Source: Prorocentrum cordatum (lineage: Eukaryota > Sar > Dinophyceae > Prorocentrales > Prorocentraceae). Taken from it: a DNA stretch of 64,000 nt. Position numbers and translations under genes: made by a program. Location of the stretch: positions 132,001 to 196,000 of the forward strand of contig CAUYUJ010017912.1 in NCBI GenBank assembly GCA_963575745.1, read 5' to 3'. A model generated the notes under the pieces. That model saw only the letters and a program-made list of their open reading frames with translations. It did no database searches and was not told the origin of the DNA. Shown in pieces: positions 1 through 64,000 of this stretch (its first letter is position 1; every line of letters starts with the position of its first letter).

Positions 1-590
1 AGGCTTGCAGACGCCATGTCTGCGGCTCGAGGTCAGCAGCGTCACGCAATGCGGCACACCATCGTGCCGCTCTGAAGAGTGCGAGCGAGTTCGCCAGTGA
101 AGTGGATGAGTTCGCGCCCCCGCGCGCGCGCCCGTCAGACCAGACAGCGTCGGCGCTCCCCTGCCGAGTCTAGAATGTATTTGGGGTTGGACAGTTATGA
201 TTCCCTTCTTCGTATTGTTTTTCTTCTCCGCGAAAGCTGTTCCATCGCCCGCACAATCCCGACTCAAATAGGACAGGTCGCCGCTGTTTGGCCCGAGCGT
301 TGACGTATATCTACTCCTTGTATGATGAGTAAACGCCCCGCGATCTACATTGTATTGCCGCCGTGCGCTCTTCCATGCAGCGTCCAAACCCCGCAATTAG
401 TTCCTCCTCCTTCTCCTCTGCCTCTTCTCCCCGTCGTGCCGCATGATATGCTGCCGTGGCTGCATCGCGCCGGCCGGTGCGTTTTGGCAGGAGGCCGCTG
501 CCAGCTGTCCTGCCCAGGCCTGGTTGCCTCCTGGGTGGCTGGGACAACCCTTCGTCCCCCCTCCCGCGGGGAAGAGCGATGCGGGGAAGA
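1..590. other. No gene recognised
   Basis: Several short overlapping open frames exist on both strands, but none has a recognisable domain, a consistent codon pattern or a repeated structure. I see no RNA gene or element end here. Confidence 0.5.
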
Positions 591-595
591 ACGAT

Positions 596-644
596 ACCTA
601 TATATACACACATGCTCACACACGTATATGGATATATATATATA

Positions 645-675
<31 letters not shown>

Positions 676-1200
676 GAGAGAGAGGAACAATAACAAAGGA
701 GCGAGATAACGAAATAATTAGCGAGCGCGTTAACGAGAGAAAGAGGGGCAACCCGAGGGAAACGGGGATGGCGAAGGGGAGATGAGCAGAACAAGAAAGA
801 GCGAGAGAGATAGAGGGGGAGCGAGATAATGATAAAGAGACAGAGGGATACATATATATATATATATAGAGAAATTCCACAACACTGTGTAAACAACACA
901 CGATACATACATATATATACACAAAGGTTGCAGGCATAAAGGGATACATATACACACATACATATATAGAGAGAGAGAGAGATAGAAACAAAGCGGGAGA
1001 TAGAGAAACATTGACAGACAACACAATTATACATAAAGAGAGAGAACGGGATAGAGAGAGAGATAACGAGAGAAACCTAATGAGAGAAGGAATCCAAACA
1101 CAAACACATTTACAGAGGGAGAGAGTGAGGTATGGCCATGTAGCGAGAGAGAGAGAGAGAGAGCGAGACAGAGATAGAGAGAGGTGCGGCGAGGGAAGAG
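596..1200. repeat. GA/TA microsatellite field
   Basis: Long runs of GA (for example 646-684, 970-982, 1146-1162) are mixed with TA and CA dinucleotide runs (600-645, 848-870, 905-965). Both strands stay open only because the repeats lack stops. The Ser/Leu-rich minus-strand frames and Arg/Glu-rich plus-strand frames are artefacts of composition. Confidence 0.9.
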
Positions 1201-1210
1201 GAGGATGACC

Positions 1211-2440
1211 AATGATGTATGGAGGAGGAGCTGGGACGAGGACCTTGGGACGAGGAGCCAGGAAGAGGGACGAACTAAGAGGTGGCGTGGGAGTTGGGGG
1301 CGTGGCCAGGAGGAGGATACTGAGGAGGAGAAGGACGCAGCCAGGAGAGAAGCGAGGTAGGAGGTACCAGCGGGGAGGGGGGGGGGTCGGCCGTCGTCGT
1401 CGCGCGGAGGGCGGGGCGTGGCGGGGCGGGGCGGGCCCTGGCCCGTCGGTCACGCCTGCACGCGAAGCTGCCCCTTTCTGTGACCTGGCGCGGCTCGGTG
1501 ACGGATGTGTCCTTCAGGCGGGACATACAGTCGAGACGCTGGCATCATGACCGCTCTGGGCTCAGGAAGAGCTCGAGTTTTCGGGCCGTTCCTTAGATCT
1601 GTGTCGTGGAACCTGCTTGTGGCCTGGGCCCGCCGCTGCCAGACACGCCTCGTCGTTCCTTGCGATGCGCTCCTTGTCACGATGGCTGTACTTGCGAGGC
1701 GCTGAGTAACACCAAGTGATAGGCAACCGACAGGCGGAGGTTCCAGGAACTTCAACGCGAGAGACCACGTGATGGAACCAATCCAGCGCCAATTGGCGTC
1801 TGTTCGCGCGGCTGCTCGTGAGCAGGGGAGGGCCGCAGAGGAGGCCCGTTGAGCAAGGGCCGACGGGGAGTTGGCGGGGAACGAGGGAAGGGTTCAAACG
1901 ACCTTCGCATCGCGGCCGCGAGAGGACGCCTGGGGGCCTCTGCAACCCGACCTGGCGGGCGAGCGACTCGAGGAGCGGACCCTTGGGGAGAAGACCTCTT
2001 TCATGTCACGTGTTAGTCCTCCTCCATCCCCTCTTTTCTTCTCGCCCTCTTCCTGCGCCGTCCAGCCGCCCTCCATGAGGAGGATCGCGGTTCGAGTATC
2101 GACGATCGAGGATTGTAGATCGAGGTTCCAGAGTTTCGAAAACAACATCGGCGTACACGTACATTATCGGAACTTCATGCGTTGTTTTGCATCTACGTTT
2201 GGGGACGTCTCGCGGCATTTCCAGCGCCGAACCAGGACACCCGCGCGGACATCCGACGTTTGTGGTTCAATTTGAGTTTCTGGATAATGTCGAGACGTGT
2301 CTGGTCTTTGGGAGAGGTTTCTCGTCGCCACGGTTGGGCCCTCCTGAGAACCCCTGGCCACATCGAACCCTAAGAGTAGCACACGGGTCGTCGTCATCAG
2401 CCTCGTCGCCATCGTCGTCGGTTTGGAAGATGTTCATTTT
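1211..2440. other. Unassigned, partly G-rich
   Basis: Short open frames on both strands without domains. A G/GA-rich stretch lies at about 1215-1400. No terminal repeats or RNA genes were seen. Confidence 0.4.
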
Positions 2441-2454
2441 ATATAGTCAGTTAT

Positions 2455-2501
2455 TGAAGTGATGACGGTGATGATCATGATAACGATGACGATGGTGATG
2501 G

Positions 2502-2555
<54 letters not shown>

Positions 2556-3417
2556 CGCTGTTGAGGTTGTTTTTGGTAATGTTGATGATACGGATGAGGA
2601 TGTGAATGACGATCCAGATAAGGATGAGGATGAGGATTATGTTGATGATGATGCTGACGATATTGATGATGTATATGATGATGCAGCTGAGGATGAGGGT
2701 GAGGATGAGGATGAGGATACCGATGAGGAAGAGGGCCATTCTGATGCTCATGAGCATGATCATGCTCATGCTCGTGAGCATCAGTGTGGTGACGCTGATG
2801 CTGATAATGATGCTGGTGATGATGAGGATGAGGATGAGGAGTATGATGATGCTGATGATGCTGATGGGGATGAGGTTCAGGACGAGGATTAATATACCGA
2901 TGATCTGTATACTGATGTTTATGATGAGGATGAGGATGAGGATGATAATGAGGATGGCAATGAAGATGAGGATGCGGATGAGGATGGCGATGATGCGGAT
3001 GAGGTTGGCAATGATGATGCTGATGATGATTTTGCTGCTGGTGGTGATGCTGCTTATGAGTATGACCATGATCTCGGTCATGATTATGATGATCATGATG
3101 GCGACCATTCTGATGATGGTGGTGATGCTGGTGATGATGCTGATTAGGACGATGCGGAATGATGCTGATGAGGATACTGCTGAGGATGAGGATGAAACTG
3201 ATGATGAGGATAAGGTTGAGGATGAAGATTCGGATGAGGATTGTGATGTTGCTGCTGATGATGATGATGATGATGATGATGAGGAGGAGGAGGAGGAGGA
3301 GGAGGATGGGGATGATGAGGATGCGGATGAGTATGAGGACAAGGACGAGGATCATGATGCGGATGGTGATGATGATGATGAGGATGTTGATGATGTTGAT
3401 GATGACGATGATGGCAG

Positions 3418-3488
<71 letters not shown>

Positions 3489-3500
3489 CATGCTGATGAG
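2455..3500. repeat. GAT-type trinucleotide array, about 1 kb
   Basis: Nearly uninterrupted GAT/GAG/GCT triplets, with pure GAT runs at 2495-2555 and 3418-3488. The plus-strand frames read as Asp/Glu-rich, Met-rich or stop-containing, and the minus-strand frames as His-, Ser- or Ile-rich. One frame (2602-2892) is acidic and could be part of an exon, since the acidic gene at the right end of the window looks similar. There is no non-repetitive coding sequence beside it to support that, so I treat it as a repeat. Confidence 0.85.
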
Positions 3501-3738
3501 CATGCTCATGATGACGAGAATGATCATGACCATAATCATCGGGCAGCCCCACATATTAACTACCCTGCAGTATGACAGCAAGTGTATTGTATACAATACG
3601 ATATTCCCCAACGTAGATCACGCTGTACGACACTTCCAGCGATCGTGGCTAAATGGTAGGTGTATCGTGAAATTCACACATCAGGTATATCCATAGACAC
3701 CTTCCACATGCACGACATGCCCTGTAGCTTAGTATCAA

Positions 3739-5070
3739 GTGGATTCTACATGTATTCCTGAATCTTTCGGTCTTGAGAAGCTACGGCAACACGTACCTAC
3801 CCACATCCCTCCGTCGCCATCGGGTTCGTTGTTCAAGGCCATGTCTCGCAGAGAGGCTGTTGGCACCACCACCCAACCTCTGAGTGGGCCCTCCACAGTG
3901 CCGCCCCCGCCGCGTCTCCCACGAGCTTTGGAGGACACATTGGCGGCCAGACGCGAGCTGAGACGTGCTTCTGACCGGCTCCTACTGCCAGCACGCGTGA
4001 AGGATCTTGCTCGAGCGAAACCACTCAGTGCTGGTGCCTCGAGAGCAACATCGATTGCAACCACAACAGCCCCAGCCCCAGCGTGGACACGACTGGCAGC
4101 GGCGACCCCGACACTATTACCACCACCTGCTGCGCCTCAAGACGAAGATGCCACAGGACGTGGTGGACGAGGCGAAGGCGAAGGCTCTACCCCCCGCGAG
4201 GGCACCGTGGTGCCACCCCCTGAGATCCTCCCTCGCCTCGCGAGGATCTGGGCCAAGCTCGGGGAGAGCCGAGGGAACACCACCAGCGGCCAAGCCCAGG
4301 CTCACGGGCCTTCCACCGCCTCGCGGAGCAGTGGCAGCGGCCGAGGTGGGCGACGTGGCCATGGAGGGCGAGGGCGAGGAGGACGGCGACCGACGCAGGA
4401 AACCGAAGCGCCGAGGCGGGAGGAGAGCCCGCCAAGGCGAGCATCAGGTCAAGACGTGGAGCAGCAAGGGCAAAGACCTTCTGGCGCTGCTCCAGGCGAC
4501 ACTCAAACTCGTGCTGCTGACGGCACACAAGAACAGGCTCGCTTGTACCGTCTCGATACACACATACACGATGCCGACGAATCACGAGATGGTGATCAAT
4601 ATCACCGAGGAGCTCGAGGGGTACAACGGATTGCTTGTTTTTTTCGCACGCAGGGGGCCGAGGGCACGAAGAGGATGACAAATACCGGATCCCCCGCAGC
4701 CAGCTTAGCGCTGGCGGCTTTAGAGGGCCTGATGATGTGCGACATTGACAGCGCGGCGAAGAACGTCATCAATGTGTACTTGTTGAAATGCTGCCCAGTA
4801 GAGGCGGAGGCGGAGCCCGACATCGACAACGCCGACTTTGCGAGCGCCGTGAGTTTCATACGCTTAGCGAGCTGCTACGATTCGCAAAAGATGAGGGTCA
4901 TAGTCGGCGCCTCCAGCTGGGAGGGGCCGTCTCTCATACAGAAGGCTTTGCGGGCCGATGGCGTCGCGATTCAAGCAAAGGGGTGGCACCAGCGGGCTGG
5001 TTCGAGGACGAAGTGGGCCGTTGGCTCGAGACGATCAGCCAGTGAACGAGACACCGATAAGATTTGTTAG
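3739..5070 (+). CDS. Hypothetical protein, probably a decayed gene
   Basis: The open frame is 443 codons from ATG 3739. Its N-terminal half is Pro/Ala/Arg-rich and low in complexity. Its C-terminal part (after about 4680) looks protein-like, with helical, moderately hydrophobic segments. An overlapping frame (about 4140-4678) also looks protein-like: an acidic and then basic linker followed by a Leu-rich helix. The real coding sequence may therefore switch frame near 4640-4680, pointing to a frameshift or an unrecognised intron. The overall layout resembles abundant dinoflagellate families of unknown function, but I recognise no named domain. The start is only the first ATG of the frame. Function unknown. 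Confidence 0.35.
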   Translation: MDSTCIPESFGLEKLRQHVPTHIPPSPSGSLFKAMSRREAVGTTTQPLSGPSTVPPPPRLPRALEDTLAARRELRRASDRLLLPARVKDLARAKPLSAGASRATSIATTTAPAPAWTRLAAATPTLLPPPAAPQDEDATGRGGRGEGEGSTPREGTVVPPPEILPRLARIWAKLGESRGNTTSGQAQAHGPSTASRSSGSGRGGRRGHGGRGRGGRRPTQETEAPRREESPPRRASGQDVEQQGQRPSGAAPGDTQTRAADGTQEQARLYRLDTHIHDADESRDGDQYHRGARGVQRIACFFRTQGAEGTKRMTNTGSPAASLALAALEGLMMCDIDSAAKNVINVYLLKCCPVEAEAEPDIDNADFASAVSFIRLASCYDSQKMRVIVGASSWEGPSLIQKALRADGVAIQAKGWHQRAGSRTKWAVGSRRSASERDTDKIC

Positions 5071-5389
5071 TGGTGGGTTTCTGCCAGGCACGCGTGCCGC
5101 CCCTGCCTGCATTGCCTCACCCAGCTCGGAGTGAGGCGGGCAGCTCCTAGGGCATCTTGCCGGCCCTAAGCCTTTCTACGACGAATACGAGGCCGAAGAT
5201 CTCGTGGCAGCTGAATTTTATGATTCAATTGCCCCCGCATGCCGCCAGACCTCGCTGCGCAAGCACCCTTGCAGGCACCATGCACCGAGCAACGCTCGAG
5301 AGTAACAGCTCTCTGCGGCGAGCCTTACGTATAGCAAGTTGACATGCACACTCAGATGCTTCTTCATTGGCTCGCCTGTCGCCGGGGAA

Positions 5390-5393
5390 AAAT

Positions 5394-5429
<36 letters not shown>

Positions 5430-6075
5430 GCGATCATATTGGTGACGATGATGATGCTGCTGCTGGTTATGATGATGAAGCTGGTGGTGATTGTAACGAC
5501 GCTGATGATGCTGCTGATGATGATGTTGGGGATGTTCATGATGATGAGGAGGATGAGGGTGTGGATGGTGCTGTTGCTGGTGATGGTGATGGTGCTGATG
5601 AGGATGGCACTGGCGCTGATGATGATGATGATGCTCATGATGGTGGCGATGGTGTGGCTGAGTCTGACAATGCTGGCGGTGATGGCGGTGCTGCTGATGC
5701 TAGTACTGATGATGTTGATGTTGTTGCTGGTGATGTGGCTGCTGATAATGCTGGTGATGGTGCTGCTGGCGATGGCGACGATGTTGTTGTTGATGGTGGT
5801 GATGGCGGTGTTGTGCATGATGCTTGCGATTAAGGTGATGCGTATGATCCATATGCGATTGGTGAGGATGCTGGTGGTGATGCTGTGAATGATGATGATT
5901 ATTACCGTTGGTGTTCTGGTGACGACGACGAGGATGAGAATGGGGATGGCGATGCAGACGGGGATGATGATACACATAGGATGATTAGAATGGTTCCGAA
6001 TGGGAAAAACTTATTATGATGATCGGATGCGGATGGGGATAAGGATGAGGATGTGGAATAGGATGATGATGGGGG
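5390..6075. repeat. GAT/GCT/GGT trinucleotide array
   Basis: Begins with about eleven GAT triplets at 5395-5428, then degenerate GATGCT/GGTGAT triplets to about 6075. The Asp/Ala/Gly-rich plus frame and His/Ile-rich minus frames reflect composition. No flanking exon was identified. Confidence 0.85.
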
Positions 6076-6960
6076 CCAGGAAGAGGAGGAAGAGGGGGAG
6101 GAGGAGGAGCAACGCAAGTGCGCCAGCTGTCACCAGCGGACCCGCCCGCGTCGCACAGTTGGCACAGGAGAGTGGGGGTTCGGGGGGGAGAGGAGGGGAC
6201 GGAAAACAGAAGGAGCAGCAGGAGGCGGAATCTGATTTGGAACAGTACGCGGGAGAGAAGGTGAAGGAGGAGGAGGAGGAGGAGGAAAAGGAGCAGGAGG
6301 AGGGGGAGAAGGAACATGACCTGGAAAAGTAGGAGAATGAGGAGGAGGAAGAGGAGGAGGAGGAGGAGGAGGAGGAGGAGGAGGATAAGGAGGAGGAGGA
6401 GGAGGAACAGGAGGAGGAAGAGGAGGAAGAGGAGGAGGAGGAGGAGGAGGAGGAGGGGAGGGGGAGGAAAGGGGGAGGATCGGTGTTCTAGGATCGTTGG
6501 TTTTCGATGTGGTTGGTGTGACTTTGGGGTGTCTTCTTGGGGCTCCAGGAAGCTTCTCGTCGGCACAGCGGGCCCCCTTTGAGTTCTGGTGAACACGCCC
6601 CCCGGTAGAGGCCTGGGGGGACGATGTCGAGGAACCTCCGGTGGGGAGGGGGAATAGGGAGGAGAGGAGGAGGAGGAGGAGGAGGAGGAGGAGGAGGAGG
6701 AGAGGGGAGGAGGAGGAGGAAGAGGAGAAGAGGAGGAATAGGAATAGGAATAGGAGGAGGAGGAGGAGGAGGAGGAGGAGGAGGAGGAGGAGGAGGAGGA
6801 GGAGGAGGAGGAGGAGGAGGAGGAGGAGGGAGGAGGAGGAGGAGGAGGAGGAGGGGGGGAGGAGGGAGGGGGAGGAGGGAGGGGGAGGAAAAGGAGGAAT
6901 AGGAGGAGGAGGAGGAGGAGGAAGAGGAGGTGGTGGAGTGCGAGAAAGAGGGGGAGGGAA
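6076..6960. repeat. GGA trinucleotide array
   Basis: Purine-only GGA/GGG/GAA triplets on the plus strand occur in two blocks (6076-6475 and 6640-6960). A less biased 150-bp island lies between them (6476-6630). All open frames here (Glu, Arg, Gly or Pro/Leu-rich) are compositional. Confidence 0.9.
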
Positions 6961-7046
6961 GAGGAGTGATTTTGGAGTGGTGGATCGAATGGCCCCTACT
7001 CGCAAGCCGGGGCAAGGTGGTACGGGGGCAGGGGGTATAATGGGCG

Positions 7047-7160
7047 CGCGGGTCATTTTACGACCAGAGCGGCATTGTACAACCGAGATGGGGCATTTAC
7101 AACCAGCATGGATATTCCCAGAAGAAGGGAATTGTACAACCATCAGCGCTTTCTTACAAT
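7047..7160. repeat. Short interspersed repeat containing GTACAACC
   Basis: Successive short units carry TACGACCAGAG, GTACAACCGAGATGG, TTACAACCAGCATGG and GTACAACCATCAG. The same motif set occurs in inverted orientation at 10575-10770 (for example ATCTCGGTTGTA at 10733). This suggests two copies of one small repeat in opposite orientation. Confidence 0.6.
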
Positions 7161-7390
7161 CAGGCAAGTAAACGCACATTAGCGACACACGCGCTGACAC
7201 CTTCGACATATCCATTGGACGAAGTAAGTGATGTTTGTGCTATCTGAAGCGTGTTAGTTGTAAAGTGCCTTTCCTGAAGCAAGAAGAGCCTATGAAGTAG
7301 CGGATTCCTAATAACTTCAATCGGAGCCTTATTGGGGTCGTGTTGGTACACGTGCGACTGCGACCCGATTGGCATCAGACCAACCCAATG

Positions 7391-7925
7391 GAGTCCAATC
7401 GTTTTTCGTTGCTTTGAGGGAAGACATGGGGGACGGTGAGGGGGAGACGAATGAAGAGGAGGAGGAGGAAGGAGGAAAACGGAGGACATCGGAGGCGAAC
7501 GGAACGGAAGCGGAGAGGAGACTGAGGCGGAGTGATGTGGGAGGAGGCGGAGGAGGAGGAAGGGGAGGAGGGGGAGCAGGAACAGGAGGAGGAGTCGGAG
7601 GAGGAGGAGGAGGAGAGAAAAGGGGGAGGATGACAGGGAAACGGAGGGAGAGGAGGAGGAAGAGAAGGAGGAGGAAGAGTGTAGTCCACTCGTGTTCGTT
7701 GCTCTGAGGGAGGGGATGAGTGACGGTGTGTGGGGGTAAATGGGGAGGAGGGGGAGGAGGAAATGGAGGAACAAGAGGAACGAGGAAAGGGGAGGACACC
7801 GGTGGCGAACGGAACGGAAGCGGAGAGGAGTCTCAGGCGGAGCGATGTGGGAGGAGGCGGAGGAGGCAGATGGGGAGGAGGACGAGGAGCAGGAGGAGGA
7901 GGAGGACGAGGAGTGAGAAGAGAAG
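7391..7925. repeat. Tandem duplication of a GGA-rich unit, about 300 bp
   Basis: Sequence at 7398-7560 recurs at about 7690-7870. Both copies have a TTCGTTGCTYTGAGGGA start and then a shared block of about 80 bp (7478-7560 versus 7790-7870), close to 90 percent identical by eye. The rest is GGA-rich filler. Confidence 0.7.
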
Positions 7926-8514
7926 GGGACAAGACAGAAAAGAAGGGGTGGGGGCCACCGGGGCCACCTAGCTGCCCAGTCGCACAGCAGTGACGGGCTG
8001 GGGGCCACTCGGCCCCCCAGTCGCACATGAAGGACGAATTCGTCGCCCACCAGATGGCGTTAATCTGAGAGGTCGCGGGGCGGTGGACCTTGCCTCGCAA
8101 TGGCCACGCCTTTTCAGAGACATTGGACCGATACTGGGCGGCCTGAAGGGAAGAGGACGAGGAGGAGGAGGAGGAAGAAGAGGAGGAGGAAGAGGGAAAT
8201 GATGAAGACGATGAAGACAAGGAGGGGGGGAGGAGGATGAGGACGAGGAGGATGATGAGGCGGAGGAGGAGTATGAGAGGGGAGAGCAAGGTACAGGGAA
8301 TGTTGAGTAGACATGGGGCCACGGGGGATGAATCAACACAGCGGGGGCGCGGATGACGGAACACGGCATGGCTATGGCAACCAACAGAAACAACCAGTTT
8401 GAACCACATCAACAAACGCGCATAGGAACCGCCCGTAGGAATGACCGTCGCACGGAAGCAATGCACCATGCCAGGCCGCGGCGAGCAGGACCCAATTGCA
8501 ACGCGCCCGAATGA
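7926..8514. other. Unassigned, includes a GGA block
   Basis: GGA/GAG-rich at 8150-8290. The remainder has no recognisable coding or RNA feature. Confidence 0.4.
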
Positions 8515-8745
8515 CGTGGACCGCGCTTGACCCGAACCGAACGTCTCAAATCCGAACCAAAAGCAACACATCCGAACCACACGCAACACGCCTGAACCAA
8601 ACGCAACAAAGCCGAACCGCACGCAACGCACCCAAATCAAGCCGACCGTGACAAATCCGAACCGCACGCAGCGCACTCGAACTAAGCGCAACGCATTCTA
8701 ACTAAACCGAACGCGACGCGCTCGAACCAACGCAACAAACTCGAT
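8515..8745. repeat. Minisatellite, about 20-bp unit
   Basis: About ten degenerate copies of a unit close to CCGAACCGCACGCAACGCAC. Unit length varies between roughly 19 and 23 bp. Confidence 0.8.
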
Positions 8746-8799
8746 GAAAGCGATGCTCACGGTCCACCCTCTTGTGGCACATGTGGCACCAATCTTCGT

Positions 8800-9040
8800 C
8801 CTCTTCCCCATCCACATCATCATTACTACCATCCACTTCACCATCGCCGCCATCACCATCGCCACCGCCATCACCAGCGTCAACGCCGACGCCATCACCG
8901 TCATCACCAGTTGCAACAACACCGTAATCATAAGCAGTACGCATCTTCACCATCATCATCATCATGGTCATACTCCCACCACCATCATCGCCATCACCAT
9001 CGCCACCATCATATCCACCCCGTCGTCATCATTGCCGTAA
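8800..9040. repeat. CAT/CAC/CGC trinucleotide tract
   Basis: Degenerate ATC/ACC triplets, purest at about 8948-8965 and 8990-9030. It is the complementary strand version of the GAT arrays elsewhere. Confidence 0.8.
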
Positions 9041-9880
9041 TATATTTTCTGCTCTATCACTCTCCCAGTCACGAAGCCCCGCCACTCCTTAATTTTGATT
9101 TCGCGGCGAATTACGGGGCGAGGTGGGGCAAGGTAAACATTTGCTGTGACCCGGACGCGTCGCGCACTGCGCTTCGATGTCAGTTGCCCCGCTAGGGCGC
9201 GGCGAAACATCGCTGCGAGCGGCAAGCGCGGATAATCGCTGGACCCGGGCAGCGCGATGGGCGGGCGAGGAACAATTAAAGGTCTGAGAATTTGAGGACT
9301 GCGCCAGCAACGATATGATTCCGCGGCCACCGAGACGGGAGAGAAACCGCCAATCACATCGGGCGCACCATGCGTAAGAACTCGCCATTGGCGAGGTCAG
9401 GCCGACCCGGGTGGGCCCCAGACCCGACACGCAGCAAGCAAGAACGCTCTTTGTTGTTTCACGACTCCCGAATGCTAGGGTCGCACGTCCTGCGTACAAG
9501 CAAGGCGCCGCGCACCTTTGCTTGCAAGGGACAGCAAGCGTGGGGCGCGCTTGACGTGACGCCCCCCCCCCCCCCCCGCCCCCCCCCTCTGGAGCAAGAG
9601 GGGCTGCGCGAGGAGCGGGGCATTTTTTGAGGTTTTCGTTTGGGGGGGTGGCGCGAGCAAGACGATGGCGAGGAGCCTGTGGGGCGAGGGCGCGACAGCG
9701 GCATCAGACGCCGCGCGCATGCTATTGAAAAGCCGGCAACAACTTCCAGGAAACACCGCAGGCGCCTCTCGGAAGACTGCTGACGGCTCTGGAAGGGAGT
9801 CGAGAACGCATAAAGCTTGTGGGCAGCGCTCGGGCATGTCTGGGAAGAGCCCAGCCAGAAAGCCTCTGGGAGCCGCTCGA
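9041..9880. other. Unassigned, contains a poly-C tract
   Basis: No recognisable gene. A near-pure C tract occurs at 9561-9590. Open frames on both strands look compositional. Confidence 0.4.
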
Positions 9881-10550
9881 CGGCAATTGGAACGCGCCCA
9901 CGAGCCTATGGAGAGCGCTCAGGAGCCACTCGGGAGCACTGAGAGGCCTCTGGGTCGCGCCTGGGCGCTTTGGATGGCGCCCAGAAGCTTGAGGAGAGCG
10001 CCCGAAAGCCTCTGGAACGCGCCCAGCAGCCTCTGTAGCGCGCCCGAAAGCCCCTTTTACCCCGCCCAGAAGCCGTTTGAGTGCGCCCAAGTGCCTCTGC
10101 AGCGCGCCCAGGAGTTTGTGGAGCGCGCTGTGAAACCTCACAAGTCTCCGCAGTTCGCTCAGAAGCCTCAGAAGTCTCTGAAGAGCGTTCACGCGTTCAC
10201 GAGCTTAGGAACCTCTGCAGAGCGTTGAAGCGCTCCGAAGTCTCAGGAGCCTCTGCAGAGCCCCGAAGTGTTCAGAAACTTCAGGAGCCACAGGCGCTCA
10301 GAAACCTCAGAAGCCTCTGCCTGGGTGCTCACGCGCTCACAAGCTCAGAAGCCTCTGCGCAACGCTCAAGCGGTCACAAGCTTATGCAGTTTCTGCAACG
10401 CTCCTAAACGCTCAGAAGCCTGAGAAGCGTCGGCAACGCGCTCAGAAGCCTCAGAAGCTAAGAAACTTCAGAAGCATCTGGAGAGCGCACATGCGCTCAG
10501 AAACTTCAGACGCCTCTGCATAGCGCACGTGCGGTTATACACCTCAGGAG
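9880..10550. repeat. Minisatellite with GCGCTCAGAAGCCTCTG unit
   Basis: Some 25 or more degenerate units of about 22-30 bp contain AGAAGCCTCTG and GCGCYCAGAAG. Spacing is irregular. Both strands stay open in places, giving repetitive Ala/Arg/Ser frames that I regard as non-coding. Confidence 0.8.
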
Positions 10551-10574
10551 CCGTTGTTGAGCATTCAGAGACTT

Positions 10575-10770
10575 CTGGGCGCTGGTTGTCAACTGGCCGT
10601 TCTGATTGTACAGAGCGCCGTCTGGGTTGTAAAATGGTCGTTCTCGTTGTACAGGGGGCTCCTCCGGTTTGAAAGTCGTCGCTACCACCGGGAAGTCGTA
10701 TACATGTTTCGTTCGTTTGTTGTACAGTGCCTCATCTCGGTTGTAATGTTCAATTGTGGTTGTGTAGAGA
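10575..10770. repeat. Interspersed repeat, inverted relative to 7047-7160
   Basis: Units containing TTGTACAGNGC and CGGTTGTAA repeat four or five times. The motifs are reverse complements of those at 7047-7160. Confidence 0.6.
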
Positions 10771-11300
10771 CCGAATATGGGGCGGACGGGGCCAGGGAAG
10801 GAGGGAGGGCGCAAGGAGAAGGGGCAGGAGTAGAAGGATGATGAGTGGCAGGAGTACGAGGAGGAGCATGATGATCAGTCAACACGCAGCAAGAGCGGGA
10901 GGCGGGATATCATTCGAACGAGGATGCGGAGAATGAGGACAATGAAGACAACGAGGAAGACGGGGAAGCGGAGGAGGACAGAGGAGGACGAGGAGGACGT
11001 GGAGGGAACATCACAAACAGGACCAGGAGGATGCGGAAGAAATCGTAGTAACATGCCGCATGGGTTCCCCATGCATTATGGAGGCGTTGTACCTTTTTGG
11101 ACGTGTTCGAAAGGTTCACTGTTTTGAGCCTTTTCCGAGGATGGATAATTCAGAGAAGCGGGATGAACATTCCGAGGGAAATGATGAGTGAGCAGGAGGA
11201 CGAGCGATGAGGCGGAGGAAAAGGAGGAGGAGAAGGGAGGAGACGGAGGATGGATGATGAGAATGAGGAGCGGGAGGATGAGGGAGGCATGGGGTCATAT
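10771..11300. other. GGA/GAG-rich, no gene recognised
   Basis: Purine-rich on the plus strand (10795-11030 and 11180-11290) with less biased sequence between. Open frames are compositional. Confidence 0.5.
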
Positions 11301-11439
11301 GAAAAAGAGCGGGGAGGCGTATCGCTGGGGAGCATCGCGGTCGAACGAACGATCAGGAGGCGCACGCGCCCCGGAGAGCTCGTGGCCGACTTTCGCCACA
11401 CGGGCCGACCCCGTGCCAGAATCCAAACGGCCAAGCCTT

Positions 11440-12540
11440 CTTCTTTCAAAGGACCGATTTGTGGTCGGATGCCTCCGTTCCACGGTGGCGGCCAGGAGGT
11501 GCCCCAGCCCTTCTCGCGTTGCCGGTGTCTCGGCACCAGCCCCTCGCAGTTGCAACACCCCGAGCTGTAGTTAAGGCAGGGGCCACCTCCTCCCACGGCG
11601 CTGATCTTCTGCAGATGCGCTGCATCGCGAGCTTGCTGTGCACGCGTGCGCCCTTCTCGCATCGCAGTGCTGCAGCGGATGCCAAACCACATGAGCCCCC
11701 GGAGGCAACATACATTATGTTGCCACTGTTTGTTTTCTCTCATGTTCGCCATTGCCTGCTCGTGCGTGTGTCACGCGCACTCTGGAGTCTCCATCGCACG
11801 AGCTCGCCCAACGCTGTAGTTGATCGCGTTTGCTGACATAGCCCTCCGCTGGCTTCGACGATGAGCCAACATCTGTTACTGACGACTTTGGGATCGCGCC
11901 CTTCCTCCAATCCTACTGACACTGTCTGTCCTTTTTCGCACGCCGTGGCGCCGCAACTGCAGCTGATGATGTCAGGCTTCAAACCGACCCCTTGGGCTGA
12001 AATGGGTAGTTTTTTTCTTTCGCTGACGGTTCGCCTTCTCACCCTGTTCCCAACGTTGTAGTTGATCGCGTTTGTTTTCATAGCCCTCCGTTGGCTTCGA
12101 TGATGGGCCCAACACTGTAGCTGATGACGTTGGGCTGGCGGCCTTCCTCCGCTCCTGCTGCCACTGCCTGCCTGTCTCGCACGCCTTGGCATTTCTCGCA
12201 CGAGCGGATCCCAGCGTTGTAGCTAACGATGTTGACTCGTAGCTGTGTGCCGCACGACTGCATGCAACAACAGAACCTGCTGCCATGGCCTGCCTTTTCG
12301 CACGACCCGCTCCCCGCGCTGTAGCTCAGAACCTGTCCCACAAGCACCTCCTTGCACGACCGAGTCCCCGCACTATGTGTCTCGCACGATCCCCGTTTGC
12401 AGCAGGTGAGTCCGCTAACACTGCTTGCTTTCTCGTGCTGGCTGATCCCAGCGCTGTAGCAGAAATGAGTCTCTCACCCCAGTTGGCGCAGCAATCCCGA
12501 GGCCAAGGCGAAAGAAGATCATGACGAGGCGGAGTCAGGA
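11440..12540 (-). pseudogene. Decayed pentatricopeptide-repeat (PPR) sequence
   Basis: On the minus strand several frames contain repeated pieces of the dinoflagellate PPR consensus: (V/I)(I/V)SYNAGIRSCEK, NVISYSVG, DIISCSCGATACEK and YNVG. They are spaced roughly one 35-residue repeat apart. The pieces sit in at least three frames (12347-12078, 12286-11972, 12201-11740) and stops intervene, so no intact protein is possible. Intact relatives bind RNA and usually act in organelle RNA processing; here only a relic remains. It is a fragment without recognised ends, most likely a dead copy of one of the many PPR genes or retrocopies in such genomes. Confidence 0.7.
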
Positions 12541-12890
12541 GGAACGGGTGGAGGACCAGTGGGAAATCAGGCCGCATCAACGCCGTTGCAATAAACACTC
12601 TCTCCAAGTTCCCTTTACAGAAGTACCTGCAATAATGAATTTCCATTGCGGGAAGTGCCCCTTCTGAAAGACAGTCGCTTGATAATTCTCACCCGTGCCA
12701 AAACGGCAGTCTTGGAAGTTCAAAGCAGCGAGCCAACAGTATTGCGAAGTCCTGACAATCCTGAATCGCGCATTATCGCCAGTTCTGGGACTTCAGCACC
12801 GCGAATCGACGTGATTGTGGCGTCCGGATAATAACCCTACGTCGTGCCCCAACACCATTTCTGGGATGCCAATGACACGAACCATCGAAA
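12541..12890. other. Unassigned
   Basis: No coding, RNA or repeat feature recognised. Confidence 0.4.
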
Positions 12891-12892
12891 TC

Positions 12893-13215
12893 GCTACAAG
12901 TTGTTAAGACGAATGTGCGCAGCGCTGAGACCAGCCACATTATGAAAAGGAAGCGCCATCCATCCAAGAAGCTGCTGCAGACTGTTAAGAAGAACGTGCT
13001 CGGCGCCATGGCGACGAGAGCCACATTTTGAAAACGATTCGCCCTCCACCTTTTATGTAATTGCTACAAGTTTTTACGACGAACGCGCCCGGTGCTCAAG
13101 CGAGAGCTTCATTTTGAAACGGAGCCGCCTTGCATTCATCCATGAATTGTTGCCAGTTTCTCGGGCGAGTGCGCGCGGCGTTAAGGCGACAATCTTTCTT
13201 CGAAGAAGGAACCGA
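12893..13215. repeat. Degenerate tandem repeat, about 80-95 bp
   Basis: Three to four copies share a GCTACAAGTTNTTAAGACGA-like start, a GCGCNCGGCGCT middle and a CACATTTTGAAAACG end. They start near 12893, 12970, 13064 and 13148. Confidence 0.65.
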
Positions 13216-13436
13216 CCTCCTTCCCTTGACGCTGCTGAGGATTTCAAGCTTCAGGGTAACAAATGCTGAGGAGATATCGAACGAAACGCTCGACCCGCCC
13301 TACTGGCACGCCTGGGGGGTGGGGGGGGGCGACAGGGAGGAGTTGGTTTGAACGAAGAGGACTGGACGAGGAGGAGTCCGGGGCCCGATTGCGAATGCCT
13401 TGCGACCCGTGCCACCGCCAGGGACGACGCCGCCGA

Positions 13437-13481
<45 letters not shown>

Positions 13482-13800
13482 CGACGACGCCGATGCCGAC
13501 GCCGACGCCGACGCCGACGCCGCCGCCGACGACGACGACGACGCCGACGACGACGACGCCGACGACGACTTCGAGCTGGGCCGGGCGGGAGGGCCGCCGC
13601 CGCCTCGGCGCGGGCCCCTCTCCGGGCCGTCCCGGGGCCGCTGGAGGAGGACGAGGCAGGAGAAGGAACAAGGAAACATGGACAGGAGGAGGTGGAATAA
13701 GAAGGGGTTGAGGAAGGGGCGGAGGTGTAGGTGGGGAAATGAGGGAGGGGAGGAGGAGGAGGAGGAGGAGGAGGAGGAGGAGGAGGAGGGAGGCGCAGCA
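13216..13800. repeat. GAC/GCC and GGA microsatellites
   Basis: A GACGCC/GAC run lies at 13420-13572 and a GGA run at 13755-13790, joined by GC-rich sequence. The Arg-, Asp/Ala- and Thr/Pro-rich frames are compositional. Confidence 0.85.
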
Positions 13801-15325
13801 GCATATGGGGTGTGTGGTGCGCACTCCAGTAGTCGCGAATTCTGGTCCCATGGCTTTCGCGTGCACATGCACATGCGTCAGTTTCTATACTGGCAACCAG
13901 TACAGCTTGCATGAGGGTTAATACACATCATATCTTAAGAGGGGTACCCTTCTTGTTCTTCGCCGTTGGGCTCTCCACGTTCGAATGTTTTCGATTTGGA
14001 TGGACTTGGCCTTGGGCTCTCGGCGAAGGGGGCCATGTGTGTGTGCGTGTGCGCTTGCGTCTGCGTGTCTGTGGATGCTGCTGCACCTGCAGCACAGACG
14101 CCTCCCCCGCGCAGGAGTTGCAGGAGCTGCTGCCCTGGAGCAACCCGTTGGGCCTCCGCCTGGCCTTGAACTGGGAGGCCCGCGGGACTCCGCCTGCCAA
14201 GCTCCTCCCTGGATTCTTGTGGCTTCCCTTGGCTTGCGCCAGCGACCGGGATATCGTCACCTGGCCTCACCGTGGGATCTGCCAATAGGGTGGCATGGTT
14301 CTGTGACGCTCGGAGAGAGCAAGCGAAAGGGGGCATGTCCTCTCAGAAGGCGGCGGTGCTTCTCAGAAGCCCTCTGGTCTTTTGGTGGACCACCTCTGTC
14401 TTCAGAGAAACCCTGGAAAGCTGCCCGGGAAGCAGGCAGCTATCCGAGCCCTCTCACGAGGCCCGCCATTCTGCCACCCCCCTTGGCGCAGCACGGGCCA
14501 CGCGTCAAGGCCCCTATTATCATAATGTTGCGTTCTGTGGTGTTGCTCGCGCGCTGGATTCTGACGTTGTCGTTCCCGCCCGCAAGCCCACGCTGGCGGA
14601 GACAGCACCTCGCGTGCATAGCCAACTCGTTGGACGGGCGCACAGCGCGACAGCGACAGCGACACGCGCTACCATGCCATCCGCCCTCTGCCACCGCTGC
14701 TTGTTGGGCTCTAGCAGCTCCGACGCTAGGGCGGAGGTGCTGATTCAGGCCTTGGAATGGAGGCGTACGTGCAGCAAGTCGCCTCCCCGCGCGTGAGCAA
14801 AAGTATCCATCACATCGACAATACCACTCTTTGCACCCTGGATCATGTCAGAAGTTGCCTCGATGTCGGGGTGCGGTGCGGTTCGCCCTGTGGCGCTGCT
14901 CTTGCTAGTGGCAGTCCAGGCAGGGCGGGCCCTGGAGGTTCTCAGAGCTCACGGGCAACGTCAGGGCGGGATTGGCTCAGGGCGGGGAGGGCACATCGAC
15001 CCCCGATCGCCCATTCATCGCCGATGCGGGCCCAATAGCTCACCCCACCCAGAACCTATCGCCAATCTCTCGGTGATGCATCGCCGATTCCAGGTCGACG
15101 TGTCTCCTTCCCCCTGAGCATGCCCCCCCTATCGCTGCCGCTCAAAATCTAGCTGGGCAAAAGGCGACTGCTCACCTGTGCGCATAATATTCGCAGCAGG
15201 GGCTGGCTGGAGGGACGAACATCAGCAGCAGTAGTGGTACATGTCTATATACATATATATATACACAGATGTGGTGAATACATATGTCAGTATCTGGTCA
15301 TATATACACACAGGTGTATGCATAC
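13801..15325. other. Unassigned
   Basis: Several plus-strand frames exceed 120 codons (13985-14743, 14272-14796) but overlap one another and show no domain. A TGTGTGCGTGTGCG tract is at 14035-14075, and TA/CA runs are at 15240-15315, just left of the DIRS-like element. Confidence 0.35.
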
Positions 15326-15429
15326 ATGTTTGTGCGAGCACGGTAATGATAGGATATCTTGGCGATTCTGGCATTTCGAACACTTTCACGATCTGTATCG
15401 TTAACGTGTATGCTCAAGCTCGTCCTGCA
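15326..15429 (+). repeat. Split direct repeat A, copy 1
   Basis: 104 bp from ATGTTTGTGCGAGC to CTCGTCCTGCA. It matches 21036-21139 over its whole length with about 15 substitutions and no gap. It forms the left end of the DIRS-like element. Confidence 0.85.
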
Positions 15430-15468
15430 GGAGCTTGGACCCAGCGCCCCCACCCCGGCCGACAGAGC

Positions 15469-17707
15469 ATGGATCACGCGCTGCAGCTGGGGTACGCGGC
15501 GCTGGGTTCGCTGGTGGCGTCGTCGGTCCAGCGACCGACCTGCGTGTGTGACTGCACGCCACCAGCACCCGACGAGGGGGTGCTCGAGCTGCTGGGCCAA
15601 CAGCTCCAGCGGTGCGGGCCCGACAGGCTCACCGCGTGCCCACCGCCTGCGGCTTGCCCGCTGGCGCCTGAGTGCCCAGGGCTGCTGGGCCTCTTGCTGG
15701 CCGCCTTCGGCGGCGGCGCGCTGGTCGGCGGCCTCGTGGTGACGCTGGCGCTGGTGATCCTCGGCGCAGGGAGTGTGAGGCAGCGGAGTCGCGGGGAGGC
15801 GAGGCTGCCCGCGCCCGCGGCGAGGCTGTCCATCGGCCCACCTGCGGTGTCCGAGGAGCTGTTTTTTCCGCCGACGCTCGAGGAGGAGGCGCGCGCCCAG
15901 GTCGAGCGAGTGCGGGCCCGCCGAGATGGAGCATCCTCTCACTAGTTTCGGCTTGCGCGGGGGCGACTTCGTGGCGGTGCAGTACAACTGCCCGCCGAGG
16001 GACCTGAGGCATGAACGCTGGGACGGGGGCTCCGAGGAGGTGGGCGTGATGACGCCCGACGGGGACGTCTACATGGAGCGCTGGGACCTGCCCGACGTGA
16101 CCTCCTGGGCGCGGGTTCCTGGAGGAGTGCAGGGCAACGACCTGGGCGACGCTGGGGTGCGCTGCTACCGCTTTCGGCAGGTGCCGGTTGCCCAGGAGCT
16201 CGGAATCCACAGAGACGCCCTGGCCCGCCAGTGCCGCCAGCCCCCTCCTGGGCTGCCGCTGGTGCCGAACGTCGGGATGGCGATCGCGGCGCTGGCGGCG
16301 CCTGCCCCACTGCCGCCGCCCGCGGAGGGCCCCCCGACTCCGAGAGGAGGAGGCGCGTCGCTTGGAGCCGTTGGCGCCGTGCTGGCCGCCGTTGGACGAC
16401 CCCAGGGCGCGCGGGTGACGGCGGAGGGCCGCGACGGGATCGCGCGGCTGACCCGCTGGGAGGCGCCGCCCGCCCAGGCCGCGATTGGCGACCGAGCTTT
16501 CATTCAGCATGCTGGAAAACCGCTGGTGCTGATGCTGGTGCCCGAAGGTGACCTGGCCAGTGGGAGGGTCCAAGGCCTGGATGCTGCGACGCCCGGCGCC
16601 GATCGAGGAAATGACGAGAACGATGGCCTTCGGACGCTTTCGGTGGTGTGGGATCGGATGAACGAGCGCCACCGCACCTGGGACAGTGTGGTGGAGAACC
16701 TCTCCAAGAAGAGCTTCACGGACTGGCCGCTGATGGGGCCGAGGACCGCCGTGTGGTTCTGCAGGCACATCCGCCAGAACGGGGGGGGCCCGACCGCCTT
16801 CTTCTCACGTGTGGTGCGGGATATGAAGATGGCGGAGAACGACCGCAGCTCCCACGAGCTCGAAGTGCTGCTCAACGTGCTGGAGCTGGCTGGTTCCGTG
16901 GACCAGATGAGCGTCGGGAGCCTGTCGTGCATGGAGCTCGTGGGGCGCAGGATTCATCTGATCATGGGCGCTAGCTCGGGCGGGGGCGCCGCCGTCTGGG
17001 AGGGCTCCGAGCACTTCATGGTGCTCGGGCGCGTGGCGAGAGGGATCGCCCCAGCTTTCCAGAGCCACGTGGCCGCCAGACTCAAGGACGAGGCAGAGGT
17101 CGACAAGCAGCGCGACAAAGCGCGGGGGGCCCGGAAGCTTCGTGGAGGCAAGTCTGGTGGCAAGGACACAGCTAGGGAGGAGCGGGGGAGTCGCCCGACC
17201 CCTGCTCCCATTGAGGGCGAGGAGCCAGACGAGCTCCACCCGGGCGCGCAGTGTCGCCGCAGTTGTGGTTTCTTTTTCAGTCGCGGGCCTGAGATGGAGT
17301 GCAATTGGGCTAAGCGTCGATGCGACAGCTTGGGCCCCTGGTTCCCAGGCGAGGTCTTTACTCTTCTGCTTCCCAGAGTCGAGCCGCCGCCTCGTTTTGG
17401 GCCTTCCCGGAGCTGCGCCCAGCGTGCGCAGACCCGCAGGAGACGGCAGAGGGTGGAGCGGGAGGCCTGTGCTGTCCCTCGCGAGGTGCAGGGAGTCGCA
17501 TGCAAATATGTAGGCTTCTTAGCGCGCGCTACGCAGATGCCGCTTTTGAGGTTCCTTCTGAAGCAGCATGCTCGCTTCTTCGGCACAGAGCGGGCTGCGG
17601 CCCGTCTGACAGCCCCGTGCGTCCGTTCGTGGAAGACCTCGTGTCGCCGCCGGCCGACGCAGCCGATTGCCCGAGGTGCTGGGCGAACGAGAGCGTTTAA
17701 TGCTTGA
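15469..17707 (+). pseudogene. Gag-like ORF1 region of the DIRS-type element
   Basis: It starts at ATG 15469. It has a Cys/Pro-rich N-terminus and a strong hydrophobic segment (GLLGLLLAAFGG... to about 15770), followed by a Glu/Arg helix. That frame ends at TAG 15943. A second frame, open from ATG 15926 to 17707, continues in protein-like fashion with motifs such as FGLRGGDFVAVQY and VLELAGSVDQMSV. A Lys/Arg/Asp-rich coil follows near 17050-17200. The 20-bp overlap may be a frameshift mutation, or a real two-ORF overlap. After about 17240 the composition looks scrambled across frames, so the C-terminal part is decayed. The family is abundant in dinoflagellates; the precise function of the protein is unknown. 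Confidence 0.6.
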
Positions 17708-18500
17708 ACGGTTGTTGTTTGATTTTCTCCGCGATGATGAGGAGAGAAGGTCTGCGGCCCCGAGGGGGCAGCCGTGCCTTTTTGTAGATTTCGTGAGAGA
17801 GTTGCACGGCAGAGGCATAGTCACCTGGCGTCGGCAGCGTCGGGCTGAGTGCGCCATGCTTTTTGTCGCTAAGAAGGGCGGTCGGCTCCGTCTCACAGTT
17901 GACGCCCGCGCGGCGAATCAAGAATGCAGGCCCCCCCCTTGGAGCGGCGCTGGCAACGGTGGAGAACTTCGCCAGTGCCGAGGTGGGGGCCAAGGGCGCG
18001 CTGTGCATATCCAAGGGGGATGTTTCACATTGTTTCTGCAGGCTTGGCATCGACGGTCCTCTGTGCGAGTTTGTCGGCCCCCCTCCTTTGGAAGCTGGGG
18101 TGCTCGGGGTCGAATAGGTTGAAGGGGCCTCAGTGGCCTCGGACGAGTTTGTGCATCCATACCTCGGGGCATCACCGATGGGATTTACGTGGGGCTTATT
18201 CTTCGCGCGGAGGGCCGCGCAGAACACCGCGTATATAAGGTGCTTTGCCTGAACCCCGAGAATGCCGTTGAGCACCGCTCGTGCAACGCGGTGTTTGGCT
18301 CCGAGGGGGTGAATCTGGCCCATTACGTTCACGTCGACAGCGTCGGGGTCCTGGGCCTGAGGGCGGACGAGGTCCAAAAGGTCCGCGAGGCCGCGGCGAA
18401 GACCCTCGACGACGTGGGTTTGTTGACGCACGAGCTCACAGAGTCTACCTACGTGGACGAGGCACTTGGAGTGTTATCGATGGGGCTCGGGGTGTAGTTC
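17667..18500 (+). pseudogene. Reverse transcriptase, frameshifted
   Basis: Pieces of an RT domain lie in successive frames. The fingers region is near 17770-17930 (LFVAKKGGRLRLTVDARAAN). The first catalytic block follows at 17995-18060 (KGDVSHCFCRLG, where D is the first metal-binding Asp). The palm YxDD-equivalent reads YVHVDSVGVLG at 18321-18355, with a single Asp conserved as in many DIRS-like RTs. The pieces need at least two frame changes (frames starting 17667, 17863 and 18189). This enzyme would copy the element RNA into DNA. The copy cannot make a full protein. Confidence 0.75.
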
Positions 18501-19365
18501 GGTTGAGTGAGGGGCAGTATAGTCGTCTCCGCGGGGCTCTTCAGCGGGCCCTGAGCAGGAAGAAATCGAGCGGTGTGCAGTTGGAAATGCTCATGGGGCG
18601 CCTCACCTTCGCTTTCTTGATGCGCCGTCCTCTGCTGTCGGTCGTTGGCGCTACCTACCGTTTCAACCGTTGTTGCTGCCAGTCTGAGCGAACCTCGTGG
18701 CCAAGTGTGATCGCCGAAGTTGAGGCCGCGCATCCTGTGTTACCTTTGTGCGCTGCCGAGTTGCGTCTGCCGCGGTGCCCGAAGGTCTTTGCCCACGAAG
18801 CGAGCGCCTCTGGAATAGGGGTGGCGCAGACGGAGTGGGGGGAGGCAAGGGTGCAGCAGGTGGGGGGGCTGGCGGGGCGTTTCAGATTCAGACGTGCTGG
18901 TCTTGGTAGCCACCGTGGGCGAGCCTTGGGCGCAGCTGCCCTGGGCCCTTTCTCGGGCCCCGCTACGGCAATAGGGGCGACTGGCGAGCTCTGGGAGGAG
19001 GACTCGGGTTTCCAAGACGTTCCGAGCACGTGGGTCCAGAAGTCTTCTTGGGAACCTGTCTACCGCGGAAGGTTTCGGAGGCTCGTCGCGGTTCATGTGA
19101 AAGAGTGTCGCGCTTCTCCGTGGTGCCTGAGGCGTTTCTGCATGTCGCGGATGGGCCGAGCCACCAGGGTCCTTTTGCTAGGTGGCAATCTCAGCGCCAT
19201 TTTGGCTCACTCGAAGGGTCGCGCTACCAGCTGGCAGCCCCCCGCCCCGTGCAGAAGACGATGTGCGCTCCAGCTGGGGCGGCGGCTCGTCGCCGTTGAT
19301 CGCTGGATCCCGTCGGAACACAACCCCGCAGATGCGGCGAGCAGGTGTTCGAGCGGAAGCGGCCC
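18501..19365 (+). pseudogene. RT connection and RNase H of the DIRS-type element
   Basis: The frame 18281-19840 is open through a connection region (GRLTFAFLMRRPLLSVVGATY, about 18598-18660) and RNase H. The first RNase H acidic block is degenerate (AHEASASGIGVA at 18790-18825). The C-terminal block WIPSEHNPADAASR at 19300-19345 is well kept. That block is the usual end of RNase H in DIRS and pararetrovirus-like elements. Downstream, the open frame is GC-driven. Confidence 0.7.
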
Positions 19366-20202
19366 GCGAAGGGCGCGGAGGCTGACGCCCAGCTCCTCGG
19401 CGCCGGTGGAGGCGGCGCCCAGGGCGCGGCGAGTGGCGCCGCAGGGTGCCGCCCTGCCGAGCCCGCGGCCTGCCGCCCGCCGCCTGGCCTCGACGCCCCG
19501 CTCAGCCCCTCGCCCGAAGGGGCCGGGGCCTTGGGCGGCGGCCGAGCGGCCGCGGGGGGCCGGCAGCCGACCCTGCCGCCCGCGGCGCGGAGGGCACGCG
19601 CTGCCGAGCGGGGCCACTGGCAGACGCGCTTCGCCGAGGGGTCGAGTCCGACGGGAGTTCCCCGGCACGGGGGGCTGGGGCCGATGGCGCTTCCAAGCGG
19701 CGCGCGGAGCACATGAGGAGTTCATCAGGAGCGCAACGGGATCGACAAGTGGGCCGACCTGGCCGACGAGGTCCTGGACGCGCCGATCGTCGCCCCCTTC
19801 GAGGAGACGTTCCTGGTGGCTCCCGAGCTGCAGTGGGTGACCCACTTTTTTATGAAGTGGCGAGCAGCGGGCGACGCCAGGGTGTGGAACCTCAACTACA
19901 GCGACCTGGTCTGGGATCTCGGCCGTGCCGCCGGAGCCCTGGGCGTGAAGGACCTGGTGCAGTGCTCCATGAGGCGCGCGGGGGCGTCGTGGGACGGGGC
20001 TGTGGGTCGCGGGGCCCTGGCCGAAGTTCAGAAGAGAGATCGGTGGTTTTCCCATCGAGGCATCACGAAGTACGAGAAGGTCAGTCAGGCCTCGAATGTT
20101 TCCCCAATGCTACAGCGAAGCGTGAGATGGAAAGCGCATTGGTGCAAAGACAACTTGCAGCTGGTGTTCGGCGAGACCGCACGAGGCCCTGATGATGCTT
20201 GA
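19366..20202 (+). pseudogene. Tyrosine recombinase (C-terminal catalytic part)
   Basis: The frame 19816-20202 reads a typical phage-integrase-type C-terminus: an N-terminal helix with WVTHFFMKW, then SMRRAGASWD (catalytic Arg block, about 19964-19995). EVQKRDRWFSHRGITKYEK follows, with the nucleophile Tyr codon at 20071. The His normally found before the first Arg is replaced by Cys-Ser. The upstream half (19366-19815) is in other frames and poorly preserved. This enzyme would insert circular cDNA by recombination without target duplication. Its presence defines the element as DIRS-like. Confidence 0.75.
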
Positions 20203-20880
20203 CCTTTTCAGTGGCGTTCCTCGGGTGTCCAGCTTGTTCAGACGTCTCGGGCACGAAGCCGAAGCCTGTGATGCCAAGAACGGGCCTGAGTTTGACATTG
20301 CCCATTCAGAGGTCCTGAACGCCTCTTTGACAAATAGTAGAGCAGGTTATTTCAGCTGTGTGATGATGGCACCGCCGTGTACCACTTTCAGTAACGCGCG
20401 GCGTCCAGCTCTCCGATCGGCTGATCTTCCTTGAGGGCTCCCAGGCTGCGATCACCCGCACTTAGTCCACGCCAATGTGATCATGAAAGCTACGTTGAGG
20501 GTGATCCGTCTGTGTTGGAGGCGACGGCTACCTCTTGCCCTTGAGAATCCACAGGCCAGCCCTCTCTGGAAGCTGCCAGAGGTGATCGATTTGACGTCGA
20601 GTAGGAACAGCTGTGTGGTGGTCGCAGATATGGGCCAGTGGGGGCCCCCTTGAAAAAGAAAAAAACTACCGGGTGGTTCGCTCTTTTCGACAAGACCCTT
20701 TGCGAAGCTGGAGGTCTCCGGCGTCGGCCCCGAGGTTGCGTTTGCAGCCGGGCGAACAAGTTCCATGTGGGGCTCAGCGGGGAAGTCCCTAATGGGCCGT
20801 GGCGGACGCTTTTGGCGCAGGCGTGCCCTCGGAAGTTCGCCTCGTCTCTCGCTTCCACTTTCGACATCCAGTTCGAATAC
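20192..20880 (+). pseudogene. C5-cytosine-methyltransferase-like domain of the DIRS-type element
   Basis: Motifs appear in order over three frames: the SAM-binding motif LDLFSGVPRVSSLFRRLG (20198-20250), the catalytic-type PPC motif MMAPPCTTFSNAR (20362-20402), an ENP motif LALENPQASPLW (20532-20568), and a Cys/His-containing C-terminal block with HVGLSGEVPNGPW (20760-20805). The frame changes after about 20434 and again before about 20638, so the domain is broken. Methyltransferase-like domains are known in DIRS elements and in other eukaryotic retrotransposons. Whether this one ever methylated DNA cannot be told from sequence. Confidence 0.7.
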
Positions 20881-20924
20881 AATCGCTTACGCAGGTCGCA
20901 AACTTTAAATTTGGGTGGAGCTGT

Positions 20925-21020
20925 CCAGCCATGATTTTGAGACTGCCCTCGCGCTCGTTATCTTGGCCGCGATCGGCCTGTCGCATCGCGTTTGTCAAAC
21001 AGAAGGTTTCCCTGCCCAGC
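20925..21020 (+). repeat. Split direct repeat B, copy 1
   Basis: About 96 bp from CCAGCCATGATTTTGAG to CCCTGCCCAGC. Matches 21304-21400 with only a few substitutions and one extra base. Follows the methyltransferase-like region. Confidence 0.85.
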
Positions 21021-21035
21021 CAAGAGAAGGATATC

Positions 21036-21139
21036 ATGCTTGTGCGAGCGCGGTAATGGTTGGATATATAGGCGGTTCTGGCGCTTCGAATGCTTCCACG
21101 ATCTGCATCGTTAACGCGCATGCTCAAGCTCGTCCTGCA
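21036..21139 (+). repeat. Split direct repeat A, copy 2
   Basis: 104 bp, homologous to 15326-15429. Lies between the two B repeats, as expected for split direct repeats. Confidence 0.85.
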
Positions 21140-21171
21140 CCCACCACCCATTCCCCAACAGCCACCAGTTT

Positions 21172-21178
21172 TTTTTTT

Positions 21179-21214
<36 letters not shown>

Positions 21215-21234
21215 CTCTCTCTCTCTCTCTCTCG
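21172..21234. repeat. Poly-T plus CT microsatellite
   Basis: About 40 T residues with a single G, followed by about eight CT units, located between repeats A2 and B2 of the DIRS-type element. Confidence 0.95.
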
Positions 21235-21303
21235 TGCGCTTCGCTTCTTCAGTCGAACTCTCATCTTTGTCATAATCCCGCCGTCGCAGGCGGGTGGCGC
21301 TGG

Positions 21304-21400
21304 CCAGCTATGATTTTGAGTCTGCCCTCGCGCTCGTTATCTTGGCCGCAATCGGCCTGTCGCATCGCGTTTGTCAAACAGAAGGCTTCCCTGCCCCAGC
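21304..21400 (+). repeat. Split direct repeat B, copy 2
   Basis: Homologous to 20925-21020. Its end marks the right end of the DIRS-type element and is followed directly by a TA/CATA microsatellite. Confidence 0.85.
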
Positions 21401-21433
21401 AAATATATATATATACATACATACATACATACA

Positions 21434-21468
<35 letters not shown>
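21401..21468. repeat. TA/CATA microsatellite
   Basis: ATATAT, then CATA units (21415-21432), then a TA run (21436-21468). Abuts the right end of the DIRS-type element. Confidence 0.95.
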
Positions 21469-21471
<3 letters not shown>

Positions 21472-22129
21472 GCACGGGTTGTTTTTGTGATTTTATCTCT
21501 GTGGCGTTGTATCTTTGTGGCGCTAACAGCGTCCAAGGCCCACTCTCCAAGATATTGCCCGGCTGTGGTTCCGGTGGGACAGCTTACGCGAACCAGGCTG
21601 AAGAGGCAACGCATGTTTTATTACACGGAGCACTGCTCCTCAAAACGTTTCGCCGTTTTGACAGCCGTGAGGGCCCTCCCCGGGCTCCTGAACCGTCCGA
21701 CAACGGTTCGACTACACGTATAGGGCATTGTTTGATGGATTGGCCTTCAGTGCAGGCCCGACGGGGTCCTTAACAATTTCGAGTGGTACGGCAGTTTCGG
21801 ATTGCGCGCTCGGGTTTGGACCCCCCGCGCAACCCTTATAGTCAACATTGATAGTGAGGATGAGCGGCGTTCCAAGTTTTTCCTTGCATATTTTTTCCTT
21901 CGGCCCACACTGTGTCAGTTTCGTTGGTGGCGCCCCGCTCGAAAAGTGTCGGCGAGGCCTTCTAAGGCCTTTGCATCCTTATCGCGCGTCCTCATTAACA
22001 GTTTTGATTGCATGCCGCGGGGCAGCGGTCTTTCTCACCTTGGGTCACTTCTGCGTGCGGCTGAGCGGCCCATGGATGAGGAGCTGGTTCCCGGGACGTA
22101 GCCCCCAACGGCCCAGCACTGGTTTTTGC
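21469..22129. other. Unassigned
   Basis: Plus-strand frames such as 21310-21723 and 21848-22426 run through this region without recognisable domains. No terminal repeats were seen. Confidence 0.35.
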
Positions 22130-22335
22130 GTCGGAGGTCCCCTCGGGAGGGGGCAGTCGGAGGAAGACGGAAGAGGAAGGGGGAGGAGGGAGGCGGAGGA
22201 GGAAGAAAAGAACGAGAGGACGGAGGAGGAAGGAGGGAGGAGGAGGGAGGAGCACGGAAGAGGAGGAGGCAGGAGGAGGAAGGAGGGAGGAGGGAGAGGA
22301 GGAGGAGGAGGAGGAGGAGGAGGAGGAGGAGGAAA
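22130..22335. repeat. GGA/GAG microsatellite
   Basis: Purine-only triplets on the plus strand, pure GGA at 22295-22333. Confidence 0.9.
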
Positions 22336-22351
22336 AGTGGCTATACTGCAG

Positions 22352-23720
22352 TGGATCATCGGCAGGCGCGCATGCAGCATGCGAGAGTGCAGGCGCGCAA
22401 TCTGGACGGTATGTCGGTCACGTTGATGCTCATGCTCAGTGAGCACCTTCAGATTGATCCAGCCTTCGAGCTGCAGTGCGCGCCGCTGGTTCACTTGGCC
22501 ACCACAGTTTGGGAGCGATGTCAGCCACATGCGATGCTGGCGCAAGGGTTGCGAGACGCTGTTGAGGTTTCATGAGCACGGGAACCCTTGGGCCAGCATC
22601 CGAGCCCTTTTTGTCGGTTTGTGCAGCCACGTCGTTGCGCCTAGGCATCAGTATGCGAAAGTTTGTTTGGTCGCATCACACTGCAGGCGAGATTTCTGTG
22701 CAGAGGTGTGGCTCTCGCACTGTCACTGAGTGGCTCGGTAGGGTTGTGTTGCAGTGGCTCTGGGAAAAAAGTTGCCTCCAAAGAGGGTGTTCCCGAGCTC
22801 CCTTTCGGGTGCAAAGTTGGCCTTCAAAGTCTTCCGAGCTAATGAGAAGGCCTACCTTTGGAGCGTTGTCTGTGGAGGTCAGTGGCCCCAGCATAGGCAA
22901 TGGATGTCGCAGTACACCGCCGAGCCTCACTGTCAACTGTGTCACGAGGCTCTTGGCACGCTTCTCCATAGGCACGCGTGCTGCGGGGGCCACCATGACA
23001 TAGCGACAGGGGAGGCACCACCTGAGTTTCTCGACTCAGTAGTGGTCAAGGCGAGTGTTGATCCCCTCCCTCTCCTCTTCGCCGGGAGGCTCCTTGTCCC
23101 CGACGCTCCTCTTCCTCTTGCCGTGTCCCTTCCCGGCAGGTGGTTTGGTGGAGGCCCCACCGAGATGTCGGGGCACATTTCTTCTCGATGGAAGTTGGAT
23201 GGATCAGCATCTGCCACCACATGCGCAGGCAGTTGGATGGGCGATAGGCAGTGTGCAACCAGAGTATCCGTTCAGAGTGAATTCCGTGATGCGCGGCACA
23301 ATTTATCAAGTTTGCCGAAACATTGCAGAGCTGTTTGCCATCTATACCGCGCTGCAGAAGAGCACGCCTGGCAATGCTTTTGACACCGACTCCGCGTTTG
23401 TGCACGACGGAGTCCGCCTACGGGGCCAGGTTTTTGTTGCTGATCCTCGCGTGCCGCCTGGTCAGACCTGTGGGTCCAGGTCTGGCAGCGCATTGCAGAC
23501 TGGGGAGGTGTCGATTATATTGACATCCGCAAAGCGTGGCGCTAGTGGCAATGAGAGAGTGAATCGTTCTGTGCCTGCCGTGGTTGTGGAGCCGCCATTG
23601 CCTGTTGTGCCACGCGGCCTGTCTCGTGCCGACCTGGCCGCAGTTCGCGTGCAGCTCGCCGATGAATGCACACGTGATGCACCTCTTGTCGCTATAGGGG
23701 ATGAGGGGCGGAGGCTTTGG
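22352..23720 (+). pseudogene. LINE-type retrotransposon remnant with zinc motif and RNase H
   Basis: A protein-like region in shifting frames. The frame 22754-23383 contains a CxxC...H...C element (CQLCHEALGTLLHRHACC, about 22935-22985), placed as in the linker of LINE polyproteins. The overlapping frame 23055-24065 carries RNase H features: an Asp block (LDGSWMD, about 23190), AVGWAI (about 23230), an acidic residue in NIAELFAIYTAL (about 23320) and TDSAFV (about 23390). The RT itself is not seen. The frame change between the zinc motif and RNase H, and the loss of upstream domains, mark it as a truncated dead copy. Dinoflagellate LINEs commonly carry RNase H at the C-terminus. Confidence 0.6.
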
Positions 23721-23810
23721 TGTGCGGTGTGTGTGGTGTGTGTGTGTGGACTGGGGAGGGTGGCGAAGATCTTTGTTAACTTGTCGCAGGGCTGCCGAGG
23801 AGTACGCCAA

Positions 23811-25445
23811 GCGCCCGTTTCTTTATTGCTTGGGGCATGGCGGGCGTCATGGCCCCCGCCCCCCCACCCTTTTAACGAAACGCTCCCCCCACCCGTGCGC
23901 ATTGGGATCCGGGTGGGTGTCCGCGTAGGAATCCGCATTGGAGTCTGGTCCGCAGTCGTCGTCGTCGTCGTCGTCGTCGTCGCTCGTGGCTTGCCGCTTG
24001 TCGTTCATAGTTGTCGTGCGCGCGGACGCGACTGGTGCCTGTTCTTTTTTATTTTGGGCCGATGACGGCAATCATCGAGGGGGGGTGGAAGGGGTCGATG
24101 ACGTCACGTTTCGCGCCGGCGGTGTCTGGGAATGCTTGGGAATGACGGACGACGGGTAGCGCCAGCATGCAGGTGGCGATTCGCACCACAACGCCTGTGT
24201 ACACCACAGTGCCTGCGTGCACCACAACGCCTGTGTACACCACGCCGCCTATGTACACCATAGCAGCCGCGTGCAACACAACGTCAGTTTGTGCCTCCGT
24301 GCCTGCGGGCACAGCAGCTCTTGTGCACACCACAGCGCTTGCGTACGCCACGTCAGCCGGGTGCAACACAACACCACTGTACACCACAATGCTTGCGTGC
24401 ATTGTAGTGCCTGTGTACACCACGGCGCCTGTGTACATCGCAGCAAACGTGTGCAACACAGCACCACTGTTGCATATGGAATGTTATAACGAATCCTTAT
24501 GACAAAATGGAGCGCTTGTGGATTGCACCGCAAAATAATATAAATTAATGTTTTATGGACAACGGAGCGCCGCTGGAATCTACCAGTCCTCCCGGGTCCG
24601 CCCGCATCACCCTAATTCCTCCCATTTGCGTCCAGGAGGCTCCAGTTAAATTAGCCGTCCGAGAACCAAGTGGACCGATTCAGTGGACCATTCTGCGGTG
24701 CGCGCTGAAATGCGCACGTCCGCTGTAGCGCCAACCCGCACGACAACGGGTAAGGAAGAGGAGGAGAGGGGGAGGAGGAGGAGGAGGAGGAGGAGGAGGA
24801 GGAGGAAAAGGAAAAGGAGGAAGAGGAGGAGGAGGAAGTGGTGGAGATGGGGAGGAGGGAGGAGGGAAAAACGTCGCATTCGATTATCAGCATTTTCCTG
24901 TCGTGGCGTCTGGTTGTCCGCAGTAAATCTTCACGTGCGTGTTCCTTGTACTTCTCCTATGCACGCAGGCATTGTGGTGTACACCAGCGGTGCCTTGCAC
25001 GCGGGTGCTGTGGTGTAGACGCGCGCTATGGCGTGCACAGGCGCTGCGGTGCGCGCGAACATTGGTGTACACAGGCGCTGTGTTGCACATGGTAGGTGCG
25101 GTGTACATATGTACACTGGCGCTGTAGTGTACGCGGTTTCTGTGGTTTACACAGGCGTTGCGTTGCACACGGTTGTTGCGGTGTACGCAGGCACTGTGGT
25201 ATACACGCGCGCTGTGGTGCACGCGAGCGTTGCGGCGTACACGGGCGCAGTGGGGCACATCGCCACCTACATGCTGCTCGCGTCGTCGTTGTCGCTCGTC
25301 GCTCGTCGCTCGTCGCTCGTCGCGTCGCGCGGGCGCGGCTGCGGTGCCGGAGCCGCACGGCGGGGGTGGGCGTTACGTCATGCCCCCCCTCGCCCCCCGT
25401 CCCCCCCATGACGCCCGTCATCGCCGAACAGAAAGAGTCGCTCTC
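23811..25445 (+). mobile_element. Foldback-like element, copy 1
   Basis: The same sequence organisation recurs at 39531-40985. The ends carry a palindrome ATGRCGGGCGTCAT (23836-23849) and ATGACGCCCGTCAT (25408-25421). Outside the left palindrome is the shared TTTCTTTATTGCTTGGGGC; the outer right end is degenerate in this copy. Inside, in order: a CGT microsatellite (23957-23982), a GACGTCACGTTTCGCGCCGG block (24099), a minisatellite reading GTGTACACCACARCGCCT (24170-24470), a GGA tract (24755-24835), and a minisatellite in the opposite orientation (GCTGTGGTGTACAC, 24965-25255). A CGTCGCT tract (25280-25330) follows, then a C-rich end. The two minisatellite arms are reverse complements, so the element can fold back. 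No coding region recognised; any transposase would act in trans. Confidence 0.7.
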
Positions 25446-25929
25446 CAAGGAGGATGAGGAGGAGGGGGGGAGGAGGAAGAGGAGGAGGAGGAGGAGGAGG
25501 AGGAGGAGGAGCGAAACGTCAAATCTCTCGCGTTGGCGTTGGGCCCCCCTGACGGCGCCTCTGGCGCCATTGAGCGACAGTGCAAGAACTCCGCGCGTGC
25601 CTCCGAAAGTCTGTGTTTGTGCGGGGTACTTTTTCCCTCCGATATTGGGCAGGATGAGCCCAACGAGGAGGGATTGCATACTCTACGCCTTCGCGGGCTC
25701 ACTACCCTCGCCCAGCTTCTGCTTGCATATTCGTGTCACACTCTGTGTTCACTAAGGTTTGATGTGTGAGCCACTTCGCCCAATTCGGGCTGACGGGTTT
25801 CTTCGAAGGCAGGGGCATTATCAGAAAGGCCCCCGCGGCTGAGAAGAAGCCTTCCTAGAAGCCGACGGGCGCCTTCCGAAAAAAACTGTCCGCTGTTTCA
25901 GAAGGCCGCTCCCCTCGCAGCGCCAGCCA
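25446..25929. other. GGA tract and unassigned sequence
   Basis: GGA microsatellite at 25446-25512. The rest shows short shared patches with 30480-30640 (CCCCCCTGACGGCGCC) but no gene. Confidence 0.4.
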
Positions 25930-26330
25930 GGTCAAGATGTTGCGGTGCATGTGCGGTTTGGCGAGCACCAAACGGGCCGTGACGCGTGTGGATCATTTCG
26001 CATGGCGCGCACATGTAGGCGGTTGGCCAAGCGCGCTGGCACACGGGATCGTGTGCAGGCGCAGGCGGGACAGAACCAGCCCTGGGCAGGCCACGTGGCC
26101 AGGGTGCCAGCGACTTCGTGGGCATTGCGCGCGGCCATCTGGAGAGACAGAGTGGACCGAGGCCTTGCGGGACGAAAACACCCGGGAAAAGCGGCCGTCC
26201 AGACGGAAATCGATGACATGGGAGGACACGTTACGACATCGTGCGACGCAGGTGGGGCTGCGGCAGTGGGCCTTTCGCAGCGGGGAATCGCACTGAGTGG
26301 GCGTCGCACGAAACTTTTTCCAGCGATGAA
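25930..26330 (+). pseudogene. Possible LINE 3'-end remnant
   Basis: Two overlapping frames contain patches (GQNQPWAGHVARV and RPSRRKSMTWEDTLRHRATQ) with the look of the basic, Trp-containing C-terminal tail of dinoflagellate LINE polyproteins. The patches lie in different frames, and no RT or endonuclease motif is present. Identification rests on general resemblance only. Confidence 0.3.
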
Positions 26331-26849
26331 TCGACAGGTGATGACAACGATGCTTTTTGGGCGTGCTGCCCCCCCGCGGGGCTTCTTCGCAGCCAGGACT
26401 TTTCACTGTCACTGCACCCCCTCGCGCCATCCCCTGTTTGTGTCGCCGCCACTTGCAGCCCGACCGCACAGAGGAGGTGATGTAAGGAGGGGGGTTGTGG
26501 GCACCGCCCTGGCACGCCGCTGGGCTGCAGTGTGGCGGTGTCCGTCGCCGCGCTCGCACCATCGTGGGCGTTTGTCCTCGTCTCCTCCTGCCGCCCCTCC
26601 TCCAGCCGTCCTCCTCCAATCGTGGTGGACTTCGTGCGAGCATGATTTTGAGCAGCTCTGAGAGACTACGGCCTCGCGCGACTTGTCCAAACGGGCACGG
26701 GCACACGCGCATCGCCGCATGTGCCCAGGTGGGCGTTTCTCTCATTCTTCCCCCTGACGATCGAGAAAGAAGAAGCGAGCGGCATAATTAGCCTGACGAA
26801 GGACCCAACCAATGCAACTGCGAGTGCCGCATTGTGGGCACCGCTTTCG
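26331..26849. other. Unassigned
   Basis: Overlapping open frames on both strands without domains. Confidence 0.35.
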
Positions 26850-28465
26850 GTGGAGCTCCCTATGGCGCCACGAAGCGTGCGAGGGGTGTCCCGAAATCGG
26901 TGGCGCGGTGGGGCCACGGAGCGCGGTTTTGCTGCCACAAGAGCCTTCGGTGGAGCTCCCTATGGCGTCACGAAGCGCTGCCCTGGGTGGCGGTGACGCA
27001 TGCGGACCCTGCCACTGGAGCCTTCGGTGGAGCTCCCTATGGGGCCACGAAGCGCTGTCCTGGGTGGCGGTGGCGCGTGCGGACCCCGCCACTGGAGCCG
27101 TCGGTGGAGCTCCCAATGGAGCCACGAAGCGCTGTCCTGGGTGGCGGTGACGCACCCTGCCACTGGAGCCTTCGATGAAGCTTCCAATGGGGCCACGAAG
27201 CGCCGCTGCCCTGGGTTGCGTTGGCGCGCGCGGACGCGGCAGCTGGAGCCTTCGGTGGAGCTCCTTATGGGGCCACGAAGCGCTGTCCTGGATGGCGGTG
27301 GCGCATGCGGACCCTGCCACTGGAGCCGTCGGTGGAGGTCCCTTTGGGACCACGAAGCGCTGTCCTGGGTGGCGGCGACGCATGGGGACCCTGCCACTGG
27401 AGCCTTCCATGGAGCTCCCAATGGGGCCACGAAGCGCTGTCCTGGGTGGCGGTGACGCATGCGGACGCTGCCACTGGAACCTTCGGTGGAGCCCCCAATG
27501 GGGCCACGAAGCGCTGTCCTGGGTGGCGGTGACGCACGCGGACCCTGCCACAAGAGCCTTCGGTGGAGCTCCCTATGGCGCCACGAGGGGCTGTCCTGGG
27601 TGGCGGTGACGCATGCGGACCCTGCCACTGGAACCTTCGGTGGAGGTCTGTATGGGGCCACGAAACGCTGTCCTGGGTGGCGGTGGCGCATGCGGACGCA
27701 GCCACTCGGGCCTTCGGTGGAGCTCCCTATGGGGCCACGAAGCGCTGTCCTGGATGGCGGTGGCGCATGCGGACGCAGCCACTCGGGCCTTCGGTGGAGC
27801 TCCCTATGGGGCCACGAACCGTGTGAGGGGTGTCCCGTAATGCGTGGCGGTGGCGCATGAGGATGCAACCATTGGGGCGTTCGCTGGAGCTCCCTATGGG
27901 GCCACGACAAGTGTGAGGGGTGTGCCGTAATGGGTGGCGGTGGCGCATGAGGACGCAGCCATTGGGGCGTTCGGTGGAGTTCCCAACGGGGCCACGAACC
28001 GTGTGAGGGGTGTGCCGTAATGGGTGGCGGTGACGCATGAGGACGCAGCCATTGGGGCCTTCGATGGGGCTCCTTATGGGGCCACGAACCGTGTGAGGGG
28101 TGTGCCGTATGGGTGGCGGTGACGCATGAGGACGCAACCATTGGGGCCTTCGGTGGGGCTCCGTATGGGGCCACGAACCTTGTGAGGGGTGTCCGGAAAT
28201 GGGTGGCGGTGACGCATGAGGACGCAGCCCTTGGGGCGTTCGGTGGAGCTCTGTATTGGGCCACGAAACGTGTGAGGGGTGTGCCGAATTGGGTGGCTGT
28301 GACGCATGAGGACGCAGCCAGTGGGGCGTTCGGTGGAGCTCTGTATTGGGGCACGAACCGTGTGAAGGGTGTGCCGAATTGGGTTGCGGTGACGCATGCG
28401 AACGCAGCCACTGGGGCCTTCGGTGGAGCTCCCTATGGGACCACGAACCGTGTGAGGGGTGTGCC
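26850..28465. repeat. 78-bp / 90-bp satellite array
   Basis: About 20 tandem units. The left part (to about 27820) has units near 78 bp containing TTCGGTGGAGCTCCCTATGG, CCACGAAGCGCTGTCCTGGG and TGGCGGTGRCGCATGCGGAC. The right part has units near 90 bp, in which AAGCGCTGTCC is replaced by AACCGTGTGAGGGGTGTGCCG. Because 78 and 90 are multiples of three, long repetitive frames stay open on both strands. I regard these as a property of the repeat, not genes. A diverged piece lies at 59560-59735. Confidence 0.9.
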
Positions 28466-28530
28466 GAACTGATGATGATGGTGATGACGATGATGATGGT
28501 GACGGTGATGCTGATGACGGGGAGAGGGAG
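28466..28530. repeat. GAT microsatellite
   Basis: Degenerate GAT/GAC triplets directly after the satellite array. Confidence 0.8.
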
Positions 28531-28623
28531 GGGGGGCAGCGGGAGGAGGAGAAGGAGGGACGCGCGGCGCTGTCTCTTCAAAACGAGGACCCAACACCAC
28601 AGGATGGTTGGGAAAAAAACAGA

Positions 28624-28735
28624 GATCCGCACGAATTTCTCGGATCGGCGCTGGGGCCCCTGGCAACGCATCCGGCGCCGCTCTTGGTGCGTTCCGCGCG
28701 CCATGGAGCGCCGATCTCAGAAGTTCACGCGGACC
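28624..28735. repeat. Inverted-repeat element (MITE-like hairpin)
   Basis: Left arm 28624-28652 and right arm 28707-28735 are imperfect reverse complements (29 nt, about 7 mismatches) around a 54-nt GC-rich centre. Right-arm-like sequence (GCCGATC, then a CGCGCGGACCTCAGAGA-like block and ATTATG) recurs at 30573-30610 and 41089-41132. This suggests a small dispersed family. Confidence 0.6.
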
Positions 28736-28739
28736 TCCA

Positions 28740-30160
28740 GGAAATTATTCCTATGCAGGTGGGGCCGTCTTTCTACTGATGGGGGCCTCCGGCTCCATAG
28801 TCGTAGATTGATAGGCTTCCTACAATGCCAGGTCGACTGGCGAGTTGCTTTCCTTTTTTAGATTGTTGAAAGGGTTGGGCGGCCGCATGTTTGTACGGGT
28901 CGTCGCCCGTCGGGTCTGGTTTCGGGACGTTGTTACTAAAGTGCGGTTGGCTAGAAAGGGATGTTGCCCAGCTCCGACATTACTGCGCCAGGCGAGCTTG
29001 AAACAGCAGGTGTTGAAAAAGCCCCGTTTGCGAAGAGTACATGTTCGTTGTTCTGGTTTTCCCCTATCCGCGTCCTCGACCTCGTCGCCCCGCCTCCCCC
29101 CTTCCTCCCATTCAACCATCGTGTTGCATCTTGTGTGCCGCGAGGCATTTATCAGCCTGGATATTGATGGAGGACCCAAAAGGACTTCGCGGCGAGGCTC
29201 GCACCGCCTTCAGTTTGCAGGTGTCAGTCGGGACGCGCAGGGAACGACGGCACGATCTAGTGCACCACGTATAGTATTTGTTTGTCATGAGGTTGTTCGC
29301 CGTGCTCTTTTCCCAAGTGGTCTCGGCGCGCTTTTGTTTTGACGCATGTTGCGTTGCCCGGCAACTGAGTGTCGGTTAACCTATGTTTGTCTGTCTGGTT
29401 AGGGCTGGCCAGGGCCAGTCAATTGAAATTGGGTGTTCCGTCAGCCCACTCCTGTTGATTAATGTAGTTGCACTCTTGTCTTAACTGTGTTATTATCCTC
29501 CCCTTTAACCGTCGTTTCTTCGTCCTCTTCTCTCTTCGGGATGCTGATGTTGTTCATACTCGTTGCCTCCCTTTCCCTCTCTGGAGGCAGCCAGAAGGGT
29601 GGTGCCGCTCGGAGCTTACACATTGGGCGGGGCCAGGACAGAGATGAATCGTTACAGAATGTTCCGAAACGCTCTGACAGCGTTCCGGACCGCTCCGAGA
29701 AGGCCGCGGCACCTGTTACATCCCCCAGAACCGCCAGGCAGAGGCAGAGGCCCAGTCAAACCAAAAGGTTGGCCCGTGAATGGGCAGGGCTCGTTTCTGG
29801 AAGATAAAAGCAGCGCGACCTGCATGCATGATGTGAAGGACGTGCAACACGAGTGGGCAAGCTTTGTGCCACTGCGCAGAGGGGGGAGGGGAGAGGAGGG
29901 GAGGGGGGCGAGGGGGGAGGGGGAGGAGGAGGCAGATTGCCAGATCTCAGAAATCCCAGATTTATCGCTGTCCGATTTTGTCCCTGTCCTGGCTTCTTCT
30001 CCAAGGGGGAGGGAGGAGGGGCGCGCGGAGCCTACACGGGATGGCCTGCTGGCTCCCTTGGGCAGGGCCTTGCGAATGCCACCGGCAACAGAAGCAGGGC
30101 GTCCGGGCGGGACGCGGGTCGGGGAGGAGGCAGACTCGGAGAGGGAAAAGGGTGACAGTT
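28740..30160. other. Unassigned, partly G-rich
   Basis: No recognised domain. A GGGGAGG-rich block lies at 29880-29935. The plus-strand frame 29563-30180 is Arg/Gly/Pro-rich and probably non-coding. Confidence 0.4.
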
Positions 30161-30293
30161 GCGACGATGGGGGCGAATAGCCCAGGGGTGGGCCTTACAC
30201 GTATTGGCCCTCGAGCCTCGCCGAAGGCATGGGCCATCGGCGCCCTTGGATACATGTATCGCCCTTCCTTCGGCTATTCGCCCCCATCGTCGC
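30161..30293. mobile_element. Small element with perfect 22-bp terminal inverted repeats
   Basis: 30161-30182 and 30272-30293 are exact reverse complements over 22 bp (GCGACGATGGGGGCGAAT... on the left). They frame 89 bp of non-coding sequence that itself contains GCCGAAGGCATGGGCCATCGGC-like partial dyads. The total length of 133 bp fits a MITE or hairpin element. No clear target duplication was found. Confidence 0.6.
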
Positions 30294-30479
30294 CCCCGAG
30301 TTGAGTCGCAGGGCGAGGGGACCGGCAAGAGGCGGTATCGAGTGAATTTTGGTGTTCCAGTCTTGCCCTTGGGCTGGAATTGCCTCACTGTTTCAACGGC
30401 TGTGGCGTTGCCACGAAGAATGAAGTGAAGAGAGGTCGGCAAAGAAAACATGACATTGTTAAACGTTCACTTTCGGAGC

Positions 30480-30640
30480 TCCTGCGGTGGCCCCCCCTGG
30501 CGGCGCCTCCTGCGCCGCCCCCTGGCGCGCTCCGCGCGTCAGGGAGGTGGGTCTAGCGCCGATCGAAGAAGCTCGCGCGGAGCTCAGAGAAATTATGCTT
30601 ATGCATTTTTTGCTGTTGCCTCGACTGCTGGGGACCGTCG
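30480..30640. repeat. Dispersed repeat related to 28624-28735 and 41089-41132
   Basis: Contains GGCGCGCTCCGCGCGTCAGG, then GCGCCGATCGAAGAAGC and CAGAGAAATTATG, the same order as in the right half of the 28.6-kb hairpin and near 41.1 kb. Confidence 0.5.
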
Positions 30641-31859
30641 CCTCCCTCATCGCAAGTTGATCGAATTCTGCCAGGTCTGTTGGTGTTTGCGTTTGTGTCT
30701 TTGTTTGTGGTTGTGTTTGTGCCTACGCTTGTCCTTTTCAGGAAATGGAGGAGCAGGGGCAGGAGGAGGAGGAGGAGCCGGAAGGGTCTGGAGGAAGAGT
30801 CGGAGGGACATGCGGAGGATGGGGTAGGAGGATCGGAGGGAGGGAGGGAGAGAGAGAGAGAGAGAGACGCAGGACAGATAGTTGGAGCGGGGGGAGGAGC
30901 GGGCAGGTGACGGGACAGGACTTACCTGGAGGGTGTGGGGGGAAGGGGGGTGGAGGGGCGAGTGGCAGGGAGGGGAGATGGGACGGGGTGGGATGTGTTC
31001 AGTTGGGCGTTGGTTCCATGTGGGCTAATTAGCGCATTTGAGACAGTTCGAAGGCTGGGATGACAACTTCCTCCCCCTCGCCCCCCTCCCTCCCTCCTCT
31101 CCTCCCTCGCATCCTGCATAGTGCCAGAGACAGCAAGAACAGAACGCCAATAACTCTGATCGGGAGGTTTTTGCAGAGGTCTCCAGAGGTCTTTGCAGAA
31201 GTCTCCGAAGGTCTTCGGAGGCCTTCGCAGGCAACCAGACGCCCCACAGAACCGGGGTCGTCCAAGAGTGGGGCGAGGGTTACAGGAAGCGGAGTCTCAT
31301 TGTTAGTGAGATTCCAACGAATTGGGGATTAATTGGGAGAAATGGTTCCTCCCTCCTACCGCGATTCATCATCATTTCTCTCCTGTTCTTGCTCCAGACT
31401 CCACCCTCCTCGCGCCCTCATGCGCACTGACACGCACACCCGCGCGCGCCCGCTAATTGTAGGGGTGGATGGATATCATGGCCGCGTCAAGATGGTCCGC
31501 TCTTCATTTTCTAGACGCTTGACGCTAGTCCGCTTCTTATTCAATTCACCCTGATGCTCCATCTGGGTCTCGCACGTGTGCAGCATGCAGCCCTGGCCGC
31601 TTGCAGTCCCACCCCTGGTGCCCCAGCTCAGCTTCAGCCAGCTGCCCACTCGACGGTAGGTTCTGATCCCGCGCTCGGTCGCTGTATAATTAGGCTCGCG
31701 CGTAGCCCGCCCGACCTTTCCGGATGCCTCATGCGCTTTCGCTTGCGGCCGCGACCAAAAAAGTAACCCCACCAGCCCATCCAGAGACGATGCCCAGTTG
31801 CCCTGATGAGGGATGTGGAGAAGCACGCAGTGGAATCAAGTGCTGGGGAAGCCGTCATA
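30641..31859. other. Unassigned, GA/GGA-rich in part
   Basis: GTTTGTG repeats at 30680-30730, purine-rich at 30745-30970 with a GA run at 30848-30868, and a short repeat of AGGTCTTYGSAG at 31165-31235. Nothing coding recognised. Confidence 0.4.
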
Positions 31860-32115
31860 CCTCAAGAGGGGGAAGGAACTTGAGGGCTTCTTAGAGTACT
31901 CCTGGGGCGGCCTTGTGGGCTCCTGGCGGTCCTGGAGGCCTCTTGGAGAGTCTTGGGTGCCTCGGGGACTTGGGGCCTCTTTGGGGGTCTCGAGGGAGCC
32001 TCTTGGGGGCCTCTTGGGGGCCACTTGGGGCCTCCTGGGCGCCTCTTGGGGCACTTTTGGGGCACTCCTGGGGGCCTTGGGGGCCATCTTGAGGCCATCT
32101 TGGAGGCGGAGGTCC
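31860..32115. repeat. Minisatellite GGGGCCTCTTGG
   Basis: Degenerate 12-18-bp units of the type GGGGGCCTCTTGGGGGCC. Both strands remain open (Trp/Gly/Leu on plus, Pro/Arg/Lys on minus), an artefact of the repeat. Confidence 0.8.
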
Positions 32116-32490
32116 AATTATGACTCCCCCCAAGGAGGCCAAAATGGGTCGAAAATCTATGTAAAATCAATGATTCTGAAGGCCTTACGGCAGGTGCCGC
32201 CGACCCCGAAGGGGGAGCCCCAAGCGTTTGAACGCAAGGAATCGAAGGGGAAGGGTTCTCCCAAGGAGGGGTGCTTCCCCCCGGGGTCACAACCCCCGGG
32301 CCCCCCCGGAACTCCCGCGCGACCCTTTTCCCCCGCCCCCCGCGGGGAAGGGATCAAAGGGAGGGGCTTCCTGACGGGAAGCGTCTTCGAGGTACGAGAA
32401 GCGAGCTGGACTTTGTGGCTGAATCTTCATCATATGTAATCAAATTCTTGCTAATAGAGGGTGGCGCGCTGCACGGGGTTGAGGGTTAGC
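32116..32490. other. Unassigned
   Basis: Contains a C/G-rich stretch at 32275-32350. No recognised gene. Confidence 0.4.
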
Positions 32491-32494
32491 AGAG

Positions 32495-33445
32495 TCCTCA
32501 AAATAGCGACTTCGCCTGAGACATCCGGACAACATTGGCATCTCCGCGACATCGCGTTTCATAAAGACAAGCGTTTCGCTCGAAACATCCTCGAACAGCT
32601 GATCGCCACGAAATTCATTCATCTGTAAGAATTAACGCTTCGCCTGAGACCTCCTCACAACAATGAGATGTCGACGGAGGTGTTTTATTGCCGCTCATGT
32701 TGAAAACGGCGTTTTCGCTGGGGACATCCTCAGAAAATGCCTGGCAGCATGGCGGACCAGAAAGTAGAGCACGGCTGAAATGTTGCATTTCGTTGAAGAC
32801 ATCCTCAACAACATTGACATGTTCTCAACATCCTCTTGACATCCTTCTTGAAGTTCTTCAAGAGGAAGAAATGAGAGCCCCGAAAAGACTTCAATATGGC
32901 TCCAACAGCGCCCTGGTGACTGCCGAAAATGACGATTTCGTTACGCTAGGGACATCCCCCCAACATGAAAACATACAACAACATCGTTTTGAACAACTGT
33001 TGTTCTAACATCGTCTTGGGAACGCTCTTGAAACGGCTTCCAGACGGCCCAAGCCAGGCTTCTAAAAATGACGATTTCGCTAGGGACATCCTCGAACAAG
33101 GGATGTGTGTGACATCGCAATTGCATGTTTTTGACGGCATCGGGGCAGCCCCAACCGAGTCCCAAACGAGGCCCAATATGACCCCCAGAGCACCCTCGAG
33201 ATCCCTCAAATTTAGCATTTCGCTCGAGATATCCTCACCACAATGAGTTGTTCGAAATTCTGGCTTTCACAAATGCAAGCATTTTTCCTGAGGCATCCAC
33301 CAGAAAATGAAGACCGTGAATTTAACAAACGTATGAACATGGGGATATCGCCTGAGACATCCTCGAACACATGAGATGCTGAAAAGGATGATTGAGACCA
33401 TGCGTGTTAAAACTGAGCTTTTCGCCTGAGCCATCTTCAGAACAT
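32495..33445. repeat. Irregular periodic repeat TTTCGCCTGAGACATCCTC
   Basis: About eleven degenerate copies of TTCGCCTGAGACATCCTC followed by an AACAACATGAG-like block are spread over 950 bp at intervals of 60-110 bp, separated by dissimilar sequence. Examples lie at 32510, 32574, 32640, 32705, 32790, 32938, 33067, 33222, 33348 and 33420. Confidence 0.7.
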
Positions 33446-33460
33446 GGGCAGGATCACGAC

Positions 33461-33667
33461 AGCCCAACATGCAGAAGCACGGCAGAAAGTGCGAGAGCAC
33501 AGCAGAACACACAGGAACACGGCAGAACACACAGGAGCACGGCAGAACACACAGGAGCACGGCAGAACCCAAAGAACCCACGGGAGCACGACATATTAAA
33601 CAGGAGCACAGCAGAACGCTGGAGCACGGCAGAACACACAAGAGCACGGCATAACCCAAAGAACACA
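33461..33667. repeat. Minisatellite ACGGCAGAACACACAGGAGC, unit 1
   Basis: About ten degenerate copies of a 20-bp repeat lead directly into the spliced-leader relic at 33668. The same arrangement precedes the relics at 35476 and 37404. Confidence 0.85.
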
Positions 33668-33689
33668 TCCGTAACCATTTTGGCTCAAG
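33668..33689 (+). other. Spliced-leader relic 1
   Basis: A 22-nt match to the dinoflagellate spliced leader with one change (TCCGTAACC instead of TCCGTAGCC), ending GGCTCAAG. It is followed by CCTGGC rather than the GT splice donor of an SL RNA gene. It therefore looks like the mature leader of a former mRNA, not an SL gene. Confidence 0.8.
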
Positions 33690-33722
33690 CCTGGCTCGGC
33701 GCTCGGCGGCGGGCGCTTGGGC

Positions 33723-34913
33723 ATGATGGCGCGGGCGGGGACGCTGGACAGTGTTCCTGGTGCTGCACGCGCTTACCTCGGCGAGCCGCGGCGGACGCGC
33801 GCGGAGCGTTCTGCGGCTCGGAGGCGGGCGCTCGAGGCAGCGGACAACGGAGTGAAGGCGGCACTCGCGGAGGCAGCGGCCCTGCGCAGCGAGCTGGAGG
33901 CCGTTCGGCGGTGCTTCGCGTCCTACGTGGGCGACGCCGAACTGGCCGCCCGCCTGGAGGCGATCGTGCTCGCGCTGACGGCCTTGCTGCGGGGAGTGGC
34001 CCCCGAGCAGGAGGATGCAGTGCGGAGGAATGTGGCTCTCCACGCCGACGCCCCTGGGGTCACGGTTGCGTCGGCGTGTGGCCTCACCCTGCGGCGGTTC
34101 CAGCGGTCCGCCAGGCTGGAGGCGAGGCGAGAGCGCAAGTTCGAGTGCCACGTGGAGATTTGCGAGGCGGAGGCGCTGCCGCAGCTTGGCCGAGTTGTGG
34201 CCCGGCGCACGGCGTTGCGGTCGGCTGCGGGGCCCTTCGCCCCAGCCGGGGTTGACCCCGTTGCCGGCGGCGGCGGTACCCAGGTGATGCAGGCCCAGAC
34301 CGACGTCGATGAGTGCGACGAGGCGCAGCAGCAGCTTAACATGGAGTTCGAGCTGGCTGGGCGCGCCCGCGTTGGGCGTGGCGCCCGCATCGGCGATTGC
34401 TACGTGCCTTCCCCTCTCTTCCCTGGGGTGTCGGAGGGTGACTGCGCGGTGGACTTCGTGCAGGCCGCGGGCGCTATGGCGGCGCCGCCGCGCGCTGCTG
34501 GCGAGTGCTCCGACTCCGACGGCGTGATCCTCGACGGCGAGGCCGACGTGGCCACCGCTTGCTCGGTTGGGGGGCCGCCAGCTGCCGAACCTGCTGGACA
34601 TGTTGCTGCCGCCGCCGCCGTGTACCTCGACGCCTTCCCGCAGGCCCTCTTCCGTGGGGGCGGCGGCGCCAGGGCTCGTGGCGAGGTCGCGGCTCGTGAC
34701 TGGTGGCGCGCGAGGGCGGCCGTCGCCCGCGCTTGGCTCGCAGCGGATGCCGCGACGGTGCAGGCGCCCTCGGATGAAGGAGCGAGCGCTGGAGGTACTG
34801 CAGGCGGGGCGCCGCTGCCTCCAGGCTTGGATCCGAGGAGTGGTTGGAGCAGCGTGGTTAGTGCTCCTCGTGAGACGTTTTTTCCTTGCGTGTTCGGAAT
34901 GCCTTCTGAGTGA
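33723..34913 (+). CDS. Alanine-rich protein of tandem unit 1, unknown function
   Basis: 396 codons from ATG 33723, 34 bp after the spliced-leader relic. The first third is a predicted Ala/Glu/Arg helix, possibly coiled coil (ARRRALEAADNGVKAALAEA...). Its middle (about residues 98-165, RRNVALHADAPGV through FECHVEICEAEALPQLG) has a clear counterpart in unit 3. The C-terminal half is Ala/Gly/Asp-rich. No named domain is recognised. Position behind a relic leader suggests it derives from an expressed, reverse-transcribed mRNA or from a tandemly amplified gene. It is the only one of the three units with a single long frame. High GC keeps other frames open too, so coding status is uncertain. Confidence 0.5.
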   Translation: MMARAGTLDSVPGAARAYLGEPRRTRAERSAARRRALEAADNGVKAALAEAAALRSELEAVRRCFASYVGDAELAARLEAIVLALTALLRGVAPEQEDAVRRNVALHADAPGVTVASACGLTLRRFQRSARLEARRERKFECHVEICEAEALPQLGRVVARRTALRSAAGPFAPAGVDPVAGGGGTQVMQAQTDVDECDEAQQQLNMEFELAGRARVGRGARIGDCYVPSPLFPGVSEGDCAVDFVQAAGAMAAPPRAAGECSDSDGVILDGEADVATACSVGGPPAAEPAGHVAAAAAVYLDAFPQALFRGGGGARARGEVAARDWWRARAAVARAWLAADAATVQAPSDEGASAGGTAGGAPLPPGLDPRSGWSSVVSAPRETFFPCVFGMPSE

Positions 34914-35282
34914 CGGTTCGCCTTGCACGTCTGTTCCCCATTGGAGGTGGGGGGCTGTGGTTTTTCAGTGGGTTATGTCTCCTGTATTTGAAAGTGCACG
35001 TGGTGTATTTGCAATGCAGTCGAGTTCGGTTGTGCTCATGCGTAGCTTCTGTTCTCGCAGCGCTTGCGTGATTGGCGGGGGCAGGTTGGGGGCCAGAGCC
35101 AGTGGCTTTGCCGTCCGCCTTCCCTGGCCCGTGTCGCGAGGCGGCCCTAGGTGGCCCCTCTTGGGAGGGCGTGTCTCAGGACTCGGCTTCTTTCGGGAAC
35201 GCGGGCCTCGTCTGGCCCTGTCTGCGTTTCTGGCCACCACTTGCCTTGAAGGCCCCGTCTTTAAGTTTAATTTTAACCCGGA
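34914..35282 (+). other. 3' part of tandem unit 1
   Basis: Non-coding tail containing the block GCCTTGAAGGCCCCGTCTTTAA (35239-35262) and a short TTTAATTTTAAC end. The same block closes units 2 and 3. No gene. Confidence 0.5.
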
Positions 35283-35475
35283 GAACACACGGGAGCACGA
35301 CAGATTAAACAGGAGCACGGCAGAACGTTGGAGCACGGCAGAACACATCGGAGCACGGCAGAACACGCATAATACATAGGAGTATGGCAGAACACACAGA
35401 AGCACGGCAGAACACGCAGAACACACAGGAACGCGGCAGAACACACAGGAGCACGGCAGCACACATAGGAGCACG
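35283..35475. repeat. Minisatellite ACGGCAGAACACACAGGAGC, unit 2
   Basis: About ten degenerate copies of the repeat found at 33461 and 37127, again ending at a spliced-leader relic. Confidence 0.85.
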
Positions 35476-35497
35476 TCCGTAGCCATTTTGGCTCACG
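35476..35497 (+). other. Spliced-leader relic 2
   Basis: Matches the dinoflagellate leader over 22 nt with one change near the 3' end (GGCTCACG instead of GGCTCAAG). No splice donor follows. Confidence 0.8.
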
Positions 35498-35576
35498 AGC
35501 TGCTCCTCGGGCGCGCGCGGGCGCGGGCTCGGCGCGCAGGAGGCGCTTCTGGGCGCGGAGGGCGACGGTCGGCTGC

Positions 35577-35942
35577 ATGGCCGCCTGCGAGGCGGCGGAG
35601 CGGCCTGGGCGCGCAGCCGGGGGTTCTCTCTGGCCTGCGCGGAGGGCGCGGCGTGCGGCTGCGCAGCAGGCGGCTAGCGGGAGGCCTGCTGCCGCCCTGC
35701 GCCGCGCCACGGAGCTCGAGGCCACCATCGTCGCCGTGCAGGCCCGCGCCGCTGCTGGGGGGGCTCGGCACGTGGCGGCGGCGGCCCAGGCGGCGCGCCT
35801 CGCGGAGCTGGCGGGCGCAATCCCGGAGCCTGACGCGGCGCTCGCGGGCGAGCTCGCGACCAGGATGGCGCTCGCCGCGCCGATCCTGGAGGGCGTCCTG
35901 GCTGGAGAGCCCGACGGCGCAGGGGCGGCCGTGCGTGCCTAG
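35577..35942 (+). CDS. Alanine-rich frame of tandem unit 2 (5' part)
   Basis: 121 codons from ATG 35577. An Ala/Arg helical protein related in layout to the N-terminal third of unit 1: helix, then LAELAGAIPEPDAALAGELA resembling the corresponding Ala/Leu helix of unit 1. It stops at 35942, where unit 1 continues into RRNVALHAD, so this copy is probably truncated by mutation. Function unknown. Confidence 0.35.
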   Translation: MAACEAAERPGRAAGGSLWPARRARRAAAQQAASGRPAAALRRATELEATIVAVQARAAAGGARHVAAAAQAARLAELAGAIPEPDAALAGELATRMALAAPILEGVLAGEPDGAGAAVRA

Positions 35943-36087
35943 TGCCGAGCGCGGCGCAACACGGGCCTGCACTGCGCGGCCGCGCCAGCCGCCGCCGTCG
36001 GGCGGGCGGAGCTGCCGCCGCTCAACCGCAGGCAGCGGCAGGGCGTAGGCAGGCACGGCGGCAGCAGGCGGAGGCTGGGCAGCAGAC

Positions 36088-36870
36088 GTGAGCGCCGCGC
36101 GGCCGCGCCGCCGACGGGCCGTCGGCGGCCTGTGGCTCGGCCCCTCTTGCAGGATGCCGACGTCGAGGCGAAGCTCGCGGAGGGCGTCATCGCGGGCGTC
36201 TCCGAGGAGGTCGGCGACGGGATCGAGGGGGCGACCCTCGATGGCGATGACGGCGGCGTCGACGAGAAGAGCGAGCCCACGGTCGAGCTGGAGGCGCTCG
36301 CGGGGGCGGCTGGGCGCGCTGGTGGAGGGCGCCGAGCCCGCGGTCGAGCTGAAGGGCGACCTGGCGGCGCCGTCCGTACGACAGGGCGCGCCCGAGGAGA
36401 GCGCCGAGGCCAAGTGCGAGTTGGGGGCGCCCTCGCAGCGGCCGTGCGCGCTGGAGGCGACCTCGGAGCAGCTGGTCTCGCAGAAGGGCGACCTGGCGGC
36501 GCTGTCCGAGCAGCGTGGCACGCTGGCGGAGGGCGCCGAACCCATGGGCGAGCGGGAGGTGCTCTCGAGGCCGCTGAATGCGCTGGAGGCTCTGTGCGAG
36601 CAGAGGGAGACGAAGATGGCCTCCCGCCACGCGTTCAGCGAGAGCTTGTTCTACTTCCTGGACGATTTCACGGTGGCGGCGATGATGCGCGTGGCCATTG
36701 GGCCCAAGTCGGGAGTTGAGTCTCTCCTGAGCTCGGCCGAGGCCCGCTTCATTGACGTCAGGCCAGGTAGTGTAGGCTGGCCAGATGCCGAGGAGCGTGA
36801 GCGTATCCTCGAGGGCCGCTTGCAGGCCGTCCAGATGCCGAGGGGCGTGGGGGGGCCCCGCGGTGAATGA
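36088..36870 (+). CDS. Frame of tandem unit 2 (3' part)
   Basis: A 260-codon frame with Glu/Ala-rich repeats of about 26 residues (AxxSEQRGTLAEGAEP-like, about 36300-36600). A more protein-like end follows (SESLFYFLDDFTVAAMMRVAIG, split by GPKSG, then PDAEERERILEG). The PDAEERxRxL block recurs near the end of unit 3 at about 38485, linking the units. It could be the distal part of one gene with 35577-35942, disrupted by a frameshift. Function unknown. Confidence 0.35.
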   Translation: MSAARPRRRRAVGGLWLGPSCRMPTSRRSSRRASSRASPRRSATGSRGRPSMAMTAASTRRASPRSSWRRSRGRLGALVEGAEPAVELKGDLAAPSVRQGAPEESAEAKCELGAPSQRPCALEATSEQLVSQKGDLAALSEQRGTLAEGAEPMGEREVLSRPLNALEALCEQRETKMASRHAFSESLFYFLDDFTVAAMMRVAIGPKSGVESLLSSAEARFIDVRPGSVGWPDAEERERILEGRLQAVQMPRGVGGPRGE

Positions 36871-37124
36871 GGCAAGCAGTTGCATTCCGTGTGTAGCGCT
36901 GCATTGCCTGTGAGTGAAGACTCCTGTGTGCAGTCGCAGTCGAGTTCACTGTGGGCGGCGGCCCAAGACCGCCCCGCTGGGAGGGCGAGAGGCGGCGCGG
37001 TGAAGGCCCAGCGCGGCCCCCGCGGCGAGGGGCGGCCCCAGGCGACCCCTCGGGTGAGCGCGTCCTTTTCTTGGCCATTTGGCCCCGCCACTCCGCCTTG
37101 AAGGTCCCGTCTTTAATTTTAACT

Positions 37125-37403
37125 TTAACACGCGTAGGAGCACGGCAGAACACATAGGTGCACGGCAGAATTGACGGCAGAGCACGCAGAAGCACGGCAG
37201 AACACATAGGAGCACGGCAGAACACGCAGGACCACGAGGAGCACGGCATAACACACAGAGTACCTAGGAGCACGGCAGCACATTCAGGAGCATGCCAGAA
37301 CACACAGGAGCGCGGCAGATCACACAAAACACACAGGTGCACGGCATAACAAGCAGCAGCACGGCAGAACACGTAGGAGCACGGCAGAACACACAGGAGC
37401 ACA
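37125..37403. repeat. Minisatellite ACGGCAGAACACACAGGAGC, unit 3
   Basis: Some 14 degenerate copies, preceded by the unit-2 tail GCCTTGAAGGTCCCGTCTTTAA and TTTTAACTTTAAC. Confidence 0.85.
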
Positions 37404-37425
37404 TCCGTAGCCATTTTGGCTCAAG
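37404..37425 (+). other. Spliced-leader relic 3 (exact)
   Basis: Exact 22-nt match to the dinoflagellate spliced leader, TCCGTAGCC through GGCTCAAG. It is followed by CCAGCTC, not a splice donor. The strongest single piece of evidence that the window is dinoflagellate. Confidence 0.9.
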
Positions 37426-38575
37426 CCAGCTCGCTTCAAGCTTGCTTGGGCGAGGGGTGGTCACGGGAGGGGGCCCTCTGCGGCTCCCCCGCTCGTGGCG
37501 CGAGCGAGGCGAGGCGGCGCGGCGCGCCCGAGCGACTGCTGATGCGGCCGTGCGGCGTGCCCTGGGGGCTGCTGGCGAGGCCCAGACCCGCCTGCGCGCG
37601 GTGGGGGCCGCCCTCGACTTGCTCGTCGGCGCGCCTGGGCTGGCGGATCGGGCCCAGGCGGCGCTCCCGGCACTGGCTGCGCTTGCGCGGGGGGGGGTGG
37701 GGGGGGCCGACCTGGTTGGAGCGGCTACGGCGCAACGTGGCGCCCCATGCCGAGGCCGACGGGGTGCTGCCGATCGCCTCCGCTGCGGCAGCGCCCCTCA
37801 GGAAGGCCCAGAGGGGTCAACGCCTGGGGTCGCAGGAGAAGGGTGCCCGCAGTGTGGGCGACCACGGCGCGTGTGTCTCTCGGCTAGGTGGCCTGGACAT
37901 CGACGCGGAGATCTGCGAGGCTGAGCCGCTGCCGAAGCTCATGGGCAGTCTGCCGCTGCGGAGGCGCACGCCATTGAGACCTTCGGCCGAGCCATACTGT
38001 TTGCGCGACTTCGAGGGCATGCGGTGTACTTGTGGCGCAGTGGTGTTTTCTTCCTGCTCCGTGGCCGCTGCCCTCGGGGCGCAGAAGGTCCCTGGAGGTG
38101 CTGCAGGCCGTGCGCCGCTGCCTCCCGTCTTGGGGCGTGCGAGTGCAGAGCTTGGTGCTGGCGGCCGCGCCAGCGTGGACGGTTTGGCCGGTGCCGGCGA
38201 TGCTGACTCTTCGAGGCCGTCTACGCGTGGACCCGTCGAGTTTGCCGACGACGTCGTGCCGCACCTGGGCGGCAGCAGCGTCGCCAGCGACGACATGGGG
38301 CCGCCCCTGGTCGCGGACAGCTCGACTGCGCCGAGGGCGAGGGCCACTCGAGCTCGGAGGGCGTGCTCGTTTTGTTCCTGGGCGGCTTCTCGGCGGCGGC
38401 GGTGGCGCGCGCGGCCAAGGGGCCGAAGTCGGGAGGCCGAGGCCCGCGCCCTCGGCGCCCGCCTCGGAGGTGCAGGTTGCCCAGATGCCGAGGAGCGTCA
38501 GCGGCTCCTCGATGTTCTTTTGGGCCGTGCGCGTTGCATGACGCGGCCCAGGAGTGAAGGGCGAGGCGGGCAGTT
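37426..38575 (+). pseudogene. Frameshifted copy in tandem unit 3
   Basis: Homology to unit 1 is visible in two frames. An Ala/Arg helical start lies at about 37490-37680 in one frame. In the frame of 37416-38702 come RRNVAPHAEADGVLPIAS (about 37730) and DIDAEICEAEPLPKLMGSLPLRRRTPLR (about 37900). The G-run at 37690-37705 is a likely frameshift site. The C-terminal PDAEERQRLLD block (about 38485) matches unit 2. The frame to 38702 is otherwise held open by GC content. Confidence 0.5.
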
Positions 38576-38712
38576 GCATTCTGTGCGTAGATCTGCTCTC
38601 GCTTGTGGCGCCGCGCGGCGAAGGCCCAGGGCGGCCCTAAGCGGCCCCTCTCGGGAGAGCGTGTCCTTTTCTTGGCCTTTTGGCCCCGCCGCTCCGCCTT
38701 GAAGGGCCCGTC

Positions 38713-38870
38713 TTTAACTTTAACTTTAACTTTAACTTTAACTTTAACTTTAACACACAGGAGCGCGGCGGAACACATGGGAGCACGGCAGGGGAGGACC
38801 ATGGCATAATACATAGGAGCACGGCAGAACACAGGAACACGGCAGAACACGCAGAACATCTATTCACACA
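38713..38870. repeat. CTTTAA hexanucleotide tail and minisatellite
   Basis: About seven TTTAAC units (38713-38754) follow the shared block GCCTTGAAGGGCCCGTCTTTAA. The 20-bp CACGGCAGAACACA minisatellite then resumes (38755-38850). The next expected spliced-leader copy is absent, so the tandem series ends here. Confidence 0.85.
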
Positions 38871-39130
38871 GCCGCGCCCAAAGGCACACGCACATAGGCA
38901 CACGCACACAGGCACACGCACACGCACACACAGACACAAACACACACACACGCACACGCACGCGCACACACACACACACGTACACACAGCGGTAACAGAC
39001 ACACGCAGACCGCAGGAACACGGCAGAGCAGCGCGACATAACACAGCAGCGCCGCAGACCACCGCGCACGGACACATATGCACATATTCCACGCACGCAC
39101 GCGCGCGCGCAAACGCACGCACGCCACGAC
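38871..39130. repeat. CA/CACG dinucleotide repeat
   Basis: Imperfect CACACG/CACACA tracts at 38880-38990 and 39060-39125. Confidence 0.9.
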
Positions 39131-39530
39131 ATATCTGCGCGGCAGACCAGCCAATGAGCATACTTCACATACCTAGTGGACAAAGCGACGCTTCCTGTTC
39201 TTTTCCTATCAGGTTTTGGCCTCTTCGCCGAGGCCTTTTCCGGACTGTTTGACGCCTCGCTGCCTTCCGTCGTCCAAGTCCAGGGGGGAGGGGAGAGGGA
39301 AGACGGAGGAGGAACCGCTCTACACCATTCACGCCCTCAAAGGCTAGTGGAACTTCAGCACGGCCCCCCCCCTCGTCCGCGCATGTGCCTCGTGCCAGTG
39401 CCAGGATGCGATAAGCCCCTTCTTACTGGCACCCCTCATCGATGCCCCGGGAAAGGGGGCCAATAACATTCAACAACTTCGGTCATCCAAGCTCTGCTTC
39501 CCCACCCCCTCCCCCGCCCCCTACCCACAA
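39131..39530. other. Unassigned
   Basis: No recognised coding or repeat structure; lies between the CA repeat and foldback element copy 2. Confidence 0.4.
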
Positions 39531-39714
39531 GAGCGCGTTTCTTTATTGCTTGGGGCATGACGGGCGTCATGGCCCCCGGCCCCCCTCCCCTCGTCCTATG
39601 ACGTAACGCTCCACCCCGAGTGCGTTCCGGGCACTGCCGCCGTGCGCGTCGTGATCCGCATAGGTGTCCGCATAGGAATCCGCATAGGAGTCTGGCCCGA
39701 AGTCGTGTTCGTCG

Positions 39715-39748
<34 letters not shown>

Positions 39749-40713
39749 TCGTCGCTCGTGGTCGTCGCTCATCGTCGTCGTGCGCGCAGACGCAGCTGGA
39801 GCTTGTTTTTTTGTTGGGCCGATGAGGCAATTATCTGGGGGGGGGGGGGCCGATGACGTCACGTTTCGCGCCGGCGGCGTCTGGGAATGCTTAGGAATCA
39901 GACCGAGGACGGGTAGCAACAGCATGTTTGTGGCGATTTGCACCACAACGCCTGTGTGTACCATAGTGCCTGCGTGCACCACAGCGCTTGTGTACACCAC
40001 ACCGCTTACGTACACGACTGCAGCCGCGTGCATCACAGCGCCAGTGTACACCAGAATGCCTGCGTGCATTCAGCATGGCACCAGTGGATATACAATTTTG
40101 CGATGCTCGCTGAGACCGCGCACGTGCGCTGCAGTGCCGACCCGCACGACAGGGGGGAAGGGTAAGGGAGGGGGAGGAGGACGAGGAGGAAGTGGAGGAG
40201 GACGAGGAAGAGGAGGGGGAAAAGGAGGCGGAGGTGGAGGAGGGAGGACGAAAAAACGTCGCGCTCTATTATCGGCACTTCACGGGCGTGGCGTTTACCT
40301 GTCCGCAGCAGATCGTCACCCACATGTTTCTTCTACTTGTCCTGTGCACGCAAGCGCTCTGGTTTACACCAGCGCTGCGTAGCACGCGGAAGCTGTGGTG
40401 TAAACGAGCGTCGTTGTGTGCACAGGCGCTGCGGTGCTCGTAAGCACTGAGGTGTAGACAGGCGGTGTGTTGCACATGGCTGCTGCTGTGTACACATTCG
40501 CTGCGGTGTACACCGGCGCTGTGGTTCACGCAAGCATTGTGGTGTATATTGGCGTTGCGTTGTACGCGGCTGTTGCGGTGTACGCGGGCGCTGTGATGTA
40601 CACTAGCGCCGTGGTGCTCGCGAGCGCAGTGGTGTACACAGGCGTTGTGGGGCAGATCGCCACCTACATGCTGCTTGCGCCGTCGTCGTCGTCGTCGTCG
40701 TCGTCGTCGGCGT

Positions 40714-40795
<82 letters not shown>

Positions 40796-40985
40796 CTCGT
40801 CCTCGTCGTCGTCGTCGTCGTCGTCGCTCGTCGCTCGTCGCTCGTCGCTCGTCGTCGTCGTGCGCGCGGGCGCGGCTGTGGTGCTGGAGCCGCACGGCGG
40901 GTGGCGGGGAGGCGTTACGTCATACGCCCCCCCCGCCCCCCCCCCCCATGACGCCCGTCATCGCCGATGGTAAAGAAACGCGCTC
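39531..40985 (+). mobile_element. Foldback-like element, copy 2, with perfect 15-bp TIRs
   Basis: The ends GAGCGCGTTTCTTTA (39531-39545) and TAAAGAAACGCGCTC (40971-40985) are exact reverse complements. Just inside are the palindromes ATGACGGGCGTCAT (39557-39570) and ATGACGCCCGTCAT (40948-40961), then TATGACGTAACG (39597-39608) and CGTTACGTCATA (40913-40924) in inverted orientation. The interior matches copy 1 block for block: a CGT run, GACGTCACGTTTCGCGCCGG (39855), GTGTACACCACA minisatellite (39940-40065), GGA tract (40170-40245), inverted minisatellite (40345-40650), and a long CGT/GTC run (40681-40860). Non-coding; 1,455 bp. Foldback elements of this kind are usually moved by a transposase supplied elsewhere. 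No clear target duplication was seen. Confidence 0.75.
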
Positions 40986-42089
40986 CAGTGCCCCTGAGAG
41001 CTGGACAATGTTTCTCCCATCGACCTGTGGGGATCAAGCCAGATGAATCATAGTAGCGCCGAAAAAGTCAGTGAAAAGCCAGGTCGAACGCCGATCCGAG
41101 AAATCCGCGCGGACCTCAGAGACATTATGTTCGTTCAGTGCATTTTTTCCAGGGAAGTGTGGAGGAGATCGTGGAAGCTTTCCCTCGCGAGCCAAGTGAC
41201 GGCAGCAGCCGTCAAGCTCTTAACGAAACAGGGTCCTTACGCCTCGGTGTCCATGGCCTTGCTCTGACGCCTGAGGTTGCGTCGTATCTTCCAGGAGGGA
41301 CCTTGTCCGTCTTCAAATCTGATGTTTTGTCGTGTGCCGGACGCGGGTTCGATGCGGATTCGACGCGGATCTGAAGTGGGTTCGGCGCGGGATCGACGTT
41401 GATTGGACGCGGATTCGACTTGCTTGTCATAGGGTTGACACGGGATCGACCCGGACAGCGGCGGGACGGGACATAGGTCTTTGGAGGATTCAATTGAAAT
41501 GAGCGACTCAACACAAACGTGCCGAAGGCGCGGATATTCGCCCCTAAATTTTCTGGTCGCGTGTGAGCGACCTCTTCTCCCGATCCTGGAACCTCGATCC
41601 TGGAACCTCGCACCTCCCTCCCAGACCCCCGACCTCCTCATTTCCCCAGACAACGTGAACCTCTGGAGGTCTCGACCCATTCCCTGGGACTGGCTTTTCA
41701 TCCGGAGTCGTATTTTGACGGTCCCGGGGCTGTCGCAGGGTTCCCATGCATAGACCAGAAATTGCATTATTTTCCCTTTGTGATTTTCTCAATTCGCCAG
41801 GAGGTCACGCGGCATGCCACGCTGGCGGCCCGCGTCAGCCGCGGCGTAAGCTCGCTATGTTTTCTAGCGGAGGACCCGTTTTTTTTCCTCGCACGCCAGG
41901 GGTTCTTTTGGGCACTGGCCGGTGGGGATGCGGCAGGCATCGGTAGGGCTCTCCCTGGACGGCAGCGGGCCCTCTCGTCCGAGAACCTGCGGGCAGTAGG
42001 TTCATGACCGCCCGTTTTGAACTCCCTGGCGAGATCTGCCGTCACCAGAGGGGAGAGAGGGGGGGGGGGGGCGAACGAGCTGGTAACGT
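40986..42089. other. Unassigned with short repeats
   Basis: A copy of the 28.6/30.6-kb dispersed repeat lies at 41089-41132. Degenerate GACGCGGATTCGAC repeats lie at 41338-41460. TGCYACGYTGGCGGCCCGCGT at 41816 recurs at 42289, hinting at an old duplication. The frame 41138-41374 has no recognised domain. Confidence 0.4.
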
Positions 42090-42161
42090 CACGGTTCGCG
42101 CCTGCGCCGTCTGGGAATGAGTCACTTTAGCAATTCCCAAACGGCGCTGGCGCGAGCCGTG
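42090..42161. repeat. Hairpin-forming inverted repeat
   Basis: Arms 42090-42118 and 42133-42161 (29 nt, about 5 mismatches; CACGGTTCGCGCC to GTCTGGGAAT) enclose a 14-nt loop. The left-arm motif also occurs singly inside both foldback elements (24104 and 39859). It may be a shared structural module or a small independent element. Confidence 0.65.
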
Positions 42162-42412
42162 ATGTTGTCAGGTGGGGTGGGGGAGGGGGGGAGAGCGGCC
42201 GTATAAACGCAAACGCATGCCGAAAATTATCGGATGTTTTCGCGGATTCTTCATGCACGCTGAAGCGCCTTCGTTTCCAATGTGGGGTGCTACGTTGGCG
42301 GCCCGCGTAGGACGCGGCGCACGGTCGTTAAGGTCTTCTTGTCCGAGGCGGGGATTTATTCACATTTCGCCCCAGTATTCGCAGCATCCTTATGCATTCA
42401 AACACATGGGGC

Positions 42413-42417
42413 TGGAT
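42413..42417. repeat. Target-site duplication, left copy
   Basis: TGGAT directly left of the 5' LTR is repeated at 58735-58739, directly right of the 3' LTR. The match extends to CTGGATG because of the LTR end sequence, so the exact LTR boundary is ambiguous by one or two bases. Confidence 0.7.
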
Positions 42418-42701
42418 GACTTTAAACGGAGAAGGTTAAAGGCGAGGTATAAATCGAGCATGTACCGCTGCCGTGCCTGGCTCAAGCCGGGCCCGGCCAA
42501 ATATGTGATTGTGCCTCACCGAGGCGCACGACTTGTATCTGAGATCGGAAAATACCTTTTCCATTGACGATGCCCATCCTATCCTTTACTCCAGATCCCA
42601 TGCTTCGTCTTGCTCTCTTGCTCATGCGATATGAGCCAAAGCCTGGGATATGGGAACGCCTAAGGCGTAATATATACCTAAGCTTACCAGTTGTTTTCGA
42701 C
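42418..42701 (+). repeat. 5' LTR
   Basis: 284 bp, GACTTTAAACGG to GTTTTCGAC. Nearly identical to 58450-58734: T/C at 42637 and TTG versus TGCG near 42691. It does not show the usual TG...CA ends. It carries the promoter and the RNA start and end signals for the element. Confidence 0.92.
42448..42454 (+). promoter_or_regulatory. Possible TATA box in the LTR
   Basis: TATAAAT within GGCGAGGTATAAATCGAGC, 30 bp from the LTR start. Dinoflagellate genes usually lack a canonical TATA box, so an LTR promoter of classical type would be notable. The assignment is by motif only. Confidence 0.4.
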
Positions 42702-42702
42702 T

Positions 42703-42717
42703 TGGTAGCGGAGCTGG
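42703..42717 (+). other. Primer-binding site
   Basis: TGGTAGCGGAGCTGG begins one base after the 5' LTR. TGG pairs with the CCA end of a tRNA, and TGGTAGCRGAGC resembles sites primed by initiator methionine tRNA in copia elements. The exact tRNA is not provable here. Confidence 0.65.
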
Positions 42718-42919
42718 CTACACTCTCGTGTGGCTGGCTCTCGCTCTGATTCCTGTAATCCACGGCACAACTTGGTGGACTACTACTACGGTGGAATACC
42801 ATGTTGCGCCGGCTCTGCGAGGAGCGGAGCCAGTCCGCGATCGAGCTAGCGGGGCAACCCGCGAACTCGAGACGCTCTCTCCTACTTCACTGCGCTACTT
42901 CACTCCCGACTTCCACCAG

Positions 42920-45900
42920 ATGCCAATCGGCAACTCGATCGAGAACGTGGTCACCCTGCGGGGCTACCCGCAGCGGGGCCACCTGCATCCCGTGCCAGTC
43001 AGGCGCCTCACGGCTACTACGCCAGAGCCTGACAAACCACAGCCTAAACCAATCACCGAAGCCGAAATGCACATGCACTGGATTAAGATAACTATCTTCG
43101 GCATTCTGTGGGTAATAATGGGATGTGCTGTGGGATACATGCGGCAGGGGATGGACGACACGCGTACTACCGGCCCTTCGTGGGACCCTGCCGGTACTAC
43201 GCCTTTTCGCGAATACGTTCGCGAAGTACATGCATGGATAAACGTAACGAGCGGCAATATGACGCCACCTCAACAAGCTGCAGCACTACAACGAGGCCTT
43301 CAAGGTCTTGCTCGTCGTATCGCCATGCAGGTCCCCTCCCAGATCATCAACTATGGTGTAACTGTCAATGGACAGCCAACGGATGCAGTTACATATATAC
43401 TGTACCTACTGAGCACCAAATTTGAAAATCTGGAAGATGAGCGCCAGCTCAACTCTGGCACTGCCCTTATCGACTTTCGCGTCGAAAGGGGCGAGCGAAT
43501 CGACTCAGTGTTAGCTCGATTCGAGATGGCTCGTGACGAGGCTAACTCTGTTGGCTTTGTCATCCCCAACTTTCAGATCCTAACGCTGATCCTTTTCAGA
43601 GCGTTAGGCGTTGGCGCGTCACGAGCCCAACACCTGCTGGAGCCTTTTAATCATCAGATGCCCAGAACACAAGCAGACTATGACAGGCTGCTGACCAGGA
43701 TGAGGAACTACGGACATGTTGCCGAGCGCTCTCCTGGCAACATTGCGGGTATCTTCACAGGGCACCACTCACATGCAGGTGTCTACGCCACGACTGCGGG
43801 GTCACCCGCTGGTCCTGGCGAGCCAAGTCCCTGGGCTGACCCAGCCGATATGCCCAACGAGGCCACTGCCTTCTTAGGGCAGACCGGCCAGGCATCGGCA
43901 GAGGCAGCTGAGGCGAACGCCGGGTCGAACTACTCGCCAGGCGCCGCTTGCACTGCAAGCCCGCCCTCGGGCACAACCCTCTGGGGCCAAGCGGAGTCAT
44001 CCGCTCAAGGGTCTCAGCCACCCTCACCGTTTGAATCTGGCACTGACACAGATACCTCATCTGACGATGAGCACAATGGCATAGTCTCTGCTGGTAATGA
44101 CTATCCAGCGGATGACACTCACCTTTCTGAACAACAAAGAGCGGAAGCCGCTTTTATGGCTTATCGCAAATCAAAACGCCGTTGGAGGCGCTTTATGAAG
44201 AAACCAGTCAGAAAAGTGAGACGTGCAGTACGCCGACATTTCAAACGATATGGAAAGGGTCGTGGCAAAGGGGGTCGCAGACGCCGTATGCATGGTAGGG
44301 GTATTACTGCTTTCCTCACGTCCTTAACTGATATAGTCTTTGAGGAAGTTCTTATCGGAGGCAAAGGTCGGGGTCACAGGCGGACCTCCGGTAAGGGAAG
44401 AGGGCGGAGGGGCAACCCTAGGGACGCTTCTGGCAATACTATGAAGTGTCATACATGCGGTAGCACAGAGCACTTGCGCGATCAATGCCCGAAGGGGAAA
44501 GGAAAGGGATCCGTACATTTGGCTCAAAATTCTTTTATGGATGACATAGACTACATTGACTACGAGTTTTACGTCAATCCAGAAGCGGCTCCCGCTGCGG
44601 GCTCCTCCACGTACTACGTGATGGCCCGCTACGCTGAAGTGACCGTAGCCCTGGAAGACTACGCAGTGACCCTCTTCGACGAGTTCCACGGCTGGGACGA
44701 AGTCGACGAGGTCGCGTTCAATGCTTGGTTCGGTCTTCCAGCGGGGCCACCCGCCGACGACGAGATCTCCGAAGCTGAGACCGTCCCGGCGACCGAGGAA
44801 GAGCTCACCGCCGCGCTGGCACCGCAGGTGATTGGCACGCCGTTGCTGCCAGATCTTTCGCGAGCTGGCTCGGAGGCGGGAGACGCTGATGACGAAATGC
44901 GGGGCCATCCCGCGTATTCTGACTCCGAAGAGGCCGAAGAGGACTATAAGGACATGCTCCAAGAGCAGGTCGCAGAAGCAATCCGGCTCCTGAGTGCGCC
45001 AGCACATCAGCAGATAACCATGAACGACCTGCTGTCGCGCCCAGGGGCCGCACGGCTGCGTCCATACCTGGATTCGGACATGTCGGGACCTCAGATGCTG
45101 ACAGCACTCCAGGCTCTAGCGGGGTCACCCGCCGAAGTGACGCCAGCCGCAGCAGCGGGGCCACCCGCTTGGTCTATGGATGTATTTATGCAGGGCTGCG
45201 ACCAGATGGACCTCAACGACCTCACGATGGAGCAGTTAAACGACATCGGGTACTTCCGAAGCCCGTATCAACACGTATTCATGGTCCAGGACAGCTCAGA
45301 GGACTCGGAGGACATGCGCTACGCCAAGAGGGACAGACGACCATCGCCTCCCCGAGACTCAGAGCATGACGATCAAAGGCCAATGGAACGTGGTAGTGCG
45401 TCAGCGGGGCCAGCCCGCAGGAGGAGCCGTTCAGCTCCCAGACGCCCTACACATGATGCATCGGGCTACCCGTGCAGTACTGAGCACTCCGTTGGTGTAT
45501 CCGCTCAGTACGTGCCGGAGTGGTACATCAATTGGTACCCCGGCTACTCGATGGACGTGATCCGCCACTGGTATTCTAAGGAATACTGCACCAAAAGGGA
45601 CGAAACTGGCATGATAATACGTACCAAGGGTGGCAAGACCAAAACGCCAGAGGCTTGGGACAAAAGGGCTAAGAAACAGGAGATCATCAACGATCGCAAG
45701 ACATACAGGAAACAAGTATGTCAGTGCGAGCCCTTCAAAGGTCACATGCGCAGTTGTCCGATGGACCGCCCCTCCAGGAGTCCTCATCACGGTGAGACCC
45801 CGTGGAATTGGTCTCATGGAGATGACGCTGGCAACGTCCATGATCCTAACAAGGAGGTCCCTGGAGGAGGAAAGCGCATCACAGAAGCCGATCGCGTCCC

Positions 45901-48900
45901 TATGACCGAAGAGGTGGCCAACATCGTCAGGGAAAATTGGGTACAGCTTCCCAATGACCATCGCCTCAAGGAATGGAACCGCCGATTCCATAAAGTGGCG
46001 GGGTCACCCGCAGGATCCAGCAAAGAAGCGGGGTCACCCGCAGACGCGGCGCCAGCCGCTGGGTCCGCGGACGAAGATTGGATAGCTGTTGCATCTGCTG
46101 CTGGGTCCGCCGCCGGTACTGACCACACCGAACTGAATGAAGAATGGGCGGCGGAAGACGGCTCAGAGAATCCATTCCCTGATGGATGCGCCTGCTGGTG
46201 CTACAGCTCTTCGGCGCAGAAGTGGTTTTGCACGAGGGTAATTCACCGCCACGAAAATGGCAAGTACAAGCTGGCCATAAAAGGTACTGCCGACATCGAC
46301 CAGATGAGGCAGATCATCCATGATCATGGCCAGCCAGAAGGCCCTCCTAAAGACCCTCCTGGTCCACAACCGGGCAAGGGCAGCAGACCACCTCCAAGAC
46401 CTGAAGCCGACTCCTCGTCTTCACCGACTCCTGCGAAAAGGCACCCGTCCAAGAGCCCCGAAGGCACACAAGGGCGGGCGAAGGCCAGAGGGATCGCCAA
46501 GACGGACGACCCTGAGCTGGTAGATCCTCCCGGTCTGTCCGTGACGGAGAGGAGGAAGGCTTTTGCTGGACCATCGACCCCGATGCCACCGGCGACCCAA
46601 GGCGATGTCAAGGACGAAGTTCGCGACAAGCCTCAGGCAGCTTTCCGAGGTGACTGGACTCCAACTCTGCATCAGCCGCGCCTTGCACCACGACCAGGTT
46701 CGGCACGAATGAAAGCACAGCCGAAGCCCGAAGCTGGGATGAGGTCGGTGCGGGCAGAAGCAGCCGCCAAGGCTAAGGAGGACAAGGGCTCTGCGGGGCC
46801 ACCCGCTAAAGCGGCGCCAGCTGCAGCAGCGGGGACACCCGCAGAAGGCACTCTCTCAAGAGAAGAACGCTTCAAAGTCCTCAAAGAATTTGGCGACCGA
46901 CAGAAACTAGCCGATGATGCAGTGGCTGACCAAGGTCACCAGCACCCTGGCGCGGAGTCATCCGCTGGAGCTGCCTCGTCAGCCGCAGGCTCTGCTGGGC
47001 CACCCGTTAAAGCGCCGCCAGCTGCATCAGCGGGGCCACCCGCACGCTGGCAGCCAGTAATGTCTGTTCTTAGGAACATCCCTCTGGGAGCCATGGAATA
47101 TTGGCAAGGCATTGAAGGCAAAGGCCCGAAGCGCACCATAAACCCACGAGTCACTCGAGACGATACAGACCGATACGAGGTCATTGATTGCCCTGATCGT
47201 CGTAACTTCGAGTGCCGCAACGACTGGGAACGTGAACAACAAGCCGTGGGAAAGATGTTGCGAGACAGGCCGCCATTGCGCGTCGCGCAGCATAAGGCAG
47301 AGCTCATGAAGGTCATGGAAAGGTTCGGCATGGATCCGACTTTGCCGCGCGATGGGCAAATGACCAAGGTGTCAATATGGTTCTCTACAGCCCTACGCCA
47401 TAGTCCGTATTGGAAGGACGGATTCAGCCGACACTTCGAAAAGATTAGCACTTTCGATCCATACGATGGCTGGGTTGTTGTTGACGATCTGCTGACAAAC
47501 TGGACTGAAAATGATCAGTGGAAAGGCTATCGTGAAATGCACGAGGTGCTGATCAAGGGCAGGCCCCACACGTCATACGTGTATTGGGTGCTGCTAAACT
47601 GCTGTGAGATGATTGACCATCACGGCATGCAGAAGGGCAGGCTCCAGATGAAGTGCGTTGATGACAGCATGCTGCTGCCTCCCAGGTTTCGACCAACGGC
47701 ACGCAGGCCACAGTACTTCATCAGAGCCACGAACGGCCACAGCAGTCCAGGCATCCACTGTCCCGAGTCGCTTTATAAGCCGATCACAACATGGATGAAA
47801 GAACCAGACGACCCAGTATATTTCATCCACGGGACACAGTGGGAGTATGTCAAGGACATCCTTGCTAATGGCCTTTCATGCCTCGCACAGGACAACCCTA
47901 AAAGGAAGGGGGGGCGCCAATTTGTGCACGGCTGCCCCTACCTCCCGGGCGACCCGAGGATTCAATCGGGCATCCGTCCTGACTCGGAGGTGCTCATATT
48001 CTGCAGCATCAACAAGATGCTGTCCAGTGGCTTCTCCCTATGGAGGTCAGCAAATGACATCGTCATGACACGGGGCCACGACGGACGTATACCGCCCGAT
48101 CATATCCTCCAGATTGTGAGCATTGCGAAATATCGGGTCGGTGAAGCCTGGAGCAATCCGCTGGCTTATGACAAGTCGCGGAGGCGGGGCCAACCCGCGG
48201 ACAGGATTCGCACCGATGACTACCTGCCACTTAAATTATGTGACAGAACTCTGGGTGTAATGGAAGATCACGCCATGTACCTAAAGGGCTGGACTAAGAC
48301 GGACGGTCGCCCATTCAATTTGATCATGACCGAGCAAGATGTTGCTCCACGACCGTACGACACACAGACAGTCCTCATGATGAATGCCCAGGAAGACGAG
48401 GTCATGCCTGAAGCGGGGCCACCCGCAGGTGCGGGGACACCCGCGGTAGACACCTCGGACGGTTCATGGCAACAAGTGGTCACACCAGTAGCAACGGTAG
48501 CATCTCCTTGGAGGCCGGATCAGCAGACATGGGTCCAGGCCCTCAACAGCTACTTGACACCAGCCGACGTCTCTGGACTGACCGATCAGCTATATCGTGC
48601 TGACCCGTGGGCAGTGCATACAGGTATCCAAGACGCACAGCAGAGGAACCTGCGCACTCCTGCGGGGCCACCAGGCGTCCTAGGACCACAACCACAACGC
48701 CCTCCGCAGCAGGCTGGAGGTGCGAGGTTTGTCCCTATGGGCGGTTCAGATGGTGGCTCGCCGTTTCGGACTCCGCCGTCTGAAACGAGCGAGAACAGCT
48801 TGTGGCAAAGACTCCAGGCGATTCGCGGGAATCCGGCGCTCGCAGCAGCACTCCAGGCGACCACTCCCTTTGGCACTCCGAGGGGTAGTGAAGGAGGAGT

Positions 48901-51745
48901 GGCTGCGGGGACACCCGCCGAGCGAACGCCTGCGGAGCCACCCGCACATGCGGGGCCACCCGCTGACGGACAGCAAGGTTCAGACTACGAACGTCGGGCA
49001 GCCAACTTAAGAGCACAGGCTACTTTTCTGCAGCAACAAGCTGATAGAGTGCCCAGCCTGTTGCGGAACCGCAACATAGATGTTACGAATCATGGCGACT
49101 TTCGGCCTCTCTGGAGCTGGACTTCTGAAGATGCTCCAAATGCTGATCCCACGAATCCATATCGACAGGTGTTTATTCCAGGAATAGCATCACACCCAAT
49201 ATATGGATGGGACAATCATGGACCAGCAGAGGCACAGGCCATGGACGCGCCGATGTACCCGGAGTACTACGCGCAGATGAATAACACTCCTATGATTGCG
49301 GGGCCACCTGCGAACGAATACACTCGGAATCTTGCCAATGAGATGTTTCGTTTGCAGTTTACACGAGCGGTCGATGCGCAGTCTATGCCGCACTACGCCT
49401 ACATGCCCACGCCGACGGACCCCGAGACCGTAGTTCAGCCAGCTGGTCTCGCGGTGCCAGCCGCTATGGGCAGCATGCCAGACTACATCCGCGACGTGCA
49501 CAACACGCAGCAAGCGATACTGGCATCTAGGCAGCAGGCTCGGGACAACACCAGGCTGCGCCAACAACGCGCGATCCAGAGAAGGATTGAGCGTGAGACC
49601 CAAGCGGGGACACCCGCAGACGCGGGGCCACCCGCTGAACGGCCAGATAGACGGCCGCCACCGACGCCATATCGGGAGGGCGAAACCACTTTCGAGCGCC
49701 AAGCTCGGACTCGCCCAGACGTGCCTGCTCCAGTCATTTCAGACTACAACTTCACACAGTGCCCAATCTGTATGGACAACTACGAGATGGGCACTATAGT
49801 GTGGAGACTGGCGTGTGGGCACTTCTTTCACGATATATGCTGGGATCGTGTTGCACAGCAGCACGTCCGCAATCAGCGACCAGGTGCGCCGAACGAGGCC
49901 CCCTGCGCTGTATGTCGTGGGCCGGGCATAGTTATAGCACACTTCCCGTATGCTGGACAGCGCGACGCTGAATCGGAACAAGCGCGCCAGCAGGAAAGGT
50001 ACGTGGCAGATGCCCGGGAAATGCGTCGGCTACGTGAAGCAGTGGAGGCACTGGAGGCTCGAGCCGCACAATCGGCGGAGCCATCCGCACGTGCCCCAGC
50101 TGCACAGGCATACCCCTGGCCAGCGCCAGAGCAAGGCATCCAGATGCCAATCCTGCCTACGCTTCGAGCGCAGGAGCCCCCAGCTGCGGGGCCACCCGCT
50201 GAAGCGGCTCCCGCCGCCAAAGCGGGGCCACCCGCAAATGGGCCTCCAAATCCAGGTTTCCTGAGGGCAATGGAGGCCAACATCAGGCGGAGTGGCAGGA
50301 GCGGAGGCGGGACTCGAAGGCCAACTGGATCAACCAGGACCTCGCGTGTGGCAAGCCCGGTCAGCGCTAGGAGCCGGGCAAGCGCTGAGAGCGCGGAGGC
50401 AGCCCAGTTCCATACCACATTCATGATCGATACAGAGGGGCTGACCTATGCACGTGACGACACGGACACGCTGCCGCCAGGAGGTGAATGGATGTCCACA
50501 CTATCTGTGAATTATTGGGTTCTTGAACAGGAACCAATTACCGTGGAGGAGCGCCGCCAATATGAGCAGATGTGGTGCACCGAGTTAACCATGAGTCAAT
50601 GGGTGCATGAACAGCGCCTGTTGAAAGGTACACTCGGTTCGCAGATTACGTACCACACCAATGACCATGGGACAATGGCTCTGGCAGCGCGAAATGGGAC
50701 ATTCTTTCCTGACGAAGACGGTATGCCCTGCATCTCGTACATGCTAGACATTGGGTCCAATGTGAACATCATTGGATCCAATACGGCGCGAACCTTCCAG
50801 GAGATTATGGCCAGGTACAATCACAGACCTGCCATATGCACCCTGAGCAAGACCCTCTACATCAATGGTGTTGGTGAGGGCGCTGCGATATGTCGGAAGA
50901 TGGGCAACTTCAAGATCGGGGTACAATATGCCAATGAGGCAAGCCCCCGTATCGAGGAGTATGCCTCCAACATCGCAGAAGGCTCGGGTGCCAATCTCCC
51001 GGCCATCTGGGGCCTAGGAGCCATGGAAGCACGTGACACGATCATCGTGCTGAAGCCAGGCTACCAGAAGGTTATCTTCCCCAGCGGTGACTACACCCTG
51101 AAGCTGGGAAGAGGCGCCAAGGTCCTGAAGGCGAAGAAAACTCCCTCGGGACATCTCGCGATTCCCTGCGGTTTGTATGACGGGGCTAAAAGCCAGACGG
51201 TCACGAACACCTTCACAATCCGCAGCAGTCGAGATGGCTATACCGAGACGGAGAACGAAGAGGACCCCGTCAGTGCGGGGCCACCCGCCGGAGCAAGTGC
51301 GGGGCCACCCGCCGAAGCCACAGCGGGGCAACCCGCGACGGGACAGTCCATGACCGTCACGACCGATACGTACATTGTCGAGCCGTACCTCGACAAGCAG
51401 CTCCTGGAAGACACGACCCGTTTGATCGTGGACAGGACGCTGAACAGCTGGTGGGAGGGCCAACAGTGTCCCGAAGGGACCTGGCCACATATGAAGGATG
51501 CCCTGAAGTCTAAGATATTCTGGGCAGTCCAGGAGGCGGTGAATAAATGGACGCCTGAGAACCAAGCGGGGCCACCCGCGTCACCGCCACCACCACCAAG
51601 CCACACGGGCGGAGGTTCGTCGGACTCTGCGGGGCCAACCCGCGTGGAGATCGTGAGCGTAGCCACACCAGCGCCTCCTGCGGAGCCATCCGCTAACAGC
51701 ATGCCTCCGAGTCAGACGGCAACGTGGTCACACGACCGCCGCTGA
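42920..51745 (+). CDS. Copia Gag-protease polyprotein with embedded Tpt1 and RING domains
   Basis: First in-frame ATG at 42920 gives 2,941 residues; the frame is already open from 42671 with no ATG, only GTG at 42728. Residue numbers run from ATG 42920. A membrane-like segment at about 55-74 (ITIFGILWVIMGCAVGYM). Gag-like helical region about 95-275. Lys/Arg-rich tract about 414-460, then a CCHC zinc knuckle from Cys510 (CHTCGSTEHLRDQC), both for RNA binding. Acidic linkers. Tpt1/KptA-type domain about 1480-1735 with Arg1493-His1494, Arg1602 and Arg1709. RING-H2 finger 2281-2332 followed by a Glu/Arg coiled coil. Retropepsin-like protease with MLDIGSN (Asp2610; DIG replaces the usual D-S/T-G). 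Ends at UGA 51743 in a readthrough-like context, with the pol frame continuing in phase. Linkers are packed with AGxPA repeats from the mini-hairpins. Confidence 0.85.
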   Translation: MPIGNSIENVVTLRGYPQRGHLHPVPVRRLTATTPEPDKPQPKPITEAEMHMHWIKITIFGILWVIMGCAVGYMRQGMDDTRTTGPSWDPAGTTPFREYVREVHAWINVTSGNMTPPQQAAALQRGLQGLARRIAMQVPSQIINYGVTVNGQPTDAVTYILYLLSTKFENLEDERQLNSGTALIDFRVERGERIDSVLARFEMARDEANSVGFVIPNFQILTLILFRALGVGASRAQHLLEPFNHQMPRTQADYDRLLTRMRNYGHVAERSPGNIAGIFTGHHSHAGVYATTAGSPAGPGEPSPWADPADMPNEATAFLGQTGQASAEAAEANAGSNYSPGAACTASPPSGTTLWGQAESSAQGSQPPSPFESGTDTDTSSDDEHNGIVSAGNDYPADDTHLSEQQRAEAAFMAYRKSKRRWRRFMKKPVRKVRRAVRRHFKRYGKGRGKGGRRRRMHGRGITAFLTSLTDIVFEEVLIGGKGRGHRRTSGKGRGRRGNPRDASGNTMKCHTCGSTEHLRDQCPKGKGKGSVHLAQNSFMDDIDYIDYEFYVNPEAAPAAGSSTYYVMARYAEVTVALEDYAVTLFDEFHGWDEVDEVAFNAWFGLPAGPPADDEISEAETVPATEEELTAALAPQVIGTPLLPDLSRAGSEAGDADDEMRGHPAYSDSEEAEEDYKDMLQEQVAEAIRLLSAPAHQQITMNDLLSRPGAARLRPYLDSDMSGPQMLTALQALAGSPAEVTPAAAAGPPAWSMDVFMQGCDQMDLNDLTMEQLNDIGYFRSPYQHVFMVQDSSEDSEDMRYAKRDRRPSPPRDSEHDDQRPMERGSASAGPARRRSRSAPRRPTHDASGYPCSTEHSVGVSAQYVPEWYINWYPGYSMDVIRHWYSKEYCTKRDETGMIIRTKGGKTKTPEAWDKRAKKQEIINDRKTYRKQVCQCEPFKGHMRSCPMDRPSRSPHHGETPWNWSHGDDAGNVHDPNKEVPGGGKRITEADRVPMTEEVANIVRENWVQLPNDHRLKEWNRRFHKVAGSPAGSSKEAGSPADAAPAAGSADEDWIAVASAAGSAAGTDHTELNEEWAAEDGSENPFPDGCACWCYSSSAQKWFCTRVIHRHENGKYKLAIKGTADIDQMRQIIHDHGQPEGPPKDPPGPQPGKGSRPPPRPEADSSSSPTPAKRHPSKSPEGTQGRAKARGIAKTDDPELVDPPGLSVTERRKAFAGPSTPMPPATQGDVKDEVRDKPQAAFRGDWTPTLHQPRLAPRPGSARMKAQPKPEAGMRSVRAEAAAKAKEDKGSAGPPAKAAPAAAAGTPAEGTLSREERFKVLKEFGDRQKLADDAVADQGHQHPGAESSAGAASSAAGSAGPPVKAPPAASAGPPARWQPVMSVLRNIPLGAMEYWQGIEGKGPKRTINPRVTRDDTDRYEVIDCPDRRNFECRNDWEREQQAVGKMLRDRPPLRVAQHKAELMKVMERFGMDPTLPRDGQMTKVSIWFSTALRHSPYWKDGFSRHFEKISTFDPYDGWVVVDDLLTNWTENDQWKGYREMHEVLIKGRPHTSYVYWVLLNCCEMIDHHGMQKGRLQMKCVDDSMLLPPRFRPTARRPQYFIRATNGHSSPGIHCPESLYKPITTWMKEPDDPVYFIHGTQWEYVKDILANGLSCLAQDNPKRKGGRQFVHGCPYLPGDPRIQSGIRPDSEVLIFCSINKMLSSGFSLWRSANDIVMTRGHDGRIPPDHILQIVSIAKYRVGEAWSNPLAYDKSRRRGQPADRIRTDDYLPLKLCDRTLGVMEDHAMYLKGWTKTDGRPFNLIMTEQDVAPRPYDTQTVLMMNAQEDEVMPEAGPPAGAGTPAVDTSDGSWQQVVTPVATVASPWRPDQQTWVQALNSYLTPADVSGLTDQLYRADPWAVHTGIQDAQQRNLRTPAGPPGVLGPQPQRPPQQAGGARFVPMGGSDGGSPFRTPPSETSENSLWQRLQAIRGNPALAAALQATTPFGTPRGSEGGVAAGTPAERTPAEPPAHAGPPADGQQGSDYERRAANLRAQATFLQQQADRVPSLLRNRNIDVTNHGDFRPLWSWTSEDAPNADPTNPYRQVFIPGIASHPIYGWDNHGPAEAQAMDAPMYPEYYAQMNNTPMIAGPPANEYTRNLANEMFRLQFTRAVDAQSMPHYAYMPTPTDPETVVQPAGLAVPAAMGSMPDYIRDVHNTQQAILASRQQARDNTRLRQQRAIQRRIERETQAGTPADAGPPAERPDRRPPPTPYREGETTFERQARTRPDVPAPVISDYNFTQCPICMDNYEMGTIVWRLACGHFFHDICWDRVAQQHVRNQRPGAPNEAPCAVCRGPGIVIAHFPYAGQRDAESEQARQQERYVADAREMRRLREAVEALEARAAQSAEPSARAPAAQAYPWPAPEQGIQMPILPTLRAQEPPAAGPPAEAAPAAKAGPPANGPPNPGFLRAMEANIRRSGRSGGGTRRPTGSTRTSRVASPVSARSRASAESAEAAQFHTTFMIDTEGLTYARDDTDTLPPGGEWMSTLSVNYWVLEQEPITVEERRQYEQMWCTELTMSQWVHEQRLLKGTLGSQITYHTNDHGTMALAARNGTFFPDEDGMPCISYMLDIGSNVNIIGSNTARTFQEIMARYNHRPAICTLSKTLYINGVGEGAAICRKMGNFKIGVQYANEASPRIEEYASNIAEGSGANLPAIWGLGAMEARDTIIVLKPGYQKVIFPSGDYTLKLGRGAKVLKAKKTPSGHLAIPCGLYDGAKSQTVTNTFTIRSSRDGYTETENEEDPVSAGPPAGASAGPPAEATAGQPATGQSMTVTTDTYIVEPYLDKQLLEDTTRLIVDRTLNSWWEGQQCPEGTWPHMKDALKSKIFWAVQEAVNKWTPENQAGPPASPPPPPSHTGGGSSDSAGPTRVEIVSVATPAPPAEPSANSMPPSQTATWSHDRR
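47357..48125 (+). other. Region encoding the RNA 2'-phosphotransferase (Tpt1/KptA-type) domain
   Basis: Known Tpt1/KptA enzymes remove a 2'-phosphate from RNA using NAD+, through 2'-ADP-ribosylated RNA; in eukaryotes they finish tRNA splicing. Visible signatures in order: STALRHSPY (family: LRH; Arg and His catalytic), WVVVDDLL (family: GFVxVxxLL), FIRATNGHS (family: IRAxQGHS), FIHGTQWEYVKDILANGLS (family: HGTxxxxWxxIxxxGLS), then PYLPGDPRIQSGIRPDSEV and LWRSANDIVMTRG (family: FFRSANGVILT). All four Arg/His/Arg/Arg catalytic positions are present. An insertion of about 50-60 residues lies between the WVVVDDLL and IRATNGHS blocks. No mini-hairpin interrupts the domain. It sits between Gag/zinc knuckle and RING/protease in one frame with them. 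Confidence 0.88.
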
Positions 51746-51781
51746 CGGGGGCAGGCGGGCGCGCCGGCGGCGCTCGCTTGC
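51743..51781 (+). promoter_or_regulatory. Probable UGA readthrough signal between gag and pol
   Basis: The stop is UGA followed by CGG (UGACGG), the strong readthrough context used with a 3' RNA structure by several plant RNA viruses and related to the UGA-C context of alphaviruses. Five bases downstream, 51751-51762 (GCAGGCGGGCGC) pairs with 51770-51781 (GCGCTCGCTTGC) as a 12-bp stem with two G-U pairs and a 7-nt loop. The 201 bases between the UGA and ATG 51947 contain no stop in the same frame and read as protein. The simplest view is a Gag-Pol polyprotein made by occasional decoding of UGA. Confidence 0.65.
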
Positions 51782-51946
51782 GAAGAGAAGCCGAATACCG
51801 GCCTCCTCGCTACATACGTTGGCCGCGCTGAGGCCCGAGAGGAAAAATATCATTCAAAATGTCTTGTCATCGAAGATATTCGCACAGCTTGCGCTGAACT
51901 CCGAACCCGTGGATATATATGCGACCGGATTACCCATAATGAGGTA

Positions 51947-54900
51947 ATGACTTCAACTGGAACACAGTATTTGGGAAATTTGTTGGCAGGAGACTACAAT
52001 ATGTTGTGGGTGGCCACACCCTCTGATTGGTACGTTCGTACTCCAGGAAAGAGGGCGGGACCACATTATCAACGTATACAAAATCTCCTGATCAAAGCGC
52101 GTGCTCTGAGAATGCAGATTGTTATCCTGGGGCCACCGGGGTATTTCTGGAAACAGGGTCCGATCAAAGATGTTATCGAAGATTTGAAGCTAAGCATTAT
52201 ACGAATGAGACTCTGTCATTTCGGTATCAAGTTTGACCGATCCAGTAAATATCCCAGTGGTGCTTATATGCAAGTTGCTACATCTTGTCCTCATATACCG
52301 ATAAACTTATGGAAATGTACTTGTGGCTCACACAAGGAGCATGATTTGGATTGGTATGGCCAAGATCAGCAACGTGCCGAGTTTCGGCATAAAACTTTGG
52401 CTATCATTATTGCACGTTTCCTTGATCAACTCGATAAAGCCAACATGATCAGGAATGAGCGGAGTGCGGTACACCTCAGTGCGTGTACTCGCGTTGACAA
52501 AAAGGTAAGACACTACGTCCAATGTCCACAAAAGGGCCCTCAATGGGACCATGTTGTTCGTAGAGTCACGACCGACCTGGACACGAACAAGATCGTTCAA
52601 GATATCAGAATCCAGGAACAGCCAACTGGGTACAATTATGTAGCCCCATTACCTGATGGGGTTACAAACATTAGTACTCGGCTATACTGGGAGCCTCCGG
52701 CTCCAGTTCTTCATGGCGACGGTGAGTCGCGAAGGCCACGCCCAAAGCGTGTGACGATCGTCGATGACGATCGATCTCCTCCCCCTTCGATTGAGCGTTG
52801 CCAAACGCGACCCACCAACAACTTTCCTGAAATTCCGCCATTTCCTGACTTAACAGCGGATTCCTCCGCAGCGGATCTCTCCGCGGAAACTGCGTTGCCC
52901 ACTGATGCCAGGATAAAACAGAAAGAAAAGCAGAAAGCTGACAAAGAGGCCGGCATCAAACCGAAGAAAATCCCGAAGAAAGTGGAAGACGGTAACGACG
53001 ACTGTGGAGAGGACCTCAAAGGGCTTGACTGCTCCACATATTTCAACGACGTTCCTCTTGACGACTCGGACTCGGACAGCGAATCAGAGGACATCTTCAT
53101 GATGTTACCGGCGGGGCAACCCGCTGACTCACATGCTGATGTCTTCTCGATGGTCCAGTCGTTATGCTACGGCAGAAACAATCAAGTGGACATGCTTGAA
53201 TTATGTGGGGGCAAGGGTGGTATATCCATATTAGCCTTCAAGAGGGGACTCTCGTCAGGCGGGAACCTTGACAAGATATCTATGGTTGACCTTGGAAACT
53301 CGGAAGTACAAAGAGCAGTCCTCCACTACCTCAAGACTTGCTTTGTCAAGATCACGATTCTGCAGCCAAGCTGCAGAACTACTGGACTTCCTTCCTATTT
53401 CAATGCACAGGTCAATCATGATACGTGGCTTAAACACCACAAAGAGGACCTGCCTCATATCACGTTCTGTGGAACAGTCGCTCTATTACAAGACGACCTA
53501 AGACGTTTCTTTCTCAGGGAACAACCAATGGGCACGTGGGTGGATGAGATCCAGCCATGGAAGGAACTGGCACAACGCAAGGTCACTTGCCAAACGATTA
53601 TTGATCAGTGCACGACTGGTCTCAAAGATTCATTTGGACAATACATCCGCAAGCCAACACAGATGATGGCAAACAAAGAAGAGTTGTTGGCACCTTTCAG
53701 AGGCAAGCGTTGTCCAGGTAATCATGTGCACGCCAATGCTTGCAACAAAGAACTAGCAAGGGCGGCACAGTATACCTACAGAATGCAGTCACTGATCGTT
53801 GATGCGGTGCAAATCGCCAAAGATCTGTTTGCTTACGGTCGCGATCCATTCGCGAATCGCGAACGCAGCTATGCGTTCGTAACAAACAGTGCTGGCTACG
53901 ACTTGGACGACCCAACAATCCGGAGACACCCAAACGGAGAAATCTGGCGACCACCACCTGGCGGTCTTGGGTGCCATGGCTGTGTGGACAACAACTACAA
54001 GCAATCACCAAAGCACAGCAGGGATCCGAAGATGTGTCGGTGGTATGATGTTGAACCATACTACTGGGACTGTCCAAGCTGTAAGAAGGAATATCAGAAG
54101 AGTAATCCTCACCACACCAAGATATCTGGCCAATGCAGATTCGCCGAAAAATGGAAGCTGCCAGATAACTTTGGTCAGCCGCGCCCGGCGGGGCAAGCCG
54201 CTCCTGCGGCGCCAGCCGCGGAAGCGGCTCCAGCCGCAGAAGCGGCGCCAGCCGCAAAAGCGGCGCCGGCCGCGAGAGCGCGCATACGCGCGCCTAGGCC
54301 GCCACGGCCTGGTGAGGGCGATCCAACCGCAGGCGCCAGCAGCCATGACATCACCAGAGCCGAAGGGGCTAATGGTGGCAACACTGGCGCTGGCAGCTCT
54401 GACGATCACCGTAGACTGCCACAAGTTGCAGCAAGGCGCGGACGCATGGAGGGAGGAGATCCTCCACCACCGCCGCAGCCTCAAGCAGAGCCGAGGCCAA
54501 GGCCAAGGCTCCCTGATTGGACTCGCTTCGACGTTCAGCTCAGCCTCCAAAACCTGCGCAGCTTTGACCCAGCTGTAGTGCAGCGAGAACTCCGCAAACT
54601 CCACTTGAGATGGTTTCATGCCAAGGAGCCAAAAATGCGGATGATTCTAACCAAGGTTGGTCTGGGTGAAACCCGTTTGAGTCTGATCAAAGGCATTTGC
54701 GACTCGTGTAGAGAATGTCGAGCCTGGGACAAACCAGGCAACACGGTGATGCCTTCTGTGTCACTGCCAGGACGTTTCAACGAGGAAGTCGAATGTGATC
54801 TTTTCTTTTACAAACAGGAACATATTGTTTTTCACATCATCGACCGTTGTATTCGCTGGGCAGCTGGCACAGAGATTCCTGATAAGACCATGCATACTGT

Positions 54901-57900
54901 TCTCGATGCCTATCACACAACTTGGATGCAACATGGCCCTGCTAAAATCTTATACTCCGATGGGGAAGGAGCACTGAATAACGATACAGCAAAGGCCATC
55001 CTTAAGGCTAAGGGAACAGAGCTTCGTATCCGAGCGCGTGGCCAACACGCCACGACTATCGAAGCTAGGAACGGCATCCTGCGACACCTCATACACGTGA
55101 TGGGAGAAGAATTGAATAGATTAAATATTCCTCTGAATTTCACTCGTCTTTTACATGAAGCCTTGTTTGCCAGCAACGCATTTACCTTCTACAATGAAGT
55201 GTCTCCGTACAATGCGCTGTATGGCAGACAACCAGCTATGCTTCCCGATTTCCCTGTCTTGGATCATGATCAGTCCGCTGAATCATCAGATCACTCAAGG
55301 GAGGAAACAATCAGGAGGGTCAGTCTGGAGGCAATCACGCAGGCCACTGCGGTTGCCAAGACGAACAGGGCTCTCCGTACGAAGACTACTGCTACGGGTG
55401 AATTTCACTACAAAGAGGGAGATCTCGTGGACTATCATCGCCCGACCACCACGAAAGACGACTGGGGTGAATGGAGTGGTCCATACCCGGTCATCCGCAA
55501 CGAACCTGACCGAGGCCAGGTCATCGTGAAGGTCGGTAGTCGCGAGGTGCGAGTACAGTATCCTGACACACGACACACGCTGTACATCGAAGCACTTATG
55601 GTCCGCGAGATAGGATCGGACAATACGGCCCTTCGGACAGTATTGGCCTTTATTGCCGGTCTGCCAGCGGGGAAACCCGCCATGACTTTCGGATATCTAC
55701 CAGCGAAACAGGGTCGGCTGCAGATGACTGCTGCGAGCCGACTTTCGCCTAAGGTGCACTTGGCTCTTCAGTACCTCATACGCAACTACTTTCGTATTGA
55801 AAACGTTGTTGCTGTACGACTTGCCAAGAGCCTGACGAAGTTGCCTGCTGCACCCTATGCAGACAGCTGTACACTAGTGCACTATGATAATGATGTGACC
55901 CCTGGTTTTCATTACTATGAAGCTGATGGCACTGCCTTGAACATCTACGACATCACAGGATCTACACACTCACGCATCATCCAGTGTCTTAAATCCAGGA
56001 AGCCGCCTGCTGGATTTGACCGAGACCTCACTAAGTTTGAGGAACTCGCTGATGGTCCACCACCAAGCGAGTCACCTCCAGCAGCTGCTCCTGAGCAGCC
56101 TCCTGCGGAGAACGATGGTCGGCTCCCGACCATCATAGAGGAAACAGAAGAAGATCTGGATGCTTTTGTCTTGAAGTCGTGGTATGCTGAACTGATGGAT
56201 GACAGAACACTCCTTGAAGCTGACACAGAAGAAGTCATGCATACAGTTCCCACATACATGACAGACACACAGTGTGTGTTAGTCTCTACGACCTGTGAAG
56301 ATGTGCAAGGCCACTTGCCGGAGCGGGGTCACCCGCCAGGATACGACATGGACACTTCTTACTACGTTCCTTTATGCTCCACGGATCCGGATAGCAAATA
56401 TGATCTGGACTCCGATGAGCACGGGAAGTACATCGAGCTCTGCTTCACAGCAGACATGTCCAAAGTCGTCCTGTCCGAGCAGCAACACCGATTGTTGGAT
56501 GACAGCAGCGTCACAACTATGCGAGTATACGTTAGTGCTGCCCCCAAACGTGCCGCGGTCGTCAAGGAAGACGATCTACTCACGAAGGCCGACATCCAAG
56601 CAAATCCGGTCAAAGTTTCCAAAGCCCTTTACACAGAATTGAAGACTTGGCTTGACAATAAATGCTTTCAGATGACTGACTTGAGCAAAGCGTCTAATAT
56701 CATGACTTCACGCTACGTATACAAATGGAAGTTTGTCAAGAACGAAAAGGGCGAAATGGAAAGGACGATCAGGTTGCGCTTGGTACTCCGTGGCTTCATG
56801 GACCTTGAAGCCTTTGATGTCGAAACCTTCTCTGGCACGGCAAGGAGGTCAAGCCAGAGACTGCTCGCAAGTTCTGCTGCATGCAACAAAGCTTGGATCA
56901 TCGCTTCCCTGGACATCAACATGGCTTTCTTGAAGGGACTGACCTATAGCGAGCTCGCCGCGGCAACGGGCGAGAAAGAGCGTGTGGTGTGCTTCACACT
57001 ACCTCCTGGGTCAGCAGCTGTCCTTCGCACACTGCCAGGCTTTGAGTCATATGACGAATCAAAGCATTGTCTTCGGTGTCTGAAGCCGGGGACGGGCACG
57101 AAGGATGCTCCCAGGGCATTCTCGCTGAAGCTCAGGTCCATCACTAGGAGCTTTGGGCTACAGCCTACTTCATACGACGAAGAGTTCGAGATGAGCTCAA
57201 ACCTCTTGACAGCCAAGCACGTTGATGACATCAATATGACTGGGAAGGAAGAGGCTATTGACAAGTATGTCAAGTGTGTTGAAGATACGTTTGGGAAGTG
57301 CAAACTGAACAAGCACACATACACAAACTGTGCCGTTCGGTATAACAAGACCGATGATGGGAGCGTCACTCTTGATCAGGACGAATACATCAAGCAGCTT
57401 CGTCCTATCACACATCCAGAACTCACAGGAGCTGATCCTGAGAGCAAAGCGACAAAGACGATTTCTGATATGTTCGTCAGTCTCCGTGGCGCTCTAGCCT
57501 ATGCGCTGATCACGCAGGTATGGCTGATGGTCTATGTTGTCTCACTACAACGTATCCAGGAACCGACAAACATCCAGGTACGACGACTAAACGCGGTTAC
57601 CAGGAAACTACAGGCAGGTCCGAAGAAGATCGTGTATCAAGCTATGACCCCAACAGGAGAAGTCGACCTGCATAGCGATTCTGGCTATCGCCGTCTCAAT
57701 GGAGATGAAGACGACGAAGTCAAAGGCTATGGTATCCGCGGGGCTAACCTGCTGAGGCGTGGCCACACGCAAGCGGGGAAACCCGTCGTGCACCTGGTGG
57801 ACGCATACTGCAAGTCTCATCGACTGCAGGTGCGTTCGAGCTACTCTGCGGAAACACTGGCAGCAGCCCACAACTTGGAAGACTGCTACCCGACCATTGT

Positions 57901-58345
57901 AACGCTCCACGAGCTACACTCGGGACCATTGACCCCCACACAGTTAAAGAACATATTGGAAATGGGTGGTCTATGTATCAAAGTCACTCTGACTATTGAT
58001 GCCGAGTCTGTCTTCAAGTCTTTGTCTAGCAAAGATCTGAAGAAGCCCACAGAATGTACTCTGCTTGGGCACATTAGCTGGATCCGCCAGATGATGGAGC
58101 GCGGAATCGTTGAAAGCGTTCAATGGTGTGACACGCGGGATATGACTGCCGATGGTCATACCAAAGGTAGTATTGACCGCGCGTTGCTCCTACAAGTAAT
58201 GGCCGGCCAGCAATCCTTCAAGCACGAGCTGAAGAAACATGCACCGTATAGGGCGGGCAGGTCGTCTCAGGACGGCCCTGCCTCCCGAGCTAGCGGGGAA
58301 ACCCGCGGGCAGGTGCGCTCTAGTAGCGAGGAAACTCGCCGGTAG
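51947..58345 (+). CDS. Copia Pol polyprotein: methyltransferase-like modules, integrase, RT, RNase H
   Basis: 2,132 residues from ATG 51947; the same frame runs upstream without a stop to UGA 51743, so Pol is probably a readthrough extension of Gag. Residues from ATG 51947. N-terminal module 9-175 with VILGPPGYFW, CHFGIKFD and LWKCTCG...H. A Rossmann-like module from 415 with ELCGGKGG (418-425), PSC (Cys476) and REQPMGTW (Glu525), resembling C5-methyltransferase motifs I, IV and VI in degenerate form. Cys-rich zinc region about 675-745. Integrase: HHCC finger (His886, His891, Cys918, Cys921) and D951, D1005, E1039 (DD-33-E). RT: Asp1656 in ASLDINMAF and Asp1760-Asp1761 in KHVDDINM (usual Tyr is His). 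RNase H: Asp1911, Glu1969, Asp2018, Asp2062. All key residues are present, so it could be active. Confidence 0.92.
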   Translation: MTSTGTQYLGNLLAGDYNMLWVATPSDWYVRTPGKRAGPHYQRIQNLLIKARALRMQIVILGPPGYFWKQGPIKDVIEDLKLSIIRMRLCHFGIKFDRSSKYPSGAYMQVATSCPHIPINLWKCTCGSHKEHDLDWYGQDQQRAEFRHKTLAIIIARFLDQLDKANMIRNERSAVHLSACTRVDKKVRHYVQCPQKGPQWDHVVRRVTTDLDTNKIVQDIRIQEQPTGYNYVAPLPDGVTNISTRLYWEPPAPVLHGDGESRRPRPKRVTIVDDDRSPPPSIERCQTRPTNNFPEIPPFPDLTADSSAADLSAETALPTDARIKQKEKQKADKEAGIKPKKIPKKVEDGNDDCGEDLKGLDCSTYFNDVPLDDSDSDSESEDIFMMLPAGQPADSHADVFSMVQSLCYGRNNQVDMLELCGGKGGISILAFKRGLSSGGNLDKISMVDLGNSEVQRAVLHYLKTCFVKITILQPSCRTTGLPSYFNAQVNHDTWLKHHKEDLPHITFCGTVALLQDDLRRFFLREQPMGTWVDEIQPWKELAQRKVTCQTIIDQCTTGLKDSFGQYIRKPTQMMANKEELLAPFRGKRCPGNHVHANACNKELARAAQYTYRMQSLIVDAVQIAKDLFAYGRDPFANRERSYAFVTNSAGYDLDDPTIRRHPNGEIWRPPPGGLGCHGCVDNNYKQSPKHSRDPKMCRWYDVEPYYWDCPSCKKEYQKSNPHHTKISGQCRFAEKWKLPDNFGQPRPAGQAAPAAPAAEAAPAAEAAPAAKAAPAARARIRAPRPPRPGEGDPTAGASSHDITRAEGANGGNTGAGSSDDHRRLPQVAARRGRMEGGDPPPPPQPQAEPRPRPRLPDWTRFDVQLSLQNLRSFDPAVVQRELRKLHLRWFHAKEPKMRMILTKVGLGETRLSLIKGICDSCRECRAWDKPGNTVMPSVSLPGRFNEEVECDLFFYKQEHIVFHIIDRCIRWAAGTEIPDKTMHTVLDAYHTTWMQHGPAKILYSDGEGALNNDTAKAILKAKGTELRIRARGQHATTIEARNGILRHLIHVMGEELNRLNIPLNFTRLLHEALFASNAFTFYNEVSPYNALYGRQPAMLPDFPVLDHDQSAESSDHSREETIRRVSLEAITQATAVAKTNRALRTKTTATGEFHYKEGDLVDYHRPTTTKDDWGEWSGPYPVIRNEPDRGQVIVKVGSREVRVQYPDTRHTLYIEALMVREIGSDNTALRTVLAFIAGLPAGKPAMTFGYLPAKQGRLQMTAASRLSPKVHLALQYLIRNYFRIENVVAVRLAKSLTKLPAAPYADSCTLVHYDNDVTPGFHYYEADGTALNIYDITGSTHSRIIQCLKSRKPPAGFDRDLTKFEELADGPPPSESPPAAAPEQPPAENDGRLPTIIEETEEDLDAFVLKSWYAELMDDRTLLEADTEEVMHTVPTYMTDTQCVLVSTTCEDVQGHLPERGHPPGYDMDTSYYVPLCSTDPDSKYDLDSDEHGKYIELCFTADMSKVVLSEQQHRLLDDSSVTTMRVYVSAAPKRAAVVKEDDLLTKADIQANPVKVSKALYTELKTWLDNKCFQMTDLSKASNIMTSRYVYKWKFVKNEKGEMERTIRLRLVLRGFMDLEAFDVETFSGTARRSSQRLLASSAACNKAWIIASLDINMAFLKGLTYSELAAATGEKERVVCFTLPPGSAAVLRTLPGFESYDESKHCLRCLKPGTGTKDAPRAFSLKLRSITRSFGLQPTSYDEEFEMSSNLLTAKHVDDINMTGKEEAIDKYVKCVEDTFGKCKLNKHTYTNCAVRYNKTDDGSVTLDQDEYIKQLRPITHPELTGADPESKATKTISDMFVSLRGALAYALITQVWLMVYVVSLQRIQEPTNIQVRRLNAVTRKLQAGPKKIVYQAMTPTGEVDLHSDSGYRRLNGDEDDEVKGYGIRGANLLRRGHTQAGKPVVHLVDAYCKSHRLQVRSSYSAETLAAAHNLEDCYPTIVTLHELHSGPLTPTQLKNILEMGGLCIKVTLTIDAESVFKSLSSKDLKKPTECTLLGHISWIRQMMERGIVESVQWCDTRDMTADGHTKGSIDRALLLQVMAGQQSFKHELKKHAPYRAGRSSQDGPASRASGETRGQVRSSSEETRR

Positions 58346-58449
58346 CGAGGCTACTCGCGCGCCCTTGCCTTGTAGGCAGCCGCTGCTGCTTAGCACTGTT
58401 TTTTCCGCATAATGTAGAAGTGCGGTGCCTGCTCGTCTCCTCCCCCTCC

Positions 58450-58734
58450 GACTTTAAACGGAGAAGGTTAAAGGCGAGGTATAAATCGAGCATGTACCGC
58501 TGCCGTGCCTGGCTCAAGCCGGGCCCGGCCAAATATGTGATTGTGCCTCACCGAGGCGCACGACTTGTATCTGAGATCGGAAAATACCTTTTCCATTGAC
58601 GATGCCCATCCTATCCTTTACTCCAGATCCCATGCTTCGTCTTGCTCTCCTGCTCATGCGATATGAGCCAAAGCCTGGGATATGGGAACGCCTAAGGCGT
58701 AATATATACCTAAGCTTACCAGTGCGTTTTCGAC
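58450..58734 (+). repeat. 3' LTR
   Basis: 285 bp, nearly identical to 42418-42701. It is preceded by a pyrimidine run CTCGTCTCCTCCCCCTCC (58430-58449) rather than the purine tract normally used to prime plus-strand synthesis. Confidence 0.92.
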
Positions 58735-58739
58735 TGGAT
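58735..58739. repeat. Target-site duplication, right copy
   Basis: TGGAT, matching 42413-42417. Confidence 0.7.
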
Positions 58740-59270
58740 GGGCGTCTGCTTGCGAATTTGTCTAGGGGGCAGGGATGCAGGTCCCGGCTTCGTGGTGAGA
58801 TTTTTGAAATTTGCAGATTTAGATTTTCACAGATGGGGGCACGTTGCCCGACATGATGTCTGCTCGAAAGTCAGCGCGTATTTGCGCAATTGATTTTCAA
58901 GAGTGGTCGCGTTGGTTATGACAGCGCCAATGTGCTCATGTTGGCAGTGGTCGAGACAGCGCAACTCCCTACTTTGCGCGCTTGGATGGATGATGGAGGA
59001 GGATCGCGCGAGGATGTTGTGGGAGGCGGCCGCATAATAATCATGTTCTGTAGAAGCAGCGACCGTCGCTTTCTCGCCGCCATAAATTTCCCATCCACGC
59101 GATGGTTGCGACTATAACACGCGCGCGCCCAGCGCCTCCAGCGGCCCGGGGACTTCCCAGGCCCGCGATGCGACGAGCATCTCGATGCAGGAGTGCCTCA
59201 TTCCCACAGATCCATTTGCACTGAAATTTCTTGGTCGCGCGATGACATGAAAATGTTGCCATGACAAGCT
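58740..59270. other. Unassigned
   Basis: No recognised gene or repeat; flank of the copia insertion. Confidence 0.4.
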
Positions 59271-59277
59271 TTTGCGC

Positions 59278-59385
59278 GCTCGTTGAGTTTGTACAACGCT
59301 CGTTCAATTTGAACAGCGCTCGTTCAATTTGAACAGCGCTCGTTCAATTCCGCATGGCGTTGAACAACGCTCGTTCAATTTTGAG
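59278..59385. repeat. Tandem repeat GCGCTCGTTCAATTTGAACA
   Basis: Four to five copies of a 20-bp unit, two of them exact, with a 12-15-bp insertion near 59350. The unit contains the near-palindrome TTCAATTTGAA. Confidence 0.85.
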
Positions 59386-59512
59386 GCACGCTTGATCGGC
59401 GGTGTGATCGCTGAGTGGCCGAGGCGCATCATGGCCCGCGCATGCGCGCGCGGTGAAGCGCGCTTGCTCACCTGTCCATGGTGACCCCGTCGGGAACTTC
59501 AAATAGGCCGCG

Positions 59513-59735
59513 AAACGTGGGATGGGTGTGCCCACATGCATGAGGTGCCGCCATGCATATCGAGCATTCGATCGGTGGTCCGAGTTCCCTCAGGGCCACG
59601 ACACGTGTAAGGGTTGTGCCGAAAGAGATGCGGTTCCGCCACGCGAACGCAACCACAGGGGCCGTGTGAGGGGCGTGCCATGGGTGCGGTGCCGCCATGC
59701 GCGCGCAGCCATGGGGGTCTGCGGTCCGCAGCTGC
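59513..59735. repeat. Diverged satellite copies related to 26850-28465
   Basis: Contains CGGTGGTCCGAGTTCCCTCA, GGGCCACGACACGTGTAAGG and TGTGCCGNNNGNGATGCGGT, in the same order as the 90-bp satellite. About two and a half units. Confidence 0.65.
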
Positions 59736-60195
59736 GGACGACGTCCGACTGATAAACGTACGTATTTTTGTGTATACACAACGTGTGAACACACACGCAC
59801 ACATATATATATATATATGTGTGTATGTATATATCATTATGCGTGTAGAATCATCCTGCGATGCCCCCCTGATTAATTGTTCGACTTTCGTGTCAGGTGG
59901 GAACAGGAAAGAGTGACCCCCCTCGGATCCGTGAGGGCGGGGGTCAATGCCCCCGCCTGGATCCGCCCTTCACCTCCTCCACCTCTGCTGCCTCAGCTTG
60001 CGCGTGCCGCGGGCTCCAGGCCCGCGCCGCGGGCTCCAGGCCCGCGCGGGCCGTGCGCGGCCAGATCATGGCGATGGGGATGCGACCCACGGCGGCGGTG
60101 GGCTCCACGTTGCTGAGCCAGGACGGCAGGGGGCTCGTGCTTGTTATTTCTGCCGCTCTCGCCCTGAGCTCCACGCGCACACACGCGCACGCGCG

Positions 60196-60249
<54 letters not shown>

Positions 60250-60567
60250 CACACACACACACACTCACACACACACACACAAACACGCACAAACACACGC
60301 ACACACACACACACACACTCGCACACCAGCATGATCTATATATATATATGTAAATATGTATACACATACACGTTGTCCCACACATATACGGTTCCAAGGC
60401 GGGCTTGCCCCGTTATATCATAGCGTGCGCGAGCGTGCCCTATGATCATCTTCCGTCTCAGCGTTGCTCCCGCTCTTCATCTCTATCCCCCCCCCGGCCT
60501 TCTGCTCGTCCTCATCGCCTTCCCCTGCTACCACTTCTGCTCCTCTTTGGCTTCCCTCCATCAAAAT
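59736..60567. repeat. TA and CA microsatellites with GC-rich insert
   Basis: A TA run at 59801-59832, a tandem GGGCTCCAGGCCCGCGCCGC duplication at 60008-60050, CA runs at 60175-60325, and a TA run at 60335-60350. The frame 59897-60334 holds a protein-like stretch (60055-60165, [20 protein letters not shown]) that might be an upstream exon of the following gene, but it runs into CA repeat. Confidence 0.6.
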
Positions 60568-61009
60568 ATGGGGCAGGGGCAGGCCCTGCTGAGCGCCATG
60601 AATACCGCTGCGCCGACGATCGTCGGCGGGCGGGGGAAAGGGAGGATGAAGAGGCTGAAGAGTAGGAAACGGAGGATGATGAAGGAGATGAGGGGTGTCA
60701 GTGAGAAGGAGAAGGCAAAGGGCGAGGAGGAGGAGGACAAGGATGCAGAGGAGATGGGGGCGCAGGGCGATGAGGATGGCAGCGCGGATGGCAGGGGAGG
60801 CTTCGAGATCCCCGATTTCAGCAAGTACAACATCCAGTATTGCAGCAGGCCCAACGTGAAGATGATTAAGGAACAGGCGGGAGCTCTGCGTGGGATGATT
60901 AGGATGAGGATGGGGATGAGGATGAGGCTGATTGAGATCCGAATCTGGCGGAGAAGGAAGCGGTGAAGGAAATGCAGGAGGCGCGTGTGGAAGTGCAAAA
61001 GGATGATGA
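60568..61009 (+). CDS. Possible 5' exons of a multi-exon gene, unknown protein
   Basis: ATG 60568 opens a frame with a basic tract (KRLKSRKRRMMK, nuclear-localisation-like), an acidic stretch and then non-repetitive sequence (GGFEIPDFSKYNIQYCSRPN, about 60796-60855). A plausible donor at 60890 (C|GTGGGA) and acceptor ending 60936 give a 47-nt intron that keeps phase. It joins to a charged helix NLAEKEAVKEMQEARVEVQK (60942-61001), which ends at a GTAAGA donor at 61010. The non-repetitive parts look coding. The start and the first intron are tentative. It probably belongs with the exons at 61830-64000. No domain recognised. Confidence 0.45.
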
Positions 61010-61013
61010 GTAA

Positions 61014-61099
61014 GAGGAGGAGAATGGAGAGGAGGAGGGACGTGCTGATGAAGGGGATGATGATGATGCTCGTGATGATGATTATTATGATGATGAGTG

Positions 61100-61135
<36 letters not shown>

Positions 61136-61433
61136 GCAGGATGCTGATCAGGATGACCAGGATGAGGATGATGATGATGATGGAGGAGGAGATCCCACGG
61201 CGCAGGAGGACTCGGTGACACGGTATGCAGGATAAGCATGTTTGAGAGGAGGAGGGCGAGGAGGATGAGGAGCATGAAGAGGATGATCAGGAGGAAAAGG
61301 GTGGTGACAAAGAGGATGCTGCTGAGGAGGGTGAGGAGGATCAGGAGGAAGTGGATCAGGAGGATGCTGAGGATAAGGAGGATGAGGGTGAGGATGAGGA
61401 ACTCGATGAGGATGAGCGCACACAGCGTTGACA
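61014..61433 (+). other. Acidic GAT/GAG repeat, coding or intronic
   Basis: One frame reads as Asp/Glu-rich from 61014 to TAA at 61234, and another as Glu/Asp/Gln/Lys-rich from about 61242 to TGA at 61431. Such stretches could be acidic exons of the surrounding gene, or trinucleotide repeats inside introns. The in-frame TAA at 61011 and the change of frame prevent a decision. Confidence 0.4.
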
Positions 61434-61617
61434 ATGGGCTTGGGATGGGAGGAGTGGGCACCTCTATGCGAAGAGCTGCAGATCCTTGGCAGAGGACTGC
61501 GGTACAGTCAAAGTACGATGGAGGCTGCGCTTGTCCTGACCCTGTCTCGTGTGCATTTGTTTCGTCGTGGGATAACGTGTGGTTGTCATGATACAATGGT
61601 GAGGGTATCTGCGACGT

Positions 61618-61820
61618 ATCTTGAATCAGGTTCGCATTCATCTTGAGCCCCGCAGGTCGCATACATCTTGAAATAGAGTCGCGTTCATCTTGAGTTGTCT
61701 TGACTTCGGTTCGCATTCGTATACTGAATTAGGTTCGCACTCATCTTGGCGTGGCTTGACTAAGGTTTGCACTCATCTTGATTTGTAGTGGAGTAAGTTC
61801 GCACTCCTCTTGACGCGTCT
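61618..61820. repeat. Intronic repeat GGTTCGCATTCATCTTGA
   Basis: Six to seven degenerate copies of a unit with TTCGCAYTCATCTTGA at 30-45-bp spacing, directly upstream of the acceptor of the exon at 61830. Confidence 0.75.
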
Positions 61821-61829
61821 TGTCCGCAG

Positions 61830-63439
61830 GCTGGCTGGTCGGCAGCATTCGAGAGCACATACATCGAGACCTTCAAGAACAAACACCACGGGAAGCCGAC
61901 CAAGAGCGTGATCGCTGGCATGCGGTGACCTCCTGAACGGCACGGGGATGGGACCTCGAGGGAATGCGGGGTAGAGGGAACAATGGAGGAAATAGAGAGC
62001 AGGTAACGGAGGGGGGAACGGCAGGGTGGGGTGGGGCAGGGGGCCCTCTGGCAACGGCACGACCACCAGGCCGAGGAGGAGAAGGAGGAGATGGAGGGAG
62101 AAGGAGGAGTAGGAAAAGGGAGGAGAAGGAGGCAGGAAGACTCACAGTGTGGGCGCAGAAGCTGGCACGGACCATGAGGAGGAGGGGGAGAAGGAGGAGG
62201 AGGACGAGGAGGAGGAGGAGGGGCAGGATGAGGAGGAGGAGGATGAGGAGAAGGAGGAGAGTAATGAAGAAGAAGAGGAGGGAGGAGGAGGAGGAGGAGG
62301 AAGAGGTAGTGCCATCGGTAGCTTCGATAGCGTTGCCCGCCCTGTCCCGCTAGGTACGTGCAGAGCAGGTCCATCAGGAAAATCTTCAAGCACTGGCAGG
62401 TGGCCTTCAAGAAGGGCTGCGACGAGGACGTCGCCTCATTCCTCTTTGTCCCCCCCCCCCCCCTCCTCCTCGGGTCACCCGATCGAGGCCATTGATCTCC
62501 ATGCCCGCCTCGTTAGCATATCCAACGTGCGCCCAAGAGGTGGGCGACACCCTCGACTTGTTGGATAGGCTAGACGCGGCGGACATTGAGATATTCGCCC
62601 GCAAGTTCGACGAAGCCTGCGACGCAGCGGGCCTCCCCTCTGACGTGAACCCCGCGTATAACCTGGAGGAGGGTAAGGGGGAGGAGGAAGGAACGGAGGG
62701 TGATGAGGGTGATGAGCAGGAGGGCGAGGGGGAGGAGGAACGAGTACGACATGGTAGGCACACCCGCGCATGTTTGTATGCATGAGTGTATGTATGTATG
62801 TATATATATACATATATAGATGCATATATATATATATAGATATGTGTGCGCATGCGTCGGTTGTAGATACAGGCATGCGTGAATGAAATGCGACTTGCAG
62901 CGATGCGTTCTGCAGCTTGCTGCGTTGCCATGTGATGTGCTGCCTGGTGCATGCTGCTGTGATGCATGTTGCAGTATGATGTGGTGCCGTCTGCAGTGTT
63001 GCAGTCTGTTGCGCTGCATGCTGCACTTTTGCTACGTTGCACTTCGCAGGAGTGCGAGTCGGCCCAGCTGCACGCGATGGAGGTTGACAGCGACCACGAC
63101 TGCGAGAGCTATTTTACCAGTATGCGCGAGAAGGTCGAGCAAGGGAACGCCAGTGGCATCGGGGCCAAGGTCCTGGATGGCAGGGGGGATGATGCACTCC
63201 TCAGCGTCCTCGCCCGCCATATCCTCACTCTGCCCGCCCTCGTCTCCCCCTCATCCTCCTCCATCCTCATCCTCCCCTCACCTCCCCATCATCCTCCTCC
63301 GTCTCCCCCTCATCCTCCTCCATCCTCCTCCATCCTCCTCCATCCTCCTCCATCCTCCTCCATCCTCCTCCTCCTCCTCCTCCTCCGCCTCCTCCTCCTC
63401 CTCATCCTCGTCCTCCTCCTCCTCCTCCTACTCCTCTCC

Positions 63440-63471
<32 letters not shown>

Positions 63472-64000
63472 ATCCCCCATCATTTCACCCTGATCCCCCC
63501 CGTCCCTCCCCTCCGATCCCCCCCCCGTCCTGTCTCTCCTCCCCCGCCTTCCTCCTCCCCCCCCCCCACTCTTCCCTCCCTCACATGAGCTGCGGGGTTG
63601 ATGAGTCCGGGCGTTGACTGCTTACCAGCATTCGGAGTGCTGTGAGATCGGGGAGGGATATGATAGCGAGCGCGAGACCTATAGGCCTCGCACTCGCTAT
63701 CATATGCCAGCCATGGTATTCTGCGTTCTGCTACTCGAAAGACGAACAGCTGGAGGTAGGCAGTATATGGTGGGGGTGATGGCGATGATGGTGACGATGA
63801 TGATGCTGCTGATGATGATGATGAGGGGGAGGAGGAGGAGGAGGAGGAGGAGGAGGAGGGGGAGGACGTGGAGGAGATTGATCGATGCACGGAGGAGCAG
63901 CATCAGCAGAGCGGGATGGGCATACATCGGAATGGGAGTCCACAGGTCGATGAAGAGAAAGATGTGGACAGCCCGCCAGCGCCTCGCTGGAAAAGGAACG
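61830..64000 (+). CDS. Multi-exon gene of unknown function, continues past the window end
   Basis: Six non-repetitive coding blocks join in phase with GT-AG introns: 61830-61924 (AGWSAAFESTYIETFKNKHH start), 62354-62447 (YVQSRSIRKIFKHWQVAF), 62540-62743 (VGDTLDLLDRLDAADIEIFA, acidic end), 63050-63241 (ECESAQLHAMEVDSD...), 63711-63755 (PWYSAFCYSKDEQLE) and 63826 to the end (Glu-rich, then EDVEEIDRCTEEQHQQ). Intron phases agree at every junction: phase 2 at the first, phase 0 at the rest. Introns are filled with GGA, TCC, C-run, TGC-rich and TA repeats. The protein is acidic and partly helical. I recognise no family. Upstream exons probably lie at 60568-61009; the link across 61010-61829 is unresolved. 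The 3' end is missing. Confidence 0.6.
62876..63040. repeat. Intronic TGC/GCA-rich irregular repeat
   Basis: Repeated TGCAG, GCTGC and TGATGYG words with a period of about 15-18 bp within the predicted intron 62744-63049, next to a TA/CATA microsatellite (62785-62845). Confidence 0.6.
63242..63590. repeat. Intronic TCC/CCC pyrimidine tract
   Basis: TCC triplets and CATCCTCCTC units (63300-63365 are regular) and C runs, starting at the predicted donor GTCTCC at 63242. A strongly pyrimidine-rich intron. Confidence 0.85.
63658..63705. repeat. Hairpin at the 3' end of an intron
   Basis: Arms 63658-63676 and 63687-63705 (ATATGATAGCGAGYGCGAG) pair at 18 of 19 positions around a 10-nt loop. It ends 5 bases before the predicted acceptor CCAG at 63710. 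Confidence 0.8.

Follow-up and report, generated by a model that had tools for sequence, protein, structure and literature searches.

A complete copia-type LTR retrotransposon of 16.3 kb in the marine alga Prorocentrum cordatum carries 44 perfect 5-bp GCGNN hairpins between positions 42824 and 58358 of the window (the whole stretch of DNA analyzed, 64,000 nucleotides), 38 of them with GNNA loops and 6 with GNNAN loops. These hairpins exceed chance, their stems covary within the element, and the nucleotide sequence, not the peptide, is what is kept. The RNA-structure part of our explanation is well supported. We give about an even chance to its fuller form, in which the units are multi-copy sense-RNA recognition signals kept by selection and most likely bound by Gag for packaging.

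The element has the near-identical LTR pair and short target-site duplication of the Ty1/copia type, with GGATG abutting both LTRs (42414-42418 before the 5' LTR and 58736-58740 after the 3' LTR). The sequence next to the 5' LTR, TGGTAGCGGAGCTGG, is one that we take to resemble a primer-binding site. Pol, encoded by ORF2, contains the RVT_2 reverse transcriptase of this element type (PF07727, E 8.4e-11, Pfam); an integrase gave no Pfam match in ORF2, and an integrase-like stretch upstream of RVT_2 was recognized by eye only. A Tpt1/KptA domain is predicted in ORF1 by Pfam (3.4e-15) and by a match to PDB 7yw3 (2e-13). Rfam returned 0 matches at gathering score across 42400-58760.

Table 1. Features of the element by window position. 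Hairpins are named by 5' arm and loop; P0004 and site A are described in the text.
Feature	Position	Strand	Remarks
5' LTR	42419..42702	+	284 nt; 1 mismatch to 3' LTR over first 272 positions
TGGTAGCGGAGCTGG	42703..42717	+	immediately 3' of 5' LTR
ORF1, Gag polyprotein with CCHC, Tpt1/KptA, RING	42728..51745	+	first ATG 42920; stop TGA 51743-51745
Hairpin GCGGA, loop GCCAG	42824..42838	+	before first ATG
Hairpin GCGGG, loop GCAA	42849..42862	+	before first ATG
Hairpin GCGGG, loop GCTA	42958..42971	+	
Hairpin GCGGG, loop GTCA	43796..43809	+	
Hairpin GCGGA, loop GTCA	43991..44004	+	
Hairpin GCGGG, loop GCCA	44741..44754	+	
Hairpin GCGGG, loop GCCAT	44899..44913	+	
Hairpin GCGGG, loop GTCA	45119..45132	+	
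Hairpin GCGGG, loop GCCA	45155..45168	+	
Hairpin GCGGG, loop GCCAG	45404..45418	+	
Hairpin GCGGG, loop GTCA	45998..46011	+	
Hairpin GCGGG, loop GTCA	46028..46041	+	
Hairpin GCGGC, loop GCCA	46046..46059	+	
Hairpin GCGGG, loop GCCA	46793..46806	+	
Hairpin GCGGG, loop GACA	46829..46842	+	
Hairpin GCGGA, loop GTCA	46952..46965	+	
Hairpin GCGGG, loop GCCA	47030..47043	+	
Hairpin GCGGG, loop GCCAA	48184..48198	+	
Hairpin GCGGG, loop GCCA	48413..48426	+	
Hairpin GCGGG, loop GACA	48431..48444	+	
Hairpin GCGGG, loop GACA	48905..48918	+	
Hairpin GCGGG, loop GCCA	48950..48963	+	
Hairpin GCGGG, loop GACA	49604..49617	+	
Hairpin GCGGG, loop GCCA	49622..49635	+	
Hairpin GCGGA, loop GCCA	50075..50088	+	
Hairpin GCGGG, loop GCCA	50186..50199	+	
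Hairpin GCGGG, loop GCCA	50222..50235	+	
Hairpin GCGGG, loop GCCA	51275..51288	+	
Hairpin GCGGG, loop GCCA	51299..51312	+	
Hairpin GCGGG, loop GCAA	51323..51336	+	
Hairpin GCGGG, loop GCCA	51566..51579	+	
Hairpin GCGGG, loop GCCAA	51629..51643	+	
Hairpin GCGGA, loop GCCA	51680..51693	+	
ORF2, Pol (RVT_2)	51947..58345	+	listed from first ATG; frame open back to 51746
Hairpin GCGAC, loop GGTGA	52716..52730	+	outside the 44; P0004 has LGDE at this place
Hairpin GCGTT, loop GCCA	52795..52808	+	
Hairpin GCGGG, loop GCAA	53111..53124	+	
Array, five units at 18-nt spacing	54188..54273	+	54206 and 54242 perfect, GCCA loops, among the 44
Variant units of array 54188..54273	54188, 54224, 54260	+	
Hairpin GCGTG, loop GCCAA	55036..55050	+	within conserved motif; may be incidental
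Hairpin GCGGG, loop GAAA	55667..55680	+	peptide AGKPA, also in P0004; length unchanged
GCAAG-GCCA-CTTGC	56305	+	just upstream of 56323 hairpin
Hairpin GCGGG, loop GTCA	56323..56336	+	orthologous site A
Hairpin GCGTG, loop GCCA	57757..57770	+	P0017 has RGNA here; length unchanged
Hairpin GCGGG, loop GAAA, outer pair G-T	57773..57786	+	outside the 44; length unchanged
Hairpin GCGGG, loop GAAA	58293..58306	+	
Hairpin GCGAG, loop GAAA	58326..58339	+	
Hairpin GCGAG, loop GCTA	58345..58358	+	begins on last base of ORF2 stop codon
3' LTR	58451..58735	+	285 nt

The hairpins reported by the sequence-only reading were found to be real, and its figure of about 49 is a fair count of the 44 perfect units plus about a dozen imperfect copies. 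All four stem versions that it listed occur (GCGGG 31, GCGGA 5, GCGGC 3, and GCGAG 2), together with two that it lacked, GCGTG (2) and GCGTT (1). As it also said, loops are mostly GNNA: the 4-nt class comprises GCCA 19, GTCA 7, GACA 4, GCAA 3, GAAA 3, and GCTA 2, and all six 5-nt loops are GCCAN, so the majority are not GNRA. Of the 44 units, 41 have stems that extend no further than five pairs (p 0.002), and folding energies computed for seven units were -7.0 to -9.3 kcal/mol. Stems of other sequence occur in seven more perfect GNNA hairpins on the sense strand, e.g., GCAAG-GTCA-CTTGC and GCAAG-GCCA-CTTGC, and one of these spans two units.

Half-sites were searched as GCG-NN-G-NN-A, the 5' half only, with the 3' arm unconstrained. 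The element contained 70, of which 44 were followed by the exact arm complement. In the remaining 47.7 kb, none of the 83 half-sites on one strand or the 79 on the other was complementary. Re-dealing the 3' arms among the 70 half-sites gave a mean of 17.95 and a maximum of 28 (5000 runs). When only arms other than GCGGG were considered, 13 of 33 half-sites were complementary, compared to 2.09 expected and a maximum of 7 (5000 runs). Within the element, 38 GCGNN stems with GNNA loops were on the sense strand and 3 on the antisense strand, with 0 on either strand of the remainder; the earlier remark that none lay elsewhere thus holds, for this window alone.

The previous proposal that selection does not act on the AGxPA peptide was borne out by the shuffled-codon control. 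The codons of AGxPA alone fix four of the five stem pairs. In 300 protein-preserving codon shuffles of both ORFs, however, GCGNN stems with GNNA loops appeared 0.30 times on average (maximum 2) against 37 observed in the ORFs, and therefore the peptide is not the cause of the hairpins; for the 5-nt-loop form, 6 were observed against 0.08 (maximum 2). Codon choice is fixed within units and becomes free at their edges, and the fourth loop base is A in 33 of 36 cases (11.6 expected). Units lie in all three codon phases, as had been noted (33, 3, and 8). Two precede the first ATG and one, correctly described as overlapping the stop codon, runs beyond ORF2, while 41 of the 44 are located downstream of the first ATG, within long open frames, and are translated as protein. 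The claimed absence from domain cores held insofar as none of the 44 units begins within the four Pfam matches examined, where 4.5 would be expected, but a weaker unit, at 55036, falls in a conserved integrase-like motif.

Relatives were represented by 22 metagenomic Pol sequences, available as protein only, such that hairpins were deduced from peptides. Residues flanking G-[N/D] were compared, as the codons GGN-RAC give a GNRA loop closed by G-C; the signal in relatives thus concerns GNRA loops, whereas window loops mostly are not GNRA. At variable G-[N/D] sites, flanks were codon-reverse-complementary in 33 of 80 cases versus 16.5 expected, a value reached in 0 of 3000 permutations. The signal was weak for G-N (z 2.1) and stronger for G-D (z 4.6), and the other two codon phases gave none. 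At site A, orthologous to the window hairpin at 56323, 12 of 17 sequences were complementary (4.4 expected) with seven stem types; counting repeated pair types once left 7 of 12 versus 3.1 (270/20000). Six of the 22 relatives have no such site at this position. The X/Z pair was shared within elements in 42 of 134 cases (17.7 expected), so predicted stem types are shared within elements more often than by chance. P0004 combines five stem types in a single element, so the stem code is not strict in general. The P0007/P0008/P0015 group has few complementary sites. AGxPA is absent from 19 of 22 relatives. Provided that their DNA forms the predicted hairpins, as it probably does, related elements appear to retain hairpins at some shared positions, with stems that differ yet still match. 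This pattern speaks for a functional RNA signal, not a protein repeat.

The sequence-only reading had suggested a micro-palindrome spreading inside coding sequence, comparable to the palindromic elements of Rickettsia or the GC clusters of mitochondria; as a rival explanation, this would be a selfish element inserting its own copies. Rickettsia palindromic elements are many similar short palindromes, within or between genes, that spread by insertion. One arm is identical in 31 of 44 units, the array at 54188-54273 is an 18-nt tandem expansion, unit pairs 18 nt apart also occur, and the window has six extra residues at 56323; array and added length show that copying still plays a part. However, P0004, the nearest relative (59% identity), aligns with the window gap-free at 52716, 55667, 57757, and 57773. 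These hairpins were therefore made or kept without insertion, and the unchanged length argues against spreading insertion; clean insertions with empty sites, as in Rickettsia, were not found at these four sites relative to P0004. A mobile palindrome would also be expected both ways round rather than at 38:3, the surrounding 47.7 kb has no units, and the relatives' orthologous site has complementary stems of different sequence. These observations do not support insertion as a general mechanism, and a selfish palindrome appears unlikely. It is likewise doubtful that the hairpins slow ribosomes between domains to aid polyprotein folding or processing. Their sense orientation, their avoidance of the tested Pfam spans, and their compatibility with any codon phase would suit such a role, but units before the first ATG and past the stop would not, stems of just 5 bp are short for it, and slowing does not need a fixed loop identity.

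The strand bias would suit plus-strand DNA equally well as RNA, and DNA hairpins with GNA or GNNA loops are unusually stable. Plus-strand DNA is single stranded just briefly, though, and a role in single-stranded cDNA during reverse transcription gives no reason for spread over the entire element; we consider it very unlikely, and the working form is probably RNA. Sites of RNA protection, cutting, or repair, where a nuclease or repair enzyme would read the hairpins and the element's own Tpt1/KptA would clear 2'-phosphates at resealed breaks, are improbable, although the predicted ORF1 domain fits: fungal-type tRNA ligase is described as leaving a 2'-phosphate that Tpt1 removes (PMC6333775). 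Least probable, and already hard to keep, is the idea that a low-complexity Ala/Gly/Pro linker repeat was recently amplified at the DNA level and that its hairpin has no function. The pairs dictated by AGxPA codons and the phase common to 33 of 44 units favor it; the codon shuffles, covarying arms, units in other phases, and complementary flanks in relatives mostly without AGxPA all oppose it.

Packaging signals of RNA viruses and of hepatitis B virus (HBV) pregenomic RNA are described as many dispersed short stem-loops across genomic RNA, including coding regions, with one loop motif (PMC6281560, PMC5431903, PMC7612645). For those signals, coat-protein binding is reported as measured and sequences as varying around a short motif; the units described here, known from sequence alone, are near-identical 14-mers of an LTR retrotransposon with lineage-tied stem types. 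Nematomorpha mitochondrial palindromes are also inverted repeats in functional coding sequence, but are described as long perfect repeats, up to 284 bp, with arms encoding conserved protein (PMC6649704), in contrast to one short, many-copy unit with a conserved loop. Volvox organelle palindromes are similarly numerous, short, and alike, within or between genes, and are described as spreading by insertion (PMC2670323), unlike an element with several insertion-free sites and a fixed orientation. The byp elements of Magnusiomyces mitochondria, also many short blocks in coding sequence, are described as breaking reading and being skipped by ribosomes (PMC5009743), while most units here are translated.

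The element thus shows, over 42824-58358, the multiple stem-loops with a common loop motif of dispersed packaging signals, and selection on structure beyond coding (codon shuffles and arm covariation). The other alternative in the sequence-only reading, RNA motifs that would serve packaging, dimerization, or protection, stands in its structural part, which is supported by sense bias, loop identity, compensatory stems, and the relatives' complementary flanks. As multi-copy recognition signals, sense-strand hairpins of genomic RNA would display a G-N-N-A loop on a 5-bp stem. A protein presumably binds them; it would most likely be the element's own Gag/nucleocapsid, given the CCHC knuckle in ORF1, and binding would serve selection, condensing, and packaging of the very long element RNA. 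The hairpins may also discriminate this RNA from that of sister elements. More tentatively, lineage-specific stems on a common GNRA/GNNA loop, in dozens of copies, could constitute a self-recognition code whose copies at orthologous positions evolve concertedly, along with the protein that reads them, and by which each sister element in a shared nucleus packages its own RNA.

Retroelement packaging signals are usually seen as compact structures near the 5' end. What is new here is apparent codon-level covariation at hairpin-type sites in 22 Pol relatives. A self-recognition code, if true, would amount to a multi-copy RNA signal that evolves in concert; none such was found for retroelements in the literature searched. 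An RNA signal can also mold long protein linkers: the AGPPA-type repeats have the look of RNA structure translated into peptide. With several dozen uniform hairpins along a 16-kb RNA, and with codon-level covariation in relatives, multi-site RNA-capsid assembly, known from RNA viruses, would be extended to LTR retrotransposons. The relatives would also supply a natural set of hairpin/Gag pairs for direct tests of specificity.

We scanned with the 5' half of the unit alone (GCG-NN-G-NN-A) and then examined the downstream sequence. An exact arm complement followed 44 of 70 half-sites in the copia-type LTR retrotransposon, 38 with a 4-base loop and six with a 5-base loop, in agreement with the 14-nt unit of 5-bp stem and mostly GNNA loop described in the sequence-only reading. 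Element specificity was judged from 47.7 kb of flanking sequence, where the complement followed 0/83 and 0/79 half-sites on the two strands; for the GCGNN motif, the earlier statement that none lie elsewhere in the window thus stands. Hairpins with a GCGNN arm and GNNA loop number 38 on the element's sense strand versus 3 on the antisense strand. An overly tolerant unit list (125 inside the element, 447 outside) was used to show imperfect and 5-nt-loop units only, which the strict scan covers too, not as a count.

Among the 44 units the arms are GCGGG (31), GCGGA (5), GCGGC (3), GCGTG (2), GCGAG (2), and GCGTT (1). Complementarity was found at 13 of 33 non-GCGGG half-sites versus 2.09 when 3' arms were re-dealt (maximum 7 of 5000); the stems therefore covary, and stem versions do change on both sides, as had been claimed. 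Stems stop at five pairs in 41/44 units, extensions being rarer than chance (p 0.002), and seven units folded singly gave -7.0 to -9.3 kcal/mol. Loops follow GNNA, GNRA not being the rule, and Rfam families gave no match at gathering score. Dropping the GCG requirement added seven sense GNNA-loop hairpins (GCCA in four, GTCA, GCTA, GGAA), one straddling two units of the 54188 array. With any stem, GNNA-loop hairpins in the ORFs number 44 versus 2.09 in codon shuffles (maximum 7), and the element's antisense strand holds five. Hairpins of other stems in the element include a second stem family with the same loop type, GCAAG-GTCA-CTTGC and GCAAG-GCCA-CTTGC (53577 and 56305).

Features of the element and of units at its coding boundaries (window coordinates)
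Feature	Position	Remark
Complete copia-type LTR retrotransposon	42419-58735	LTRs and flanking GGATG
Tpt1/KptA RNA 2'-phosphotransferase domain	47465-48076	Within the Gag polyprotein of the retrotransposon; Pfam 3.4e-15; PDB 7yw3
RING finger	49757-49918	In the ORF1 polyprotein along with Tpt1/KptA
Hairpin units	42824 and 42849	Upstream of first ATG
Hairpin unit	58345	Starts at final base of ORF2 stop

The LTRs measure 284 and 285 nt with 1 mismatch over the first 272 positions, and near-identical LTRs with GGATG on both sides indicate a recent insertion. ORF1 (3005 codons counted from the open start; first ATG at 42920) encodes a CCHC knuckle, under Pfam's cut-off, besides Tpt1/KptA and the RING finger; ORF2 carries an RVT_2 reverse transcriptase. 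A piece of ORF1 is matched over 7-11% of its length by three Prorocentrum cordatum gene models, with 95-98% identity, which places the window in this species or a close one. Compared with 45500-51200, two P. cordatum gene models (P0001 and P0003) fuse the same ORF1 pieces and skip the hairpin-rich stretches between, which may reflect either a gene-prediction artefact or splicing. The ORF1 stop lies in the context TGA-CGG, the Pol frame is open in-frame right after it (51743-51812), and homology to Pol relatives begins about 35 codons past it. UGA-CGG is a readthrough context, and stop readthrough may link gag and pol; a stem-loop 3' of the stop was not unusual (z -1.3).

A repeated AGxPA peptide would by itself set four of the five stem pairs, so it could have accounted for much of the pattern. 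As the cause it is ruled out by codon shuffles, fixed codons within units, and an excess of loop A. Synonymous-codon shuffles, proposed beforehand as a refuting check, failed to reproduce the hairpin number (0.30 left of 37; maximum 2 of 300), upholding the sequence-only reading that the peptide is not the selected feature. In-phase unit codons are nearly invariant (GCG 36/41, GGG 24/25, CCC 23/25), and the codon whose third base falls beyond the unit is unconstrained (GCT 12, GCG 11, GCA 11, GCC 7). The last loop base is A in 33/36 units versus 11.6 expected. That several codon phases are used and that one unit overlaps the ORF2 stop were likewise confirmed, the non-main phases holding 11/44 units. 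A micro-palindrome spreading by insertion had also been offered. The alignment of the window with P0004, the nearest metagenomic Pol relative, is gap-free at 52716, 55667, 57757, and 57773, so these units were not made by insertion since the two split, and insertion as a general cause is ruled out at comparable sites. Copying does hold locally: the array at 54188-54273 is a tandem expansion of 18 nt, and at 56323 the window has six additional residues.

At the Pol site orthologous to unit 56323, between motifs MMPE..T and ELCF, X-G-[N/D]-Z occurs in 16 of 22 relatives and is absent in six; the window unit translates as R-G-H-P. Pairs were read by eye from alignments, with one site taken from each of P0006, P0013, and P0021, which carry two candidates. 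With the window included, codons for X and Z could be reverse complements in 12/17 cases versus 4.4 expected (reached in 3 of 20000 permutations), through L/E, R/T, T/G, H/V, P/R, R/S, and R/P. Counting each of 12 distinct pairs once gave 7 versus 3.1 (270 of 20000); shared ancestry may therefore explain some of the excess. R-G-H-T (GCGTG/CACGC) is the window's reading at 57757, and P0017 has R-G-N-A; at 52716 the window hairpin occupies the position of LGDE in P0004. At 55036-55050, in a conserved R-A-P-x-Q-H-A motif, the window has Arg versus Pro in the nine relatives shown, and this codon change creates a GCGTG hairpin.

Across the relatives, the complementarity test replaced counts of [HRYSC][GR][ND]-type peptides, which exceeded shuffles in some relatives only, and of repeated words, informative for few. 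Its first version gave G[ST] z 5.2 beside G[ND] z 4.8, the former put down to conserved Pol motifs; with conserved columns removed, G[ND] alone stood out (G-S z 1.8, G-T z 1.1). The other two codon phases gave no signal in the relatives. Among the 68 of 84 complementary sites remaining once conserved columns were dropped, 42/134 within-element pairs shared the same X/Z versus 17.7 expected (maximum 38 of 5000), P0004 being an exception with mixed stems. No DNA of the relatives was found in viral contigs, genome contigs, or, by protein, plasmids. Among 12 matches of the last protein search, no units were seen in P0030 and P0031, which were read, or in six scanned for repeated words. In P0026, a distant relative (protein, 25% identity), linkers repeat SSELTSLQ/SSELSSLQ, with SEPSGLQ once; worked by hand from the protein, its L-to-P and S-to-G changes could be mutually compensating within a stem.

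Overall, the hairpins are very probably an RNA signal, in line with the RNA-motif alternative of the sequence-only reading: a sense-RNA motif with selection acting on structure plus loop. Duplication would account for one part of its multiplication and substitution for another, and it would be tied to its lineage. The motif would be sited where the protein tolerates it; four Pfam spans hold no units versus 4.5 expected, matching the earlier observation that domain cores lack them. No report of a repeated hairpin within retrotransposon coding sequence was among the matches listed from open-licence PMC literature. The best-known system acting like the proposed motif is the dispersed packaging signals of RNA viruses (PMC6281560), and Gag recognition is proposed on that basis; the authors of that paper suggest that repurposed Gag-like proteins may assemble in a similar way. 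By this analogy, with roughly even probability, the element's own Gag would recognize the hairpins, which would serve packaging and condensation of the 16-kb RNA.
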